A stretch of DNA of 64,000 nt, taken from the NCBI RefSeq assembly GCF_022447245.1, contig NZ_JAKVBC010000010.1, positions 62,001-126,000 of the forward strand. Reading direction: 5' to 3'. The notes under the pieces are model-generated. The model saw only the letters and a program-made list of their open reading frames with translations, did not search any database and was not told the DNA's origin. Positions 1 to 64,000 of the stretch are shown in pieces (position 1 is the first letter of the stretch; each line of letters opens with the position of its first letter). The translations under genes and the position numbers were made by a program. The stretch is from Kordia sp. Lineage in GTDB: Bacteria > Bacteroidota > Bacteroidia > Flavobacteriales > Flavobacteriaceae.

Positions 1-1
1 C

Positions 2-1720
2 CAAGAACATCACAGGAATGATACTTTTTACTATAAAAATATCATCAATGTATTGTCGGATACTAATTTACGTCCTCTTTTTCAGCAAAAGGAAAAAAAT
101 ATAGCTGCTGACATTATTCAGTACATACAATCCAACAATATTATTTATGTAACGACGGAAACCATCGTAGCACGTTTTCCACAGCATCTTCAGGAAATTG
201 CCAGACTACTGTTTACATTTTGGAATGACAAACCAAAAACGGCGATTCAGAATTGCGTAACACTTATTCGTCATTTAAAAGCTAAGCTCATTGAAGATCG
301 TGAGCAACATTTATTAGCACTGGAATATCTATATCGTTTCAATGAAGTCTTCAACCAATTACAATTACTGACCAAACAGCACAATTATATCAAAGATATC
401 AAGTCTTTATTGGCTTTGTACAAAGAAATCATAAGCACAGAAACACTAGATTTTAAAGGAGAACCACTACAGGGCTTGCAATTAATGGGCATGTTAGAAA
501 CACGTGTACTCGATTTTAAAACAGTGATTCTTTCCTCTGTAAATGAAGGAATTCTACCTTCTGGAAAAAGCAATAATTCTTTTATTCCATTTGATCTCAA
601 AAAACAGTTCAATCTGCCAACATACAAAGAAAAAGACGCCATTTATACCTATCACTTTTACCGGTTGTTGCAAAGAGCTGAAAATGTATATTTACTCTAT
701 AATACAGAAGCTGATGGACTTAACGGAGGAGAGTGTAGTCGCTTTTTAATGCAATTAGAAACCTACAATATGCCCAATCATACACTACGGCAAAATGTAG
801 TAACTCCAAAAGTACCCAAAATTGAACATCAGTTACAAGTGGTAAAAAAAGAAGCCTCGATGTTGAATCGAATTAAAGATATTGCTAACAAAGGCTTTTC
901 TCCTTCTGCATTAACTTCTTACATTCGCAATCCAATAGATTTTTACTACCAAAAAATATTAGGCATCAACGAATACGAAGCCGTGGAAGAAACGGTTGCA
1001 GCTAATACACTCGGAACTGTTGTACACGATACATTAGAATTGCTGTACAAACCATTTGAAGGCAAAGTAATTACTTCAGAAGACATTACAGCGATGTTTA
1101 AAAATGTAGAGGAACTTGTAGTTGAAAATTTTAAGAAAACCTATGGAGAAGGAAATATTCATCGCGGAAAAAACCTCATCATTTTCAATGTGGCTAAACG
1201 CTATGTAACCAACTTTTTACAACAAGAATTGCAAACCTTAAAAAGTGGAAAAACACTGCGAATTCTGCAAATAGAACAAACATTACAAGCCAAAGTTGAG
1301 ATACCAGAATTAGATTTCCCTGTATATATCGGAGGAAAAGTGGATCGTGTAGACGAACTCGACGGTGTCATGCGTATTATTGATTATAAAACAGGGAAAG
1401 TATCACAGGGAGATGTTGAAATTGTCGATTGGGATTTGCTAACGCAAGATTATAAATTTAGTAAAAGTTTTCAGGTACTTGCCTACGCCTTTATGATTCA
1501 TCAAAAACAAGGATTTCAACAAGAAACGGAAGCAGGTATTATTTCCTTTAAAAATTTGCAAAGCGGATTTTTAAAATTTGGAACAAAAGAATCTGCTAGA
1601 GCTCGAAATAAAAACCAATTAGTCACGACAGAAACCTTAGATGATTTCTTAATTGAATTGAAACAATTGATTCTTGAAATTTGTAATACCGACATTCCAT
1701 TCACCGAAAAAGAAGTATAA
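2..1720 (+). CDS. PD-(D/E)XK nuclease, AddB/RecB C-terminal type (5' partial)
   Basis: The reading frame is open to the first bases of the window, so the true start and the N-terminal helicase-like part lie upstream; the TTG at 53 is not a convincing start. The C-terminal half shows a RecB-family nuclease domain: SPSALTSYIRNP with the FYYQ stretch, the GTVVHDTLE helix, GGKVDRVD and IDYKTGK (the D and K of the PD-(D/E)XK centre), and the closing FQVLAYAFM helix. Proteins of this build act in double-strand-break end processing with an AddA partner, feeding recombination. No cysteine cluster of the Firmicutes AddB iron-sulfur type is visible in this portion. The hydrolase gene follows two bases downstream, so the two are probably co-transcribed. 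Domain call is firm; the AddB role is inferred from family layout. Confidence 0.82.
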   Translation, partial: QEHHRNDTFYYKNIINVLSDTNLRPLFQQKEKNIAADIIQYIQSNNIIYVTTETIVARFPQHLQEIARLLFTFWNDKPKTAIQNCVTLIRHLKAKLIEDREQHLLALEYLYRFNEVFNQLQLLTKQHNYIKDIKSLLALYKEIISTETLDFKGEPLQGLQLMGMLETRVLDFKTVILSSVNEGILPSGKSNNSFIPFDLKKQFNLPTYKEKDAIYTYHFYRLLQRAENVYLLYNTEADGLNGGECSRFLMQLETYNMPNHTLRQNVVTPKVPKIEHQLQVVKKEASMLNRIKDIANKGFSPSALTSYIRNPIDFYYQKILGINEYEAVEETVAANTLGTVVHDTLELLYKPFEGKVITSEDITAMFKNVEELVVENFKKTYGEGNIHRGKNLIIFNVAKRYVTNFLQQELQTLKSGKTLRILQIEQTLQAKVEIPELDFPVYIGGKVDRVDELDGVMRIIDYKTGKVSQGDVEIVDWDLLTQDYKFSKSFQVLAYAFMIHQKQGFQQETEAGIISFKNLQSGFLKFGTKESARARNKNQLVTTETLDDFLIELKQLILEICNTDIPFTEKEV

Positions 1721-1722
1721 CT

Positions 1723-2571
1723 ATGATACAAAAGCTCAAAAACACGGTTTTAACACGCGAAAATGACAAAAACATCCTGATTGATTACTTTTTTAATAAG
1801 AACGATCTGCAGAAACCTATTGTCATATTTTGTCATGGCTATAAAGGTTTTAAAGATTGGGGCGCATGGGATTTGGTAGCAGAAGCTTTTGCTAAGGCGG
1901 ATTTTTTCTTTGTGAAGTTCAATTTTTCGCATAATGGTGGCACTATAGAGCAACCGATTGATTTCTCTGATTTAGATGCGTTCGGAGAAAATAATTACAC
2001 CAAAGAACTGAACGATTTACAATTTGTCATTGATCATATAGTAAGTGATTCTTTTGAATTTTCTGCGGGTACAAACACACAAAATATTTCTTTAATTGGG
2101 CATTCACGTGGCGGTGGAATTGTTACCATAAAAGCAGAAGAAGAAACAAAAATTACTAAATTAATTTCTTGGGCTGGCGTTTCAGATTATGCATCACGAT
2201 TTCCAAAAGGAGACGCTTTAGAAAATTGGAAAGAAGCTGGCGTATATTATGTAGTTAATGGCCGAACAAAGCAAAAGATGCCACATTTTTATCAGTTTTT
2301 CGAAGATTTTCAAGCCAATGCAGCACGTTTGGATATTCAAAGAGCTGCTAAACAACTACAGATTCCTCATTTGATTATTCATGGAACTACTGATCCTGCC
2401 GTTTCTGTAGAAGAAGCACAAAAATTACATCAGTGGAATCCTAAAAGTTCGTTGTATCTTATTGAAAATGCCGATCATGTATTTGGTGCATGCCATCCGT
2501 GGAAGCTAACAGAATTGCCAAAAGCTTTACAAGAAGTGGTTCAAGCTAGCGTTGATTTTATTAAAAAGTAA
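1723..2571 (+). CDS. alpha/beta hydrolase (dienelactone-hydrolase-like)
   Basis: A 282-residue cytoplasmic alpha/beta hydrolase with no signal peptide. Visible features are the early oxyanion-side segment VIFCHGYKGFKDWGAW, the nucleophile elbow GHSRGGG (Ser), the acid segment HGTTDPAV (Asp) and the late histidine in ENADHVFG, which together form a complete Ser-Asp-His triad in the expected order. The substrate cannot be read from sequence; relatives are usually annotated as dienelactone hydrolase or acyl-peptidase-like esterases. The ATG lies two bases after the stop of the nuclease gene, which implies translational proximity and a shared transcript. The 3' end overlaps the possible extension of a small minus-strand reading frame. 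Confidence 0.85.
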   Translation: MIQKLKNTVLTRENDKNILIDYFFNKNDLQKPIVIFCHGYKGFKDWGAWDLVAEAFAKADFFFVKFNFSHNGGTIEQPIDFSDLDAFGENNYTKELNDLQFVIDHIVSDSFEFSAGTNTQNISLIGHSRGGGIVTIKAEEETKITKLISWAGVSDYASRFPKGDALENWKEAGVYYVVNGRTKQKMPHFYQFFEDFQANAARLDIQRAAKQLQIPHLIIHGTTDPAVSVEEAQKLHQWNPKSSLYLIENADHVFGACHPWKLTELPKALQEVVQASVDFIKK

Positions 2572-2647
2572 AATTATTCAACGAAATTGCACCTATTTTA
2601 GTTTCTACATGCTTATAAAGTTGTTTCAAGCTTTCTTTTTTTACATT

Positions 2648-2860
2648 TTAAATGGCGGATTCAAAAAGTGACTTAAACACTGCATCATCTATATTTTTCA
2701 TTTGATGCAATTGGCGAAAATCTTTAGAATGAAAATATGCTTCTAGTTTGTCTTCTAAAATATATTCTGTCCCTAAAATATCTGTGTAAATTTGCAATAA
2801 ATTCTTTAGAGAGCAGAAATAATTATACGTAAAAAAGTGAGATGTATCCGAAAGCTTCAT
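2648..2860 (-). CDS. small hypothetical protein, possibly a gene fragment
   Basis: A 70-residue reading frame that begins at ATG 2860 directly after a GTG codon. It is helix-rich (SLKNLLQIYTDILG, LEDKLEAYFHSKDF) and lacks a signal peptide or known motif. Beyond its TAA at 2648-2650 the same frame stays open for 28 more protein-like codons (NVKKESLKQLYKHVETKIGA) until a TAA at 2561-2563, so the present stop may be a nonsense change in a slightly longer gene. It lies just downstream of the frameshifted peptide at 2883-3033. I do not recognise the family. It could equally be an internal remnant of a larger lost protein. Confidence 0.35.
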   Translation of the reverse strand: MKLSDTSHFFTYNYFCSLKNLLQIYTDILGTEYILEDKLEAYFHSKDFRQLHQMKNIDDAVFKSLFESAI

Positions 2861-2882
2861 CACTTTTTCAATACGTTATTTT

Positions 2883-3033
2883 TTACTCCGCAGGTCGAAT
2901 ATAGGTTTCTGGATGACATCTGTAAATTGGTGCTGTATCACCACCATATGGATCGCCTGTGGCTCTTCTAAGTCTTCCTGTAAGTGCTTCAATTTTTAAT
3001 TTACTAATCACTTTTTAAATTTCTTTTTTTCAT
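2883..3033 (-). pseudogene. frameshifted small precursor-like peptide
   Basis: Starting at ATG 3033 the frame reads MKKRNLKSD and stops at TAG 3004-3006. One frame over, from GTG 3011, a clean 42-codon frame reads KLKIEALTGRLRRATGD then YGGDTAPIYRCHPETYIRPAE and stops at 2883-2885. The lysine-rich MKKRNLK start resembles the leader of the lanthipeptide-like precursor 130 bases upstream, and a one-base change in the A-rich run near 3012-3016 would join the two halves into a peptide of about 50 residues. Alternatively translation begins at the GTG. The family is not recognised. The call as a broken peptide gene is an inference from the two adjoining frames. Confidence 0.4.
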
Positions 3034-3102
3034 ACTATAAAGTGTTGGTTATACTTTAAAGTTACAAAATACTTTGCTGGATGCTTCTAAAAACTTTGAC
3101 AG

Positions 3103-3136
3103 AAAAAGCTGCTCAACATATTATTGAACAGCTTTC
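3103..3136 (-). terminator. intrinsic terminator of the lanthipeptide-like precursor gene
   Basis: AAAGCTG-CTCAA and TTGAACAGCTTT form a stem with a short AT loop, flanked by A-runs on the left that read as T-runs on the minus strand. It lies 27 bases past the precursor stop. The sequence is nearly identical to the hairpin at 3507-3543 behind the universal stress protein gene. Confidence 0.65.
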
Positions 3137-3162
3137 AATAGTATGAGCCTTCTTAGATTCTT

Positions 3163-3390
3163 TTATGGGTTTGGAGGAGCTACATATAAAGTTTTGTTAG
3201 GATGGTAGGTAAAACATCTTACATCCATTGAATCGGTCGGACATTCTATGGTAAGACAAAAACATCCACTTTTACAACCAACAGGAAGTGTTTCTTCTGT
3301 TTGTTGACCTCCTTTAACTATAGCAGGATTATTGAAAGTCGCAATCGAGTTTTTTTGTAGTCGTAATGACTTAATTTTTCTTTTTTTCAT
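3163..3390 (-). CDS. class I lanthipeptide-like precursor peptide (GG leader, five Cys core)
   Basis: A 75-residue peptide with a basic leader MKKRKIKSLRLQKNSIATFN, which matches the K-rich LxLxKxSI pattern of the Bacteroidetes GG-type natural-product precursors. A double-glycine site follows in AIVKGG. The predicted core after GG contains five cysteines (VGCKSGCFCLTIECP and DVRCF) plus Ser and Thr residues that could be dehydrated and crosslinked. No LanB, LanC, radical-SAM, protease or exporter gene lies nearby, so maturation would depend on enzymes elsewhere or may not occur. The gene is monocistronic with its own terminator at 3103-3136. Leader recognition is good; that it is lanthionine-containing is inference. 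Confidence 0.72.
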   Translation of the reverse strand: MKKRKIKSLRLQKNSIATFNNPAIVKGGQQTEETLPVGCKSGCFCLTIECPTDSMDVRCFTYHPNKTLYVAPPNP

Positions 3391-3506
3391 AATTAAACAT
3401 TTTAGGATTAATTTCTATCGAAGCTAAAATCAAATCTTGAAAAAAATAGTGCTAATAGTCGTATTTATTTAAATCCTAGTACAAAAACAGTTTTACAAAT
3501 ACTCAT

Positions 3507-3543
3507 AAAAAAAAGCCGCTCAAAATATATTTGAACAGCTTTC
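3507..3543 (-). terminator. intrinsic terminator of the universal stress protein gene
   Basis: An imperfect hairpin (AGCCGCTCAAA paired with TTTGAACAGCTTT) with an A-run on its left that becomes a T-run on the minus strand. It lies 24 bases beyond the stop of the 3567-4361 gene. Confidence 0.6.
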
Positions 3544-3566
3544 TATAAATTAACGTTTTCTTTTTC

Positions 3567-4361
3567 TTATTCGGTTCCTTTCAATACTAATAAAGGTAAA
3601 CGACTTTCAAAATCTATTTTCTTAATAGAATTTTGTTCCCAAAGTTTTTTAAAGAATCCTCTTTTACGTCTAAATACGCAAATCATATCTGGATTGTTTG
3701 CATTCAAATGTTCCAAAACTCCTTGAAATAAGGTTGCATTTTCAGAACTCTTATACGCAGAAGTAATTGCTGCTAACTCCGAATGAAACTCCAAATCTTC
3801 TTCTAAAAAGTTTGGTGTTTTTACTTGTAATAAACGCATTTTTGCTCCAAAAACTTCTAAAATAGTTTCTAATGGATTCAATACTTCTTTACGTTTGATA
3901 ACTCCTGATTTAATAGCAGTCAACACTTTTTTAATTGGTTGAAAAGCATATCCTTCAGGAACTACTAATACTGAAATATCTGTTTGTTTTACAATGCTTC
4001 CAGAAGTATTCCCTAAAAACATTTCTTCCTTAATTGAGTTACTTCTTGGTCCTAAAATAATGAGGTCAATTCCTAACTCTTTATCAATTGAATTGATGCT
4101 ATCAATTACATTTCCTTTTGCAGAAATTACAGACACATCAACTCCTTTCAAGTCTACACTTCCTAAAACTTCTTTTACATGGCTAGTCGTTTCACGGCCA
4201 ACAATCTGATCGACATTTAAAATTGTTCCTGCTTTAGAAAGTACTTTAAATGCTCTAAATACAAATACTTTGGCATCCATTGCTTGGGCGAAGTCAATCG
4301 CGTACTGCAAGGTATTCTCTGCATTTGTAGATTCTCCGATAGGAACTAAAATATGATTCAT
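3567..4361 (-). CDS. universal stress protein with two UspA domains
   Basis: A 264-residue cytoplasmic protein. Residues 1-140 form a clear UspA domain starting MNHILVPIGESTNAENTLQYA and ending in the nucleotide-binding segment IILGPRSNSIKEEMFLGNTSGSIV and VLVVPE. Residues 145-264 are a more divergent second domain (KKVLTAIKSG... ending LPLLVLKG) that lacks the glycine-rich loop. This two-domain form is usual in Bacteroidetes. The role is stress endurance, with the partner unknown. The ATG at 4361 begins the conserved first strand, so the start is secure. The gene is monocistronic and followed by its own hairpin. Confidence 0.9.
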   Translation of the reverse strand: MNHILVPIGESTNAENTLQYAIDFAQAMDAKVFVFRAFKVLSKAGTILNVDQIVGRETTSHVKEVLGSVDLKGVDVSVISAKGNVIDSINSIDKELGIDLIILGPRSNSIKEEMFLGNTSGSIVKQTDISVLVVPEGYAFQPIKKVLTAIKSGVIKRKEVLNPLETILEVFGAKMRLLQVKTPNFLEEDLEFHSELAAITSAYKSSENATLFQGVLEHLNANNPDMICVFRRKRGFFKKLWEQNSIKKIDFESRLPLLVLKGTE

Positions 4362-4459
4362 TGTCTTAAAATTTCTGCAAAAATAATCATTTTTTAATTG
4401 AAAGGTAGTTTTTCAAATTTTTAAAATATCTTTAATTGTTAAAATATACTACTATTATT

Positions 4460-4969
4460 ATGAGCTTACACACTCGTTTAGCTACTTCTCAAGACATTGA
4501 TGCGCTCCTTGTTATTACTAAAGCTTGTGCAAAATATATGATTGAAAAAAGGATTTTTCAGTGGAATGAAAATTATCCAAATCGCGAAGCATTTGAACAT
4601 GATGTGGCGCGAAATGAACTTTATGTACTAATAGAAGATACTGAAATCAAGGGTTGTGTTGTTATTTCTACCTTGATGGATGAAGAATATAAAACTGTGA
4701 AATGGCTTACTCCAGACGGAACTAATATTTACATTCATCGTTTGGCTGTTCATCCAAAAGCACAAGGAAAAGGTTATGCGCAATTTTTGATGCAATTTGC
4801 AGAAAACTACGCAATTGAAAATAATTATCGTTCTATAAGATTAGATACCTTTAGTAAGAACCCAAGAAACCAAAAGTTTTACGAACTTCGTGGCTATAAA
4901 AAATTGGAAGATATTTACTTTCCAAAACAAAGTGTATATCCATTTCATTGTTACGAACGAATTCTTTGA
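4460..4969 (+). CDS. GNAT family N-acetyltransferase
   Basis: The ATG at 4460 (MSLHTRLATSQDID) gives 169 residues and is preferred over the upstream TTG because the GNAT fold begins here. Visible motifs are the RLAVHPKAQGKGYAQFLM acetyl-CoA pyrophosphate loop (motif A, Q/RxxGxG form) and the downstream RLDTFSKNPRNQKFYELRGY segment typical of motif B. The acceptor substrate is unknown. The stop TGA at 4967-4969 abuts the MATE reading frame, so the two genes are probably translated from one message. Confidence 0.88.
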   Translation: MSLHTRLATSQDIDALLVITKACAKYMIEKRIFQWNENYPNREAFEHDVARNELYVLIEDTEIKGCVVISTLMDEEYKTVKWLTPDGTNIYIHRLAVHPKAQGKGYAQFLMQFAENYAIENNYRSIRLDTFSKNPRNQKFYELRGYKKLEDIYFPKQSVYPFHCYERIL

Positions 4970-6301
4970 AAACAAGTCAACACATCACTTGTTAACAAAA
5001 TTGCCATTCCTGCTTTAATTGCCGGAGTTGCAGAACCTTTACTATCCATTACAGACACTGCAGTAGTTGGAAACGTAGATTTAAATGCTACAGAAGCGCT
5101 ATCTGCCGTAGGAATTGCAGGTGCTTTTATATCTATGCTTGTCTGGGTTTTTGGACAAACTAGAAGCGCTATTTCCGCACTGGTTTCTCAATATTTAGGT
5201 GCAAATAAGTTAGACGATATCAAAACATTACCTGCGCAAGCTATCGCTATCATTTTACTCATTAGTATTGTAGTGATTGGTATAAGTTATCCGTTTGCAG
5301 AGTATATTCTGAATTTTTACAATGCAAAAGGAATCGTTTTAGACTATAGTAGTTCGTACTTTCAAATTCGCATCTTTGGGTTGCCGTTTACCTTGCTCAC
5401 CTTTGCCATATTTGGCGTTTTTAGAGGTTTGCAAAACACCTTTATACCGATGGTGATTGCTATTCTTGGAACTTTATTAAATATCATTTTGGACATCGCT
5501 TTGGTACATGGAATAGATGGATTAATTCCCGCCATGCATGTAGACGGTGCTGCGTATGCCAGTTTAATTGCACAATTTTTTATGGCAATTCTATCTGTAA
5601 TTTTACTCTTGAAAAAAACACAAATTCCACTTACAATAAGCTTCCCTTTTCATCGCGAATTACCCAAAATGGCGGTCATGATTCTCAATTTAATTATTAG
5701 AACGACAGCTTTAAACGTTGCCTTATATTTCGGAACTGCTTTTGCGGCAGAATACGGCGCTGAATATAGTGCCGCGTATACAATTTTGTTTTATATCTGG
5801 CTCTTTGGTGCGTTTATTATTGATGGCTATTCAAGTGCAGGAAATATATTATCGGGGAAATTGTATGGTGAAAAAAACTATATAGAATTAGTAAAACTTA
5901 GTGAACGTTTGATTCGTTATGCCATCATTGTTGGTATTGTAATGGTACTTATTGGTGGATTCCTATATTATCCTATTGGACGATTTTTTACTAAAGAGGC
6001 AGCTGTTTTAGAGGAATTCTACGCTGTTTTTTGGTTGGTATTGGCAATGCAACCAATTTGTGCAATTGCCTTTATCTTTGATGGAATTTTTAAAGGTTTA
6101 GGTAAAATGGCTGTACTTAGAAACGTACTGCTGGTTTCCACTTTTGTTGTTTTTGTGCCTGCTATTTTTATTCTAGATACTCTAGATTTAAAATTATATG
6201 CTGTTTGGATTGCTTTTGCACTTTGGATTGCTGCTCGTGGTTTTCCGCTTATTTATTTCTTTCGAAAAGAATTTGTTCCAAAAACAAAAAAAGTATCATA
6301 G
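4970..6301 (+). CDS. MATE family efflux transporter (start codon unclear)
   Basis: A multi-pass inner-membrane protein of the MATE/DinF family, about 443 residues if read from the end of the GNAT gene. The conserved N-terminal segment (NKIAIPALIAGVAEPLLS, then ITDTAVVGN) is encoded before the first ATG at 5135, so that ATG is not the true start. No standard start codon exists in frame between the GNAT stop and this segment. A TTG overlapping the GNAT stop (4966-4968) is one base out of frame and would be in frame if the following AAAA run had three A. The gene therefore either uses an unusual start or carries a one-base indel. The rest (FGVFRGLQNT and twelve hydrophobic helices) is intact. 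The substrate is unknown. Confidence 0.82.
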   Translation, partial: KQVNTSLVNKIAIPALIAGVAEPLLSITDTAVVGNVDLNATEALSAVGIAGAFISMLVWVFGQTRSAISALVSQYLGANKLDDIKTLPAQAIAIILLISIVVIGISYPFAEYILNFYNAKGIVLDYSSSYFQIRIFGLPFTLLTFAIFGVFRGLQNTFIPMVIAILGTLLNIILDIALVHGIDGLIPAMHVDGAAYASLIAQFFMAILSVILLLKKTQIPLTISFPFHRELPKMAVMILNLIIRTTALNVALYFGTAFAAEYGAEYSAAYTILFYIWLFGAFIIDGYSSAGNILSGKLYGEKNYIELVKLSERLIRYAIIVGIVMVLIGGFLYYPIGRFFTKEAAVLEEFYAVFWLVLAMQPICAIAFIFDGIFKGLGKMAVLRNVLLVSTFVVFVPAIFILDTLDLKLYAVWIAFALWIAARGFPLIYFFRKEFVPKTKKVS

Positions 6302-6406
6302 AAAACTGTGCGGATTCGAAGTTTAGACTTGTCATTCGCAACTCCAAAAACCGTAGTTCTCAATCAAAAAATCTTCATACATTTACAAGCACAAAATCAC
6401 AATATC

Positions 6407-7174
6407 ATGACCACAACACATAGCAACGGAAGTTTATATACTCATATTCAAAACAATATTGCAACCATAGAATTCGGACATCCTGCGAGCAATTCTTTTC
6501 CAGGTGAATTGTTAGATCGATTGACAAATGAACTACATAAACTTGCTGAAAATGATGCAGTAAGCGTGATCATTTTAAAAAGTGAAGGTGATCGTGTATT
6601 TTGCGCAGGTGCTTCTTTTGACGAATTGGTTGCGATTGATAATTTGGAAGCTGGAAAAACGTTTTTCAGTGGTTTTGCTAATGTCATCAATGCGATGCGC
6701 ACCTGTGGAAAATTGATTATTGGTCGTGTACAAGGAAAAGCTGTTGGCGGCGGCGTTGGATTAATTTCTGCCTGTGATTACGCTATGGCAACAGAAGCAG
6801 CTTCTATCAAACTATCAGAATTAACTATTGGAATTGGTCCATTTGTGATTGCGCCTGCAGTACAAAACCGAATCGGAAAGGCTGGATTTTCAGAGTTGAG
6901 TCTAGCTCCAAGTGAATGGAAAACAGCGTATTGGGCAAAAGAAAAAGGCTTATATGCGAGAATCTTTGAAACCCAAGCGGAATTGGATAAAGAAGTAGAA
7001 CTCTTCGCAGAAAAACTCGCTTCCTACAATCCTGATGCGTTGGCTGGTATGAAAAAAATATTGTGGGAAGACACCGAAAATTGGGATCAACTTTTAGCCG
7101 AACGAGCAGCGCTTTCAGGAACTTTAGTCTTATCTGACTTTACCAAAAATGCGTTGGCGAAGTTTAAGAAGTAA
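6407..7174 (+). CDS. enoyl-CoA hydratase/isomerase family protein
   Basis: 255 residues from ATG 6407 (MTTTHSNGSLYTHIQNNIA); the upstream in-frame extension is not protein-like. Crotonase-fold motifs are present: FCAGASFDEL (first oxyanion segment) and GRVQGKAVGGGVGLISACDYA with the second oxyanion glycine. LSELTIGIGPFVIAPAVQNRIG follows, but the usual catalytic Glu positions are not both obvious, so hydratase versus isomerase activity is open. The closest functional class by feel is methylglutaconyl-CoA hydratase of leucine degradation, which is only a suggestion. The gene stands about 100 bases after the MATE gene on the same strand. Confidence 0.82.
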   Translation: MTTTHSNGSLYTHIQNNIATIEFGHPASNSFPGELLDRLTNELHKLAENDAVSVIILKSEGDRVFCAGASFDELVAIDNLEAGKTFFSGFANVINAMRTCGKLIIGRVQGKAVGGGVGLISACDYAMATEAASIKLSELTIGIGPFVIAPAVQNRIGKAGFSELSLAPSEWKTAYWAKEKGLYARIFETQAELDKEVELFAEKLASYNPDALAGMKKILWEDTENWDQLLAERAALSGTLVLSDFTKNALAKFKK

Positions 7175-7224
7175 ATGCCCGTTATTTGTTATTAGTTGTG
7201 TCTGATTACGATTACTTATGATTT

Positions 7225-7256
7225 GTCATTACGAGGAGTTACGACGAAGTAATCTT
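7225..7256. repeat. short intergenic repeat-like palindromic element
   Basis: The stretch around CATTACGAGGAGTTACGACG and AAGTAATCT resembles the scattered CATTGCGAG...GAAGCAATCT intergenic elements known from many Bacteroidota and other genomes: ATTAC at the left is mirrored by GTAAT at the right. It fills the otherwise featureless 193-base gap before the lipoprotein gene. Only one clear copy is in the window, so repetition is assumed from recollection. Confidence 0.35.
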
Positions 7257-7367
7257 TTAATTGCTAACTCAATTGTACTTCGATCGAAAATTGTAGTAAA
7301 AACTACTTCCACACCAAAAAAATAAGGCACAAAATTTGATGCTTTATTGGAAGCTAACCGTATTCCA

Positions 7368-8525
7368 ATGAAGAAACTTGTCTTACTATGTATCGTTTCA
7401 ATTATACTACTTTCTTGTTCTAAAAAAGAGCAATATTATGGAGATTGGTCTCAATATTATGCTACAGGAATTATTAAAATAAAAAAAGACAGCATTTCTT
7501 TAAGTGATGAAGGAAGTATTTGGAAGACCTATCCATTAAAAATAGAGAACAACAGTCTTACTTTTTTAGATCATACCTTTCAAACGACTATTCACAAGGA
7601 TTCGCTAATTTTTGAAGGACTCACGTATGAAAAAGACACTACTACGCCTATATTGGAAATAAACCTTCCCAAATTAAAAAATTATAATTTTCATATCACG
7701 AGCTCTTATGAAATGTTGATTCATACTAGATTCGGAAGAATTCCAAATACAAACGAATACAAGCTTCAGTTAAATGATCGTTATGGTAATTTTGAAGAAC
7801 TAAAAGCATTTCTTTTTGGAAGTACAGATTTATCTGGACACATCACACCAAGACTGCTTTTAGTTTGTGACAAAAATGCCAAAATGAAAGATATAGAGCA
7901 TATTTTTCATGAAATGGTTAAAATAAATGCTCAAGTTTTATACGCAGTAAATGATGTAACACATACTATTATTGAAGATAGCGTTGAACGAAGCTATTTA
8001 AGCTATAAACACTATATCAGTCCTATTCACAATATGTATTATGAAGCAAAAATAGACAGAACTATTCCAGTGGATTATAGTAATTTTCATCCTCTCTTAA
8101 ATTATTTTGAAGCTGCAAAAAGTCAATTCATATTCCTTGTAAAGAATGAATTTTATATAGGAAAAGAGAAATATACTATGGATGCTTTCTCAAAAAAACT
8201 TGATGCACTCATAACTGAAAACCAGCAATTAGTCTGTTTATTTGATTTAGATTCTGATTTCAAACACAATATAATTTTTAATAATATTTTGAACGAAACC
8301 TATCAAAAACAGTATGATAGTATCGCTTTAGAGAAATACAATACAACCTACGAAAAATTACATAATAAAGAAAAAGCCAGTGTAAAAGCATTACGTCCTA
8401 GAAAAACAATTCAAAATGTCTCCATTCCACATTTCTTATCTTTTGAAGAAACTCCGATTGAAGGACTTAACTTTCCTTTTAAAAATATAAAAGAAGAAAT
8501 TCCAGAAGCATATTTTAAAAAGTAA
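7368..8525 (+). CDS. hypothetical lipoprotein
   Basis: 385 residues from ATG 7368 (MKKLVLLCIVSIILLSC); the upstream TTG only adds a non-signal stretch. The lipobox LLSC followed by SKKEQ marks a lipoprotein signal peptide, so the protein is tethered in the periplasm or outer membrane. The first 120 residues (YYGDWSQYY... IYKDSLIFEG style short beta strands) look like a small beta-rich domain, followed by a longer alpha/beta region with no motif I recognise. It has no operon partner: it is flanked by a repeat-like gap upstream and the QueD promoter downstream. Confidence 0.7.
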   Translation: MKKLVLLCIVSIILLSCSKKEQYYGDWSQYYATGIIKIKKDSISLSDEGSIWKTYPLKIENNSLTFLDHTFQTTIHKDSLIFEGLTYEKDTTTPILEINLPKLKNYNFHITSSYEMLIHTRFGRIPNTNEYKLQLNDRYGNFEELKAFLFGSTDLSGHITPRLLLVCDKNAKMKDIEHIFHEMVKINAQVLYAVNDVTHTIIEDSVERSYLSYKHYISPIHNMYYEAKIDRTIPVDYSNFHPLLNYFEAAKSQFIFLVKNEFYIGKEKYTMDAFSKKLDALITENQQLVCLFDLDSDFKHNIIFNNILNETYQKQYDSIALEKYNTTYEKLHNKEKASVKALRPRKTIQNVSIPHFLSFEETPIEGLNFPFKNIKEEIPEAYFKK

Positions 8526-8646
8526 TTGTCTCAAAAATGTTCATCAATCCACAATAACAACTTCACAAAAACCAAAACCTAATACCCAAAAACCCAACAA
8601 CTAAGAGCTAAAAGCGATTTTAACAACAACGAATCCAATAAAAAAC

Positions 8647-8654
8647 TATATTTG
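8647..8654 (+). promoter_or_regulatory. -7 box of the queD promoter
   Basis: TATATTTG is a perfect Bacteroidetes TAnnTTTG -7 element, 18 bases before the QueD start codon at 8673, implying a very short leader. The -33 region is AT-rich with no strong TTTG. Confidence 0.55.
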
Positions 8655-8672
8655 CGCCATAATTGAGGACTC

Positions 8673-9122
8673 ATGAGTAAAATTCGCATTACAAAGCAAT
8701 TTAATTTTGAAACCGGTCATGCTTTATATGGTTATGACGGGAAATGTAAAAACGTACACGGACACAGTTATAAACTTTCAGTAACCATTATTGGAACACC
8801 TATTTCAGATAATACAAATCCGAAATGGGGAATGGTACTTGATTTTGGTGATTTGAAAAAAATTGTCAATAAAGAGATTATTGATGTATTTGATCACGCT
8901 GTTATCTTTAATAAAAATACACCACATGCCGATTTAGGTAACATCATGATGGAACTTGGACATAATGTCATCTTAACCGATTACCAGCCAAGTAGTGAAA
9001 ATATGGTACTCGATTTTGTCGAAAAATTGAAAGGCAAGCTTCCTAATGGCGTAGAACTTTTTTCGTTACATTTACGAGAAACCGAGACATCGGTGGCGGA
9101 ATGGTATGCTTCTGACCAATAA
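8673..9122 (+). CDS. queD: 6-carboxytetrahydropterin synthase (QueD/PTPS family)
   Basis: 149 residues. The zinc ligands are visible as FETGHALYG (first His) and KNVHGHSYKL (HGH pair). The catalytic region WGMVLDFGDLKK and DVFDHAVIFNK follows, and the closing LRETETSVAEWY carries the conserved Glu that binds the pterin. This enzyme converts dihydroneopterin triphosphate to 6-carboxytetrahydropterin in queuosine/7-deazaguanine synthesis. Length matches the family. The start follows a good -7 box by 18 bases. The LpxH-like gene follows 52 bases later on the same strand, probably in one transcript although functionally unrelated. Confidence 0.92.
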   Translation: MSKIRITKQFNFETGHALYGYDGKCKNVHGHSYKLSVTIIGTPISDNTNPKWGMVLDFGDLKKIVNKEIIDVFDHAVIFNKNTPHADLGNIMMELGHNVILTDYQPSSENMVLDFVEKLKGKLPNGVELFSLHLRETETSVAEWYASDQ

Positions 9123-9174
9123 ATAAAAATAAAGAGTGCAGAACAAAGTCGAAGCGCTTTCTTATATTTACAAC

Positions 9175-9936
9175 ATGAACATTCCTGAAGGAAAAAAAAT
9201 ATACTTCTCCTCTGATAATCACTTAGGTGCACCAACTGCAGAAGCGAGTTTTCCAAGAGAGAAAAAATTTGTGGCTTGGCTGAATGAAATTGAGCAAGAT
9301 GCCGCGGCTATTTTCCTTTTAGGTGATTTGTTCGATTTTTGGTTTGAATATAAAACTGTTGTTCCAAAAGGGTTTGTACGTGTATTAGGAAAGCTAGCTG
9401 ATTTGAGCGATAAAGGCATTCCGATTCACTTCTTCGTGGGTAATCATGATTTATGGATGCGTGATTATTTTGAGAAAGAATTGAACATTCCTGTATATCA
9501 CAAACCTAAAGAATTCACGTTTAACAATACTACTTTTTTTATTGGTCATGGTGACGGATTAGGTCCTGGAGACAAAGGCTATAAACGCATGAAAAAAGTG
9601 TTTGCCAACAAGTTTTTTCAATGGTGTTTTCGTTGGTTACATCCCGATTTAGGCGTGCGATTGGGACAATACATGTCTGTCAAAAACAAATTGATTTCTG
9701 GTGATGAAGATGCTAAGTTTTTAGGGGAAGAAAACGAGTGGCTAGTACAATATTGCAAACGTAAACTCGAGACCAAACATTACGATTATTTTGTATTCGG
9801 TCATCGTCATTTACCCTTAGAAATTGACCTCAACGAGAAAAGTCGCTATACAAACCTCGGCGATTGGATTAGCTATTATACGTATGGCGAATTTGATGGA
9901 AAAGTACTTTCTTTGAAGAAATTTGAATCTGTTTAG
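9175..9936 (+). CDS. lpxH: UDP-2,3-diacylglucosamine diphosphatase (LpxH-like)
   Basis: 253 residues from ATG 9175 (MNIPEGKKIYFSSDNHLG). Calcineurin-like phosphoesterase motifs are in order: SDNHLG (a variant of D-x-H), LLGDLFDFWFEYK (GD motif), FVGNHDLWMRDY (GNHD), IGHGDGLGPGDKGYK and FGHRHLP (GHxH-type). The FDFWFEY and HGDGLGPGD segments are typical of LpxH, the lipid A step that removes UMP from UDP-2,3-diacylglucosamine at the inner membrane face. SDNH replaces the more common SDxH, which is accepted in Bacteroidetes relatives. Start chosen because strand one begins here. Confidence 0.88.
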   Translation: MNIPEGKKIYFSSDNHLGAPTAEASFPREKKFVAWLNEIEQDAAAIFLLGDLFDFWFEYKTVVPKGFVRVLGKLADLSDKGIPIHFFVGNHDLWMRDYFEKELNIPVYHKPKEFTFNNTTFFIGHGDGLGPGDKGYKRMKKVFANKFFQWCFRWLHPDLGVRLGQYMSVKNKLISGDEDAKFLGEENEWLVQYCKRKLETKHYDYFVFGHRHLPLEIDLNEKSRYTNLGDWISYYTYGEFDGKVLSLKKFESV

Positions 9937-10269
9937 ACGTGTTAGATTGTTAAACTCGCTTTACTTTTAGACTGCTTGCGCATTTAGATAGTTAGCAAGG
10001 TGACTTATATAAACAATTTTGCCAAGTAGAACCTTGTACTGAACTAGATTCAGTATTGACTCAGCTTTTCATGACATTAAGTTAAAATGTAAAAAAGATT
10101 CCCTAAACGCTTGAAAATAGATCTCGATACTATTTTTCTACAAAAAATCACTCGATATGACGTTTTGAGAACGCGAATAGAAACAATTTAAAATTCAACA
10201 TTTAACATTCAAAATAATAAAAGAAAAGTCTAAAAAAGCAGCGAAAGTGGTTTTAAGAGCAAAGCTTAT
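9937..10269. other. 333-base intergenic region without a gene
   Basis: No protein-like frame. It contains a segment CTCGATACTATTTTTCTAC with CACTCGATATGACG nearby, of the kind found scattered between genes in Flavobacteriaceae; a similar CTTCTCGATACAAATTTG occurs at about 41083. It sits between a plus-strand gene end and a minus-strand gene end, so it is a convergent terminal region, but no strong rho-independent hairpin was seen. Confidence 0.4.
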
Positions 10270-10626
10270 CTAATTACTACATACATCTTTTAAATAAAGC
10301 TCCAATTTGATTTGAAACAAGGTACCTTCAAGCAAATCAGAAATAAATTCTAATTCTTTTTCAGAAACCGCCAAATCAACATTAACAGCAGGCGTTTTTA
10401 GCAATATGGAACGACAATTATTATTGGCCTGACATGCTGAACAACAACCGCGAGAAATTGCTTGTGTTACCAGTTTTGAAAAATTTTCTAGCTGAGCAAG
10501 TGTCAAATAAAAACCCGTATCTCTAAAAATAACTTGATACTGATTATATCTATTTTTAGCTAAATCTTGCTTCCATTGAAAAGCAATTCCAATAGTGTTA
10601 TGATAAATACGTCGTATATCGCCCAT
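10270..10626 (-). CDS. DUF6686-like conserved Bacteroidetes protein
   Basis: 118 residues from ATG 10626 (MGDIRRIYHNTIGIAFQWKQ); a TTG further upstream would only add a basic run. The protein has a central cysteine cluster CCSACQANNNC, which could bind metal or form disulfides, between FRDTGFYLTLAQLENFSKLV and VNVDLAVSEKELEFISDLL. It lacks a signal peptide. It looks like the small Flavobacteria family catalogued as DUF6686, from memory. Function unknown. It is transcribed alone. Confidence 0.65.
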   Translation of the reverse strand: MGDIRRIYHNTIGIAFQWKQDLAKNRYNQYQVIFRDTGFYLTLAQLENFSKLVTQAISRGCCSACQANNNCRSILLKTPAVNVDLAVSEKELEFISDLLEGTLFQIKLELYLKDVCSN

Positions 10627-10748
10627 GACTTTTAATTTGAGTTTCAAATATACAATTATTTATAATTAGTCTAAATAAAAGAAGTGTTAATTCTAAAAAA
10701 AATTAAACCTTTTTATAAAATGAAGGTCTTACTCCCAAATCTTACTTC

Positions 10749-12074
10749 ATGAATTCATACAAAATTATTGTTGCAACTCTTGTTTCTTTACTTTGCTTTG
10801 CTTGTGGGAATGATGATACATTTACGACTTCAAATACCACGGAAACACCCGCAAATACAGTTTCTGAGAAACCTAATATCTTACTGATTATTGCAGATGA
10901 TATGGGATTAGATGCTACACCAGGTTTTGATGTAGGCACTGTAAAACCAAATATGCCTAATTTGCAAAATATGATCAATAGTGGCGTTCGATTTTCAAAT
11001 GTATGGTCAAATCCTACATGCACACCTACACGATCTACAATTCTTACTGGAAAATATGGTTTTAGAACCAACGTCTTAAATGTGGGCGATGTATTATCAA
11101 CTTCAGAAACATCAATACAACAATTTTTAACCGTAAATAGTCCAGAATATTCCAATGCGGTTATTGGGAAATGGCACTTATCTTCAAATGCATCACATCC
11201 AACAGCAATGGGCATTGATTATTATGCTGGTTTAATATCTGGCGGTGTGCAATCATACTGGAATTGGAATTTAACAGAGAATCAACAAATTACAAACTCT
11301 ACTGAATACACCACTACAAAATTCACCGATTTAGCTATTAATTGGGTTGCTGATCAAACAAGTCCTTGGTTTTTATGGTTGGCATACAACGCGCCTCATA
11401 CACCTTTTCATTTACCACCAAGTGAATTGCATTCACAAGGAAATTTAGCTACTGATCAAGCTAGTATCGATGCAAATCCGCTTCCATATTATATGGCAAT
11501 GCTGGAAGCTATGGATTCAGAAATTGGCAGATTGCTTGATTCCATGTCTGACGAAGAAAGAGAAAATACAGTTATTATTTTTATTGGAGACAATGGCACT
11601 CCAAATCAGGTCGTTCAAGAATATGTTTCTCAACGTGCTAAAGGCAGTGTATATCAAGGTGGCGTAAATGTTCCTATGATTGTTTCAGGAAAAGATTTGG
11701 ACAGATTTAATACTATAGAAGATGCACTCATCAATACTACCGATCTATTTGCCACAATTGCTGATATAGCCGAAACAGGAACTACAGAAATAAACGATAG
11801 TAAAAGCTTTAAAGAATTATTAACGGCTTCAAATGCAGAAAATCGCGAGTATGCGTACACTGAAATCAGCAGAGATAACGGATCTGATTATACCATTAGA
11901 AACGCTACACATAAGTATATTTTATTTGCGGAAGGAGACGAAGCTTTGTATAATATTAGCGCAAATCCATTTGAAAATCCAAATCTCCTGAATGCAAATC
12001 AATTGCCATTGAGCGCAACAAATAGTGCTATGAAAGATGGGTTGGTAATTAAATTGAATGAAATACGGCAATAA
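10749..12074 (+). CDS. sulfatase lipoprotein (arylsulfatase family)
   Basis: 441 residues with a lipoprotein signal (LLCFACGNDD, Cys19), so it is membrane-anchored outside the cytoplasm. The alkaline-phosphatase-fold metal site begins PNILLIIADDMG, and Cys91 in CTPTRS is the formylglycine site (C-x-P-x-R), followed by TGKYGFR. IGKWHL, NAPHTPFH and FIGDNG supply the remaining active-site and calcium ligands. It likely hydrolyses sulfate esters of algal polysaccharides or related substrates. It needs a formylglycine-generating enzyme encoded elsewhere. No carbohydrate-utilisation locus surrounds it. Its stop is immediately adjacent to the stop of the convergent MFS gene with no terminator between. 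Confidence 0.9.
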   Translation: MNSYKIIVATLVSLLCFACGNDDTFTTSNTTETPANTVSEKPNILLIIADDMGLDATPGFDVGTVKPNMPNLQNMINSGVRFSNVWSNPTCTPTRSTILTGKYGFRTNVLNVGDVLSTSETSIQQFLTVNSPEYSNAVIGKWHLSSNASHPTAMGIDYYAGLISGGVQSYWNWNLTENQQITNSTEYTTTKFTDLAINWVADQTSPWFLWLAYNAPHTPFHLPPSELHSQGNLATDQASIDANPLPYYMAMLEAMDSEIGRLLDSMSDEERENTVIIFIGDNGTPNQVVQEYVSQRAKGSVYQGGVNVPMIVSGKDLDRFNTIEDALINTTDLFATIADIAETGTTEINDSKSFKELLTASNAENREYAYTEISRDNGSDYTIRNATHKYILFAEGDEALYNISANPFENPNLLNANQLPLSATNSAMKDGLVIKLNEIRQ

Positions 12075-13358
12075 TTATACTTTTTTTGCTCCTTGATATT
12101 CCTGATGTTCTTCTACATCTTTCGTTAAATCTAGTTTACGGAATGATGGAGAAACCAATCCCGTAGTAACTACCGTAAGTAAGGTCATTGTTCCACCAAA
12201 AACTACTGCTGGGACAGTTCCTATGAGTTTTGCTGCAAGACCACTTTCAAACGCGCCCAATTCATTAGATGAACCTACAAACATAGAGTTTACAGCAGCG
12301 ACACGTCCGCGCATTTCATCTGGTGTTTTGAGTTGTAAAATCGTTTGACGAATCACCATGGAAACACCATCCGTAACACCGCTAAAGAACAATGCTATTA
12401 GTGATATCCAAAATATTTCTGATAATCCAAAAATGATGATACAAATACCAAATCCGAAGATTGCAACTAACAACTTCATTCCTGCATTTTTAGTGATTGG
12501 AATATAGGCTGTTACCAACATCGTCAAGATGGCTCCAACAGAAGTTGCGGCACTCAAGAAACCATAACCAAGTGCTCCTACACCTAAAATGTCTGTTGCA
12601 AAAATTGGCAATAAGGCAACAGCTCCACCAAATAACACAGCAATCATATCTAAAGTCAAAGCTCCTAATACAGAAGGTTCATTACGTACAAAGTTGATTC
12701 CTTCTTTTAGACTTTCCCATACAGGTTCTCCTATTTTTGGGTTTAAAATTGGTTTCTTTGGAATCAATGATAGCAATCCAAACGATAAAACCACCATACC
12801 AAATATGATACAGAGCGAATAGTGGACACCAATCCAATAAATAGTAAATCCTGCAAAAGTTTTTCCTAAAATACTTGCCATTTGCCATGTAGAACTACTC
12901 CATGTTGCTGCATTAGGATAGATTTTTTTAGGAACTAATAAAGCCACTAAAGAAAAAATAGTGGGTCCAAAAAAGGAGCGTAAAAACCCTCCAAAAAAGA
13001 CCAAAATGTAGATACAGAATAATACCGTATTTTGCGACCAATCGCCTACTACTTCAGGCCAAGTCAATAAAAACAATCCTAAACTTATAATAGAGAATAA
13101 AGCGATGCACGTGAGTAATAAGTTTCGCTTTTCCCGCTGATCTACAATATGACCTGCTAACAATGCCATAGAAATTGCTGGAATTGCTTCTGCCAATCCA
13201 ATATACGCCAACGACATGGGATCACCTGTAATTTGATAGACTTGCCATTCAATCACCATAAACTGCATAGACCAGCCAAAAACCAAAAAAAATCGTACTA
13301 TTAAAAAGATATTGAATTCTTTGAATCGTAAGGCTGCGTAAGGATCTTGTTTTTGCAT
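12075..13358 (-). CDS. MFS transporter (enterobactin-exporter-like, MFS_3)
   Basis: 427 residues with about twelve hydrophobic segments. GWSMQFMVIEWQVYQITGDP at the first helix and loop, LAGHIVDQREKR in the loop between helices two and three, and TPDEMRGRVAAVNSMFVG after helix ten are typical of the EntS/MFS_3 group. It is an inner-membrane secondary transporter of unknown substrate. Start ATG at 13358 precedes DPYAALRFKEFN, the usual cytoplasmic N-terminus. The gene lies 7 bases downstream of the broken OmpA-family gene on the same strand. Confidence 0.88.
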   Translation of the reverse strand: MQKQDPYAALRFKEFNIFLIVRFFLVFGWSMQFMVIEWQVYQITGDPMSLAYIGLAEAIPAISMALLAGHIVDQREKRNLLLTCIALFSIISLGLFLLTWPEVVGDWSQNTVLFCIYILVFFGGFLRSFFGPTIFSLVALLVPKKIYPNAATWSSSTWQMASILGKTFAGFTIYWIGVHYSLCIIFGMVVLSFGLLSLIPKKPILNPKIGEPVWESLKEGINFVRNEPSVLGALTLDMIAVLFGGAVALLPIFATDILGVGALGYGFLSAATSVGAILTMLVTAYIPITKNAGMKLLVAIFGFGICIIIFGLSEIFWISLIALFFSGVTDGVSMVIRQTILQLKTPDEMRGRVAAVNSMFVGSSNELGAFESGLAAKLIGTVPAVVFGGTMTLLTVVTTGLVSPSFRKLDLTKDVEEHQEYQGAKKV

Positions 13359-13365
13359 GAATTGG

Positions 13366-14474
13366 TTATTCTGAGTTCAACTTGAACTCTACACGTCTGT
13401 TTTTCTTTCGTTGTGCCTCGGTATCATTGGGAACAATAGGTTTTGAGCTTCCAAAGCCAAACCACTGAATTCTTGACGCTTCTAATCCTTTTGAGATTAA
13501 ATATGCTGAAACCGCTTTAGCACGTTGTAAAGATAATTCTTTATTTCGTCTTAGTGTGCCAATGTCGTCAGTATATCCATAGATTTCTATTGTGAGTGAT
13601 GGCCTTTTTTCTAAATACGCATACAATTCATCTAGCTCTTTTACGGATGTTGCGACCAAAGTAGCTTTGTCAAATTCAAAAAGTACATTTTTAAAAGTAT
13701 ATACTTCATCTTCTTTTATACTATCTTCTTGAGCTATCGACTCTTCTTTTTTCTGCGTTTTCTGGTGAACAACCTCGTTCTCCAAAGACACTATTGAAAC
13801 ATCATCTATATAGTAATATGCAAACTCGTATTCTTGTGCACGTTGCATTTTTACAAGATTCGTTCTACGATTTAAATTAAAATTTCCAATAGAAAAATAA
13901 TTCTCAAATCCAGTAGCTGTATAGGTGAATGAAATTTTAGTCCAACCTAATTTTTCTCTATAAAAGTGATCACGAGAAATTTCTACTTTTTGAAATTTTT
14001 TATCCCTAGCTTTTTTGGGTTTGATCTGTTTTTCACAGTAATTGGCGTGGTAACATTTGATGAGTTTTTCTTCAGTAAACAAAATATCTATATCCGAAGT
14101 GGCTTTCGTAGATTTTTCAGCCAAACTCACATAAAAGGTAACCGTGTACTTTTTTTCTTTTTCTAAAGTTTTCGCTAGTGTTCCTTGAATGTATTCTCTA
14201 TAATTTTATTCTGTAAAAACATAGATGCCAGCATGCGCAATTCCTGTTCTTGATTTTTGGTAGCCGTTGTAGTGATTGTAGTTTTTCTTGCCTTTTTAAT
14301 TAAATATAGTCGGTAAAACTCATACTGGGCGTACTTCAATCAATCACATTTTTATCAAACTGCCTGTAGATCGCTCGCAATGTGAACAACCTTCAAAACT
14401 AGGATTAAACACTAAATTCTGAGAAAAAAAGTTGCTGTTGTTAAGAAGATAAAGATTTGGAAGGTAGTTTTCAT
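13366..14474 (-). pseudogene. OmpA-family outer membrane protein, N-terminal half broken
   Basis: The C-terminal part (from about 14160) is an intact frame: a carbohydrate-module-like beta domain (VTFYVSLAEKS, YYYIDDVSIV) followed by an OmpA peptidoglycan-binding domain (FEFDKATL, GYTDDIGTLRRNKELSLQRA, NRRVEFKL). The N-terminal part is decayed. A signal peptide starts at ATG 14474 (MKTTFQIFIFLTTATFF), followed in shifting frames by NLVFNPSFEGC, NVID-stop-STPSMSFTDYI, KGKKNYNHYNGYQKSRTGIA and AGIYVFTE-stop-NYREYIQG, so at least three frame changes and two in-frame stops separate the pieces. The order matches intact OmpA-type proteins of Bacteroidetes that open with NLVPNGSFE. GTG 14130 is a false start inside the domain. 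Confidence 0.75.
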
Positions 14475-14530
14475 TTCCCATAAACGTTTGTATGATCATT
14501 TTATTACCTAAAAAATGATGGAAAACTACC
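14463..14530. repeat. 10-bp perfect inverted repeat around the broken OmpA gene start
   Basis: GGTAGTTTTC (14463-14472) and GAAAACTACC (14521-14530) are exact inverted copies, 48 bases apart. The left arm covers the start codon and first codons of the OmpA-family pseudogene, so in the minus-strand mRNA the arm pair could fold over the ribosome start. Whether it is regulatory is unknown. Confidence 0.45.
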
Positions 14531-14635
14531 TATACTTCAACAGTTATTTTTTCATAATACGTAGGATTGATTTAATACTAAAGTACTCTTTTTAAGTCAA
14601 AAAAATTATGCCAACGTTTTCGTGTTGATAAGTTA

Positions 14636-16324
14636 TTATTTTATGTCTCGTAAACGCAATTGCAAGGTAGTTTCTCCGTTCCACGTATTTTCATTTACAG
14701 AATACACCGCATCAAATGTTTTTCTGCCTTGTACTTTAGCTAATTTGCCTCCTAAATTAAAACCAATTCCGTTAATTCGTGGCGATCTTCGTTGTACAGC
14801 CGTTAGCTTTAAATGATCTTCTTCCGCCCCTACACATTTTGCCCAACCTGTATCTTTTAGTGCTGTGCTCATAAAAATTGGACTCATATTCTTAGGTCCA
14901 AATGGCGCAAATTGTTTGAGAATTCTATAGAATTTTGGGGTAATTTCTTGAAGGGTAATTTCTTTATCAATTAAGATTTCTGGCGTGAGTAAGTTTTTAT
15001 CAATTGTCGTTTTTACTACTTTTTCAAAAGCATCTTTAAACGCTTGATAATCTTCTTCTTTTAAGGTCAATCCTGCAGCATATTTGTGCCCTCCAAATTG
15101 AATTAAATGTTCTTTGCATTTTTCTAAGGCATTGTAAACGTCAAAACCTTTCACAGAACGTGCGGAAGCAGCCAGTTTTTCACCACTTTTGGTAAAAACC
15201 AACGTTGGACGATAATAGGTTTCTATCAAGCGAGACGCCACAATTCCAATAACGCCTTTGTGCCAGTTTTCATCGTAAACAACGGTTGTAAATCGTTCTT
15301 GTTCTCCTAATTTTTCTATTTGTTGAAACGCTTCTTTTGTAATTTCCTGATCCAATGTGCGTCGTTCGGAATTGAAGGTTTCAATGGACGCTGCGTATTG
15401 TTTGGCAATTTCCAGATCGTTCTCCATAAGCAATTCTACCGCATGCAATCCGTGACTGATTCTTCCTGCTGCATTGATTCGTGGTGCAATGACAAAAACC
15501 ACATCTGTAATCGTTAAACTATCTTTTTTTAATTGATTGATAATCGCTTTGATGCCTGCTCTCGGTGTGGAATTGATGACTTTCATTCCAAAATGTGCCA
15601 AGGTTCTATTTTCGCCCGTCAATGGAACAATATCTGCTGCAATTGCCGTAGCCACTAAGTCTAAATATGGAAACAAATCTGTAACCGTTTGTCCTCTTTT
15701 TGAACCTAGTGCTTGAATCAATTTGAAACCAACACCACAACCGCACAATTCGTCATACGGATAGGTACAATCATCACGTTTTGGATCTAAAACGGCTATC
15801 GCTTTTGGCAATTCATTTCCCGGTCTGTGATGGTCACATACAATAATATCAATTCCTTTTTCGGTGGCGTACGTTACTTTATCAATCGCTTTAATTCCGC
15901 AATCGAGTGTAATGATAAGCGAAATGTCATTATCGGAAGCATAATCTATTCCTTGAAACGACACTCCATATCCTTCCTCATACCTATCAGGAATATAGGT
16001 TGCTATATTTGGATAGAGTGTTTTCAAATACGAAGAAACCAACGCTACCGAAGTCGTTCCATCCACATCATAATCACCATACACCAATATATTTTCACCA
16101 TTAGTAATTGCTTTATCAATTCGCGCCACAGCAATGTCCATATCCTTCATTAAAAACGGATCATGAATATGTTCAATACTCGGACGAAAGAAAGTTTTGG
16201 CTTCTTCAAAGGTTTCAATTCCTCTTTGCAATAAAAGTGTTGCTACAATTTCGTCTACTTGCAACGCTTCCATCAAATGCTGGAGTTTGTGTGTTTCTGG
16301 TTTTGGTTTTAATGTCCAACGCAT
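14636..16324 (-). CDS. recJ: single-stranded-DNA-specific exonuclease RecJ
   Basis: 562 residues, normal length. DHH-family motifs are present in order: NILVYGDYDVDGTTSVAL (motif I, DxDG), LIITLDCGIKAID (motif II), IVCDHHRPG (DHH, motif III), LCGCGVGFKLIQAL and LVATAIAADIVPL (motif IV). The DHHA1 domain includes RSVKGFDVYNALEKC and FGGHKYAAGLTL. The enzyme degrades ssDNA 5' to 3' in mismatch repair and recombination in the cytoplasm. Start MRWTLKPKPETHKLQ is standard for Bacteroidetes RecJ. Confidence 0.95.
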   Translation of the reverse strand: MRWTLKPKPETHKLQHLMEALQVDEIVATLLLQRGIETFEEAKTFFRPSIEHIHDPFLMKDMDIAVARIDKAITNGENILVYGDYDVDGTTSVALVSSYLKTLYPNIATYIPDRYEEGYGVSFQGIDYASDNDISLIITLDCGIKAIDKVTYATEKGIDIIVCDHHRPGNELPKAIAVLDPKRDDCTYPYDELCGCGVGFKLIQALGSKRGQTVTDLFPYLDLVATAIAADIVPLTGENRTLAHFGMKVINSTPRAGIKAIINQLKKDSLTITDVVFVIAPRINAAGRISHGLHAVELLMENDLEIAKQYAASIETFNSERRTLDQEITKEAFQQIEKLGEQERFTTVVYDENWHKGVIGIVASRLIETYYRPTLVFTKSGEKLAASARSVKGFDVYNALEKCKEHLIQFGGHKYAAGLTLKEEDYQAFKDAFEKVVKTTIDKNLLTPEILIDKEITLQEITPKFYRILKQFAPFGPKNMSPIFMSTALKDTGWAKCVGAEEDHLKLTAVQRRSPRINGIGFNLGGKLAKVQGRKTFDAVYSVNENTWNGETTLQLRLRDIK

Positions 16325-16371
16325 GTTTTTTGGTTTAGATTTTTACTTTTTTTTCGTTTCAAAATCTAATC

Positions 16372-17112
16372 TTATTCGTGGTTTGTTATTCTAATAATTG
16401 CCAGATCATCCATAGGTTTTAATGATCTTTCTTTTTCTAAAAGCATCATTTTTCCCTGTAGCATATCTGTATGATTAGTTGTGTTTTTGTCAATAGACAA
16501 ATAATCAATCAATATTTCTGCTTCTTCATAATTTGTACTATTTCCTAATTGTTTGTACGTATAAATTCCATCAGTCATAATACTTAAATCTTCTACATTT
16601 TTCAATGATAGTTTTTGTTTAAAATTATCATACCAAACATGAAAATCTTCTTGTAAATGATAGGCAAAATAATCAGGTTTATCTCCTTGCTCGTATTCCG
16701 TAATTGTCTTATTATGAACAACTACGCCATCACCAATACAAATAATTTCTACACTTTTCGTGGAGGCATCATATACTCCTAAAATCAATGTGCTTAGCAA
16801 TTCTAAAGTCTCAAGATTGAGTTGATTTTTAATACTTTTTAGCTCTAAAAAGAGCTTTTTTAATATCGAATACAACTGTTTTTCAAGAGTTTCATCCTGC
16901 GGTTGTATGAATTCTGTATAAAATAGTTCTTGACTTATTTTTTTCAGGATTTTAGCAAAAAGTGTGGATGCAAAGTGACTTTCTGTTCCCATAGAACAGC
17001 CATCCATAACTGCAATAAGCACTTTATTTTCTCCTATTTTTGTAGAAACGAGACTATCTTCACAATAATTTACATGAAAATCTCCTTTTTGAATACTCGT
17101 ATATATCTTCAT
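16372..17112 (-). CDS. PP2C-type protein phosphatase
   Basis: 246 residues, cytoplasmic. PP2C metal and catalytic motifs are visible: NYCEDSLVST near the start, VLIAVMDGCSMG (DG motif), LSTLILGVYD, IICIGDGVVV (GDG), LSIMTDGIYTY (TDG) and the closing MDDLAIIRI (DD). These fit a Ser/Thr phosphatase with two metal ions. The arrangement resembles the SpoIIE/PP2C group that counters kinase or anti-sigma circuits, but no partner gene is adjacent. It is the last gene of a minus-strand stretch, upstream of recJ. Confidence 0.82.
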   Translation of the reverse strand: MKIYTSIQKGDFHVNYCEDSLVSTKIGENKVLIAVMDGCSMGTESHFASTLFAKILKKISQELFYTEFIQPQDETLEKQLYSILKKLFLELKSIKNQLNLETLELLSTLILGVYDASTKSVEIICIGDGVVVHNKTITEYEQGDKPDYFAYHLQEDFHVWYDNFKQKLSLKNVEDLSIMTDGIYTYKQLGNSTNYEEAEILIDYLSIDKNTTNHTDMLQGKMMLLEKERSLKPMDDLAIIRITNHE

Positions 17113-17192
17113 TCGTTAACGCCAATTCCTTTATACAATTTCTTTCATCTTAAATACATCAAAATGTCGTTTCCAACTAAAACTGAGGAAAA

Positions 17193-17627
17193 TTATACTA
17201 CGGAATTAAGATTGTGAAAATACGTATTGGTTTCCACTTTTGCAAAACGACGGAACATTTCCATCACACCACAATAGGTTTCTACTGATAAATCGACTGC
17301 ACGTTGAATCTTTTTTTCGTTTAAATCTTTCCCATAAAAATGATAATCTAACCTAACGGTATGGTAATATTTTGGATGTTCTTCGGTAAGTTCACCAGCA
17401 ACTTCCATTTTAAATTCATCTACCGTAACTTTCATTTTATTCATGATAGATACTACATCTAATCCTGAGCAACCTGCCAAAGAAGACAACATCATTGCTT
17501 TTGGTCCTAATCCTTCATTATTTCCACCATTTGCAGGTGAAGTATCCATCAATAGCGTTTGTCCTGTAGGGTTATCGGATTCAAACAACATGTTTCCTTT
17601 CCACTGTGTTGTTATTTTATGTCTCAT
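17193..17627 (-). CDS. OsmC family peroxiredoxin-like protein
   Basis: 144 residues. OsmC-fold features: PKAMMLSSLAGCSGLDVVSIM contains the conserved Cys, followed by YHTVRLDYHFYGKDL and RAVDLSVETYCGVMEMFRR with the second Cys (Y-C-G form). These two cysteines normally reduce organic hydroperoxides. Cytoplasmic. The start ATG is followed by RHKITTQWKGNM, the usual first strand. It lies head to head with the AhpD-like gene at 17695 with a 67-base shared promoter gap, fitting a shared oxidative-stress theme. Confidence 0.88.
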   Translation of the reverse strand: MRHKITTQWKGNMLFESDNPTGQTLLMDTSPANGGNNEGLGPKAMMLSSLAGCSGLDVVSIMNKMKVTVDEFKMEVAGELTEEHPKYYHTVRLDYHFYGKDLNEKKIQRAVDLSVETYCGVMEMFRRFAKVETNTYFHNLNSVV

Positions 17628-17694
17628 ATCTGAAGTTTTTTTCGTTTCTTGTTGGTATCAAAAATACAAGTAATAAATTTAAAAATATACCATT

Positions 17695-18285
17695 ATGCCA
17701 TTAGTAACTCCATTGAATCCAGAACATGATTTGGAAACCAAAGAATTAGCTGAATTTTTTAACGAAACGCTAGGGTTTTGTCCAAATTCTGTTTTGACTA
17801 TGCAACGCAGACCTGCTATTTCAAAAGCATTTATCAACCTAAATAAAGCTGTGATGGCAAATGAAGGTCGTGTCACTTCTGCTTTAAAACGAATGATTGC
17901 TTGGGTAAGTAGTAATGCTACAGGTTGCCGTTATTGCCAAGCACACGCAATTAGAGCCGCAGAACGCTACGGAGCAGAACAAGAACAATTAGACAATATT
18001 TGGGAATACAAAACGCATCCTGCATTTTCAAATGCTGAGCGTGCTGCACTAGATTTTTCGCTAGCTGCTTCTATCATTCCAAATGCTGTGAATGAAGATA
18101 TTAAAACGGAATTATACAAGCATTGGGACGAAGGTGAAATTGTAGAAATGTTAGGTGTAATTTCATTATTCGGGTACTTAAACCGTTGGAATGATAGTAT
18201 GGGAACTTCTATTGAAGAAGGTGCTGTAGAGAGCGGAAACCAATACTTAGGAAAACACGGTTGGGAAAAAGGAAAACACGTGTAA
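17695..18285 (+). CDS. carboxymuconolactone decarboxylase / AhpD-like peroxidase-related protein
   Basis: 196 residues, all-alpha AhpD-like fold. The redox motif CRYCQAHAIRAAERYG has the CxxC...H arrangement typical of alkylhydroperoxidase AhpD and peroxidase-related CMD proteins. LNPEHDLETKELAEFF and FCPNSVLTMQRRPAISKAF match the N-terminal half of the peroxidase-related subgroup. It probably acts in reductive peroxide defence in the cytoplasm. The gene is divergent from an OsmC-family gene and is followed by a strong terminator. Confidence 0.85.
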   Translation: MPLVTPLNPEHDLETKELAEFFNETLGFCPNSVLTMQRRPAISKAFINLNKAVMANEGRVTSALKRMIAWVSSNATGCRYCQAHAIRAAERYGAEQEQLDNIWEYKTHPAFSNAERAALDFSLAASIIPNAVNEDIKTELYKHWDEGEIVEMLGVISLFGYLNRWNDSMGTSIEEGAVESGNQYLGKHGWEKGKHV

Positions 18286-18308
18286 ACTCTTAACATAAAA
18301 CTAATAGT

Positions 18309-18342
18309 AAAACCCTTATTGTAAGTCAGTAAGGGTTTTTTA
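18309..18342 (+). terminator. intrinsic terminator after the AhpD-like gene
   Basis: AAAACCCTTA (18309-18318) pairs with TAAGGGTTTT (18330-18339), followed by more T. It isolates the downstream sensory operon transcriptionally. Confidence 0.85.
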
Positions 18343-18393
18343 TTTACAGAAAAATGACAAGATTCTGCGAAAAATCGCGCATTCTCAAAAATC

Positions 18394-18480
18394 TTCATCT
18401 ACACTTTTTTGCATTTCGTCTACACTTATTCTTCGTTAAACTGCAATTGAGTTTTAATACTTTTTTATGAACTAAAATTG
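18394..18480 (+). promoter_or_regulatory. shared-motif promoter of the sensory operon
   Basis: TTTCGTCTACACTTA lies at 18414-18428, preceded by TTGCA. Exactly 44 bases later is the -7 box TAAAATTG (18473-18480), with CAATTG at 18444-18449 in the -33 position. A second similar block, TTCATCTACACTT, begins 21 bases upstream at 18394, giving a direct repeat. The same core and spacing occurs at 31721, 54162 and 56976. The start codon of the first gene is 30 bases after the -7 box. Confidence 0.7.
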
Positions 18481-18509
18481 TAATAAAAACTTACTCACAC
18501 TAAAGAAAA

Positions 18510-18923
18510 ATGAAAAATGCATTAAACGTATTATTAATCGAAGACAACATGATTGAGATCATGAAAATGAATCGTACGGTTTCATTGCTCAATGCCAAGC
18601 ATGAAATCACAGAAGCGAAAAATGCAGAAGAAGCGCTAGCAATTTTAGAAACGAAACAAAATTTACCTGATATTATCTTACTCGATTTGAATATGCCAAA
18701 AATAAATGGAATCGAATTTTTATCTATTTTAAAAAACGATCCAGATTTACGGCACATTCCTACGATAATTTTGACAACATCAGACAACAGAAAAGATATT
18801 TTAGAATGTTACCGAATTGGAATTTCTGGTTACATTTTAAAACCCCTAAAGTATGAAGAGTATGTTTCAAAAATAGAGATCGCTCTTTCGTATTGGTCAA
18901 TAAATGAATTAAAAAGTGCTTAA
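18510..18923 (+). CDS. receiver-domain-only response regulator
   Basis: 137 residues forming one REC domain: acidic pair ED at 11-12, phospho-acceptor Asp59 in IILLDLNMPKINGIEFL, Thr in ILTTSDN and Lys in YILKPLKYEEY. No output domain, so it probably shuttles phosphate or regulates by binding, like CheY or Rcp1. It heads a same-strand cluster of seven signalling genes (receiver, H-NOX, kinase, FIST, kinase, HPt, LytTR) and has the motif-bearing promoter immediately upstream. The 81-base gap to the H-NOX gene shows no terminator. Confidence 0.9.
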   Translation: MKNALNVLLIEDNMIEIMKMNRTVSLLNAKHEITEAKNAEEALAILETKQNLPDIILLDLNMPKINGIEFLSILKNDPDLRHIPTIILTTSDNRKDILECYRIGISGYILKPLKYEEYVSKIEIALSYWSINELKSA

Positions 18924-19004
18924 CCTCTTTTTGTGTTCTTAATTATTTGAGAATTTATAGTCCCCCCAAACTACACAAAAGGAAATACTTAACCTACTGT
19001 GCTT

Positions 19005-19547
19005 ATGAAAGGAATCATCTTTACAGAATTTTTAGACTTAGTAGAAGACAAATTTGGATTGGAAATGGTAGATACCATTGTTTCTCAATCAAAACTAGAA
19101 TCTAAAGGTGCGTATACAGCTATTGGTACGTATCACTTCTCAGAAATGCTTCAATTGTTACAAAACTTAAGTAACAATACTGAAATTTCTATTGATGATT
19201 TACTACTTACCTACGCCGAACATTTTTTTAGTGTTATAGAAAACAGTTATCCCGGACTGCTAGCTACCTACAAAGACCCTATTGAAATGTTGTCTTCTAT
19301 TGAAAATCATATTCATGTAGAAGTACGCAAAATATATCCCGACGCTGAATTGCCCACGTTTGTTGTTGAAGAAAAAACAGCAAATTCATTAACCATGATC
19401 TATAAATCGAGCAGAGCTATGCATCATTTTGGATTGGGATTAATGAACAAAACCTTTGAACACTTCAATAGTTCAGCAGAAATTATACTAGAAAAGATAA
19501 AAGAAGATGGAACTGAAGTAAAGTTTATTATCAAGAAAAATGAATGA
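19005..19547 (+). CDS. H-NOX haem domain gas sensor (HNOB family)
   Basis: 180 residues from ATG 19005; the GTG at 18999 would add two residues. The fold begins MKGIIFTEFLDLVEDKFG, typical of H-NOX. The proximal haem ligand is His104 in ENHIHVEVRKIYPDAELP, and the haem-propionate motif Y-x-S-x-R is Tyr133-Ser135-Arg137 in MIYKSSRAM. Stand-alone bacterial H-NOX proteins bind NO at the ferrous haem and inhibit or regulate a partner kinase. The stop overlaps the start of the kinase by four bases (ATGA), the classic H-NOX/HnoK layout. NO selectivity is expected for this non-fused class but was not tested here. Confidence 0.93.
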   Translation: MKGIIFTEFLDLVEDKFGLEMVDTIVSQSKLESKGAYTAIGTYHFSEMLQLLQNLSNNTEISIDDLLLTYAEHFFSVIENSYPGLLATYKDPIEMLSSIENHIHVEVRKIYPDAELPTFVVEEKTANSLTMIYKSSRAMHHFGLGLMNKTFEHFNSSAEIILEKIKEDGTEVKFIIKKNE

Positions 19548-21640
19548 GTCAGGAAGAAATAGACATATTAAAACGTGCCCTCAAACGTGAAAAAGACGCA
19601 AGAAAAGCTGCTGAAAAAATTCTGGAAGACAAGTCAAGAGAATTATATCATCTATCTGAAGAACTCAAAGTCTCTAATGCTAAATTAGAGGCTTCTGTCA
19701 ATGAAAAATCCTCACAACTTGAAGGTGTTTTTAAAAACATCAATGATGCCTATGTAGTCATAGATATTACTGGAAATGTCCTAAAAATGAATACTGTAGC
19801 TATTGATTTTTTTGGATATGATATATCACAAGAAAAGCTAAATATTGTTAATCTTATTTATCCAGAAGATGCCGAATATGCATTTACATCATTCAAAACC
19901 TTAGTGGAAGAAGGTGCTTTTACCAATTATACGGCTCGAATTCTTACCAAAAAAAAAGAAGTTAAATGGGTTCAAATAAACGCTACTGTCATTTATGATA
20001 AAAATGAAGAGCCTATCGCTGCACAAGGTATTGTTAGAGATATTACCGAAATAAAACATAACTCTGAATTACTAGAAGAACAGAAAAAAGAGTTGGATAT
20101 AATTGTACAAAATTCTTCACTAGGAATCATGCTAACGCAACACGGTAAGATTTTGAGAACAAATAAAGCTTTGCAAAGACTACTGGGCTATTCTGAGAAA
20201 GAATTTTCCAAATTTACTGTAAAAGATATTTCCAATCCTGATGATTTTAGTGAAGACGAGAAGTATAGAAAAAAAATAGATTTTGGTGAAATTAATAACT
20301 ATGTTTCTACTAAAAGATATAAGAAAAAAAATGGGACTTATGTTTGGACCAAAACAAACATCAATGCCGTAAGAAATAGATTTAAATCTATCAAATACCA
20401 AGTAACAATTATAGAAAATATAACCTTAGAAATGAAGCAGACTTTAATTATTGACATGATTAATGACTTAGCTAAATCTATTCTAGGAAAAAATAACATC
20501 TATGAAATTGCATGGGAAATGACTCAGAAAATTGCAGAATATTTAGGGACAAATGATTGTGTCATATATTTGGTTAATGACAAAAAAAATACTCTTGAGC
20601 AAATAGCTACATATGGACTCAAACTAGGTGAAAATAAAAAAATAAAAAATAAAATATCTATTCCAATAGGAAAAGGTATCGTCGGCTATGTAGCGAAAAC
20701 AGGAATACCTGAAATAGTAAAGGATTCCTCTATTGACAAAAGATATATTATAGATGATGATATTAGATATTCTGAAATATCAGTGCCTATTATAAGCAAT
20801 GGAAATGTAATTGGTATTATTGATTCCGAACATCCTGATAAAAACTATTTTAACAAACATCATCTTCAGACACTAGAAAATATTGCTAGTCTTGTATCCA
20901 TGCAGCTAAACAACGCTATAAACAATAGAAAGCGAGAAATTGCAGAAATTAAAAACAAACATTTATTACAAAAGCTTGAAAAACGAAATTCTGAATTAAA
21001 TGAATACGCTCATATTGTTTCCCACGATTTAAAATCACCTTTACGCAGTATTGATGCCTTGATTTCTTGGATAAAAACGGATAACAAAGGAAAACTTGAT
21101 ATACCAACGCTACAAAATTTTACGTTAATTGAAGGTACTTTAGAGACGATGGAAAAACTCATCTCCAACATCTTAGAATATTCAAGTGCAGGCTCTAAAA
21201 TTAATGAAACAAAAACTGTATATTTAAACCAAATAATGGACGAAATTAGTCGTATATTATTTGTTCCTGAGCATGTTTCAATCAAGGTGCTGAAAAAACT
21301 GCCTGTAGTAAAAGGTGATCCTACCAAATTTCAGCAATTATTTCAAAACTTAGTGAGCAATGCAATAAAGTTTAACAATAAAGAAGAAGGAATCATTGAA
21401 ATTGATTTTGTGGAAAAGATCTCTTTTTATCAGTTTTCTGTTCGTGATAATGGAATTGGTATTGAAAAAAAGTTTCACGATCGCATTTTCAAAATATTTC
21501 ACTCCTTAAATAAAAGTAAAGAATCTACAGGTATTGGATTATCAATTGTTAAAAAAATTGTCGATTTGTATGAAGGCACAATTTGGCTTGAGAGTGAGCC
21601 AGGAGAAGGCACAACGTTCTTCTTCACGATAAAAAAGTAA
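19544..21640 (+). CDS. H-NOX-associated hybrid-sensor histidine kinase (PAS-PAS-GAF-HisKA-HATPase)
   Basis: 698 residues, no transmembrane segment, so soluble. Order: an N-terminal coiled coil (about 1-60), PAS 1 (about 60-175, starting FKNINDAYVVIDITGN), PAS 2 (about 180-295, VQNSSLGIMLTQHGKI), GAF (about 300-460, IPIGKGIVGYVAKTG), phospho-acceptor His in HIVSHDLKSPLRSID, then an HATPase_c with NLVSNAIKF (N box), DNGIGI (G1) and STGIGLSIVKKIV (G2). No receiver domain is attached. The four-base overlap with H-NOX marks it as the H-NOX partner kinase. PAS and GAF could add redox or light or ligand inputs. Phosphate likely flows to the HPt or receiver genes of the same operon. Confidence 0.92.
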   Translation: MSQEEIDILKRALKREKDARKAAEKILEDKSRELYHLSEELKVSNAKLEASVNEKSSQLEGVFKNINDAYVVIDITGNVLKMNTVAIDFFGYDISQEKLNIVNLIYPEDAEYAFTSFKTLVEEGAFTNYTARILTKKKEVKWVQINATVIYDKNEEPIAAQGIVRDITEIKHNSELLEEQKKELDIIVQNSSLGIMLTQHGKILRTNKALQRLLGYSEKEFSKFTVKDISNPDDFSEDEKYRKKIDFGEINNYVSTKRYKKKNGTYVWTKTNINAVRNRFKSIKYQVTIIENITLEMKQTLIIDMINDLAKSILGKNNIYEIAWEMTQKIAEYLGTNDCVIYLVNDKKNTLEQIATYGLKLGENKKIKNKISIPIGKGIVGYVAKTGIPEIVKDSSIDKRYIIDDDIRYSEISVPIISNGNVIGIIDSEHPDKNYFNKHHLQTLENIASLVSMQLNNAINNRKREIAEIKNKHLLQKLEKRNSELNEYAHIVSHDLKSPLRSIDALISWIKTDNKGKLDIPTLQNFTLIEGTLETMEKLISNILEYSSAGSKINETKTVYLNQIMDEISRILFVPEHVSIKVLKKLPVVKGDPTKFQQLFQNLVSNAIKFNNKEEGIIEIDFVEKISFYQFSVRDNGIGIEKKFHDRIFKIFHSLNKSKESTGIGLSIVKKIVDLYEGTIWLESEPGEGTTFFFTIKK

Positions 21641-21642
21641 AA

Positions 21643-22782
21643 ATGAAAACAGTTCAAATAAAAAAAACAAAGACTTCTGGTTGGGAATATCTTAGTGAAA
21701 ATCATGCACTAAAAAACCCGCTCGTACTGGTTTTTGGAAATAGATATATGTTAGAAAGCGAAAGCATTTACGAAGAAGTAAAGTCGCTTTATAAGGATGG
21801 TGAATTTGTCTTTGGTTCTACTTCTGGAGATATTACATCGCAATATGTAGATGATGAAAGTATTACAATCACAGCTATTGAATTTGAATGCAGCAAATTT
21901 ATTATTAAATCAGCAAATGTTTTGGCTGATAATACTAGCATAAATAGCTATGAAACTGGAAAGAAGCTTATAGAACAATTTCCAAAACAAGGGTTGAAAC
22001 ACGTGTTTATTGTCTCTGAAGGAAGTTTTATCAATGGAAGTCAATTGACTTTGGGAATGAACTCAGCTACAGAAGAAAATGTACTAATTACAGGTGCTTT
22101 GTGTGGTGATGCAGCACGGTTTGAAAAAACGGTTGCTTCCTACAACGAACTCCCAAAATCAGGAGAAATTGTTGCTATTGGATTCTATGGGGAAACACTT
22201 AACATAAGTTTTGCTATCAATGGTGGCTGGACGCCTTTTGGACCTGAGCGTATTGTCACAAAATCAAAAGCAAATGTTTTATATGAATTGGATCATAAAC
22301 CTGCTTTAGACTTATATAAAAAGTATTTAGGTGAAAAATCGAAAGAATTACCTGGTGCGGCTTTATTATATCCGTTGAAGGTAAAATCGACCAATGAAAA
22401 GCATTCTATAGTTCGTACAATTTTAAATATTAACGAAGCAGAAAACTCTATGATTTTGGCAGGCGATATTCACGAAAATTCGCGTGTACAATTAATGATG
22501 ACAAATGTTGATAATATCGTTGATGCTTCCGAACAAGCAGCCATACAAGCACTAGAGTTACAAGGAAAAGCACCTGAACTGGCCATTTTAGTCAGTTGTA
22601 TTGGACGAAAGTTAGTATTAGATCAGCGCGTAGAAGAAGAAGTTGAAGAAGTCATTGAAGTCGTCGGAGAAAATACCACGATTTGCGGTCTATATTCGTA
22701 TGGAGAAATTGCCCCTTTTAGTGACGAAAAAACCTGTCAATTACACAATCAAACCATGACCATTACACTTATAAGTGAATAA
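21643..22782 (+). CDS. FIST domain protein (NosP-type candidate NO sensor)
   Basis: 379 residues, cytoplasmic. FIST_N spans roughly 20-220 (LVLVFGNRYMLE, FVFGSTSGDITS, ITGALCGDAARF) and FIST_C roughly 225-375 (ELDHKPALDLYKKYLG, CIGRKLVLDQR, CGLYSYGEIAP, LHNQTMTITL). FIST proteins of this form include NosP, a haem protein that binds NO and controls a co-cistronic histidine kinase in Pseudomonas and Vibrio (established for those species). Here the gene sits two bases after the H-NOX kinase and 34 bases before a second kinase. Haem binding in this protein is inferred from family and context only; I did not identify the haem ligand with confidence. Confidence 0.88.
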   Translation: MKTVQIKKTKTSGWEYLSENHALKNPLVLVFGNRYMLESESIYEEVKSLYKDGEFVFGSTSGDITSQYVDDESITITAIEFECSKFIIKSANVLADNTSINSYETGKKLIEQFPKQGLKHVFIVSEGSFINGSQLTLGMNSATEENVLITGALCGDAARFEKTVASYNELPKSGEIVAIGFYGETLNISFAINGGWTPFGPERIVTKSKANVLYELDHKPALDLYKKYLGEKSKELPGAALLYPLKVKSTNEKHSIVRTILNINEAENSMILAGDIHENSRVQLMMTNVDNIVDASEQAAIQALELQGKAPELAILVSCIGRKLVLDQRVEEEVEEVIEVVGENTTICGLYSYGEIAPFSDEKTCQLHNQTMTITLISE

Positions 22783-22816
22783 ATCATAAAAGAAGTTTTT
22801 TACAAGTATTGCGTGA

Positions 22817-23866
22817 ATGAATTCATTATTAAAAAGACAACTTAGAAAATTTATAAGTCCTGAACTGCAGGCACATCCTGAAATGGAGCGTTTCTTGGAT
22901 GCGGTAAATCGTTCCTATACTACATCTGATGAACAATTTGCCATGTTGCAACGAGCAACAACAATTAGTTCTGAAGAATTGTTTGAAGCCAATCAGCAAC
23001 TCAAAAAAGAGTCTGATGCGCAAAAAGAAGTCATCAAAAAACTTCAAAATGTAATTGACACCTTAAATGAATACCAATTAGGTGTTAGCGAAAAACAAGA
23101 AAATATAGCATTAGATTCCATAAAATTGGTTGATATTATTGACAATCAAACCAAAGAAATTTTAAAAATAAATGAACAGCGAGATAAACTAGTAAAAAGT
23201 TTAGAGCGTCAAAATCAAGAACTCAACGATTATACACACTTAGTTTCTCATGATTTAAAATCACCACTTCAAAGTATTGATGCATTGACGTACTGGCTGC
23301 TAGAAGATTTTGAGGCGGTATTAGGTCACAATGGGAAAAAAAATATTACACTCATTCGAGACAATGTAGAAAAAATGAACACTTTGGTAAAAGGAATCTT
23401 AAAGTATTCCTCTATTGGTCATGTTGAAAAAGGTTTTTACAAAGTAGATACTGCGGATGTACTTCAAAAAGTAATTCCTTTTATGAAAGTGCCCGAACAT
23501 ATCACTATAACAATTCCAGAAAAGCTACCAACGGTTACTGGTGATCATTTCCGGTTGAGAGAATTGTTTCGAAATCTACTAAGAAATGCTATTAAATTTA
23601 ATGACAAACCCAAAGGAGAAATTGTCATTGGTTATACAGACAAAAATGTTTTTTGGGAGTTTTATATAAAGGATAATGGAAAAGGTATTGAAGAAAAATA
23701 CTTCGATAAAATCTTTATAGCTTTCCAAAAACTCCAAAATGACTACAAATCCACAGGAATAGGACTTTCAATTGTAAAAAAAATCATCGATCTTTATCAA
23801 GGTGACATCTGGATTGAATCCACGCCAACAATAGGAGCTACTTTTTACTTTACACTAAAAAAGTAA
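22817..23866 (+). CDS. histidine kinase paired with the FIST protein
   Basis: 349 residues, soluble. The first 55 residues carry MNSLLKRQLRKFI and HPEMERFLDAVNRSYTTSD, a short conserved module frequent in kinases next to FIST proteins. A long coiled coil follows (ELFEANQQLKKESDAQKEVI through LNEYQLGV). The phospho-acceptor His is in THLVSHDLKSPLQSID, and the ATPase domain shows NLLRNAIKFND, DNGKGIEEKY and STGIGLSIVKKII. The catalytic half closely resembles the kinase at 19544, so the two are likely paralogues. It lacks PAS and GAF domains, so its input is probably the FIST protein. Confidence 0.9.
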   Translation: MNSLLKRQLRKFISPELQAHPEMERFLDAVNRSYTTSDEQFAMLQRATTISSEELFEANQQLKKESDAQKEVIKKLQNVIDTLNEYQLGVSEKQENIALDSIKLVDIIDNQTKEILKINEQRDKLVKSLERQNQELNDYTHLVSHDLKSPLQSIDALTYWLLEDFEAVLGHNGKKNITLIRDNVEKMNTLVKGILKYSSIGHVEKGFYKVDTADVLQKVIPFMKVPEHITITIPEKLPTVTGDHFRLRELFRNLLRNAIKFNDKPKGEIVIGYTDKNVFWEFYIKDNGKGIEEKYFDKIFIAFQKLQNDYKSTGIGLSIVKKIIDLYQGDIWIESTPTIGATFYFTLKK

Positions 23867-23966
23867 AAACATAAAAAAAAACTCCGTTTTACAGCAGATT
23901 TGTGTAACTTATAGTTTTGAATTCGTCTTAACGGATTACTAAATCGAGTTTCACTAAAGTAAAACC

Positions 23967-24284
23967 ATGGAACAACCTAACTTAACCTACGTAGAACAAT
24001 TAGCACGCGGAGATGAAAATATCCGAAGCACACTAATTGATGTAATAAAAACTGAATTTCCTGAAGAAAAAAATGAATATTATGAAAGCCTAGTCACAAA
24101 AGATTACAAAAAAATAGAAGAAAATGTTCACAAACTTAAGCACAAAATTAGTATTTTGGGGCTTGAAAAAAGTTATGAACTCGCTAATACCTACGAGCAC
24201 AACCTTCGCGAAAAAAGAATGGATGGTGTCGATGATTTTGAAGAAATTTTAAACACGATTACAGCGTACATTAAAACTATTTAA
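23967..24284 (+). CDS. HPt domain phosphotransfer protein
   Basis: 105 residues, all helical, a stand-alone HPt. The phospho-accepting His55 lies in VHKLKHKISILGLEKSYELA, matching the HKLK-xxxxxLG pattern. It lies 100 bases after the second kinase and 3 bases before the LytTR regulator, so it is probably the relay between receivers or from kinases to LytTR. A possible internal -7 box (TAGTTTTG, 23912-23919) in the 100-base gap may give the HPt-LytTR pair its own transcript. Confidence 0.88.
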   Translation: MEQPNLTYVEQLARGDENIRSTLIDVIKTEFPEEKNEYYESLVTKDYKKIEENVHKLKHKISILGLEKSYELANTYEHNLREKRMDGVDDFEEILNTITAYIKTI

Positions 24285-24287
24285 GGC

Positions 24288-24995
24288 ATGAATTGTATTA
24301 TTATAGATGATGAAAGACTGGCTAGAACGATTATAAAAACCTTGTGTGATGAAATCAGTTCATTGCAAGTGGTTGGTGAATTTCCAAATGCAATGCAAGC
24401 CATTAAGCATTTGAATGAAAACGAAGTAGATCTGATTTTTTTAGATATTCACATGCCAGATTTTACAGGATTTGACTTTGTAAAAACACTCAAAAATCCA
24501 CCAAGTATTGTATTGACAACATCTGATCCGAAGTTTGCGATTGAAGCTTTTCAGTACGAATGTATTGTTGATTATTTGCTGAAACCGATTGAAACAGATC
24601 GCTTTAAAATGGCAGTGGAAAAAGCGAAAAAACAGCAATTGTTGAATACCAAAGTAGAAGAAAACAACGCTGAAAAAACATATGAGAATGATTTTTATAT
24701 CAATATTGATCGTCGTTTGATCAAAATTGACATTCCAAGTATTTACTTAGTAGAAGCCAAAGGAGATTATATTCACATTAAAACAGAAGATAAAAACTAT
24801 ACGGTACATTCTACCTTAAAGAAAATTGAGGAAAAACTTCCAGATTCATTATTCTTAAAAATTCATCGTTCATACATTATTAACTTGAAGAAAATCATTG
24901 ATATTGAAGACAATAGTGTTTTAATTAAAAAAGATGTAATTCCTGTGAGTCGGTCGAAACGTCCAGAATTAATGAAACGATTGGATTTACTTTGA
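24288..24995 (+). CDS. LytTR family response regulator
   Basis: 235 residues. REC domain 1-120 with acidic pair Asp7-Asp8, phospho-acceptor Asp53 in LIFLDIHMPDFTGFDF, Thr in LTTSDPKFA and Lys in DYLLKPIETD. LytTR DNA-binding domain about 130-235: IYLVEAKGDYIHIKT, FLKIHRSYIINLKKI and IPVSRSKRPELMKRL. LytTR proteins bind short direct repeats about 21 bases apart. It is the only DNA-binding protein in the operon and hence the likely output of both kinases. The gene starts 3 bases after HPt. Relics of other genes begin just after its stop, on the opposite strand. Confidence 0.92.
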   Translation: MNCIIIDDERLARTIIKTLCDEISSLQVVGEFPNAMQAIKHLNENEVDLIFLDIHMPDFTGFDFVKTLKNPPSIVLTTSDPKFAIEAFQYECIVDYLLKPIETDRFKMAVEKAKKQQLLNTKVEENNAEKTYENDFYINIDRRLIKIDIPSIYLVEAKGDYIHIKTEDKNYTVHSTLKKIEEKLPDSLFLKIHRSYIINLKKIIDIEDNSVLIKKDVIPVSRSKRPELMKRLDLL

Positions 24996-25004
24996 TAGAC
25001 ACTG

Positions 25005-25706
25005 TCCAAAACATAGATGAGAAGGATTTAATCTGATATGGTATTGTTATTATCTTTGTTTTAACTAAATAGGAATCTCTGTTATATTGTTTAGATCGTC
25101 TTTCATAATAAAGTCTCTTATCTCCTTCAAAAGAATTATAATATTGTTCTAGATGTCTTTGAAATTGTGTAACAGATGCTAACTGCTCTTTTTTAATCTG
25201 AGTCTGACTATTAGTCGCAAATGTAATTTGGTTTTTTATATCTTCATTTTCTGTTGCTCTAATTTTAATAGGACTATGTATTTCATCTATATTTTCGGAT
25301 GTTCTGTTATTATACATTACATTACTTGTTTGACATCCATTAACGATTTGATAGTCTTTTATAGTAAAAGTATCACCTGTATTATTAAGTGAGTTTGTTA
25401 CTATTGTCACTCCATTATTTAAAACACTAAATAAATATACCGATTCTCCTGTAATAGTACTTAAGATTCTTTTATTTACATCATTGGAATCGCCTTGAAA
25501 ATCTCTAACATTATCCTCAAATACATTTTGTATTCTATCGTTTTCATCTACTATTATCTTTTTGAATTCTTTGAATGGAATCATTCCAATATAAGACTGT
25601 GTAATGCCGTCAATTGATAGTAGTGTTATACTAGAATTAAATTCAAAGGTTGTTGATATTGCTTCTTTAGACTTTCTATATGTTCTTACAATTTCACTTG
25701 TTCCAT
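25005..25706 (-). pseudogene. AIPR phage-resistance protein fragment
   Basis: A minus-strand frame of about 234 codons, without a start or proper ends, reads like the middle of the AIPR (abortive infection phage resistance, PF10592) family: QSYIGMIPFKEFKKIIVDEN, NVFEDNVRDFQGDSNDVNK, TIKDYQIVNGCQTSNVMYNN, and RATENEDIKNQITFATNSQTQ. Full-length members are about 550-700 residues. The left side stops being AIPR-like about 10-15 bases from the LytTR stop codon, and on the right the frame begins after a TAA near 25707. It is therefore truncated at both ends and very unlikely to be functional. Confidence 0.72.
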
Positions 25707-25760
25707 CACAGAATTAAAGGCTACTTTCATCTTACCTTCTTTATCAATAATCCCAAACTT
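25686..25760 (-). pseudogene. 3'-end fragment of a second glycoside hydrolase copy
   Basis: The minus frame reads KFGIIDKEGKMKVAFNSVME and a few more residues to a TAA at 25686-25688. This matches the C-terminal end of the adjacent intact glycosidase (KFGIIDTDGKKKAAFEFVEE). Bases 25761-25841 hold a further open stretch (DNYYVIDLAESLISCVGSNQ) of uncertain origin. The remnant suggests a tandem paralogue was lost by recombination, leaving only its tail fused to the AIPR fragment. Confidence 0.5.
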
Positions 25761-25841
25761 TTATAAGGTTGATTACTACCTACACAGGAAATCAAAGATT
25801 CAGCAAGGTCAATAACATAATAATTATCCTGAATCCTGACT

Positions 25842-27371
25842 CTAAAAGTCTTGACTCTTTTCCTCCACAAACTCAAAAGCAGCCTTCTTCTTCCCATCCG
25901 TATCAATGATTCCAAACTTTTTCTGCGGATTGGTACGCCATGGGCGACTTCCCACAACTTTGCTTGGAATGTCTTTAAAATCATATAAAGTCCAGGCTAT
26001 ATAGGAAATATTTTCTGCTTTGAGTATTGCTTGCATGGCTTTGTAATACTTGGCTTGCTTCTTTTCCGAACCTGCAAATGGACGCCAAAATCCACCATAG
26101 GAAGATTGTCCATATTCCCCAAGAACAATTGGTTTATTAGTGATTTTCGCTTTTAAATCAGAATATTCCTGAGCAAAGTCTGCAACAGCATCATAATAGT
26201 GAAACGATACAAAATCGAGCTTATCTTGTAATAAATGAGCGTTTTCGGTATTGGACCAACCAATTGTCACCAAATGCTGATTGTCAATGGATTTTACGAG
26301 TGAAATCATACTTTCTAACCAAGCTAGCACATTTTCTTTTCCGCGCGATTCAAAGTCCAAATTTGGTTCGTTTTTGATGTCCCATGCTACAATTGCCTTG
26401 TGATTTTTGAATTTAGAAACGATGGTTTCCGCATGTCTTTGTGTTAGTGTCCAATCTAGTACTTCGTAATTTACATAGAAATCAAATAAAGTCACAACTG
26501 TTTGCAATTCTTTACTTTCTGCTGCATCTAAAACTTGTTCTAATTTTTCAAGCTTGTCTAGGTGTACATTTGCTTTTCCAAAGTCTTCATATGGGACAAA
26601 AATTCGGATCGTATTCAACCCTGCATTTGCAATGATATCAAAGTCTTTTTTGATGATTTCGATATCAAATTGATCGCCAAACATCTCCCAAGGACTTGCC
26701 TGCGGATAGTAATTGATTCCTTTTAGATTCAAGTTAGAAACAGCTTTGGTTTTGGTAGTTTTTTCAAGTGTTTTTGTCTTTTCTTTTACTAAATGACGAA
26801 TGCGCCAAAAGCCATCTTCCAATAATAAAATTGCTTTGTAATTTGCCATTTCAGTAGTTTCCATCACAAAAGCAACATCTTTGTATAGCTGTTTATATTC
26901 CACCACATTCTCATCTTTTAAAACAATGAGTTGTCCATCTTCACTAAAGAATTCAATATTTGGTGTATGCGAAAGGGTTGTTGCATCTACAGTTATATTT
27001 TGCTCTTTGTTTTGGGCTACAAAATCCATTATATTTTTACGGGCACTTTCTGTGTAATAATCATCAATTCCGCTGATTTGATTGGTTTTGTAAGATACAT
27101 GTTTTACATACCAAGCATCTAAATAATCATTCTCGATTTTTGTCAATGTTTGTTCGTCCATTGGTCTACCTTCATTACCATCATCAATCCAGTTCATTTT
27201 GGGCAAATACTGGTCTATTTTTTTGACTTCTGTATGTAACATTTTGCTTCTATCAGCTCCCGTATTTAGATAGGTAAACGCACTACTGATTAAGAAAATC
27301 AGTATGGAAATGACAATGATGTATGTAAACACCAAAAAACCACGTATGATGTTTTTGTCTGCTTTTACCAT
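25842..27371 (-). CDS. membrane-anchored glycoside hydrolase (GH5/cellulase-like)
   Basis: 509 residues. An N-terminal membrane helix (GFLVFTYIIVISILIFLI) anchors it, with the rest outside the cytoplasm. Residues about 60-205 form an NTF2-like or wall-proximal module (WYVKHVSYKTNQISGIDDYY). From about 215 a TIM-barrel glycosidase appears: LKGINYYPQASPW, AGLNTIRIFVPYEDFG, WDIKNEPNLDFES with the acid/base Glu, FVSFHYYD, and IVLGEYGQSS with the nucleophile Glu. It is the last gene of a three-gene minus operon and its ATG overlaps the stop of the Ig-like gene by a few bases. It probably trims or processes the polysaccharide made by this locus. Confidence 0.85.
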   Translation of the reverse strand: MVKADKNIIRGFLVFTYIIVISILIFLISSAFTYLNTGADRSKMLHTEVKKIDQYLPKMNWIDDGNEGRPMDEQTLTKIENDYLDAWYVKHVSYKTNQISGIDDYYTESARKNIMDFVAQNKEQNITVDATTLSHTPNIEFFSEDGQLIVLKDENVVEYKQLYKDVAFVMETTEMANYKAILLLEDGFWRIRHLVKEKTKTLEKTTKTKAVSNLNLKGINYYPQASPWEMFGDQFDIEIIKKDFDIIANAGLNTIRIFVPYEDFGKANVHLDKLEKLEQVLDAAESKELQTVVTLFDFYVNYEVLDWTLTQRHAETIVSKFKNHKAIVAWDIKNEPNLDFESRGKENVLAWLESMISLVKSIDNQHLVTIGWSNTENAHLLQDKLDFVSFHYYDAVADFAQEYSDLKAKITNKPIVLGEYGQSSYGGFWRPFAGSEKKQAKYYKAMQAILKAENISYIAWTLYDFKDIPSKVVGSRPWRTNPQKKFGIIDTDGKKKAAFEFVEEKSQDF

Positions 27372-28576
27372 AGTTTTATTGCTTTCAATGTTTTTGTAAT
27401 GCCTGCTGTTGTAATTTTGAGATCGTAGTTTCCGTTGTTGAAAATATTTGGATTCAATTCAAAGTTCACAAAACCATCACGCGATTCTTCTATATATCTT
27501 TCCAATATGTTTTCGTTTTGATATACACTTAACGTAACCTGTAAACCATCTGGAATCAGTTGTTTCATAAAGCTTCGTAATGGTCCAACCTGAAAGCTTC
27601 TATTATTTTCAGAAAATGTAACCGTAAAATCTTGTATGACTTGTGTATAGCTCAACGAAATGGTATTACTTTCCGAAATCCCTTTTACATACGCTTTTAT
27701 GCTCCAGGTTTCTAAGTGATCTGGATGAATCATCTTTGCTGTTGCAACACCATCAATCGTCATTCCTGCAGTTTTTAAAAGATTTCCATCTGCATTTGTA
27801 ATAAAGAATTCTACATAACTTCCATCACTTATAATATTGTCATTTTCATCTTTTAAAACCGAAGTTGTAAATGTTGTAATTTGATTTCCATCTGCATATT
27901 TGTGTGGTCGTTTTGCAAAAATTTCAAAATCGGTGGAAATTGCAGGCATAATATTTACAGTATACTCTTTAGAATTGAGCCCTAAGCATTCGGTTGCCAA
28001 TAACATTCTACCATTTTTTGAAGGTGCATAGATACGTTGATACGCAATTAAGTTATTTGTTCGAATCATTTCTTGTTGTTCATCAGCTAAAAATTGATGT
28101 TTTACAGCAACTTCAGTGTTTTTTTGTACGGGATTGTCCAAAGCATCGGTTGGAATTACAACTAACATGGTACAATCTCTATCGCCAGCTTCTATACTTG
28201 GCGGCCCAACATAGGTTTCCATAGAAACAGGTTGTACTTTTGGAAGAATTGTAAATGTTCCTGAAAGTGCGTTTGTCTTGTCCAATAATCTCCAATTGAC
28301 AATTCCTCTTTTACTACAGATTTGTGTTGGAATTGTATATTGCAGTTGATTATTGGTAATTGTTGCAGATATCAAGGTTGACCCATAACTATTGGCACAA
28401 TACAATTGAATTGAAGCATCTTGCGTTCCTGAAAATATCAAATTAATGTTTTCGCCAGCCGTGAATTCTTGCTGTGTAGTTTCCAATCGAATCGTTTCGA
28501 AAGTTTTTACACTGAATGTTTTCGCGCTTGACGCAATTACTAAAAAATAATATAATATGTAGTTCAATTTTATCAT
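27365..28576 (-). CDS. secreted protein with Ig-like/invasin-type domains
   Basis: 403 residues with a weak signal peptide (YILYYFLVIASSAK). Mature part is all beta: an opening domain (TTQQEFTAGENINLIFSG), an Ig-like bacterial domain (ITTFTTSVLKDENDNIISDG, FFITNADGNLLKTAG) and a third C-terminal beta domain (YQNENILERYIEESRDGFVN). It probably sits at the cell surface or in the periplasm next to its neighbours. The start ATG overlaps the stop of the upstream membrane protein (ATGA), so the two are translationally coupled. Function unknown; a scaffold for the polysaccharide machinery is one guess. Confidence 0.72.
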   Translation of the reverse strand: MIKLNYILYYFLVIASSAKTFSVKTFETIRLETTQQEFTAGENINLIFSGTQDASIQLYCANSYGSTLISATITNNQLQYTIPTQICSKRGIVNWRLLDKTNALSGTFTILPKVQPVSMETYVGPPSIEAGDRDCTMLVVIPTDALDNPVQKNTEVAVKHQFLADEQQEMIRTNNLIAYQRIYAPSKNGRMLLATECLGLNSKEYTVNIMPAISTDFEIFAKRPHKYADGNQITTFTTSVLKDENDNIISDGSYVEFFITNADGNLLKTAGMTIDGVATAKMIHPDHLETWSIKAYVKGISESNTISLSYTQVIQDFTVTFSENNRSFQVGPLRSFMKQLIPDGLQVTLSVYQNENILERYIEESRDGFVNFELNPNIFNNGNYDLKITTAGITKTLKAIKLW

Positions 28577-31500
28577 TTTGGGTTTCCTATATAAGCGTTG
28601 AGTTCAATTTTCACATAACTGTAAACCGAATTATCTATTTTTTGTACCACAGTATGATTCTTTCTATTTGGGACAATCTTGTTTGAGATATCTTCGTTTG
28701 GTAAACCGTTTATATAACAGTTTTCCATATCTGTACTAATGATTTGTATGTTTTCATCTTGCAATATTTGATATTGAAATGGTTGTTTTCGTTGTTGTCG
28801 AATAGCTCTGTCTAAAAACTGATGATCTACCCATAAAATTTCTTGGTTTTCATCATAATAGGATACCAATAACTGTGGAACCGTAATTTCTTGTAAGCCA
28901 CTATTAAATAGGTTTCCTCTGATGGTTTTTGGATCGATATGCAAATCGCTCAATACGATATTTTTATATAAGTCGGATCCTGAAACGTTGCCTGCTGCAT
29001 GCAAGTTAAATTTGGTTGGCGTATCGGCTAAATCTACAGGTGTGAATTCGTCTGGATTGAAGGTTTCTGGAATAGAATCCTTTGTTTTTGACCAAGCAAT
29101 ACCTTCAAAATTGATACGAAACGATGTCACTTCTTTTGGCATTAGCTTGTGCTTCATATGATATTTAGCATTGTAGGTTGCTAATTCCACATTTTCGTCA
29201 TTATACAACGTTCCTTTTAGCACCACATCGGCCGGTACATTGTCTATGTTTTGCACTTGACCGACAATAGCATAATGTCCGTTGTGTTTTACCAATTTTG
29301 CTATCAGAATCTCCAAAACAGGTTGCTTCAATACATCTTCGTGATAGGTTTGTTCTGTAGTAATACGTCTTCTTCCATGATTGTAGTAGGCAGTTTTATT
29401 GTTAGAAAATAATTGATCTGGTGGCAAATCGGCTTCGATAGCTTCTGCTTCTAAAAACCATTTCCCATTGAGTTTTACAACCGTTTTATAATCTGTTCTA
29501 TTAATTTTTTCTAAAGGCGTAACCCATTTTGTATTTACTTTTAACGTTGCCAAACTATCGGTTTCTTTTGTAATTTTAGTTTCTATCGCATCCAATTTTG
29601 CGTAGGAACTCAACAAACCATCTGTAGATGAAATTTCGAGCATATACTGTGCAATAGTGACATTATTTTCGGGATTGATAAAACTGTGTGCTTTTTCGAA
29701 TTCTTTAAAATCGAGCGCGTCGTAATAGGCTTTGACTAAATTTTCAGGCGAACGTTGCGCATCGTTTTTTATGTAGAACTGATAGATTCCAAATGCTAAA
29801 ATCCCAATTAAAATAATTGACCAAACATGATTGACTTTGAACAAGTTTTTTGAAAATTTAATATAGCCATTATCAAACTGTAAATATTCTTGCGCATCTC
29901 TTCGCTTTCGCTGAATATATCGCAAGAAGATTGGACGAATATTAAAGATAAATGCCAAAATAATCGTCATAAACGGAATAATTCCCCAAGCTAGTTTTTG
30001 CCAAGTAGCGACCTCATCTTTTGGTAAAATAGATGATAACGGCGGAACGTTTAATTTTTCCCAAACCATGATCCCATTTTCCAATTGTGGTAAGCGTTGC
30101 CATCCACAGAAATAGAGAATTGGATCATAGAATTTGTCATTAGAGAAAATGTATTTTAGGTTATATTTTTCGGGTGTTGTTAAGAACTGTTGCAACGAAC
30201 CAATTCCGGCAACTCCTTTGAATTTTGAGTTCTCCAAACGTTCTATTGGCCGTGTGGTGAGTTCTGGCAAACGACGTGCTGAATGGTAGTTTCCATCAAC
30301 CGATAACGCATTGGTTTGTGCAGCTAGCCACGCCATTTGATCACCAAAACCAAGCGTTAAGTAACGCCACTGATCGTGTTGATCTTGATTGAGGAAGTTG
30401 ACAATTGGAAGCATTTTTATTTTTTGTGGCTGCGATGGTCTGAAATAGCCTAAACTCATCGCAAAAATTGTCATGAACACAAACAACGCTGCCAATCCGC
30501 CACCAATGATTCGATGATACATAGCGCCAAATTTTTCTTGGAAAAATGTTTTTAAATCTGCTTCTGCAAAACGATAGGCAAATTCGCCAAATAGCGGCAA
30601 TGACATGATGGAAGCCCAAAGTGTAAATCTGTCTAAGGTTAATATATTAAAAGCTGTGTCTCCCAAAATTTTTCGCGGAATTGGCGTTGTGCCACCAGTT
30701 CCCAATATAAATAAAAGTGTGATTGACAAACCAAAAAACAGATAACGTTTGCTGTAGTATCTGTAGAAAATGTATGGCAATAGGAACAATAAAATTCCCC
30801 ACGGGATTAAAAAGAATACCAATCCAGACGAAGTAACTTCCAAAAAGTGATCGCGTGAACCATGTGGAATTGGTACTTGCGTGATTGGATTATTTTTAGA
30901 GTTGATCCAATACGGTAAAATACATCCGATAATGATCACCAAAGAAGACATTCCAAACAAAACAATTCGTTTAAATAACTTCTTAAAATTTCTCCAAAAG
31001 ACGAAAAACGTGATTTCTTTTATGGATTGTACTTGTTTTCGTGATGCATCCATAATGGCCATTCCGATCAATGGAAAAATGAATAATACCATACCAAAAA
31101 TTGGTGTTACATGATGCGATGCAACCGTAACTGCAATTAGAGAAAGTGACGTAAATAAGTACTTGTATTTGCCTGTTTGCAACCAAAGATAAATCTCTGG
31201 TAAGGTATGCATCAATATCGCTATACCAACGATACTTGGCAACTGCCCAAAAATATGTAGTGTTTCTACAAAAGAAGATGAGAAAACAGCAAGAATTGCT
31301 GCATAACCTGCTACTTTTTTGTTTCCTGTTAATAGTAATGAAAAACGATACACACCTGTTAAAAAAAGAATCACTGCAATTATTGCAACAGTAAACAATC
31401 CAAATTTTAATCCGCTAATAAAAGACAATGCGCCAATTGACTGATGCACTAGTGGTGGGTAGCTCATTACAGTAAATCCTGTATACCATTTGTAGTTCCA

Positions 31501-31656
31501 AGGTTCAAACCAACTGTTTGCATAATGATCTGCAAAGAATACATGAATTAAAGCATCGTAGGTAGTTTCTAAAGTGAAAAAGATTGACGTACCATGAAAC
31601 ACTACTCCAAGAAGTAATGCTACTAGTAATAGTTTATTTGTCGTCTTTTTCATCAT
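28573..31656 (-). CDS. large polytopic membrane protein (PTPS-related / GT-C-like)
   Basis: 1027 residues from ATG 31656 (MMKKTTNKLLLVALLLGVVF); the longer upstream frame is not protein-like and would cover the divergent promoter. About twelve or more hydrophobic segments fill residues 1-450. TLETTYDALIHVFFADHYAN and FEPWNYKWYTGFTVMSYPPL near the N-terminus resemble the membrane family tagged 6-pyruvoyl-tetrahydropterin synthase-related, and the DxD-like acidic loop after helix one recalls GT-C glycosyltransferases. The C-terminal third (after helix near 660) is a soluble part with an NTF2-like section and beta domains. It starts the operon with the Ig-like and glycosidase genes. Role in polymer assembly is inference. 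Confidence 0.72.
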   Translation of the reverse strand: MMKKTTNKLLLVALLLGVVFHGTSIFFTLETTYDALIHVFFADHYANSWFEPWNYKWYTGFTVMSYPPLVHQSIGALSFISGLKFGLFTVAIIAVILFLTGVYRFSLLLTGNKKVAGYAAILAVFSSSFVETLHIFGQLPSIVGIAILMHTLPEIYLWLQTGKYKYLFTSLSLIAVTVASHHVTPIFGMVLFIFPLIGMAIMDASRKQVQSIKEITFFVFWRNFKKLFKRIVLFGMSSLVIIIGCILPYWINSKNNPITQVPIPHGSRDHFLEVTSSGLVFFLIPWGILLFLLPYIFYRYYSKRYLFFGLSITLLFILGTGGTTPIPRKILGDTAFNILTLDRFTLWASIMSLPLFGEFAYRFAEADLKTFFQEKFGAMYHRIIGGGLAALFVFMTIFAMSLGYFRPSQPQKIKMLPIVNFLNQDQHDQWRYLTLGFGDQMAWLAAQTNALSVDGNYHSARRLPELTTRPIERLENSKFKGVAGIGSLQQFLTTPEKYNLKYIFSNDKFYDPILYFCGWQRLPQLENGIMVWEKLNVPPLSSILPKDEVATWQKLAWGIIPFMTIILAFIFNIRPIFLRYIQRKRRDAQEYLQFDNGYIKFSKNLFKVNHVWSIILIGILAFGIYQFYIKNDAQRSPENLVKAYYDALDFKEFEKAHSFINPENNVTIAQYMLEISSTDGLLSSYAKLDAIETKITKETDSLATLKVNTKWVTPLEKINRTDYKTVVKLNGKWFLEAEAIEADLPPDQLFSNNKTAYYNHGRRRITTEQTYHEDVLKQPVLEILIAKLVKHNGHYAIVGQVQNIDNVPADVVLKGTLYNDENVELATYNAKYHMKHKLMPKEVTSFRINFEGIAWSKTKDSIPETFNPDEFTPVDLADTPTKFNLHAAGNVSGSDLYKNIVLSDLHIDPKTIRGNLFNSGLQEITVPQLLVSYYDENQEILWVDHQFLDRAIRQQRKQPFQYQILQDENIQIISTDMENCYINGLPNEDISNKIVPNRKNHTVVQKIDNSVYSYVKIELNAYIGNPK

Positions 31657-31720
31657 GAGATGTAATGCTTTTTCGTTAAAGTAAAGATAAACGGTCTTCT
31701 TTTTAATTGGACTAAAGGAA

Positions 31721-31794
31721 ATTGCATTTCGTCTAAAGATAGCTCCGTTTAAGATGTTTTGAGGGAAATCATCTGCAATTCCCAACTACTTTTG
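31721..31794 (+). promoter_or_regulatory. shared-motif promoter of the receiver-GT2 gene
   Basis: ATTGCATTTCGTCTAAAGAT begins at 31721. The -7 box TACTTTTG lies at 31787-31794, 45 bases after the aligned end of the motif, and TTTG at 31758-31761 fits the -33 element. The core TTGCATTTCGTCTA is identical to the sites at 54162 and 56976 and matches the site at 18410. The divergent minus operon starts at 31656, so the element lies between two operons and might act on both. Confidence 0.7.
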
Positions 31795-31869
31795 ACCTGT
31801 AAGTCATTCGGAAAACAACACAAATGCAACTGAATACTACATGTAAATATGAATCATTAAAAATATAGT

Positions 31870-33057
31870 ATGATGAAAATATTAGCCATAGACGATCAGA
31901 AATTAGTATTGATTCCTTTAGAAAGTAGATTACAGGAATTAGGATACCAAGTATTGACAGAAACAAATGCTTTGAAAGGAATGGAATTGTATGATATGTT
32001 TCAACCAGATTTGGTAATTGTAGACATGAACATGCCAATCGTTTCTGGAATGGAAATCGTACAACATATTCGTAGAGATAGAAAAGACGATACACCAATC
32101 ATGATATTATCTGGAAATACCGATGATGAAATGATTACCAAAGGCTTTGATTTAGGTGTAAACGATTATATGAAAAAACCGTTGAGTTTAAATGAAGTTT
32201 GTGCCATAGTAAAAAGAATTATTGGTGTTCCTAAACATTCTGCTGTTGCAAATACAGATACAGTAATGATTCAACAAAGATGTGTTGGTGTTGTGATTCC
32301 TTGTTATAACGAAGCAGAACGTTTGTTAAGCACAGAGTTTACAGATTTTATCGACAAGAATTCTGGATATCACTTATGTTTTGTAAATGACGGAAGTAAA
32401 GATAATACACTGGAAGTTTTGTACAAACTACAAAAAGGAAGAGAAGATTTTATTACCGTATATGATTGTGAGAAGAATGGCGGAAAAGCAGAAGCTGTTC
32501 GTTTGGGAATGTTATATATGGCGCAAAGAGCTGATTTGGATTATATCGGATTTTTAGATGCTGATTTGTCTACCGATTTGGCTGATTTTGATGATATGGC
32601 TTCAACCATAGAAAACTCTGACTTTAAGATTGTAAGTGGTTCTAGAATTAGCAGAATGGGCGCAAATATTACCAAAGAATCTGCGCGTAAAGTAATTAGT
32701 ATGACGATTAACTTCATCATAAGAAATATATTGTCAATGAATTTTAAAGACACACAATGTGGCGCAAAAATTTTCCATAAAGATGTTATCAATCTTGCGT
32801 TTGACAAGAAGTTCATCACAAAGTGGTTGTTTGACGTAGAGATTTTTATGAGAATGCGCAAGCATTTTGGATTGGACAAAGCCAGAGCAATGATGTGCGA
32901 GAAGCCTTTGAAGCGTTGGATTCATGCAGATGGTTCAAAATTATCTATGAAAGATTCTATTAAAATTATTGGTCAATTAGGACAAATTGCATGGTTTTAC
33001 AGAGGTAAAAAAAAAGTTACCACTAGCGAAGTAAAGGCAAATTTTGAAGTTGCCTAA
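31870..33057 (+). CDS. response regulator receiver fused to GT2 glycosyltransferase
   Basis: 395 residues, an uncommon fusion. Residues 1-120 are a REC domain: Asp8-Asp9, phospho-acceptor Asp52 in LVIVDMNMPIVSGMEIV, ILSGNTDD and Lys in NDYMKKPLSL. A short linker leads to a GT2 (DPM1/dolichyl-phosphate mannosyltransferase-like) domain: GVVIPCYNEAERLL, CFVNDGSKDNTLEVL, CEKNGGKAEAVRLGM, YIGFLDADLSTDLADFD (metal-binding DxD) and DTQCGAKIFHKD, then WLFDVEIFMRM. There is no membrane helix in the enzyme part. The layout implies direct control of sugar transfer by phosphorylation. The promoter carries the shared motif. Confidence 0.9.
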   Translation: MMKILAIDDQKLVLIPLESRLQELGYQVLTETNALKGMELYDMFQPDLVIVDMNMPIVSGMEIVQHIRRDRKDDTPIMILSGNTDDEMITKGFDLGVNDYMKKPLSLNEVCAIVKRIIGVPKHSAVANTDTVMIQQRCVGVVIPCYNEAERLLSTEFTDFIDKNSGYHLCFVNDGSKDNTLEVLYKLQKGREDFITVYDCEKNGGKAEAVRLGMLYMAQRADLDYIGFLDADLSTDLADFDDMASTIENSDFKIVSGSRISRMGANITKESARKVISMTINFIIRNILSMNFKDTQCGAKIFHKDVINLAFDKKFITKWLFDVEIFMRMRKHFGLDKARAMMCEKPLKRWIHADGSKLSMKDSIKIIGQLGQIAWFYRGKKKVTTSEVKANFEVA

Positions 33058-33123
33058 ATATAAAATATATAAGTAAATACGTTTCCTCGAATCCCCCGAT
33101 GGTTCCCCTAAACCTACTGTATT

Positions 33124-33558
33124 ATGAAGATTGGAATTCTAATTATATTCCGTAATGACGAAAAAGTGATTGATGTGCAACGACTTATTGCGTTGTTTTC
33201 CGACAAGCAAAAATTGGATGTTTGTTTTGTAAATAATGGAAGTACTGACAAAACGCTTGAATTATTAAAAGAAATTCAAGAAGATAGTAGTATTTCGGTT
33301 TCAATTATTGATGTGAAGAAAAATCGTGGTTATGAAGCTGCCATCAAAGCAGGTATTCGGTACTTGGCTAGCAAAAATGAGTTGCCTTATATTTTATGTT
33401 TGAAGCAATATACTTCTCAGGATTATAATACTTTAGAAAAGGTATTCCGTGTTGTTCAGCAAGAAAAAGATATTGTGATGGATTTGTTTTCTAAAACTAA
33501 GCGTATGGCGCATAAGAATGTGTTTTCATTGCATAGTATATTGGATACGGCGTGTTAA
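33124..33558 (+). CDS. small GT2-like protein, glycosyltransferase N-terminal half only
   Basis: 144 residues. It starts MKIGILIIFRNDEKVIDVQR and carries CFVNNGSTDKTLELL and VKKNRGYEAAIKAGIRYL, the nucleotide-binding half of a GT2 fold, but the DxD site is replaced (LCLKQYTSQDY) and the C-terminal catalytic half is absent. It is therefore probably a non-catalytic relative or regulator of the neighbouring receiver-GT2 enzyme. It lies 66 bases downstream in the same orientation. The leader contains AACCTACTGT directly before the start, as also seen before the H-NOX gene. Confidence 0.72.
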   Translation: MKIGILIIFRNDEKVIDVQRLIALFSDKQKLDVCFVNNGSTDKTLELLKEIQEDSSISVSIIDVKKNRGYEAAIKAGIRYLASKNELPYILCLKQYTSQDYNTLEKVFRVVQQEKDIVMDLFSKTKRMAHKNVFSLHSILDTAC

Positions 33559-33635
33559 AGTTAGATATGCTTCGCTAGTATTTTTTTTATATATTTTCTA
33601 AAAAATATAACGAATCTAATGATCTAAAATCAAAA

Positions 33636-33666
33636 AAAGTGAGCTACACGACGGCAACTCACTTTC
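33636..33666 (+). terminator. terminator after the GT2-like genes
   Basis: AAAGTGAG (33636-33643) pairs with CTCACTTT (33658-33665) across a 14-base loop, preceded by an A-run. The T-run is short, so termination on the plus strand may be weak; it could serve the converging minus-strand gene as well. Confidence 0.5.
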
Positions 33667-33745
33667 TACTGGATACAATCTGAAAAATTGACCGTCAAAA
33701 AACTATTCTGATTATATAATACTCACAACATGTAAGTTGATTATA

Positions 33746-35112
33746 TTAATTAATTGCTTCTACTGTTACTCCGATTAAGTTGTATCCGCCTCTGTCATAG
33801 TTATTTTGGGTAACTCCTGCTGGAGAACTGATAGTTCCTTTTCCGAATTAAACTTCTGTTAACTCAGTAACACGTCTTACGGTTGTATCTGCATCATCTG
33901 TTACCGAAGTATTTCCATTCATAGGCTGTGCGTTTCCTAATCCAACCGTTTCATCAAATTCAGTTCCTGAATCGTATAAGTAGTTTTTGTAAATTTCGAT
34001 ATCTGATTTTACTGTTCCGTCAACGTTAAAGACTTCTATTCCTTGCTGATTGTTTGAGATAAATCAATCGTTTGTAGATACAAACATGGTAGCAAAGTTT
34101 AATCTTTTACCTTCTTCTACATCAATTTCAAAAGTAATAGATTCTCCTGGTGGTACGCCAGTATTGCTTTTTGCAGCAGTTACACCATCTAAACCATTTA
34201 AATATTCATGAGCGATATCTGCATTTCCGTCTTCTGCCAATTCTTCTAATCCAGAACCTGCGATAACTGCTTCTCCTCTTGTAAAGAATGGTGATTGCTC
34301 TCCTTGCGTATAGGCAACTCCTGGAGAAAGTACCGAATATGAAGAAGAAAGGCGTAATAGAGCTCCTGTAGATCCTGTTTCCGTATACCAATCGTAAATT
34401 GCTTGTAGCCAACCATCTTCAGCTAGACTTTCTAAACCATTTGCTCTTACTGGTGCTCCTTCTTCAAATAATGCATTTGGTTGTGTGTGTACCACTAGGA
34501 TTCCCGGTGTTACATATCCTGAATTGTGTAAAGCTTCTCTATCCGCCTTGGTAATTGTTAAAGTAAATTCTCTTGCAGCAGCATCATACGCTAAATATGC
34601 TGTTAAATAGTTTCTAATGTTTCTTCCTGTGTTTCTGAAAGCTGTATTACTATCTGGAGTTCCAGTGTTAGGTCCGGTTTGATTTGGGGCAGTAAACTGA
34701 GTTGATGGGAAGTTGTTTAAGAAGTCTTCATCTGCTTCTGTTCCTGCATCCCAAACATTGATATTGTCTGAAATATCTCCTGTTAACGGTGTATCACCAT
34801 CCCATAGTTTGATTCCTTGCGGTTGTGTTGCAAAAACCCAGTCATTACTTTGTGCAAACATGTTAGCAAAACTCAAATATGTTCCTTTTGTTGCTTTAGA
34901 TGATACTTGGTGTGTTTCTCCTGTTTTAGTAAGTGGACCTGAACCAATTATTTTTACATTTATATAGTTAATTGCATTTTTGAGTGTTACTCTGAATGTT
35001 GTTACAGAACCACATTGCCTGTGTTGTTAACAATTGTAGCATCGTCATCACTGTTACAAGAAGTGAAACCTAAAAGTCCCACAAGTGCCATAGATAAAAT
35101 TGTCTTTTTCAT
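33746..35112 (-). pseudogene. spondin-domain lipoprotein, broken by one frameshift and two stops
   Basis: ATG 35112 begins a lipoprotein signal (LSMALVGLLGFTSCNSDDD), which runs to NNTGNVV and then a TAA out of the main frame. One frame over, GSVTTFRVTLKNAINYINVK continues into an intact stretch with spondin-like repeats: SFANMFAQSNDWVFATQPQG near the N-terminus and NFATMFVSTND-TGA-FISNNQQGIEVF near the C-terminus, where the first repeat has Trp at the stop position. A further in-frame TAA at 33848-33850 precedes FGKGTISSPAGVTQNNYDRG and VEAIN. Spondin_N-type proteins in Bacteroidetes are secreted or surface proteins. All three lesions would have to be repaired to restore the protein. Confidence 0.75.
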
Positions 35113-35473
35113 AATAATTTATTTTCATTGAAGTATGGGTACTTGGACGACTTCACGAAAAAAACTTACCAAAATCACTATCACAAAAATCAATTAATTA
35201 TAACTAAAACTTATAGTGAAGGTTTTTATGATTTGTTTTAACAATTTAAAATAGCTTAATAAAAACCTACGTTTCAACAGCTTACACATGAAATATTTTG
35301 TATTTCTTTTTCCTATTTTAACATTTCACTTTTTGTTATAAATACCACAAAAAGTTTTGAAATTAATTTTAAAAACTTCAATTATGAAGGATATTTTGAT
35401 GGTTTTTTAGCTTTTTTTAATGTATTTGAAGTGTTTTTAAAAGAGATTTTAATAAAACATCAAAATTGTCCAT
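35113..35473. other. AT-rich intergenic region without a gene
   Basis: About 360 bases with no protein-like frame on either strand and very high AT content. It separates the broken spondin gene's start from the end of the ASPIC/FG-GAP gene and so should contain the promoter of the former, but no clean minus-strand TAnnTTTG box was identified. Confidence 0.4.
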
Positions 35474-35510
35474 AAAAAAACTCCAATACTATGATAGCAT
35501 TGGAGTTTTA
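35474..35510 (-). terminator. intrinsic terminator of the FG-GAP/ASPIC gene
   Basis: AAAACTCCAAT (35477-35487) and ATTGGAGTTTT (35499-35509) form an 11-bp perfect stem with an A-run on the left, which is a T-run in minus-strand transcripts. It lies 22 bases after the gene's stop. Confidence 0.85.
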
Positions 35511-35531
35511 TATGAATGTATATTTTATTTC

Positions 35532-38500
35532 TTATTGTTTGATGAATTTTTGTGTAAATACTTTTCCATCAGATTCTAAACGTAAGATATAGTTTCCTGT
35601 TTGTAATCTAGATACATCTATTGAATGTTCCTTTAGTTTTAAATTCATTACACGTTTTCCTTCAATATTGAAGATTGTGGCAACTTTTCCAACCAAACTT
35701 ACTGGACTGTTGATATTCATTACTTTTCCAACCGGATTTGGATGAACAGCAACACTTTCTAACGTTTCATCAGGAATACTTAAAGTTTGTCCTTCTGTAA
35801 TCACATGGTGCGTATTGATGCCTGGATTCACAACATTATCTACTGTTCCTGATGGCCAGTAAATAACTATATTATCAATAGTATCATCTGTTCCTAAACC
35901 AAAGTGCGCATTTAACGTACTCATAAAGCGGAATCCTTCTCCACTACGCACATCGCGAATTTGTATTCCAGAAGCTGTATGTACTTCAATTCTAGCACCA
36001 ATTCCATTGATATTACTTGCAACTCCTGTCGTAGTAATTGTTACCCAATTATTACTATTTGTTGTATTGGTATATAATGTCGTTCCCGAGATGGCATCAA
36101 TGAATCCATCATTATTTAAATCTCCAAAAGAACCATTGTTACCCGCAAGAACATTGTCATGTACGGTAAATGTCAAATTTCCATTTCCAAATAGAATACT
36201 TCCGTTAGAAGCAATGTCTAAATTTCCATCATTGTCAAAGTCATATGTTGCATTTTCAATTCCTAAATTGGTTAATGCTGGTAATATTCCAGAAGAAGAT
36301 GTTACATCTGTAAATGTACCATTTCCATTGTTTCTCATTAATTTATGCGTTCCGTCTGCTGTAGAGCTAGCACCTACAAAAACGTCCATGTCTCCATCGT
36401 TGTCATAATCTCCCCAAGCAGAAGACCATGTTTGTAATGGATCAGCCAAACCAGCAGTAGAAGCTACTTCTGTAAAGTTTCCACTTCCATCATTTTCGTG
36501 TAATTCGTTGATGTTTATTGTGGTAGAACCTCCACGGCATTTTGCGATAAACATATCCATGTCTCTATCGTTGTCATAATCAATCCAGATAGATCCATAA
36601 TTTCCTCCACCTGCAATGTCTCCAAGTCCACCTTGGTTAAAAGTTAGGTTTCCGTTTCCATCGTTCATATAGTATACATTTGGATCTACATCATGACACA
36701 CAAAGGCATCTAGGTTTCCATCTTGATCTAAATCCACAAAATTTGAACGTTGTGAGAATACATAATCTGTTCCTGATATTTCGGTAAATCCAGTACCTGT
36801 AGCATTTGCTCTCATAAAGGTAACTCCACTTCCTCCACCGTATAATAAATCGGTAAATCCGTTTCGGTCATAATCGGCTGCAGCCAAACTCCAAGAAGGT
36901 GTGTTATCTGCATTTGTTGTCGCAATATTTGTTGCGGTACTACTTAATCCTCCAGAAGATTGCTGATAGAATATATTAACGTTTGTCGCGGTAATAGAAA
37001 CTACATCATCTAAAAAATCACCGTTCATATCAACAGCCGCTCTTTGACTACCACTTGTAGATACCGTTGATGTCGTAAATTCAGCTGGCGGTGGCGGTGC
37101 TAATGTTGAGAAATTAAAAGGTCCGCCCCAAATACTTGTATCTATACCACAAATAGCACGCACATATACTTCATAAGGTGTCCCAGCATTTAAAGAGTTT
37201 ACATTTACACTTGTTGCACTCGCTGCAGTTCCTGCTCCTGTTGGAGTTCCTGTACCAGCAAGTTGTACTACATATTCCCAAGCAGTTTCTCCACTATTTG
37301 GAGACCAAGAAATCGTTGCTGAATCTTGTGTAATAGCTGATGCTGTTATGCTTGATGGTGCAATACAGAAGGATCCGCAAGTTTCTATACGTACAAAATC
37401 GATAGACATATCTCCTTGAAAACCAGTCCCTGTTCCTGTGTGACTAAATTCTACATAAATTACTTGTCCTAGGTACGAATCTAAATTTACACCTACTGGC
37501 ACCCAAGCTTCCGATCCACTTGTTTGTAATTCTCCTGATAGTGTAAATTCTGTTGTAAAAGGTCCAGAAGCAGACGTTCCTATTCCTACGTTTAAAGTTC
37601 CCATATCTGCTCCATACGCATGCAAATAGAACGATAATTCGGCACCATCTGTTGCCGTAGTCAAATCAATTACTGGACTTACTGCTGAAGCCGTTGCTGT
37701 ACTGTTTCCTGAAGCTTCGTAGTTCATGAAGTTACTTCCACTAAAAGCAGTATCTGCTCCTGTATCGGCAGAAGTAGCATCGTTAGGAATTTCCCAAGAA
37801 CCATTTCCATCATTCAAATCTCCTGTCCAACCAGAAGCTGAATCAAATTCTTCTGTAAAAAGAAATGTAGATGATCCTGATGCGCAAGTAACACCTACAG
37901 GTGCTGGCGGTGGACAATTACTTTGTGTTATAGAACCACTATTTACACTACAGTTTACATCTTGATCATTTTGAAGTGTAATCACGACGTCTGTTGCATT
38001 GGCATAAGGTCCAAATTGAACCATTCCTGTATTTGATAAGTTTTGGCTTGTACTTCCTTGATTATCAGAAATTGTTAGCGATGTAGCCGAACCTAAATCA
38101 GTTACATCTACATCTACTAAAAATCCTCCACTTGTAGCACAATCGTCAACTACAGTGTAGTTTACTGTTGGATTGGTACATGTAGCACATCTTACATCAA
38201 AATCCCAATGTACATACCCGTTGGTATCACAGCTAATAGCTCCGTCAGAGTTAGCCATTACAGTGATCGTATCTCCACTTGATTGGAATGTTAGGCCTGT
38301 TAAATCTCCATTATTACCATAGTCATTGTATAATTCACTTCCATCAGAATCTAAAACGATCAATTCGTCCCAGTTATTTTCTGTTTGTCCAGCATTGAAT
38401 GTTACTTGTAAACCTGATCCATCAGAACTTACAAACACAAAGCTAGTAGTATCGTTTATTGTATAACAATAGGTTGTATTTACAGCGCCTGACGAACAAT

Positions 38501-38570
38501 CAACTGTTGTTTGGGCTGCTGCAAAAAAGCTAGATGCTAAAAAGCATATTAGTAACGTAATTTTATTCAT
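35532..38570 (-). CDS. secreted FG-GAP/VCBS repeat protein with ASPIC/UnbV domain and T9SS sorting domain
   Basis: 1012 residues with signal peptide (LLICFLASSFFAAAQ). Order: CUB-like domain (about 25-130), PKD/Ig-like spacer, MAM-like beta domain (ending IDFVRIETCGSF), fibronectin III (APSSITASAITQDSATISW), then several FG-GAP/VCBS repeats with calcium-type loops (DYDRNGFTDLLYG, DYDNDRDMDMFIA, DYDNDGDMDVFVG, DFDNDGNLDIASN, DLNNDGFIDAISG). ASPIC/UnbV (INGIGARIEVHTASG, GLGTDDTIDNIVIYWPSG) precedes the type A C-terminal sorting signal (HPNPVGKVMNINSP ... NYILRLESDGK). The repeats form a beta-propeller used for adhesion or ligand binding. Exported through T9SS to the cell surface. Confidence 0.9.
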   Translation of the reverse strand: MNKITLLICFLASSFFAAAQTTVDCSSGAVNTTYCYTINDTTSFVFVSSDGSGLQVTFNAGQTENNWDELIVLDSDGSELYNDYGNNGDLTGLTFQSSGDTITVMANSDGAISCDTNGYVHWDFDVRCATCTNPTVNYTVVDDCATSGGFLVDVDVTDLGSATSLTISDNQGSTSQNLSNTGMVQFGPYANATDVVITLQNDQDVNCSVNSGSITQSNCPPPAPVGVTCASGSSTFLFTEEFDSASGWTGDLNDGNGSWEIPNDATSADTGADTAFSGSNFMNYEASGNSTATASAVSPVIDLTTATDGAELSFYLHAYGADMGTLNVGIGTSASGPFTTEFTLSGELQTSGSEAWVPVGVNLDSYLGQVIYVEFSHTGTGTGFQGDMSIDFVRIETCGSFCIAPSSITASAITQDSATISWSPNSGETAWEYVVQLAGTGTPTGAGTAASATSVNVNSLNAGTPYEVYVRAICGIDTSIWGGPFNFSTLAPPPPAEFTTSTVSTSGSQRAAVDMNGDFLDDVVSITATNVNIFYQQSSGGLSSTATNIATTNADNTPSWSLAAADYDRNGFTDLLYGGGSGVTFMRANATGTGFTEISGTDYVFSQRSNFVDLDQDGNLDAFVCHDVDPNVYYMNDGNGNLTFNQGGLGDIAGGGNYGSIWIDYDNDRDMDMFIAKCRGGSTTININELHENDGSGNFTEVASTAGLADPLQTWSSAWGDYDNDGDMDVFVGASSTADGTHKLMRNNGNGTFTDVTSSSGILPALTNLGIENATYDFDNDGNLDIASNGSILFGNGNLTFTVHDNVLAGNNGSFGDLNNDGFIDAISGTTLYTNTTNSNNWVTITTTGVASNINGIGARIEVHTASGIQIRDVRSGEGFRFMSTLNAHFGLGTDDTIDNIVIYWPSGTVDNVVNPGINTHHVITEGQTLSIPDETLESVAVHPNPVGKVMNINSPVSLVGKVATIFNIEGKRVMNLKLKEHSIDVSRLQTGNYILRLESDGKVFTQKFIKQ

Positions 38571-38638
38571 TCGATTGCTTGGTTTTTATGCTACGAACCT
38601 TTGGATGTGTTCGTAGCGTTCGTTTAGTTAATAGTCTT

Positions 38639-39757
38639 TTATTCACATTCAGTAGTGATTTCATCAATCCATTGTCCAATCATTTGGACTGCTTCTTTGT
38701 GGATAATGCTTCTACCGAGTAATGGCATTCTAAATTCTTCTGCTTCCGTATTCAATCTATAATACATTACAGAACGTTCTTTTAATGAAGGTGTTACGAT
38801 ATTGATCATTCCTGAGATTTCTTCATCAGGATCAATACAAATTCCTAAATTATTAGGATCTCCAGATTCGTCAAAAGCAAAGCGCACTGGTCTATAATCG
38901 CAATGTGATCCTTCTTGGTGACAGTGAGCGCAGTTAATGTCAATGTATGAGCGAACACGAAGATCGATAGGTTGTGTTTCATCGCTCCATTTTACCACCG
39001 TATTGATTGTTGCAGGTAAGTTATCTTCTAAATATCCTTCGTTAATAAGCTTTTGAAGTTGGTTTTCAGTTCCATCAGCATAGTCATACATGCTGTTTAA
39101 GTTTTGTGGCTTTACACCAATTGGAACTGAAGATGTTCCGCTTTTGTGGCAGGTAAAGCATTCTACTTCTGAAGGAATTCTATAATTGGTGCTTTTCATT
39201 TCTCCCGCTTCCATAAACTCTACATTTGTAAACGAACCGTCAAGGCTAAATGTAGCTTCTGTTTGGTCATCGTTCCAAACGTAATCAGCAAAATACCAAT
39301 CGTCTGCTTTCTTTAACATTAAACGTGTTTCTATGATACGTGTTGTATTACCTGGTAGCACATTATCATAATAAAATGTTTTTATTAAAAATGTTCCTAC
39401 TGGCATGTCTATCAGTTCCATATCTGCCATATATGTTGCTTGTACATCGTTTGGCATCCAAATAAAACGTTTCTTTTTAGCGTAATCTGTAAATAAGGTT
39501 GAAATAGGCTCATAAGGAATTACACCTAATACTGGATTTTGATCCTTCATATCACCTTCAAAGAAACTGTATTCTGAAAGTGTGTTGAATGGAAAAGCGT
39601 CCATATCTAATACAACTGGTGAAGTTGGAATTGGCACATAGTCGTCATCTGTAGATGTTGGTGGTGGCATGGTGGGATCATTATCATCACTTCCACAAGA
39701 AAAAAGTGTAGCAGAAAGCACTACTAGAATAGCAATTTTACGTAGTTTTTTGATCAT
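38639..39757 (-). CDS. diheme c-type cytochrome-like lipoprotein (SO2930/HNE_0200 family)
   Basis: 372 residues with a lipoprotein signal (VVLSATLFSCGSDDND). Two CxxCH haem sites are visible: CFTCHKSG in the middle and CAHCHQEG later, each followed by a possible distal ligand. FPFNTLSEYSFF near the start and GVIPYEPISTLFTDYAKKKR, YADGTENQLQKLI and FRMPLLGRSIIHKEAV match the family recalled as SO2930-type diheme cytochromes, found next to FG-GAP or parallel-beta-helix proteins. Electron donor and acceptor are unknown. It lies 69 bases upstream of the FG-GAP protein on the same strand and may be co-transcribed with it. Confidence 0.82.
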   Translation of the reverse strand: MIKKLRKIAILVVLSATLFSCGSDDNDPTMPPPTSTDDDYVPIPTSPVVLDMDAFPFNTLSEYSFFEGDMKDQNPVLGVIPYEPISTLFTDYAKKKRFIWMPNDVQATYMADMELIDMPVGTFLIKTFYYDNVLPGNTTRIIETRLMLKKADDWYFADYVWNDDQTEATFSLDGSFTNVEFMEAGEMKSTNYRIPSEVECFTCHKSGTSSVPIGVKPQNLNSMYDYADGTENQLQKLINEGYLEDNLPATINTVVKWSDETQPIDLRVRSYIDINCAHCHQEGSHCDYRPVRFAFDESGDPNNLGICIDPDEEISGMINIVTPSLKERSVMYYRLNTEAEEFRMPLLGRSIIHKEAVQMIGQWIDEITTECE

Positions 39758-39932
39758 GTTTTAGTTTAGTTAGTCTACTAATATAACAAAAATATTAGAT
39801 GTTATATTTGATAATTAGCAAGTTACTCTTTATATAAGACAACTGAACCTCTATTAATCCTACCTTTTTAGCGGGATTATTTTTTGAAGTGTTCTTTTGG
39901 TGATTTTTATTTTAGTATTATGAAAAGGTTAT

Positions 39933-40880
39933 CTAATGAATCTCCAGACCAACCTCAACCTCTTTTTCCAACGCTTCTGAATGCTCAAAAAACACAATCA
40001 TCTTTTCATACTTCGCCAAGACCAAATAATGACTTCCTTTAAAATAGCTTTGTCGCACCGTAACTTTAAAATCTGAAGTTTCAGAGATTTTTAATTGATG
40101 TGGATAGACTAATATGGTTTCTGGAGAAGCTTCTTTTTCTGGAAATAAACTCGCAGGCAATTCATTGACTTCACCAAATAAAGACGCCACATATTTGTTA
40201 GGTGGATTGTTGTACAAGTCTTTAGAATCACTTTTGGCGATGAGTTCTCCTTGTTTTAGGACAATGGTTGTATTTGCAAATGAAAGTGCATCCGTGCGAT
40301 CGTGCGTAGCAACTATACAGGTAATATTTTCTTTTTTGAGATAGTTGAATAGGTTTCTACGTAAAGCGTTTTTTCGGAAGTTGTCTATGTGGCTAAACGG
40401 TTCGTCTAGTAATAAGACTTCTGGTTCGCGAGCTAAGGCTTTTGCTAAGGCAACACGTTGTTGTTGTCCTCCGCTCAATAGTTTGGCTTTGGTATTGGCA
40501 AATGCTGACATTTCTACCATTGCTAACAACTCATTAATACGCTGTTGTTTTTCCTCAGGATAGAAATTGGATAAATAAGTACCAATGTTTTCTGCAACGG
40601 TTGTATATGGCATTAAATCAAAATCTTGAGCTACATATTTCATACGTTCAAAGCCTGGTACTAAATGAAATGCTGGTCCTAAGATTTGTTCGTCATTCCA
40701 GAAGATTTCGCCTTTGTCCAAATCATGTAAACCATAGATAAGTTTGAGTAAGGTACTTTTTCCGCAACCACTTTCGCCAATAATTGATACATGAGTTCCT
40801 TGCGGAATTTCAAAAGAAATGTCTTTCAAAATGGGCGTATTTTCCAAATAAGAGAAGGAAATTTGTTGAACTCGAAGCAT
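39933..40880 (-). CDS. ABC transporter ATP-binding protein
   Basis: 315 residues. Walker A GESGCGKSTLLKLI, Q-loop YVAQDFDLMPYTTV, signature LSGGQQQRVALAKAL, Walker B VLLLDEPFSHID, H-loop VATHDRTDAL. It has a C-terminal extension of about 80 residues (LVYPHQLKISETSDFKVTVR) of the TOBE type seen in polyamine, sulfate or iron importers. No permease or binding protein is adjacent, so the transported substrate and partner are undetermined. Membrane-associated, cytoplasmic face. Confidence 0.92.
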   Translation of the reverse strand: MLRVQQISFSYLENTPILKDISFEIPQGTHVSIIGESGCGKSTLLKLIYGLHDLDKGEIFWNDEQILGPAFHLVPGFERMKYVAQDFDLMPYTTVAENIGTYLSNFYPEEKQQRINELLAMVEMSAFANTKAKLLSGGQQQRVALAKALAREPEVLLLDEPFSHIDNFRKNALRRNLFNYLKKENITCIVATHDRTDALSFANTTIVLKQGELIAKSDSKDLYNNPPNKYVASLFGEVNELPASLFPEKEASPETILVYPHQLKISETSDFKVTVRQSYFKGSHYLVLAKYEKMIVFFEHSEALEKEVEVGLEIH

Positions 40881-41028
40881 GGTGATTTTTTAGCCTTGCA
40901 AAAATACGGAGATAATTGTGAAAAATCTATTTTAAAAAGACACAGATTGCTATAGGTTTTATGATAAATTTTACAGCACGCTTCAACTACACTCAGCGTT
41001 TTTGAAAAGTTATAAATCTATTCAAGAG

Positions 41029-41064
41029 AAAACCGCCAAGTTGAACTTCAACTTGGCGGTTTTT
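41029..41064 (-). terminator. perfect palindromic terminator of the prolyl oligopeptidase gene
   Basis: AAAACCGCCAAGTTGAA and its exact inverse, separated by one base, form a 17-bp stem that ends in T on both strands. It lies 62 bases downstream of the minus-strand peptidase stop and can terminate in both directions. Confidence 0.88.
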
Positions 41065-41125
41065 ACTAATTATTTTTAAGCACTTCTCGATACAAATTTG
41101 TTTTACAAACTCATTCGAAATGGCT

Positions 41126-43255
41126 TTATTTCTTAAACTCTTCTAATACAGCTTTGTTTGGTAATTCTTTAAAGCCCATATTATATAATGTGAAACCATA
41201 GATATCAGCATATTGCTCAACAGTTTTTGAAATTGGTGTTCCTGCACCATGTCCTGCATCTATTTCTACTCGGATTAGTGTAGGATTACTTCCTCCTTGT
41301 TTTGACTGCAATTCAGCTGCAAATTTAAAACTATGTGCTGGTACTACACGATCATCATGATCTGCCGTAGTAATTAAGGTTGCAGGATACTGAACTCCTT
41401 TTTTCACATTGTGTAATGGTGAATATCCTTTTAGGTATTCAAACATTTCTTTACTGTCTTCAGAAGTTCCATAATCATACGCCCAACCTGCGCCAGATGT
41501 AAATTTATGATAACGCAACATGTCTAATACACCAACTGCTGGTAAGGCAACTTTTATCAAGTCTGGTCGTTGTGTCATGGTTGCTCCTACTAATAATCCT
41601 CCGTTAGAAGCTCCACGAATTGCTAAGAAGTCACTTGATGTATATTTGTTGTCAATTAAGTATTCTGCCGCAGCGATAAAATCGTCAAACACATTTTGCT
41701 TCTTCATTTTAGTTCCTGCTTTATGCCATTCTTTTCCATATTCTCCACCACCACGAAGATTGGCTACTGCATAAATTCCACCTTGTTCCATCCATACAAC
41801 ATTGGCTACACTAAAACTAGGCGTTAATGGGATATTGAATCCTCCATAACCGTATAAAATCGTTGGATTTTTGCCATTCATCTCAATTCCTTTTTTGTGC
41901 GTAATAATCATAGGAACTCTCGTTCCATCTTTTGATGTATAGAATACTTGCTTACTTTCGTATTCGTCTGGATTAAAATCTATTCCTGGTTTTCTATACA
42001 CTTCTGATGCTCCACTTGCTGGATTGTATATATACGTTGTACTTGGTGTTTTGTAATTTGTAAATGAGAAATATAGGGTTTCATCTTCTTTTTCACCACT
42101 AAATCCACCTGCACTACCAACACCTGGCAATGTAACTTCACGTACTAGTCTTCCATCATAATCGTACTGCAATACTTTGGAAACAGCATCTACCATATAT
42201 TCTGCAAAGAAATAACCTGATCCTTTTGAGATGCTCAACACATTTTCAGTTTCTGGAATAAAGTCTTCCCAGTTTTCAGGAGAAGGATTGGATGCATCAA
42301 CCGTTACTATTTTTTGGTTTGGTGCGCCCATATTTGTCATAATGTACAGTTTAGAACCTACATTTTCAATCACTCTTAAATCGTTATCAGTATGTCCAAC
42401 AATCGTTACAATTTCACTATCAGGTTTTGTTAAATCTTTCATGAACATTTTGTTTCCTGAAGTGGATACTGATGCTGTTATGAATAAGTAATTTCCATCT
42501 TTTGTAACACCACCACCAACATAACGATGTTTTTCTTCTGGAGTTCCTCCAAAAATTACTTCGTCTTCTTTTTGAGACGTTCCAAGCTTGTGGTAATACA
42601 GTTTGTGCTGATCTGTTTTGGCAGATAATTCACTTCCTTCTGGTTTGTCGTAACTAGAATAGTAGAATCCATCATTTCCTTTCCAAGAAATTCCAGAGAA
42701 TTTAATATCTACTAATGTGTCTTCTATAACTTCTTTAGAAGCTACATCCATAATGATCACTTTTCGCCAATCACTTCCTCCTACAGAAATAGGATAAGCA
42801 ACAATTTCTTTATTATCTGAAAAACTCATTCCACCTCCCATAGAAATGATTCCATCTTCCGAGAATTTATTGGGATCTAAAAAGACTTCTGGTTTTTCGT
42901 CTCCTTTTTGTCGATAGATTACATATTGATTTTGCAAGCCATCATTTTTATAAAAATAGGTATAATCACCTCTTTTAAAAGGAGCTCCAATTTTTTCATA
43001 ATCGATGAGTTTCGTGTATCTTTTTTTGATAGCTTCTCTGAATGGGATTTTGTCTAAATATCCAAAGGTTGTTTTGTTTTGTTCTTTCACCCAAGCTCCT
43101 GTTTCCTCTGAGCGATCGTCTTCTAGCCAGCGATACGGGTCTTTTACTTCAGTATTAAAATAAGTATCTACCACTTCTTTCGTTTGTTTTTCAGGTTCTT
43201 TCTCGCAAGAGAAGAAAAATACTGCGAGAGAGCTAATTATTAACAATTTTTTCAT
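41126..43255 (-). CDS. prolyl oligopeptidase family serine peptidase (S9A)
   Basis: 709 residues with a lipoprotein signal ([14 protein letters not shown]), so it acts in the periplasm or at the outer membrane. N-terminal POP segment [20 protein letters not shown], seven-bladed propeller in the middle, and the hydrolase domain at the end: [31 protein letters not shown], catalytic Ser in [13 protein letters not shown], Asp in [14 protein letters not shown] and His in [11 protein letters not shown]. The enzyme cleaves short peptides after proline. Length matches the family. It appears monocistronic with its own terminator. Confidence 0.93.
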
Positions 43256-43357
43256 TTCGTACTATTTAGTTTTGATGTGTTAAATAGAGTTTGCTAACTA
43301 TTTTTATAAAGCAAATTATATGTAACACTAGGATTGGTTTCCTTCAAATTTACTTCA

Positions 43358-43392
43358 AAAAAAACCACTTCCGTTAATTAGAAGTGGTTTTT
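43358..43392 (-). terminator. intrinsic terminator after the DoxX-like gene
   Basis: AAAACCACTTC (43361-43371) and GAAGTGGTTTTT (43381-43392) form an 11-bp stem with a 9-base loop. It is placed 22 bases beyond the stop of the minus-strand DoxX-like gene and before the peptidase promoter. Confidence 0.85.
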
Positions 43393-43413
43393 AACAAAAT
43401 GCTAAGATTTTAA

Positions 43414-43809
43414 TTAGTAAAACAAGGGTTTAAATTGTGACCAATGTTTGTAGATAAGTATCGTATTTAAAGTGGCTACTAGAAGTGCACCAACCATTCC
43501 GCCAGACAAATCTAAAAAGAAATGAAAGAGTAAAATATTTACTGAAATCGGTGCAAGTAAGATTAAGGAAAAAGGCACCCATTTTTTGAGAATTAGCAAC
43601 ACTCCAACATATACTTCTAATGCGCCAACAATAGGAAGAATATATCCTGTATTACCCAGTGAAGTCATAAATTTACCAGCATCTTCAGGAAGCTTTGGTT
43701 GTGGCAAAAAGCCTGATTCCATAAAAATCATAATAAGTTTATTAGCGCCAAATACAATGAGAATTAACCCTAATACGAAACGGATAATTTTAGTAAAGTT
43801 GGAGTTCAT
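43414..43809 (-). CDS. DoxX-like small membrane protein
   Basis: 131 residues from ATG 43809 (MNSNFTKIIRFVLGLILIVF); the longer upstream frame is not needed for the fold. Four hydrophobic helices, with FGANKLIMIF after helix one and TGYILPIVGALEVYVGVLLI, match the DoxX family of inner-membrane proteins often linked to redox or thiol stress. No catalytic residues are apparent. It is transcribed alone with a terminator behind it. Confidence 0.8.
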   Translation of the reverse strand: MNSNFTKIIRFVLGLILIVFGANKLIMIFMESGFLPQPKLPEDAGKFMTSLGNTGYILPIVGALEVYVGVLLILKKWVPFSLILLAPISVNILLFHFFLDLSGGMVGALLVATLNTILIYKHWSQFKPLFY

Positions 43810-43936
43810 ATGCAGAGAATTTTGAGTTAGTGTTCTAATAAGATATAAAAAAGATAGCGGACTTTCCAACTATTTTCGACAACCAGAACTATAATCCATG
43901 CTCAATAACTCACTAACCTATATTTAATTGCAAAAA

Positions 43937-43965
43937 AAAAGCACTTCCATTACAGAAGTGCTCTT
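43937..43965 (-). terminator. intrinsic terminator of asd
   Basis: AAAAGCACTTC and GAAGTGCTCTT form a stem around CATTACA with an A-run on the left that becomes T on the minus strand. It lies about 20 bases after the aspartate-semialdehyde dehydrogenase stop. Confidence 0.8.
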
Positions 43966-43983
43966 AACTATATAGTATATATA

Positions 43984-44973
43984 TTATACTAGTTTATGAT
44001 CTACTAAATGCTGTGCAATTTGTACTGCATTGGTCGCAGCTCCTTTACGTAAGTTATCGGACACAATCCACATATTTAGTGAGTTTGGCTGCGAGCCATC
44101 ACGGCGAATTCTTCCAACGAAAACCTCATCTTTTCCTTCTGCATAAATTGGCATAGGATATACATTTGCGTCTGGATTGTCTTGTACTACAACTCCTGGC
44201 GACTCCTGCAAGATTGTTCGAACTTCATCTAAGTCAAAGTCATTTTCAAACTCGATATTGACACTTTCAGAATGCCCACCAACTACAGGAATACGAATCG
44301 CCGTTGCTGTAATAGCAATGGTATTGTCATCTAAGATTTTTTTGGTTTCATTGACTAATTTTACTTCTTCTTTAGTGTATCCGTTTTCTACAAATACATC
44401 ACAGTGTGGCAATGCATTTCTGTGTATTGGATACGGATACGCCATATCTCCTTTTTCTCCTGCATATTCACTTTCTAATTGACGAACAGCTTTTACACCA
44501 GTTCCTGTAATAGATTGATAGGTAGAAACAACAATACGTTTTATTTTGTACTTTCTATGCAATGGTGCTAACGCAACCACCATTTGAATAGTAGAACAGT
44601 TTGGATTCGCAATAATTTTATCGCTTGAAGTTAATTGATTGGCATTAATTTCTGGTACTACTAATTTCTTCGTTTGATCCATTCTCCATGCAGAAGAATT
44701 GTCAATTACTGTTGTACCTGCTGCTTCAAATTTTGGTGCCCATTCTAAAGAAGTGCCTCCGCCTGCAGAAAACAATGCGATATCTGGTTTGGCGTCAATA
44801 GCATCTTGCATACTTACTATAGGATATGCGTTTCCTTGATAGGTAATTTCTTTTCCAATAGACCTTTCAGAAGCTACTGGAATTAAAGTGGTTACAGGAA
44901 AATTTTGTTCTGCTAATACTTTTAACATTACAGTTCCTACCATTCCTGTTGCGCCCACGACTGCTACTCTCAT
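43984..44973 (-). CDS. asd: aspartate-semialdehyde dehydrogenase
   Basis: 329 residues. NADP-binding start MRVAVVGATGMVGTVMLKVL, the catalytic Cys in VVPEINANQL..IIANPNCSTIQMV, the substrate loop STYQSITGTGVKAVRQLESE, and late RIPVVGGHSESVNIEF with the His base. The enzyme makes aspartate semialdehyde for lysine/diaminopimelate, threonine and methionine synthesis. Length is standard. Monocistronic with a terminator. Confidence 0.96.
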   Translation of the reverse strand: MRVAVVGATGMVGTVMLKVLAEQNFPVTTLIPVASERSIGKEITYQGNAYPIVSMQDAIDAKPDIALFSAGGGTSLEWAPKFEAAGTTVIDNSSAWRMDQTKKLVVPEINANQLTSSDKIIANPNCSTIQMVVALAPLHRKYKIKRIVVSTYQSITGTGVKAVRQLESEYAGEKGDMAYPYPIHRNALPHCDVFVENGYTKEEVKLVNETKKILDDNTIAITATAIRIPVVGGHSESVNIEFENDFDLDEVRTILQESPGVVVQDNPDANVYPMPIYAEGKDEVFVGRIRRDGSQPNSLNMWIVSDNLRKGAATNAVQIAQHLVDHKLV

Positions 44974-45142
44974 TACTTTTATTTTTATAGTCTTTAATTG
45001 TGTTATACAAAAATATTCATCTAATTTCTATTACGTAGATATTTCGGCATGTTTATTTTTTGTAAAATTAGGAATAAATACAGCGCAAAAGCTATGAAGT
45101 TTTCTAAATATCAAAAATTTCACAAAAAGTTACAAATAACAC

Positions 45143-45172
45143 AAAAGCCACTCATAATAGAGTGGCTTTTTT
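45143..45172 (-). terminator. intrinsic terminator of mscL
   Basis: AAAAGCCACT (45143-45152) pairs exactly with AGTGGCTTTT (45161-45170) around an 8-base loop. It lies about 20 bases after the mscL stop and forms T-runs in both directions. Confidence 0.86.
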
Positions 45173-45192
45173 ATAAAGTATGTTTTGAAAAA

Positions 45193-45603
45193 TTACTTCT
45201 TCAATAAGTCTCTAATTTGTGTTAATAGCTCTTCTTGAGTTGGTCCTGCTGGAGCTTCTGGAGCTGGTTCTTCTTTCTTTTTGGTTTTGTTGTATGCTTT
45301 TATGATTATGAACATGATCAAACCTATAATGATTAAATTAACAATCGCATTAATCCAAATACCATACGAAATTACCGCTCCACCAGCTTCTTTTGCAGCA
45401 TCAAGGGTTTCATATTCTTTTCCATCCATAGCAATAAACATGTTGGTAAAGTCTGTTCCACCAGTAAAATATCCAACAAAAGGCATTGCGATGTTGTCTA
45501 CAAATCCTTTAACAACACCGCCTATTGCGCCAGCCATGATAACAGCTACTGCAAATTCAATTACGTTTCCGCCAGTTATAAATTCTCTAAATTCTTTAAT
45601 CAT
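45193..45603 (-). CDS. mscL: large-conductance mechanosensitive channel MscL
   Basis: 136 residues. First helix block KEFREFITGGNVIEFAVAVI followed by GAIGGVVKGFVDNIAMPFVG is the classic MscL signature. The second membrane helix INAIVNLIIIGLIMFIIIKA and a charged C-terminal bundle (EEPAPEAPAGPTQEELL) follow. It opens under membrane tension to release solutes after hypo-osmotic shock. Homopentamer of the inner membrane. Monocistronic. Confidence 0.95.
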   Translation of the reverse strand: MIKEFREFITGGNVIEFAVAVIMAGAIGGVVKGFVDNIAMPFVGYFTGGTDFTNMFIAMDGKEYETLDAAKEAGGAVISYGIWINAIVNLIIIGLIMFIIIKAYNKTKKKEEPAPEAPAGPTQEELLTQIRDLLKK

Positions 45604-45689
45604 AATGTTTGATTGTTAGTTATTATTGAATTTAAAAGTAGTAAAAAATATGGTAGTTTTCAATTTGTTAGGGCGAACTTGTGTTCTAA

Positions 45690-46799
45690 TTAACGAAGAA
45701 ATACACGTTTTACTCGTTGAGAAACCGCTGTAAGGATTTCATAAGAGATGGTATTTATTTTTTCGCCTAATTCTTCTGCATTTTGTCCTTCTCCAAAAAC
45801 AATTACCTCATCACCTTCATTACAACGAATTCCTGTAATATTCACCATAATCATGTCCATACATACATTTCCAACTATTGGTGCTGCTTTTCCATTGATA
45901 ATTACACTACCAACACCGTTTCCTAATTTTCTACTAATTCCGTCTGCATGTCCCAATGGAATGGTGGCAATGGTTGTATAATCATCCGCAATAAAAGCGC
46001 GATTGTACCCTACACTTTCTCCCTTTTCAATGCGATGTATTTGTGAAATAACAGATTTTAAAGACGCCACAGGTTTTAGGTGTTTGTCATATTTTGGATC
46101 ATTTCCAAAACCATACAATCCAATTCCCGTTCGAACCATATCAAAGTGTGCTTCTGGATAGTTTAAAATTCCAGAAGTATTGGTCATGTGTAATAAAGGT
46201 TTGTTGTTGAGTCCTTTTTCAAATTCTTCACTAATTTCTTTAAAAAGCTTGATTTGATTTTGAGTGAATTCTTTTTCGTTAGGATCTTCAGATGCTGCTA
46301 AGTGCGATAAAATAGAAACTGCATTTATCTGTGACAGTGTCTTCAGTTTTTTAATAACATAATCTGTGTCTGTATGAAAAAATCCCAGACGGTTCAATCC
46401 TGTATTAAATTTAATATGTACAGGATAATTCTTTTTTCCTTGTTTTGCCGCTTCTTTGGCAAATGCTGTAAAAATACGATCGTTGTACAGACTAGGCTCT
46501 AAATTGTAAGCAATGGCATGCTTTAAGTTTACAATTTGTGGATGCAGTACTAAAATAGGAGTTGTAATTCCTGCAGCTCGCAAATACGCACCTTCTCGAA
46601 TGTAGGCAACTGCAAAATAATCAACATTGAGTTCATCTTGCAGAAACTTTGCTATTTCTATAGCATCACTTCCATAGCCGTAAGCTTTAACTACAGCTAA
46701 AATTTTAGTGCCTGTTTTGGTTTTTGACTTTAAAAATTCAAAGTTTTGTTGCAGTGCTTTAAAATTAATCTCTAAAACAGATTCTTGTATGTGTAACAT
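45690..46799 (-). CDS. alr: alanine racemase
   Basis: 369 residues. The PLP lysine is in ILAVVKAYGYGSD; further motifs are LEPSLYND, HIKFNTGLNRLGF, MVRTGIGLYGF (catalytic Tyr side), PLGHADGISRKLGN, NVCMDMIMVN with the tunnel Cys-Met-Asp, and the C-terminal SYEILTAVSQRVKR. It interconverts L- and D-alanine for peptidoglycan. It stands alone rather than fused to MurF as in some Bacteroidetes. Thymidine kinase lies 8 bases upstream on the same strand, so both are one transcription unit. Confidence 0.95.
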   Translation of the reverse strand: MLHIQESVLEINFKALQQNFEFLKSKTKTGTKILAVVKAYGYGSDAIEIAKFLQDELNVDYFAVAYIREGAYLRAAGITTPILVLHPQIVNLKHAIAYNLEPSLYNDRIFTAFAKEAAKQGKKNYPVHIKFNTGLNRLGFFHTDTDYVIKKLKTLSQINAVSILSHLAASEDPNEKEFTQNQIKLFKEISEEFEKGLNNKPLLHMTNTSGILNYPEAHFDMVRTGIGLYGFGNDPKYDKHLKPVASLKSVISQIHRIEKGESVGYNRAFIADDYTTIATIPLGHADGISRKLGNGVGSVIINGKAAPIVGNVCMDMIMVNITGIRCNEGDEVIVFGEGQNAEELGEKINTISYEILTAVSQRVKRVFLR

Positions 46800-46807
46800 T
46801 ATGGTGG

Positions 46808-47452
46808 TTAATTGTCAGGTTGTTGTTTTGGAACGATTTCTTCCGCATCATCAACTTCAATCTCTTTCACTGATTCTTTTAGCATTGCTTTATAATAAGC
46901 GCCTCGACTTAATGGTTCGTATTCATCAGTTTCTCCTAGCAAGACCAGATCGTCGCTTTTGGATTTTCTAAAGCTGTATTGTGCTAGGTTTCCCGTTCGG
47001 GTACAAACGGCATGTACTTTGGTGACATACTCGGCTGTTGCCATAAGTGAAGGCATTGGTCCAAATGGATTTCCTTTAAAATCCATATCTAAACCAGCGA
47101 CTATTACTCGAATGCCTCGATTGGCTAAATCGTTGCATACGGCTACAATACCATCATCAAAAAATTGTGCTTCGTCAATTCCAACAACATCGCAATTATC
47201 GGCTAATAATCGTATGTTGGCAGCAGCAGGAACAGGGGTCGAACGAATTTCGTTTGCATCGTGAGAAACTACCATTTCCTCGTCATATCGAACATCAACG
47301 GCAGGTTTAAATATCTCCACTTTTTGTTTTGCAAACTGGGCTCTTTTGAGTCTTCGGATCAATTCTTCTGTTTTTCCAGAGAACATTGAACCACAAATAA
47401 CTTCAATCCAACCAAATTGTTCTTTATGATTTACTGTATTTTCGAGAAACAT
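46808..47452 (-). CDS. tdk: thymidine kinase
   Basis: 214 residues. P-loop [20 protein letters not shown] (GSMFSGKT), [10 protein letters not shown] lasso loop, [13 protein letters not shown] (Walker B), [15 protein letters not shown] and [14 protein letters not shown], which holds one Cys of the usual zinc site; the expected C-x-x-C pair is not complete in this sequence. It phosphorylates thymidine in salvage. Start [15 protein letters not shown] is normal for Bacteroidetes Tdk. alr follows 8 bases downstream. Confidence 0.93.
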
Positions 47453-47555
47453 TTTGTAATTTTCAGGTCGAAAACGAATTTATAGTCGTTTTTGTAAAGG
47501 TGGAACAAATTTATTAAAAAACCAAAGGTTATACAACGACATTAGTTTAAAAATT

Positions 47556-48380
47556 ATGAAGAAAAAATTAGAAGGAGATTTAGTAAGTATCGCGCATCGA
47601 ATCCTTAAATTAAAAGGTAAAGAAGATGTAGTTGCATTACATAAAGAAGCGAAAGAAGTTTTTGAAAAATTGTCGGTAATGCTGTTTTTTGAAGAACAAT
47701 TCAAAGATTCTGTACCAGATTATGCAGATTCTTCTTTCTTCCAAACTTTAGAGAATGTGTATAATCATGATAAGGTAGAACAAAATGCAGAAGATGATTC
47801 TTTGACACGACATCATTTGGTTAGTGAAGACCCTGAACAAGACGAATTGGTGGAGCCATTGATGGAAACTATTAAAGATATGGTAGCCGAAATGCCAGAA
47901 GAAGAGGAAGAAGATACATTGTTAGCAAAAACCTCAACACCTGAACCAAGACGTGAAACTTTAGAAGATATTCTTGCTGATGTATTACCTCAACCTACTT
48001 TTGTAAAGAGTGATGAAGTTGTAGAAGTAGAAAAACCAGCTCCAGTTGCACCTAAAGCAGTAGAAACTGTAACAAAAAAAGTAGAAACACCTGCGGAAGT
48101 TAAAACGAAAGTTGCAGATACTAAGCCTAAATCATTAAATGATCGTTTGAATACAGGAATTTCTATTGGATTAAACGATCGTATTGCCTTTACTAAACAT
48201 TTGTTTGATGGAAATCAGGAAGATTATAATCGTGTGATTTCTCAATTGAATACGATTGAAAGCGAAATAGAAGCTAAGAGCTTTATCTATAATATGATTA
48301 AGCCTGACTATAATAATTGGACTGGAAAAGAAGACTATGAAACTCGTTTTATAGAAATTATTGAGCGTAAGTTTGCTTAA
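47556..48380 (+). CDS. conserved hypothetical protein of Flavobacteriaceae
   Basis: 274 residues, no signal peptide. The N-terminal helical block MKKKLEGDLVSIAHRILKLK with KEDVVALHKEAKEVFEKLSV is followed by a long acidic, proline-rich, low-complexity middle (EEEEEDTLLAKTSTPEPRRE, VEKPAPVAPKAVETVTKKVE). A structured C-terminal domain then begins SLNDRLNTGISIGLNDRIAF and ends MIKPDYNNWTGKEDYETRFI. This layout recurs in Flavobacteriia with no assigned function, from memory. It is divergent from tdk and faces the T9SS adhesin gene tail to tail. Confidence 0.8.
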   Translation: MKKKLEGDLVSIAHRILKLKGKEDVVALHKEAKEVFEKLSVMLFFEEQFKDSVPDYADSSFFQTLENVYNHDKVEQNAEDDSLTRHHLVSEDPEQDELVEPLMETIKDMVAEMPEEEEEDTLLAKTSTPEPRRETLEDILADVLPQPTFVKSDEVVEVEKPAPVAPKAVETVTKKVETPAEVKTKVADTKPKSLNDRLNTGISIGLNDRIAFTKHLFDGNQEDYNRVISQLNTIESEIEAKSFIYNMIKPDYNNWTGKEDYETRFIEIIERKFA

Positions 48381-48399
48381 TAACTTTACTTTGAAAAGT

Positions 48400-48455
48400 A
48401 AAATCCTGATTACACATTTCGACTCCGCTCAATGTGCAATCAGGATTATTTTTTT
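48400..48455. terminator. bidirectional terminator between convergent genes
   Basis: AATCCTGATTACACATT (48402-48418) pairs with AATGTGCAATCAGGATT (48431-48447) with one mismatch around a TTCGACTCCGCTC loop, followed by eight T. The loop sequence is of the CGACTCCGCTCAA type that recurs between genes in Flavobacteria. Confidence 0.85.
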
Positions 48456-51400
48456 TTAGTAGTTTATATATAACCAACCTGTTTTTTCGATGGTATTGCT
48501 TTGTATTTTGAGTATGTAGAAGTATGTTCCTGCTGGCAAACGCTCATTTTTATTGAACAACACTACATTTTGATTGGCTTCACCATTCCAGTTATTGGTG
48601 TAGTTTCTCGCTTTATACACAATGGTTCCCCAACGGTTAAATATGACCAACTCATTATTAAAATAGTTGTCTAAACAAGCTATTGCCCAAACATCATTTA
48701 CGCCATCATCATTTGGAGAAAAACCACTTGGAATTTCTAAACAATCTGGGAAAGTTACGGCCGTTGCGCTATTATTCGTAGGGTTTGTATCCGTTGCTGT
48801 TTGATCTATGATTTGAACAATATTGGTATAATCATCACCATCTACTACTGTAACTGACAATGTTAATGTAGCTGAACTTCCAGCTGTTAGCGTCATAATA
48901 GTCCACAATTGTGTATTGTTGTCATACGTTCCAGTACTTGTTGTATGAGAAACATATTCGTAGCCGTTAGGAAGCAACTCCTCTACATCGATATTGGTTG
49001 CATCTTCAGCAATATTGTTGGTAAGTGTAATGGTAAATTGAACCGTTTCACCAATGGAAGGCATTTCTGTGTCAACAATCTTTTCAATTCCTAAATCTAC
49101 ACACGAAACTGCTATTACCTGAACCATTTCTCTTGCATTGCCAGGGCAATTGTTTTCATTGATGATTTCAATTTCATAGCTTGTATCTGTAGTAATACTT
49201 CCTGTTTCAAAGCTCGTTCCTGTAAATATAATTTGTGTTGGATTCGAAGCCTCATACCAATTATAGGTATAATTTACAATTGGATTGTTGATGACCAACA
49301 TCGTAGTATCTCCAATACAAACCTCCGTATTGTCAATAGCCAAGTCAATATCATTATGAATTTCAAAAACAGCGACTTGCAATTGCACTTCATCATCATC
49401 AGCCAATGAATCACCCAAATCATCTATATCAAAACTTGTATTTACATCACTATCTAAATCTTCAATATTCGTTGCTGTAATTTCTGCAGTAGTTTCATAT
49501 TGATTATTTGCAGACGCATCTACATTTAAAATCGTTGTAACAATTTCTGCGATGAATGTATTGTTATTAGTAATCGTAATTCCTGAAAGTTCCCATATAC
49601 CTGTCGCAGCTGTATATGTTCCACCTGCATTATCTGATACATACACAAAGCCTAAAGGATTCACATAGTGCTCTACAGCTATATTGTCTGCATCATCTGG
49701 ACCGTTGTTAGTAATGGTTAGCGTAAAGATGGCTTCGTCACCTTCACAGTATTGTGTTTGATTCGGTGTAAGCGAAATTTCCAAATCAGCACTTGGCGGA
49801 ATTGGCAATACGTTTAAGGTTGCAAGTGCATTAGACGCATCAATATTATTTAGATTGGAAAAGTTTGCAAATTCATTCGTGTATAAATCGCTTACAGAAG
49901 ATGTAACTAATACGGCAAACGTACAACTGGCAACACCATCTGGAATCACCAAATTGGCAATCCCAACAAAATCGTCATTGGTCAATCCGACAAAATCTGC
50001 AGTAGCACCATTGCTTTCTACCCAATATGGATCGCCTGCTAAAACAATTCCCGCAGGTAAATTATCAGTAAAAGAAATTCCTGATTGCCCAATATTCCCT
50101 GGTACATTTTCAATTGTAAATGTCAAAAGCGATGTTTCTGTATCAATAATTTCATCTGGTGTAAATGTTTTGGTCACAGTTGGCGAGAGTACTTGTACAC
50201 TAGAAATAGAAATGTTGGTGCTTGGATCAGATTCCACATTATTGGCAGGATCTGGTTGCGCTTCGGCGACATTGGTAAACGAACCTCCAAAATTAGGTGC
50301 CGTCACAGGAATTATAATTTGTATGGTTGCGTCTGGATCGAGCAAAGGAATAATTCCTGAGACTTCATTTGTTGTGGTATCTACATTAAATGTAGTGATA
50401 CACATTGCATTTCCGCTCGTGACAGTACACGTTGGTGTTCCATTAATCGTAAATGTATTATTTACTGTTGTGGTAAATATGGCATCTGTTGCGGTAGAAC
50501 TTGTAATACTATTTGTAATATCTACAACCCAATTAAAGTTTGAATTTACTGGTGTTGTTGCTTGTGATGGATAGGTTTGAATAATTAAATCAACACAAGA
50601 AGTTAAGTAGCTTGTTTCCGTTGCGGTAAGCGCTGTATTGTCTCCAACAATAGCAACAGTAGCTGCATTTGTTACAGGTACCACTAAACTTGAGCATTGT
50701 GGATTCCAATTGACAACCACTTCAAATGTAATAGAACTTTGCGTAGGTAGTATCCAATTTTCTGCTTCTGTAATTTCCCAGAATACATCATCGAGCATCG
50801 TTTGTTCAACACCAATATTCGCATTGGATATTGAAATACAATCAGCTGTTCCTGTGGTTTCAATACAAGTTACCGATTGTAAGGTTCCTGTTGCAACAGA
50901 ATTCCCTCCATAATAATCAACCAAAGTTAAAGGAACATCATTAGGATTGTTGTTACTGATAGTAATATGATAGGTAATATCGCCCCATGGAACAGGATTA
51001 TCTTCTGTACTTCCTAATGGTAGCGCAGGACTTACCTGTGTTTTTGAAATAGCTACATTATCTGGACTTACACAATCATCTGTTCCCATAGACTGTGGTA
51101 ATACTATGGTATCAAATTCATTATTATCTCCGGGAGCACAATCTACATGTTCCAACATATTAACGGTACTTCTAAAAGGAGAATCAATGACTGAATCCGT
51201 TGGACAGTTAGGTTCCATATAATCCACTATCGTTTCTATAATAATAGTAGCTCCTGCTGGAATAGGAAAGTCTTCTACTTGCCAAAATCCATTACCTATA
51301 TCAAAATTAATATCTGCACAATTGACACCTCCAGTAGCGCTGATACACGTAATTGAAATAAATTCCCATTCAATTCCAAGATTTTGTAAAAAGAACTGAA

Positions 51401-52508
51401 TAGTCGTATCCAATGGACCATTATTAGTCAAGGTTGTTTGATAAGTTACTTGTTGATTCCAATCGGATAATACGCCTGCTGGCAAAGGATCTATTTGTTC
51501 TGTATCAATAGAAACATCGGTACATGGACATATGGTTGAGTCTAACAAATCTGTAATTTCTACATTAGATTGATTGGAATTCGTATTGGCTTCTGCTAAT
51601 GAAATTTCAGCCAAACTTTGAATAATTATTTGATCTGATTCAATACCACAATCGCCTTCATTATATTCAAAAGTGGCACTAAATGTAAGGCTAGATTGTG
51701 ATGGAAAAATAATTTCTCCATTATATTCATATACTGTTGTAATAGGTGTAATGATAAATGGAATTCCAGGAAGTGTTCCAAAATCTGATGGACAATTGGC
51801 TCCATTAGTACTTTGAATACATTCTAAAGACAATAAGCGCAATATCGTATTTCCATTTACAGAATTAGACACTAAACCTTGTAACAACCCAAAAGAATCT
51901 ATAGGATATTGTATGTTACTGTTGTTTGTAATGGTAATTTCAAATGTAACTTGATCGCCCCATACAGAAATTCCTGTGCCTGAAGTTGGATTTACTTGGA
52001 TATATGAAACGCTAAAATCTAAAGGTGCATAGGTCACATCCATCGAAATGATGGAAGTATTCCCATCTGGGGAAGTATCGGTGGTTCCATCTGGTGGAGA
52101 TATGGTTGCTGTTGTAGAAATTCCTCCTGAATATTTAGGCGCTCTTACCAAAATACGAATTTGCACACTTGAAGCTGTCGGCAAATTAGGAAGCAAAGCC
52201 GTAGCAACTCCTGTATTTCCATCATACACAAAATTGGTAGCATCTGCCGCACCACCAACGGCATTCACACTTTCAAAAGTAAGTGCTGCAACATTAGGTG
52301 CAAATTGTTGTGAAAACGTAGCATTACTTACATCATTTCCTGAGTTGCTAATTGTAGTGACATAGTAAAATTCCTGAAAAATCTCGATATTAGAAATTGG
52401 AGTTCCGTTAAGATCTGTAACTTCAATACTTGCTGATAAATCTGTGGTTTGACTCCATCCAAGAAAAAAACTGAACAGACAAAAAATGGTAATGTAATGT
52501 TGTTTCAT
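48456..52508 (-). CDS. giant secreted DUF11-repeat protein with T9SS type B C-terminal domain
   Basis: 1350 residues with a signal peptide (ITIFCLFSFFLGWSQ). The body is a string of DUF11/Ig-like repeats (ISNSGNDVSNATFSQQFAPN, ITNNSNIQYPIDSFGLL, LTNNGPLDTTIQFFLQ, ITNNGPDDADNIAVEHYV, LTNNIAEDATNIDVEELLPN). An Ig-like piece NYTYNWYEASNPTQIIFTGT precedes the last DUF11 unit. The C-terminus is the gliding-motility-associated (CHU_C, type B) sorting domain: IPSGFSPNDDGVNDVWAI, VIFNRWGTIVYKA and LPAGTYFYILKI. It is exported by T9SS and probably forms a surface adhesin. Monocistronic. Confidence 0.92.
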   Translation of the reverse strand: MKQHYITIFCLFSFFLGWSQTTDLSASIEVTDLNGTPISNIEIFQEFYYVTTISNSGNDVSNATFSQQFAPNVAALTFESVNAVGGAADATNFVYDGNTGVATALLPNLPTASSVQIRILVRAPKYSGGISTTATISPPDGTTDTSPDGNTSIISMDVTYAPLDFSVSYIQVNPTSGTGISVWGDQVTFEITITNNSNIQYPIDSFGLLQGLVSNSVNGNTILRLLSLECIQSTNGANCPSDFGTLPGIPFIITPITTVYEYNGEIIFPSQSSLTFSATFEYNEGDCGIESDQIIIQSLAEISLAEANTNSNQSNVEITDLLDSTICPCTDVSIDTEQIDPLPAGVLSDWNQQVTYQTTLTNNGPLDTTIQFFLQNLGIEWEFISITCISATGGVNCADINFDIGNGFWQVEDFPIPAGATIIIETIVDYMEPNCPTDSVIDSPFRSTVNMLEHVDCAPGDNNEFDTIVLPQSMGTDDCVSPDNVAISKTQVSPALPLGSTEDNPVPWGDITYHITISNNNPNDVPLTLVDYYGGNSVATGTLQSVTCIETTGTADCISISNANIGVEQTMLDDVFWEITEAENWILPTQSSITFEVVVNWNPQCSSLVVPVTNAATVAIVGDNTALTATETSYLTSCVDLIIQTYPSQATTPVNSNFNWVVDITNSITSSTATDAIFTTTVNNTFTINGTPTCTVTSGNAMCITTFNVDTTTNEVSGIIPLLDPDATIQIIIPVTAPNFGGSFTNVAEAQPDPANNVESDPSTNISISSVQVLSPTVTKTFTPDEIIDTETSLLTFTIENVPGNIGQSGISFTDNLPAGIVLAGDPYWVESNGATADFVGLTNDDFVGIANLVIPDGVASCTFAVLVTSSVSDLYTNEFANFSNLNNIDASNALATLNVLPIPPSADLEISLTPNQTQYCEGDEAIFTLTITNNGPDDADNIAVEHYVNPLGFVYVSDNAGGTYTAATGIWELSGITITNNNTFIAEIVTTILNVDASANNQYETTAEITATNIEDLDSDVNTSFDIDDLGDSLADDDEVQLQVAVFEIHNDIDLAIDNTEVCIGDTTMLVINNPIVNYTYNWYEASNPTQIIFTGTSFETGSITTDTSYEIEIINENNCPGNAREMVQVIAVSCVDLGIEKIVDTEMPSIGETVQFTITLTNNIAEDATNIDVEELLPNGYEYVSHTTSTGTYDNNTQLWTIMTLTAGSSATLTLSVTVVDGDDYTNIVQIIDQTATDTNPTNNSATAVTFPDCLEIPSGFSPNDDGVNDVWAIACLDNYFNNELVIFNRWGTIVYKARNYTNNWNGEANQNVVLFNKNERLPAGTYFYILKIQSNTIEKTGWLYINY

Positions 52509-52649
52509 ATTATCATAATGATGGGGGAATTTTAAAAGGGTTGCGTATATATAACAATAAAGATATATGAATTACTACATATTCAGCTATTAATAATTAC
52601 TTTTGAATTGAAAACGTTACGGGAAATTCAACCGTCTAAAACTGTATTG

Positions 52650-53321
52650 ATGAAACTATATATTGTACCTACACCTATCGGAAACCTTCAGGATATAACT
52701 TTTAGGGCCATTGAAGTGTTAAAAAGTGTAGATTTTATTTTGGCAGAAGATACACGTACCAGCGGAAAACTGTTGAAACATTTCGAAATTAGTACACCCA
52801 TGTATAGTCACCACATGCACAACGAGCACAAAACCACAGAAGCTTTAGTACAACGCATGCAAGCAGGTGAAACGTTTGCCTTAATCAGTGATGCAGGAAC
52901 ACCTGCAATTTCTGATCCTGGATTTTTACTAACCCGTGAATGTATTGCTAATAATATTCCTGTAGAATGTTTGCCTGGTGCAACTGCTTTTGTTCCTGCA
53001 TTGGTAAATAGCGGATTGCCGAATGATAAATTTGTCTTTGAAGGGTTTTTGCCTGTTAAAAAAGGAAGACAGACACGTTTTAAAATTTTGGCAGAAGAAA
53101 CACGTACCATGATTTTTTATGAGTCGCCACACAAACTTGTAAAAACATTAGGTCATTTTTGTGAATACTTTGGAGAAAATCGTCAAGTTTCTGTTTCCCG
53201 TGAATTAACCAAACTTTATGAAGAAACCATTCGTGGCACCGCAAAAGAAGTCTTAACTCATTATAAAAACAAAGCACCAAAAGGCGAGATTGTTGTTATT
53301 GTGGAGGGTAAAGGGAAATAG
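52650..53321 (+). CDS. rsmI: 16S rRNA 2'-O-ribose C1402 methyltransferase RsmI
   Basis: 223 residues from ATG 52650 (MKLYIVPTPIGNLQDITFRA), which is the exact conserved start; upstream codons are not needed. LAEDTRTSGKLLKHFEI, ALISDAGTPAISDPGFLL and ECLPGATAFVPALVNSGLP are the SAM and substrate loops of the family, and RELTKLYEETIRG closes it. It methylates C1402 of 16S rRNA. The length is a little shorter than E. coli RsmI, usual for Bacteroidetes. It runs toward the convergent methyltransferase gene. Confidence 0.95.
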   Translation: MKLYIVPTPIGNLQDITFRAIEVLKSVDFILAEDTRTSGKLLKHFEISTPMYSHHMHNEHKTTEALVQRMQAGETFALISDAGTPAISDPGFLLTRECIANNIPVECLPGATAFVPALVNSGLPNDKFVFEGFLPVKKGRQTRFKILAEETRTMIFYESPHKLVKTLGHFCEYFGENRQVSVSRELTKLYEETIRGTAKEVLTHYKNKAPKGEIVVIVEGKGK

Positions 53322-53420
53322 TTTTTTAGAAACGCTATCGCATTTAGATTGATGGAAACGCTGCGCTCATAGATTACTTAGACTTATGCAAAATCTAAAA
53401 AATCTAAAAACAAAGTGCCT

Positions 53421-54095
53421 CTAATACCTCTTATACAAAGTCGTCACAATCAATCCTTTTCCATTCTTTGGAACTACCGAAAGTAATTGCTTTGCTTCTT
53501 TCACCTTAAAATAAAATGGTGCTGCTAACAAATCGATACCACTTTGTTTTTTGAGCCGAATGCCTTGTCCTGAAATAATATCTTGATTGGGAATAAAATT
53601 TCCTTGTGGAACATGTTCAGTCAAAATCACATATTTATAGTTTTCTAACTTCCGAACCACTTTTTCAACCTCAGCATTGGAGAGATGTTGCAATACTTGT
53701 CGAACTAAAGCACAACCGCCAATAGGTAATTCATCGACAGCAATATCCAAACAATGAAATGTTAAGTTTTCAGCAGAAAATTTTTGAATGTTATGTACAA
53801 TTAAATCTGAGACTATATCAACCGCAATATACTTTGAGGCATAAGAAACCAATTCTTTTCCAACATTAAAATCGCCACAACCTAAATCGCAAACAACCAG
53901 CGGTTTTTCAAAAGAAGTCAAAAAAGAGCGCACAGAATCTACATACGAATTCACAATCTCAGGATCATGAGAACCTTCACCAGAATAAAAATCTGTTTTT
54001 CCCTTTCCCCAAAGATTCAACTCGTACACCTGTTCCATAGCAGCTTTGGTTGGCCAAGGTTTCTTTACTTGTTTTACTACTTTTTTATCGTTCAT
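53421..54095 (-). CDS. class I SAM-dependent methyltransferase
   Basis: About 224 residues from ATG 54095 (MNDKKVVKQVKKPWPTKAAM); the ATG at 54155 adds a 20-residue stretch with no clear role, so the start is uncertain. SAM motif I is VVCDLGCGDFNVGKEL; later YIAVDIVSDLIVHN and VRQVLQHLSNAEVEKVV are motifs II and post-II. The substrate is not evident; family members in Bacteroidetes are annotated only as methyltransferases. The upstream shared region also holds the motif-bearing promoter of the divergent T9SS gene. Confidence 0.8.
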   Translation of the reverse strand: MNDKKVVKQVKKPWPTKAAMEQVYELNLWGKGKTDFYSGEGSHDPEIVNSYVDSVRSFLTSFEKPLVVCDLGCGDFNVGKELVSYASKYIAVDIVSDLIVHNIQKFSAENLTFHCLDIAVDELPIGGCALVRQVLQHLSNAEVEKVVRKLENYKYVILTEHVPQGNFIPNQDIISGQGIRLKKQSGIDLLAAPFYFKVKEAKQLLSVVPKNGKGLIVTTLYKRY

Positions 54096-54161
54096 ACCAA
54101 ACAAATATAAAGGATACATCTGTAATATTTCAATTCGACGAATTTTGTTAGTCATCAGAAA

Positions 54162-54234
54162 ATTGCATTTCGTCTACACTTAAAATGATCGTACCGCCAA
54201 TTGGATTTTTCCCTTTTTTGAGTTCCTAGATTTG
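54162..54234 (+). promoter_or_regulatory. shared-motif promoter of the first tandem T9SS gene
   Basis: ATTGCATTTCGTCTACACTT begins at 54162. Exactly 44 bases after the ACTTA end (54182) is the -7 box TAGATTTG (54227-54234), and CAATTG at 54198-54203 fills the -33 place, the same relative position as in the sensory operon promoter. The start codon is 20 bases further. Confidence 0.72.
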
Positions 54235-54254
54235 TGGTGTAAATAGCCAACCTC

Positions 54255-56831
54255 ATGAAGAAACTATTACTAATTTTCAGCATCCTCACGACAGCAATCA
54301 CAAGCGCTCAAAACGAACCATTCAACTGCGTTTATAATGCATATTTATTTCAATACAATGATGTATATGCTATTGATTTAGCTTCGGGAAGTTCATCTCT
54401 TGTTGCTGAAGACATAACACCTGGAAGTATCAACGCAGCAGCTTACAATCCTGCTGATGGATATATTTGGGGCTCGTTAAGTAGTCCAGCAAAAACCATT
54501 GTGCGTATTGGTGAAGATTTCCAAACAACTACTTTTTACGTAGACGAATTACCCTCTTCTAATAGATATGTTGGTGATATAAGTGCTTCTGGTGTGTATC
54601 ATCTAAAAGGAGGCGGAACAACATATTATAAAATTGACGTAGATCCTAGTTCAGCAACCTATACACAACATTTAAGCACAGAAAATTTATCAACAAATAT
54701 AAATATTCATGATTGGGCATTCAACGCGGTTGATAATATGTTATATACCGTTGAAAAAAATACTAACAAATTATACAGAATTGACCCTAATACAAATAAT
54801 GTTCAATCGCTTGGTACAGTGCCTATTTTATCAGGATTAAGTTATACTTATGGAGCTGTTTATTTTGACGCTTCTGGACGTTTTTATGTATCTGCCAATC
54901 AAACAGGAACGATTTACGTAATTCAAAGTGTACAAGATTTAACAGGTAGTAATGGTATGGTTTCCAATTTATTTGCTTTTGGACCTTCAAGTTCGAGTAA
55001 TGATGGAGCACGTTGTCCTACAGCGCCAGTTCCACAAGAAATTTGCGATAACGGCATTGATGACGATGGCGATGGTTTGATTGATTGTGAAGATCCTTCT
55101 TGTTCAGGTTATGGAGAATGTGACGTAATTGATCCTGAAACTTCTACAGGAAATGCAGGCGGATTGGAAAGTAATGGAAGGCTGTCAGATGCTATCAACA
55201 AACGTAATTATAATAGAGCTAAAACAAGTTATAAATTTGATAGAAGTACAGCAAAAAAAGTGAAAAAATCTGCTTCGTATGCAAAATCAAATACCAACGG
55301 TTTTCAACTACAAGATTTTATTCCAATAGATATGATTAATGAAGATTCTGTGATTGAATCTACACCAGCAGATTTAGTAAATATTACAAATGCTACAGAA
55401 ATTTATTCGGTAGATTATATCAAAGCAGATAACTCAGTAGCTTCCATCTTAGTTTTAAAAACAGAAAATGGTGTATACGAACACACAAAATATATTTGCG
55501 ATCGTTTGTTAGGCGCAGAACTGATTTCGGTTTCAACCATATACATTAACGGTCAACAGTTTATAAAATCACTCATTAAAAATACAGATAATACTGTAGA
55601 GTTTGTGTTAAGCCTTTCAGCGAAAGTTATAAATAATGAAGTAAATTTTGCCATCGAAAGCCACTGGAACTTGGATAAATACGAAAGCGACGTTACATTT
55701 TACAACTTTCAAATCTGGTCAAACTCTTTAGATGATTTATACATATTAGGGCAAGAAGTATTGAACTTATTGGACGTTCAAAAGCCAATTTCAGACTATA
55801 ATAATTCAACACCGCCAACCGTATTTGTACGCAAAGGAAAGTATGAAAATGGAGCGCTCGATCTACAAATCATCAATACAAACGCTACAGACAATGTTGC
55901 TTTTGATGCTGGTTACAGAACTACGGAAACGAATGAGTTTGACAATATGAGTTCATCGCTAGACTTGAATGGAAATTATATTTCCAACTTACAAGTACCA
56001 ACAGGAAACCTATTTGATATAGGATTTAGAATTGGTGATGGCATTGCGACTCCAGACGATTTATTTATGTCGGATGGTCCTTGGGGAATTGACGATTCGC
56101 AAGAAAGTACCACCGTATTAAATTATGAAATTTCACCAAACGATTTCGAATTTGAATCAGATGTATTTCCGATTGAACGTAATGTATCATTACATGCAAC
56201 TACAAGCACATACTTTGCTGCGTATAGAGCATTGACTCCAAGATTCAATGCAGTAGATTTGACAGATTACAACACGTTCAACTTTACAGCTAGTGGAACA
56301 GGGAAGCTTGAAATTGCCTTTGTAAAAGCAAGTGTTAGCAATTGGGAAACACAACCTAAAAAACTTATTACGCTTACAAATACGGACCAAGAATATAATA
56401 TTCCGATCTCAAGTTTATCATCTGCAACCATTGATAATATCGTATTAGATGATGTAAAAACCATCGTATTTACAATAGCATCCGAAAATGGACAAATGAT
56501 AACACGAACCATTGATTTATCACATCTGTATTTCTCTAGTGAAAGTACATTAAGTGTGGTAGATATTGAAAATGAAAACAATGCGATTTTAGCAATTCCA
56601 AATCCAATGACATCGAAAACAACAATACGCTTTACATCCAAACAATCCGAGGACGTGCAATTATATATTTATGACCAAGTAGGTAAGGTAGTTTATACAA
56701 TGAAGGTTAGCACAAAAATTGGTCAAAACGAAATCCCCCTAAACCGAAATAATTGGCGTTCCGGATTGTATTTCTGTAAAATAGAAGGAAAAACACAAAC
56801 ATATAAAAGAATAAAACTCATACTTAAATAA
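54255..56831 (+). CDS. secreted T9SS protein with DUF6923-like propeller, paralogue 1
   Basis: 858 residues with signal peptide (LLLIFSILTTAITSAQ). Residues about 20-255 form a beta-propeller-like DUF6923 domain (VYAIDLASGSSSLVAEDITP, NNVQSLGTVPILSGLSYTYG). An acidic calcium-type module EICDNGIDDDGDGLIDCEDP follows. From GGLESNGRLSDAINKRNYNR onward the sequence is paralogous to the 57161 gene, ending in a T9SS type A sorting signal (NPMTSKTTIRFTSKQSEDVQ, SGLYFCKIEGK). It is probably anchored on the cell surface. Promoter, C-terminal half and 3' hairpin are all shared with the next gene. Confidence 0.85.
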   Translation: MKKLLLIFSILTTAITSAQNEPFNCVYNAYLFQYNDVYAIDLASGSSSLVAEDITPGSINAAAYNPADGYIWGSLSSPAKTIVRIGEDFQTTTFYVDELPSSNRYVGDISASGVYHLKGGGTTYYKIDVDPSSATYTQHLSTENLSTNINIHDWAFNAVDNMLYTVEKNTNKLYRIDPNTNNVQSLGTVPILSGLSYTYGAVYFDASGRFYVSANQTGTIYVIQSVQDLTGSNGMVSNLFAFGPSSSSNDGARCPTAPVPQEICDNGIDDDGDGLIDCEDPSCSGYGECDVIDPETSTGNAGGLESNGRLSDAINKRNYNRAKTSYKFDRSTAKKVKKSASYAKSNTNGFQLQDFIPIDMINEDSVIESTPADLVNITNATEIYSVDYIKADNSVASILVLKTENGVYEHTKYICDRLLGAELISVSTIYINGQQFIKSLIKNTDNTVEFVLSLSAKVINNEVNFAIESHWNLDKYESDVTFYNFQIWSNSLDDLYILGQEVLNLLDVQKPISDYNNSTPPTVFVRKGKYENGALDLQIINTNATDNVAFDAGYRTTETNEFDNMSSSLDLNGNYISNLQVPTGNLFDIGFRIGDGIATPDDLFMSDGPWGIDDSQESTTVLNYEISPNDFEFESDVFPIERNVSLHATTSTYFAAYRALTPRFNAVDLTDYNTFNFTASGTGKLEIAFVKASVSNWETQPKKLITLTNTDQEYNIPISSLSSATIDNIVLDDVKTIVFTIASENGQMITRTIDLSHLYFSSESTLSVVDIENENNAILAIPNPMTSKTTIRFTSKQSEDVQLYIYDQVGKVVYTMKVSTKIGQNEIPLNRNNWRSGLYFCKIEGKTQTYKRIKLILK

Positions 56832-56865
56832 CATAATTTCATGGTGATTAAATTTGGTTAATGAT

Positions 56866-56901
56866 GAAAGGGCAGAAGGAGCAATTCTTTTGCCCTTTTT
56901 C
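56866..56901 (+). terminator. intrinsic terminator of paralogue 1
   Basis: AAAGGGCA paired with TGCCCTTTTT around GAAGGAGCAATTCTTT. The whole 3' region from CATGGTGATTAAAT is repeated behind paralogue 2 (59629) and again, degenerate, at 60084. Confidence 0.8.
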
Positions 56902-56975
56902 TATGTTTTAAATAGCTTAAACCCTTTTGTTTATTGACCTTATAAGGCATTTGAAAAATGGTTAGTCTGAAGAAA

Positions 56976-57048
56976 ATTGCATTTCGTCTACACTTAAAAT
57001 GATTGTGCCGTGAATCAGGTTTTTCGCAGTTTTCAGTCCCTAGCTTTG
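56976..57048 (+). promoter_or_regulatory. shared-motif promoter of the second tandem T9SS gene
   Basis: ATTGCATTTCGTCTACACTT begins at 56976; the -7 box TAGCTTTG (57041-57048) starts 44 bases after the ACTTA end at 56996. The -33 place holds GAATCAGG. The region from GAAAATTGCATTTCG to the -7 box is about 75 percent identical to the paralogue 1 promoter. The leader to the ATG at 57161 is about 110 bases. Confidence 0.72.
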
Positions 57049-57160
57049 TAATACAAATAAAAAGATATCATGAAATGAGCCACCAAAATCTCTAGATAAT
57101 AATCAACATGATTATGGGCGAATTCCATCAAACAGAATTCATAAACTAAAACATGGACAG

Positions 57161-59614
57161 ATGAAAAAACTATTATTACTTTTTAGCATACTTGCTATTG
57201 CAACAACAACCGCACAGAACTATCAATATCTAGGCGCTTTTACCTCAAACGGAACACCTTTATATTTAGAAAATCCTGGAGATAATGTATCTGTGGAAAC
57301 CTTAGAAATGATTAGTAATTCCATTCCAGAAAGTTATCCTGTTCCTGACTACAATCCACATTATATTTCTTCTGGATATGACACTGATTTAAGTATCAAT
57401 GAAACAGCAGAAGTTTGGGTAACATTTGTCAGTGAAGGTGCTGGTTATAGAAATGTACTAGGATTTTATACCTACGATTTAAATAATCCATCGCCTACAG
57501 CACCTGCTAATGAAGATATTACCATTATTTTTCCAAATGCATCCGCTTTAGGAAGTGGCGGCGGATTGCAAGTTGGCGATAAAGTAAAAATCGGAACCTT
57601 TGAAGCGGGTACAGGAATCGGTTGGGTTTTACTAGCAAATGCATGGAGTTCTAGTGCAAGCACTGTTGGTAACGGTTTATGGAAACTTTATTCAAACCCT
57701 GATTATAATCCTGAAGCTGATCCAAATTTACGTTACCATAATGTATTATTAAACGATCCAGACAATGAGCGTGTTATTCTTGGTTTTGAAGATATTCGTC
57801 GTGATTACAGCTCATGTGATAATGACTTTAATGATGCTGTATTTTACGTAACTGCAAATCCTTACACAGCACTAAAAACGACCAACTATGCCGATGTAGA
57901 AAGTGCTTCAAACGTAACCTCAGCGTATGATGGCGGATTGGAAAGTAATGGAAATTTAGCAGGTTTAATTGCACAACGTAACCTAAAAAGAACGCAAACA
58001 GGTGATGAAAACAATCAAAAACGATTTCAAGCTTCTTTTAATAAGCAAAGCTATACATCAGAAAATCCAGAAGATGGAACAAGTTTAGATTCATATTTAC
58101 CAGATACAGGTATGTTTGGAACCGAAACAGCACACATATCAAGTCCAACTGATTTATTAGGAATCACTAATGCGACAGAAGTATTTGCTTTAGACATGTA
58201 TCAAGAAAATACACGTGTTTCTGCAGTATTGGCAACCGCCACTGAAGGTGCTATTTACGATCACTCCAAAGTTATTTGTGACCGATTAAATAATTCATCT
58301 CTGGAAGACGTAAGAACTGTAATTGTACGGGGACATCAACTCATTAGTGCCAAAATAAAAAGACCTACAGGCGAAACAGAATATACCCTAAGCTTTTCTG
58401 TGAAATTGGGCGATGCAGCAAACGAATTGTTTAGTTTTTGGAATATTGAGCAATATCCAGAGGGCGATTATTATAATTTTCAGATTTGGGGCGGATCATT
58501 TTCACAAGTTTTTACTATCGGAAACCATATTATTGATACGCTAACGCTAGAAAAGCCTCTGAACAGTCAAATGGTAGACGATGTAATTCCACCTGTATTT
58601 GTTAAATCGGGATATTATGCAAATGGAAATGTGCATTTAAATATCGTCAATAAAGTAAACACAACATCTGTATTATTTGATGCAAGCGTGGCTCCTACGG
58701 AAGTAGCTGAACGCACTACAATAACACAAAACATTGCCTTAACTGGCGAATGGAATGATACTGTAACTATTGCGACAGGACAATTATTTGATGTTGGGTT
58801 TTCAATAAGTACAGACGTTTCGGCACAACAAGATGCTCTGTATTTGGCAGATGGCCCTTGGGGAATTGATTACCAAGAAGACAATGTAATTGTGACTAGT
58901 TTTCATGTAGAAAATACTACTGTGGAAGACTTTGAAAACACCTATGAAATTGAAAGGCAACCTATTGTTTCTGGTCAAGTACAAGGAACTATCAATTTGT
59001 TCCGTCATGTGTTACCTGGTGATCAAACCTTGGATGTAAGCATGTATGATGCATTTCAATTCAGCATTACCAATACGCAACCTGTTGAAATCAATTTATT
59101 GCAAGAAGATTTAAACGATTGGAACAACCGTTATCGAATAATAATTTCTCAAAATAGTACCGAAACCTTATATCGAATTCCATTCAATGAATTTGAAGAT
59201 GGTGATGGAAATGCAGCAGATATTACCAATGTAAAAACCATCATATTCTCAACACAGGGCGATTATCAAAGTTATATTCCATTCAACCTGCAAGTTCATA
59301 GTGCACGCTTTGGCATGGAAAACACACTTGATATTGAAGAATTTGAAATAGAGGTAGCTAACAACAAAATTATGGCTGTGCCAAACCCAATGACAACTCA
59401 AACGCAACTACAATTTGCAGCCAAACAATCCGAGGACGTACAATTGCTGATGTATGACCAAGTAGGAAAGGTAGTTTATTCATCAAAGGTTAGAATCCAA
59501 CCTGGTCAGAACAAGGTTTCCCTAAGCCGAAATAATCTACGTCCCGGATTGTATTTCTGTAATATTGAAAGCAAGACGCACAGCTACAAAACATTAAAAC
59601 TCATTATAAATTAA
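57161..59614 (+). CDS. secreted T9SS protein with DUF4114 domain, paralogue 2
   Basis: 817 residues with signal peptide (LLLLFSILAIATTTAQ). The N-terminal part ends in a DUF4114 domain (VTFVSEGAGYRNVLGFYTYD, FGFEDIRRDYSSCDNDFNDA type). The middle and C-terminal regions parallel the previous gene (GGLESNGNLAGLIAQRNLKR versus GGLESNGRLSDAINKRNYNR; YYNFQIWGGSF versus FYNFQIWSNS; LADGPWGIDYQED versus MSDGPWGIDDSQE). It closes with NPMTTQTQLQFAAKQSEDVQ and PGLYFCNIESK, a T9SS type A sorting signal. The tandem pair differs mainly in the N-terminal domain, as if a different head was placed on a common body. Confidence 0.88.
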   Translation: MKKLLLLFSILAIATTTAQNYQYLGAFTSNGTPLYLENPGDNVSVETLEMISNSIPESYPVPDYNPHYISSGYDTDLSINETAEVWVTFVSEGAGYRNVLGFYTYDLNNPSPTAPANEDITIIFPNASALGSGGGLQVGDKVKIGTFEAGTGIGWVLLANAWSSSASTVGNGLWKLYSNPDYNPEADPNLRYHNVLLNDPDNERVILGFEDIRRDYSSCDNDFNDAVFYVTANPYTALKTTNYADVESASNVTSAYDGGLESNGNLAGLIAQRNLKRTQTGDENNQKRFQASFNKQSYTSENPEDGTSLDSYLPDTGMFGTETAHISSPTDLLGITNATEVFALDMYQENTRVSAVLATATEGAIYDHSKVICDRLNNSSLEDVRTVIVRGHQLISAKIKRPTGETEYTLSFSVKLGDAANELFSFWNIEQYPEGDYYNFQIWGGSFSQVFTIGNHIIDTLTLEKPLNSQMVDDVIPPVFVKSGYYANGNVHLNIVNKVNTTSVLFDASVAPTEVAERTTITQNIALTGEWNDTVTIATGQLFDVGFSISTDVSAQQDALYLADGPWGIDYQEDNVIVTSFHVENTTVEDFENTYEIERQPIVSGQVQGTINLFRHVLPGDQTLDVSMYDAFQFSITNTQPVEINLLQEDLNDWNNRYRIIISQNSTETLYRIPFNEFEDGDGNAADITNVKTIIFSTQGDYQSYIPFNLQVHSARFGMENTLDIEEFEIEVANNKIMAVPNPMTTQTQLQFAAKQSEDVQLLMYDQVGKVVYSSKVRIQPGQNKVSLSRNNLRPGLYFCNIESKTHSYKTLKLIIN

Positions 59615-59653
59615 AAATAGTTTTTTTTCATGGTGATAATTTTTATTGGTTAA

Positions 59654-59950
59654 TTAGTAAAAGGCAAAAGGAGTGATTCTTTTGCCTTTTTTGGCATTAA
59701 AATTATGCTGCAGTCGGACAGGGCAATAGCCAAGAGATTCACAATCTGCTGCTAATGTATTATCGTTACAACCTGGAAGTCGCATGGTATTGCATGTTTT
59801 TGAATCAGCAGGATGTGGAATTGTAGTAATTGTTGTGTCTGATTGTCCACATTCAACAACTTAGCAAGAAACAATAGCTCCTCTTTTACTTGCTTGTAAA
59901 TTAGAAATAGAGATTTTACTCAAGTTCAAGTTTTTTAAATTCTTTTTTTT
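59654..59950 (-). pseudogene. decayed second lanthipeptide-like precursor
   Basis: The minus frame from 59950 reads KKKNLKNLNLSKISISNLQA, the classic GG-type leader of Bacteroidetes lanthipeptide precursors, then SKRGAIVSC, an in-frame TAA (59861-59863) and VVECGQSDTTITTIPHPADS with CNTMRLPGCNDNTLAADCES and LGYCPVRL, rich in Cys, Ser and Thr as expected for a core. No ATG, GTG or TTG precedes the leader in frame: the codon just upstream is ACT where ATG is expected. Both the lost start and the stop indicate a dead gene. The final part runs into the terminator of paralogue 2. Confidence 0.7.
59659..59692 (+). terminator. intrinsic terminator of paralogue 2
   Basis: AAAAGGCAAAAG (59659-59670) pairs with CTTTTGCCTTTT (59679-59690) around an 8-base loop, followed by T. 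It is inside the 3' region repeated after paralogue 1. Confidence 0.85.
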
Positions 59951-60083
59951 AGTATGAGTGATTTCAAAATTAATATTGGAACTAAAATAGAATCAATGGT
60001 AAAAAAATAATAACAAACCAAACTTCAATTTTCTGAATTTCAGCATATTAAAAACCCCTAATCATAAAAGACTAGTTTTTTAT

Positions 60084-60140
60084 TCATGATAAAAATTTTA
60101 CTGGCTAATTAGGAAAGCACAAAAGGAGTGATTGTTTTAA
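60084..60140 (+). repeat. third, degenerate copy of the T9SS-gene 3' region
   Basis: CATGATAAAAATTTTACTGG followed by CTAATTAGGAAAGCACAAAA and GGAGTGATTGTTTT matches the 3' region behind paralogue 2 (CATGGTGATAATTTTTATTG, TAATTAGTAAAAGGCAAAAG, GAGTGATTCTTTT), but the hairpin arm has decayed. No gene precedes it now except the precursor relic, so a third gene copy may have been lost. The rest of 59951-60200 shows no gene. Confidence 0.55.
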
Positions 60141-60200
60141 AGTAAAAAGCAAATACAATATGGGCCTAAATAGAATATTTATAAAGCCAAAAAATATATT

Positions 60201-62276
60201 CTAGTAATCTTTCCCAAACCTAGATTTTCCATCAAACCACCACTTCAATCGAATCCCAATCTCCGTAAAGGTAAATCCTGCAGCCGTAGCAGATGCAATA
60301 TTACTACGTGTGCCAAATACATTGGCCAAACAACGATCGGAGAATTTATAACCTAGTTTTCCCTGAAAACGATAGGTGCTTTGCGAATCTTGATCTTCAA
60401 TGTATTGTAATCCTGTCGCAGCAGTAAGTTCGTAAAACCATTCGTCAGCTTTGGTGATATTTTCATCTTTGATCAAGTTTACAAAGACTTCTCCTGCATT
60501 GAATCGTTCTGGACTGAAATAAATGGTTGGCACTTGATTTTCAAAAGTGATATACTGATAGTTCAATCCGATTTTCAAAGATGGCTTGCTCAGAATGTTG
60601 TAGTACAGCGAAGTAAATAACAAATGTCTGGAATTATCATCGTTTTGCGACGTATAATAGTATTGTGTAAACCAACCAAGATTGAAATTAGAACTCACAT
60701 TATAATTTGCATACAAATGATTTTGTACAATCTCTCGATCTAATAAATCCGCATTAAAACTCTGTAATTCTCGTTTGTAACCAATATCTAAGGTTTGGAG
60801 TTTAAACGGCTTTATATTCAAAGAAAAATCAGCTAATAATTGAGTGTAATCGGTTGTTTCTGCTGTTGCTGAAGTGATTCCTAAAGTTCCTTTTAAAACA
60901 GTGTTTGGAGCCAACTGATACGCCAAACCAGCCGAAACTGCATGCGATGTTGCTTTGTTGTTTGTCACGGAATTATCTGTTGTTCTAAAGGTGTAATTTC
61001 CGAGCAATTTCAAACGTGTTGAAAGCGGATATTCTACTGTATTATCTACTGAAAATGCTTTATTATCGCCATTATCAAATGTATACGAGGCTTTTCCATC
61101 ATAAAAAGCAGAAAACTTCGTATCTAGCTCTTTCAAAAAGTTTGTTGCATCTTTCTGGTTGTTGTAAAATGTTAGCGTTTTTTCTGCAGCGGCATATGCT
61201 TCATCATAATGACCTAAAGCTTTTAAGACATTGGCTTTTCCTAAATTTCCATCAAATGACATGGATTCGTTCACTAAAATCTGATCGTAATCTGCCAAAC
61301 TCTGCCTAAAGTTACTTTTATACACATTCAAGGTTGCACGCAATGCCAAAATCCAGTTTTCATTTGGTTCTACTTCCATCATTTGATCAATTAACGTTTG
61401 AGCTTTTGCATACTTTTTATTCCAAATTAAAGCCTGAATATAACGTTCGGTAGTTTGTTGAGTTACTATCGGACTTATTGTTTCATCCAAACGATCATAA
61501 GCAGTTTGACTCGTTTTTAATGCTTGCTTTTCCTTTCCTTTTAAATGATTTACTAGCGCCAAACCATTTGATGCAGAAATCGTGTCTTCATAGTTGCTTG
61601 GATTGTTAAATAAGGTTGTATAAGTAGTTTCCGCTTTGTCAAATGCTTCCATAATCAAATACAAATTCGCCAAATTTAAAAGTGCATCTTTATCATTCGT
61701 AAAAAGCGACAAACATTCTTGTAATAAAGTTTCCGCTTCAAGATATTGTTGTAATTGCTGTTTTTGATAGGCATGACCTAAATAGATATACTTTTTAGAA
61801 GTCATTGCATTCTGATTCCCTGGAGAAACTTCCAAAGCTCTATTCACATATATTAAAGCATTATTATATTCTTTTAAGTTCGATAGCGTATTGGCAAAAC
61901 CTAATAACGCTGGAAAACTGTTCGTATCTTCCTCTACTAACTGTTGATAGTAAGCTTTCGCGAGATTGAACTCTTTATTCCATAATAAAGATTCGCCATA
62001 ATTTAACTTCACTTCAAAGTCGTTTGGATAATCGTTTAATAAATTGGTGAAGATCGTTTTTGCATTCGTTGAATCACCATTTAATCCAACTGAACGACCA
62101 TAGCACAAACGTGCCGTTTTATTAGTAGGATAGTCTTGTAAGATATCTTTAAAGAATAATTCGGCTTCTTGATACTTTCCATTTTCTAAATAGGAAAAGC
62201 CTTCTTTCATGTTTTGGGCAACACTAAAAAAGCACGTTAATAAAAGTGAAAAAAGTAGGATATATCGTGTATTCAT
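60201..62276 (-). CDS. TPR repeat protein with YaiO-type outer-membrane beta-barrel
   Basis: 691 residues from ATG 62276 (MNTRYILLFSLLLTCFFSVAQ, signal peptide). Residues about 25-400 are a run of TPR helices (SYLENGKYQEAELFFKDILQ, FNLAKAYYQQLVEEDTNSFP, DEAYAAAEKTLTFYN). Residues about 410-691 are amphipathic strands of a YaiO-like outer-membrane barrel (LLGNYTFRTTDNSVTN, YQLAPNTVLKGTLGITSATA, KLGYKFSDRCLANVFGTRSN) ending in IGIRLKWWFDGKSRFGKDY. Architecture recalls PgaA/BcsC exporters of exopolysaccharide. It faces away from the STAS and flippase genes; the longer upstream ATG choices overlap their promoter. Confidence 0.85.
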   Translation of the reverse strand: MNTRYILLFSLLLTCFFSVAQNMKEGFSYLENGKYQEAELFFKDILQDYPTNKTARLCYGRSVGLNGDSTNAKTIFTNLLNDYPNDFEVKLNYGESLLWNKEFNLAKAYYQQLVEEDTNSFPALLGFANTLSNLKEYNNALIYVNRALEVSPGNQNAMTSKKYIYLGHAYQKQQLQQYLEAETLLQECLSLFTNDKDALLNLANLYLIMEAFDKAETTYTTLFNNPSNYEDTISASNGLALVNHLKGKEKQALKTSQTAYDRLDETISPIVTQQTTERYIQALIWNKKYAKAQTLIDQMMEVEPNENWILALRATLNVYKSNFRQSLADYDQILVNESMSFDGNLGKANVLKALGHYDEAYAAAEKTLTFYNNQKDATNFLKELDTKFSAFYDGKASYTFDNGDNKAFSVDNTVEYPLSTRLKLLGNYTFRTTDNSVTNNKATSHAVSAGLAYQLAPNTVLKGTLGITSATAETTDYTQLLADFSLNIKPFKLQTLDIGYKRELQSFNADLLDREIVQNHLYANYNVSSNFNLGWFTQYYYTSQNDDNSRHLLFTSLYYNILSKPSLKIGLNYQYITFENQVPTIYFSPERFNAGEVFVNLIKDENITKADEWFYELTAATGLQYIEDQDSQSTYRFQGKLGYKFSDRCLANVFGTRSNIASATAAGFTFTEIGIRLKWWFDGKSRFGKDY

Positions 62277-62360
62277 ATAGTTGATTTTTGACAGTTGTAA
62301 GTTAAGCATAAGCTTCCAAACATTCATCGCAAGAAAATTGAATCTCACCGACGATGAGCC

Positions 62361-62368
62361 TATTTTTG
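62361..62368 (+). promoter_or_regulatory. -7 box of the STAS gene promoter
   Basis: TATTTTTG fits the TAnnTTTG consensus and lies 51 bases before the ATG at 62419. The shared TTTCGTCT motif is not found at the corresponding upstream distance. Confidence 0.45.
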
Positions 62369-62418
62369 TGTCATATGGAGGATATTTGTATCAATATTTA
62401 TAAAAAAAAATCAAAAAA

Positions 62419-62697
62419 ATGGCTTTACAAATCACACAACAAAATGGAACTTTTTTATTAAAAGGAAAATTAAACACAACCACATCTAGATCTTTCATTA
62501 TTCACTTCGAATACATCATGGAACAACAGCAAAATGTAGTCGTAAATATTGATGGAATCACAGAGATTGATTATGATGGTTTAGAAGGAATTAAAACATT
62601 AACTGCAATCGCATTAAGAGATCACAAAATGTTTTCTGTAATTGGAAATGGTTGCAAAGATATTTATCAAGATTTTAATTGTTCTCAGGTAGCTTAA
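62419..62697 (+). CDS. STAS-like small protein
   Basis: 92 residues: ITQQNGTFLLKGKLNTTTSR opening strand pair, QQNVVVNIDGITEIDYDGLE central strand and helix start, then ALRDHKMFSVIGNGCKDIYQ. This matches the STAS fold of anti-sigma-factor antagonists, but the phosphorylation Ser/Thr expected in D-S-S-G is replaced by DYDGLEG. It may thus be a constitutive or purely structural binder. The gene lies in front of a flippase gene on the same strand. Confidence 0.75.
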   Translation: MALQITQQNGTFLLKGKLNTTTSRSFIIHFEYIMEQQQNVVVNIDGITEIDYDGLEGIKTLTAIALRDHKMFSVIGNGCKDIYQDFNCSQVA

Positions 62698-62810
62698 TGC
62701 ATCATGATTACAATTCTATTGGTTCGTTTCCTTTACTCTAAAATCAAGAAAATGAACATAGAATACAAACTTGACTTCTAATTCACGATGTGAAATTAAA
62801 AACAAACAAA

Positions 62811-64000
62811 ATGATCGCAATCGCAAAAAAATTAAAAAGTAACCTTACGCCAGCACATGTATTTATGATAAGTGTATTGTTGGTAAACGGCGGAAACTAC
62901 GTATACAACTTGTTATTAGGTAGATTTCTAGGACCTGAAAAGTTCGCTGATGCTGCTGTTTTGGTTACTTTTTTATTAGTATTATCTTTTGTTGCGATGA
63001 CATTTCAGTAGGTAACAGCAAAGTTTTCTGTATTTTTTGAAGCAAATGTATTCAAAGCTTTCGCTGCAAATATGTATAAAAAATCAGCCTTCGCTGGAAT
63101 CATTTTTGGTTGTTTAATCGTTTTCTTTGCTTCAGAATTGCAAGAATTTTTTAAAACCTCATCTTCGAGTATGTTTGTCGTTTTCGGGTTGGGAATTCCA
63201 TTATACTTTATCATGAGTGTAAATCGTGGAATTTTTCAAGGTAAAGAAAAATTAGTATCGCTTTCAGTGACATATCAGGCTGAAATGATCAGTCGTTTGG
63301 TAATCACCTTAGCATTTTTATACTTTTTACAAATTGAATCTTCTTTGTTGATTTCTTTGGGAATTTTAGCATCATTTGTATGTGGATTGATTCCTTTTGA
63401 TTTTAAAAATATTTCATGGAAAAGCAACAACTTGTTGAGCAAATCACAGGGGAAATTGGTGCGTAACTTTTTCATTATCACTGCTTTTTATGAGCTAACA
63501 CAAATTATCATTAACAACAGTGATATTCTACTGGTAAAACATTATTTTGAATCCTTTGATGCAGGGTTGTATGCTTCCTTAGCGTTAATTGGACGTGTGG
63601 TATATTTTATTGCTTGGATGTTTGTAATGTTGTTATTACCAACCGTTGTAAAACAGAAAAAAGAAGGAAAATCTACAGTTCCTATCTTATTAAAATATGT
63701 AACCTATATTGCAGGAATTGCTGCGGTAATTATATTGGGTTGTGTATTATTTCCAACACAAATTATTACGATTTTATTTGGTGAAAGCTATTTAGCAGTT
63801 ACACCTTTATTATGGAAATACGCTTTAGCTACAGGCATTTTTGCATTGTCAAATATCTTCGCGTACTATTATTTATCCTTAGACAAATACATTCCAGTAG
63901 TACTTTCTGGGTTGTTTGGAATGCTTCAAATTTTATTAGTGGTTTTTTTCCACGAAAATCTAGCACAAGTAGTACATGTGCAAATCATTGCGATGGTTTT
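62811..64000 (+). pseudogene. oligosaccharide flippase with an in-frame TAG (3' partial)
   Basis: From ATG 62811 (MIAIAKKLKSNLTPAHVFM) a polysaccharide-biosynthesis flippase frame runs to TAG 63009-63011 after AMTFQ, then continues in the same frame to the window edge with VTAKFSVFFEANVFKAF, RGIFQGKEKLVSLSVTYQAE and KHYFESFDAGLYASLALIGR. The family layout (MOP/PST-type, about 14 helices) crosses the stop with no shift of frame, so one nonsense codon interrupts an otherwise intact gene. It could be a true mutation, a sequencing error or rare readthrough. The upstream GTG 62790 is less likely as start. The C-terminus lies beyond the window. Confidence 0.75.

Follow-up and report, generated by a model that had tools for sequence, protein, structure and literature searches.

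An operon of Kordia sp. places an H-NOX protein and a FIST-domain protein, each directly followed by a kinase, beside one set of phosphorelay genes that ends in a LytTR regulator, and we consider it probable that this branched, two-input phosphorelay (H-NOX/kinase 1 and FIST/kinase 2) controls an exopolysaccharide regulon through LytTR. The operon lies in a 64,000-nucleotide stretch of the genome, here called the window. In the mechanism that we propose, H-NOX would bind NO by its haem and set the activity of kinase 1, and the FIST protein would bind a second ligand and set that of kinase 2. Both kinases would phosphorylate a stand-alone receiver (REC), from which the phosphate would pass to HPt and then to the LytTR regulator. 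This regulator would bind direct repeats with a 21-bp period before its own operon, the exopolysaccharide cluster and secreted-protein genes, and NO and the second signal would in this way set matrix production by transcription; HPt may also phosphorylate directly a glycosyltransferase fused to a receiver (REC-GT2). We entertain only tentatively, and rather doubt, a wider version with two inputs and two outputs, in which HPt phosphorylates both LytTR (transcription) and REC-GT2 (enzyme activity), NO acts on exopolysaccharide by a c-di-GMP-independent route and FIST senses a small metabolite instead of NO, making the relay a coincidence detector.

The operon and its phosphorelay

The seven genes (18510-24995) are all on the + strand, in the order REC, H-NOX, kinase 1, FIST, kinase 2, HPt and REC-LytTR (Table 1), with intergenic gaps of 75 or 81, -4, 2, 34, 100 and 3 bp. 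An operon of these genes had been described in an earlier, sequence-only reading of the window, and order, strand and Pfam domains are as named there, with HPt marginal and the HisKA domain of kinase 2 just under its cut-off; the 4-bp overlap of H-NOX and kinase 1 that it reported is found at 19544-19547. A Pfam scan of the seven proteins detected no c-di-GMP enzyme domain.

Table 1. Features of the operon, the exopolysaccharide cluster and the predicted LytTR sites (positions in the window)
Feature	Position	Strand	Evidence and remarks
Predicted LytTR autoregulatory site	18397..18424	+	Footprint; 0 mismatches; 85 bp upstream of REC
Stand-alone receiver (REC), predicted phosphorelay intermediate	18510..18923	+	PF00072, 81 bits
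H-NOX, haem NO sensor	19005..19547	+	PF07700; GTG at 18999 is an alternative start
Kinase 1	19544..21640	+	PAS-PAS-GAF-HisKA-HATPase domains; His494
FIST N + FIST C protein, predicted second input	21643..22782	+	PF08495, 130.9 bits; PF10442, 120.8 bits
Kinase 2, without named sensor domain	22817..23866	+	HATPase, 80 bits; HisKA, 26.0 bits, just below the Pfam cut-off of 26.9; His145
HPt phosphotransfer protein	23967..24284	+	PF01627, 24.7 bits, marginal (Pfam cut-off 24.6); His55
REC-LytTR response regulator	24288..24995	+	PF00072, 71 bits; PF04397, 78.8 bits; Asp53
Glycoside-hydrolase-like cluster protein	25842..27371	-	PF02836; relatives in 27/119 genomes
Cluster protein	27365..28576	-	Weak Invasin_D3 match below cut-off; conserved in cluster
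Large membrane protein of cluster	28573..31785	-	Weak PF10131 match below cut-off; conserved in cluster
Direct-repeat site	31710..31737	+	Flanked by the likely start of the membrane protein and the start of REC-GT2
REC-glycosyltransferase family 2 fusion (REC-GT2)	31870..33057	+	PF00072, 83 bits; PF00535, 75 bits
Second family-2 glycosyltransferase-like protein	33124..33558	+	PF00535
Direct-repeat site	54151..54178	+	2 mismatches; score 21.6; 76 bp before the 54255 gene
Secreted protein	54255..56831	+	DUF6923 and type IX secretion tail (domain scan)
Direct-repeat site	56965..56992	+	1 mismatch; score 21.8; 168 bp before the 57161 gene
Secreted protein	57161..59614	+	DUF4114 and type IX secretion tail (domain scan)
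TPR export-type protein of cluster	60201..62348	-	L038 relative has a BCSC_C match

The HNOB domain of the window H-NOX (132.6 bits, cut-off 25.5) places it in the H-NOX family, and the protein carries the His104 and the Tyr133-x-Ser-x-Arg motif that had been noted before (Y133-K-S-S-R137, YxSxR, numbered from the ATG at 19005). Among the H-NOX proteins of these operons, His104 is kept in 73/74, Tyr and Ser in 74/74 each and Arg in 70/74. A count from the alignment gives 166 of 180 identical positions (92%) with the crystallised H-NOX of Kordia algicida (PDB 6bdd), and judging by this identity the window protein is likely to bind haem and NO. As for the origin of NO, we searched 119 relative genomes chosen regardless of FIST, our own genome included, 37 of which have H-NOX and 82 do not. 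Copper nitrite reductase scored over its cut-off in 23 of them (7/37 with and 16/82 without H-NOX) and in none of the 11 genomes of the genus, that of the window included; since the enzyme is absent here and shows no association with H-NOX, this route offers no evident internal source of NO.

All the residues of a multi-step phosphorelay are present. The acceptor Asp of REC, His55 of HPt, Asp53 of the LytTR regulator and His494 of kinase 1 are each conserved in 75/75 loci, and His145 of kinase 2 in 63/63. Because neither kinase is a hybrid, the stand-alone REC is needed as a step between the kinases and HPt, and phosphate would be expected to run from the kinases to REC, HPt and LytTR. The kinase 2 core has kinase 1 as its nearest paralogue in the genome (217.5 bits). 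A paralogous REC-HK-HPt-LytTR operon supplies the next-best kinase (208.5 bits), after which the scores drop to 154. Gene order, the invariant active sites and this paralogy all agree with the earlier proposal that one HPt and one LytTR regulator are common to both kinases, which had left out the lone REC step and the predicted exopolysaccharide output.

Direct repeats and the exopolysaccharide cluster

LytTR sites are made up of two direct repeats of 9 bp with some 12 bp between them. A direct repeat of period 21 (two 9-bp copies with 12 bp between them) precedes the operon and resembles such sites in layout, and the combination of a LytTR domain with direct repeats of this kind at candidate promoters is what would be expected of a LytTR regulator. 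A weaker copy of the repeat, at 18418, overlaps the site at 18397. With up to two mismatches allowed, the whole genome contains just four matches, all of them in the window, before the operon, REC-GT2 and the two secreted-protein genes. The same search over the genus gave 32 matches in 10/11 genomes, and none in G004, the genus genome without relay and cluster. By position, the site precedes the operon in 9/10 genus relays, the tenth (G006) being cut at a contig edge, with a like site on another contig, and it precedes all nine of the genus's REC-GT2 genes (9/9).

Outside the genus the Kordia-specific pattern matched just 8 times, in 7 genomes and always with two mismatches, so that a broader repeat and a matrix were needed; related direct repeats are also found in other genera. 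A matrix trained on 20 operon-promoter sites outside Kordia detected 66 sites in 20 cluster loci vs 1 in 28 control loci. At the score used, a site is present at 15/19 REC-GT2, 11/17 TPR and 7/10 REC loci, where the REC count is partly circular because some training loci were also scanned, the MEM, REC-GT2 and TPR counts are not, and one site can count for both MEM and REC-GT2, whose windows overlap. The shuffles of the repeat test relocate blocks of two bases, which is less strict than a true dinucleotide shuffle. One locus with relay genes (L219) has no site at the score used, and no site over 17 was found in 6/33 loci, comprising the relays L101, L115, L126 and L146 and the detached FIST loci L047 and L049.

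The cluster shares with PNAG- and cellulose-type export a TPR protein (with weak resemblance to PgaA and BcsC), glycosyltransferases and a glycoside hydrolase, but none of its components that were scored reaches the cut-off of a named system, and no named exopolysaccharide system was assigned under the NCBIfam cut-offs (PgaA 55.1/366.65, PgaC 53.7/422.3 and BcsC 22.6/858 bits). It also differs from those systems by its REC-GT2 fusion. The acceptor Asp of the fusion is kept, and REC-GT2 is a possible second, direct target of the relay, phosphorylated by HPt; if so, polysaccharide synthesis would be switched directly by phosphorylation. In three genomes (L225-L227) the GT2 lacks the REC part, so the cluster can do without phosphorylation of the transferase. 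For the large membrane protein, a start near 31656 appears more likely by eye. The cluster is present in 25/37 H-NOX genomes vs 2/82 others (Fisher p 1.5e-14, and 1.2e-9 by genus, both ignoring shared ancestry), and is absent from the remaining 12 of the 37.

Alternative explanations

The FIST protein had been taken for a NosP-type haem NO sensor, which would let a single relay respond to NO in two ranges of affinity or in two redox states. The window protein does have the FIST N and FIST C domains of NosP, NosP is its sole NCBIfam match, and its His254 is in register with an annotated NosP histidine. A proteobacterial NosP partners an adjacent kinase without a recognised sensor domain (in part of PMC12570481), NosP-linked kinases can feed HPt-type proteins (in parts of PMC11784011 and PMC6769237), and FIST is present in 27/37 H-NOX genomes vs 11/82 others. 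However, the protein scores 48.7 bits under the NosP equivalog model (NCBIfam NF041558), whose cut-off is 450; ten relatives scored individually gave 18.8-95.3 bits, and over 29 FIST members no E-value was better than 5e-28. In our alignment no histidine column is conserved in both operon FISTs and annotated NosP: His254 is absent from the other 28 of the 29 FISTs (alignment A1), and the conserved His368 is offset by one column from the nearest NosP histidine. By sequence FIST has no relatives of solved structure at E 1, and its structure model (pLDDT 93.8) has a predicted fold closest to FBXO22, which is not a haem protein, and to cyclic-amide hydrolases. Kinase 2, with HisKA and HATPase only, scores 67.1 of 400 bits under the model of NahK/ErcS-type hybrid kinases (NF041832), and FIST-kinase pairs without an adjoining H-NOX are common among the matches listed. 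On the low model scores and the want of a shared histidine column we reject NosP as a family assignment, and we think it unlikely that FIST is a haem sensor of NO.

It is very unlikely, in our judgement, that the two kinases have different targets, FIST and kinase 2 standing in the operon for shared expression only and signalling elsewhere. The pair is missing in places, and at L049 and L144 it has no HPt or LytTR within the fetched stretch, so it may have outside partners; L047 and L049, as seen above, also lack a high-scoring relay site. On the other hand, a predicted relay site stands in front of the detached L144 pair, kinase 1 is the nearest paralogue of kinase 2, and over 60 operons the distances of kinase 2 correlate with those of FIST (0.85), LytTR (0.83) and HPt (0.82), shared descent included. 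Nor do we see more than a slight chance that the repeats are sites of some other regulator, with the relay standing beside the cluster by old gene order only. The likeness to LytTR sites is one of layout and not of the letters of solved LytTR-DNA complexes, the adjacency of relay and cluster is common to many genomes, and old gene order may be part of the cause of this conserved neighbourhood. Yet the layout fits that of LytTR sites, the site is found before nearly every genus relay and is missing from G004, it precedes REC-GT2 in K. algicida although that gene lies ~254 kb from the operon, and the paralogous relay stretch has no site over score 10.

Relation to known systems

In a Spo0-type phosphorelay several non-hybrid kinases phosphorylate one stand-alone REC, from which the phosphate passes through a phosphotransferase (Spo0B) to a DNA-binding regulator. 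The relay that we favour, with both kinases acting on LytTR, would follow the same order of steps, with an HPt domain in place of Spo0B, a LytTR output and a haem sensor as input. In the literature consulted on NO and biofilms in bacteria, NO acts mostly via c-di-GMP or quorum-sensing circuits. H-NOX/HnoK signalling in Shewanella and Vibrio resembles the Kordia operon in having H-NOX beside its cognate kinase and in its phosphorelay logic, but its outputs, according to parts of PMC8846402, PMC8738867 and PMC6769237, are c-di-GMP enzymes or quorum-sensing relays, whereas in Kordia the output is a LytTR regulator whose predicted targets include exopolysaccharide promoters, and none of the seven proteins has a c-di-GMP enzyme domain. 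In NosP/NahK and NosP/NosK/NosR, too, a FIST protein immediately precedes a kinase that has no named sensor domain; in Kordia the FIST protein falls far under the NosP model, the kinase is plain and not a NahK-type hybrid, and the relay is common with H-NOX.

A review places FIST genes among the hnox neighbours of H-NOX group 1 (PMC8738867, section 10 and Figure 6 legend), as we find here, and the proximity of the two genes was therefore already published. What that section gives is a neighbourhood statistic; the operon itself is not described in it, and neither is a link to HPt, LytTR or exopolysaccharide. In Bacteroidota, an exopolysaccharide cluster and a LytTR regulator are linked to a haem NO sensor through gene order, phyletic pattern and shared promoter repeats, which makes a concrete candidate regulon, and gas sensing may control biofilm matrix directly in marine flavobacteria.

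Distribution of the operon and of the FIST-kinase 2 cassette

The full seven-gene order occurs in at least 62 loci, 60 of them distinct (L077=L091 and L082=L090 were merged), nearly all in Flavobacteriaceae, Kordia algicida among them; with at least 60 distinct loci it is not a chance arrangement. A genome search for neighbouring H-NOX and FIST, suggested with the original description, found both in one gene row in 19/37 H-NOX genomes, one of which (G059) is decayed, and a five-gene core without FIST and kinase 2 in 12 H-NOX genomes. REC, H-NOX, kinase, HPt and LytTR are the core, and FIST-kinase 2 is a cassette, present in some loci and missing from others, a natural experiment in which a second input is added to a fixed relay. 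FIST showed no clustering on the relay tree (13 changes vs a shuffled mean of 13.1), in which FIST-found and unbiased loci are mixed and L098, with FIST ~2 kb before the core, is scored as lacking it. The FIST-found loci, the best 80 of 588 confirmed, are unsuited to estimating the rate of FIST loss. At one locus, L201, the kinase is split over two reading frames.

A conserved operon with two predicted sensor genes

The seven genes, in the order REC, H-NOX, kinase (HK1), FIST, second kinase (HK2), HPt and REC-LytTR, form a real and conserved operon that is more informative than first proposed: it would act as a relay with two inputs, and its predicted output is an exopolysaccharide regulon. 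Open reading frames and Pfam bore out the genes and their order as read from the sequence alone. H-NOX carries His104 and Y133KSSR137. The relatives and protein matches of the 5.24-Mb genome holding the window are Bacteroidota, of Kordia or very near it. Of the 180 residues of the window H-NOX aligned to PDB 6bdd, 166 are the same (alignment count); a simulation paper takes this structure as Kordia algicida (Ka) H-NOX (PMC7356049).

Among 119 relative genomes, own included, 37 carry H-NOX, 38 carry FIST and 27 carry both. Genes in the stretches around these were assigned by phmmer searches that used the proteins of the window as queries. H-NOX and FIST stand in one gene row in 19 of the 37 H-NOX genomes (one decayed, G059). 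Another 12 have REC/H-NOX/kinase/HPt/LytTR without FIST-HK2 (the core), one adds a second kinase to the core and lacks FIST, and five have other contexts. A FIST scan of named genomes recovered the seven-gene order in 47 of 80 loci (the best 80 of 588), in taxa including Kordia algicida, Tenacibaculum, Polaribacter, Winogradskyella, Maribacter and Flagellimonas. Pooled by script, the relative-genome stretches and the FIST-found loci (best 80 of 588) hold the full order in at least 62 loci, 60 of them distinct, and the core without FIST in 12. In the decayed operon the H-NOX frame has a stop, FIST is truncated, and no HK2, HPt or LytTR follows.

No literature on H-NOX with NosP in Bacteroidetes was found, nor any account of the operon or its exopolysaccharide link in the literature searched, which took in few subscription papers. 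In passages of one paper found for H-NOX with LytTR, LytTR is named for AgrA-type regulators only; a review lists FIST among hnox neighbours (PMC8738867).

Coordinates of the features discussed (L, fetched locus; G, genome of the relative set)
Feature	Sequence	Positions	Strand
Seven-gene operon	window	18510-24995	+
OsmC-like and AhpD-like (CMD) genes	window	17193-18285	
AIPR-domain gene	window	24925-25584	opposite to operon
Decayed operon	L078 (G059:C9)		
Flavobacterium rivuli FIST-kinase pair	L144	7776-10169	
Bacterial sugar transferase	L035	1621-2862	
H-NOX with Tyr for proximal His	L045	9014-9562	
Paralogous operon	L201 (G000:C12:115000-132000)	7308-10980	

The FIST protein and the relay

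The proposal that the FIST protein is NosP was not upheld. NosP is the only NCBIfam family matching the alignment of 29 FIST proteins (best E-value 5e-28), and ten FISTs scored singly reached 18.8-95.3 bits vs the 450-bit cut-off. Columns invariant between the FISTs and three annotated Azospirillum NosP include Cys319 and Arg322 and no His. His254 of the window FIST aligns with a NosP His and is present in 1 of the 29 aligned members; His368, one column off the nearest NosP His, is present in 28, and His368 and Cys319 are retained in 61 of 61 operon FISTs. The structure model (pLDDT 93.8) has FBXO22 as its nearest fold, then the cyanuric-acid-hydrolase and chorismatase folds. One NosP has been described as haem-responsive (PMC13259868); the window FIST is at most a putative NO sensor.

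In a phosphorelay, a kinase without a receiver requires an intermediate Asp step to reach HPt. Both kinases of the operon lack a receiver domain, and the conserved stand-alone REC fits as this step. Acceptor and catalytic residues are retained in 75 of 75 operons, and those of HK2 in 63 of 63. The nearest kinases to the HK2 core in its own genome are HK1 and then the kinase of a paralogous REC-kinase-HPt-LytTR operon (L201), followed by a drop of >50 bits. This second operon has neither H-NOX nor FIST, its kinase is split across two reading frames, and its stretch contains no site scoring >=10 with the matrix described below.

Predicted sites and the exopolysaccharide cluster

Aligned promoters of the genus share a block before the operon and the REC-GT2 fusion gene, in which a 9-bp direct repeat occurs twice with 12 bp between the copies. 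At <=3 mismatches this pattern matches the window four times and does not occur in any of 100 shuffles; genome-wide, only those four occur at <=2 mismatches and three more at 3 (reversed-pattern control, 2). Across the 119 genomes, <=2 mismatches gave 32 sites in 10 of the 11 genus genomes: 9 before the operon by position, 9 before nine REC-GT2 genes, 13 elsewhere, and one more, with this same sequence, in G006, whose operon is cut by a contig edge. The genus genome with neither relay nor cluster (G004) has no site at <=2 mismatches, and that with the relay and no cluster (G002) has its own-promoter site only. Seven genomes outside the genus held another 8 matches, each with 2 mismatches, and the reversed control gave 2 over the 119 genomes.

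In operon promoters outside Kordia (n=67), a period-21 repeat was found in 9, 23 and 45 at 0, 1 and 2 mismatches, vs shuffled means of 0, 0.95 and 7.8. Scanning with a matrix built from 20 of these sites gave 66 predicted sites over the 397 kb of 20 cluster loci vs 1 over the 501 kb of 28 control loci; only L219 of the 20 had none. Forty-three of the 66 fall in the start regions of the genes for REC, the membrane protein, REC-GT2 or TPR, and these regions cover 4.7% of the bases. Eight of the 20 loci come from genomes with a FIST-less H-NOX operon; all eight have sites, which places the predicted output with the core. Among 33 additional loci, sites scoring >17 precede genes whose beginnings resemble sugar-nucleotide dehydrogenases (L066, L134) and a GDP-mannose-type pyrophosphorylase gene named by eye (L141), and 6 loci have none. 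A site scoring 28 lies about 200 bp before FIST in the F. rivuli pair (L144), whose fetched stretch has no relay genes.

In the window the cluster includes the REC-GT2 fusion, the hydrolase and the large membrane protein, with the TPR protein 41 kb from H-NOX. Hydrolase and TPR genes occur in an identical set of 27 of the 119 genomes, 25 of which carry H-NOX; the other two are among the 82 without it. In 21 of the 22 genomes that have hydrolase and H-NOX on one contig, 6.8-29 kb separates the two; in the remaining one, K. algicida, the distance is 260 kb. The receiver Asp of REC-GT2 is retained in every REC-bearing row compared; three genomes have GT2 without REC. Recurring relay neighbours are a TPR/BcsC-like protein (40 of 75 loci) and DUF6923/DUF4114-kind secreted proteins (31 of 75); glycosyltransferase genes, hydrolase genes and unnamed genes for a membrane-like protein of 454 aa recur less often. 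In 9 of 75 loci a bacterial sugar transferase family is found downstream of the relay, adjoining genes for outer-membrane efflux and genes judged by eye to be chain-length-like. In its L035 member the N terminus resembles a receiver domain, at a score below cut-off and, by eye, with the acceptor Asp missing.

In 8 Kordia-type loci, OsmC-like and AhpD-like genes (17193-18285 in the window) lie directly upstream of the operon, possibly oxidative-stress neighbours. The end of the LytTR gene is overlapped by an AIPR-domain gene covering the first 189 of 308 PF10592 positions; among NCBIfam models it comes closest to that of the MZA anti-phage AIPR protein, at a score far under cut-off.

Gain, loss and exchange of sensors

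Either sensor can be exchanged or lost while the relay persists. On a REC+HPt+LytTR tree of 75 operons, FIST presence requires 13 changes, at least 5 of them forced by well-supported branches. FIST-HK2 is detached in L049 and L144, and kinase-FIST-HK2 in L047; in L098 the core retains its own HK2 and is preceded, at a distance of about 2 kb, by FIST and an HK2-type kinase. A different H-NOX type, retaining His and YxS, occupies the slot in five Flavobacterium loci (L136, L123 and L113 are examples; PF07700, 122-171 bits in the three checked), and the slots of L126, L143 and L145 have no room for an H-NOX gene. The kinase after the slot in L123 carries an HNOBA domain, and with its H-NOX may represent a module swap. 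In L045, from a genome with 8% contamination, the H-NOX has Tyr for the proximal His and Asp for the motif Arg, and the core operon around it includes a second kinase and no FIST.
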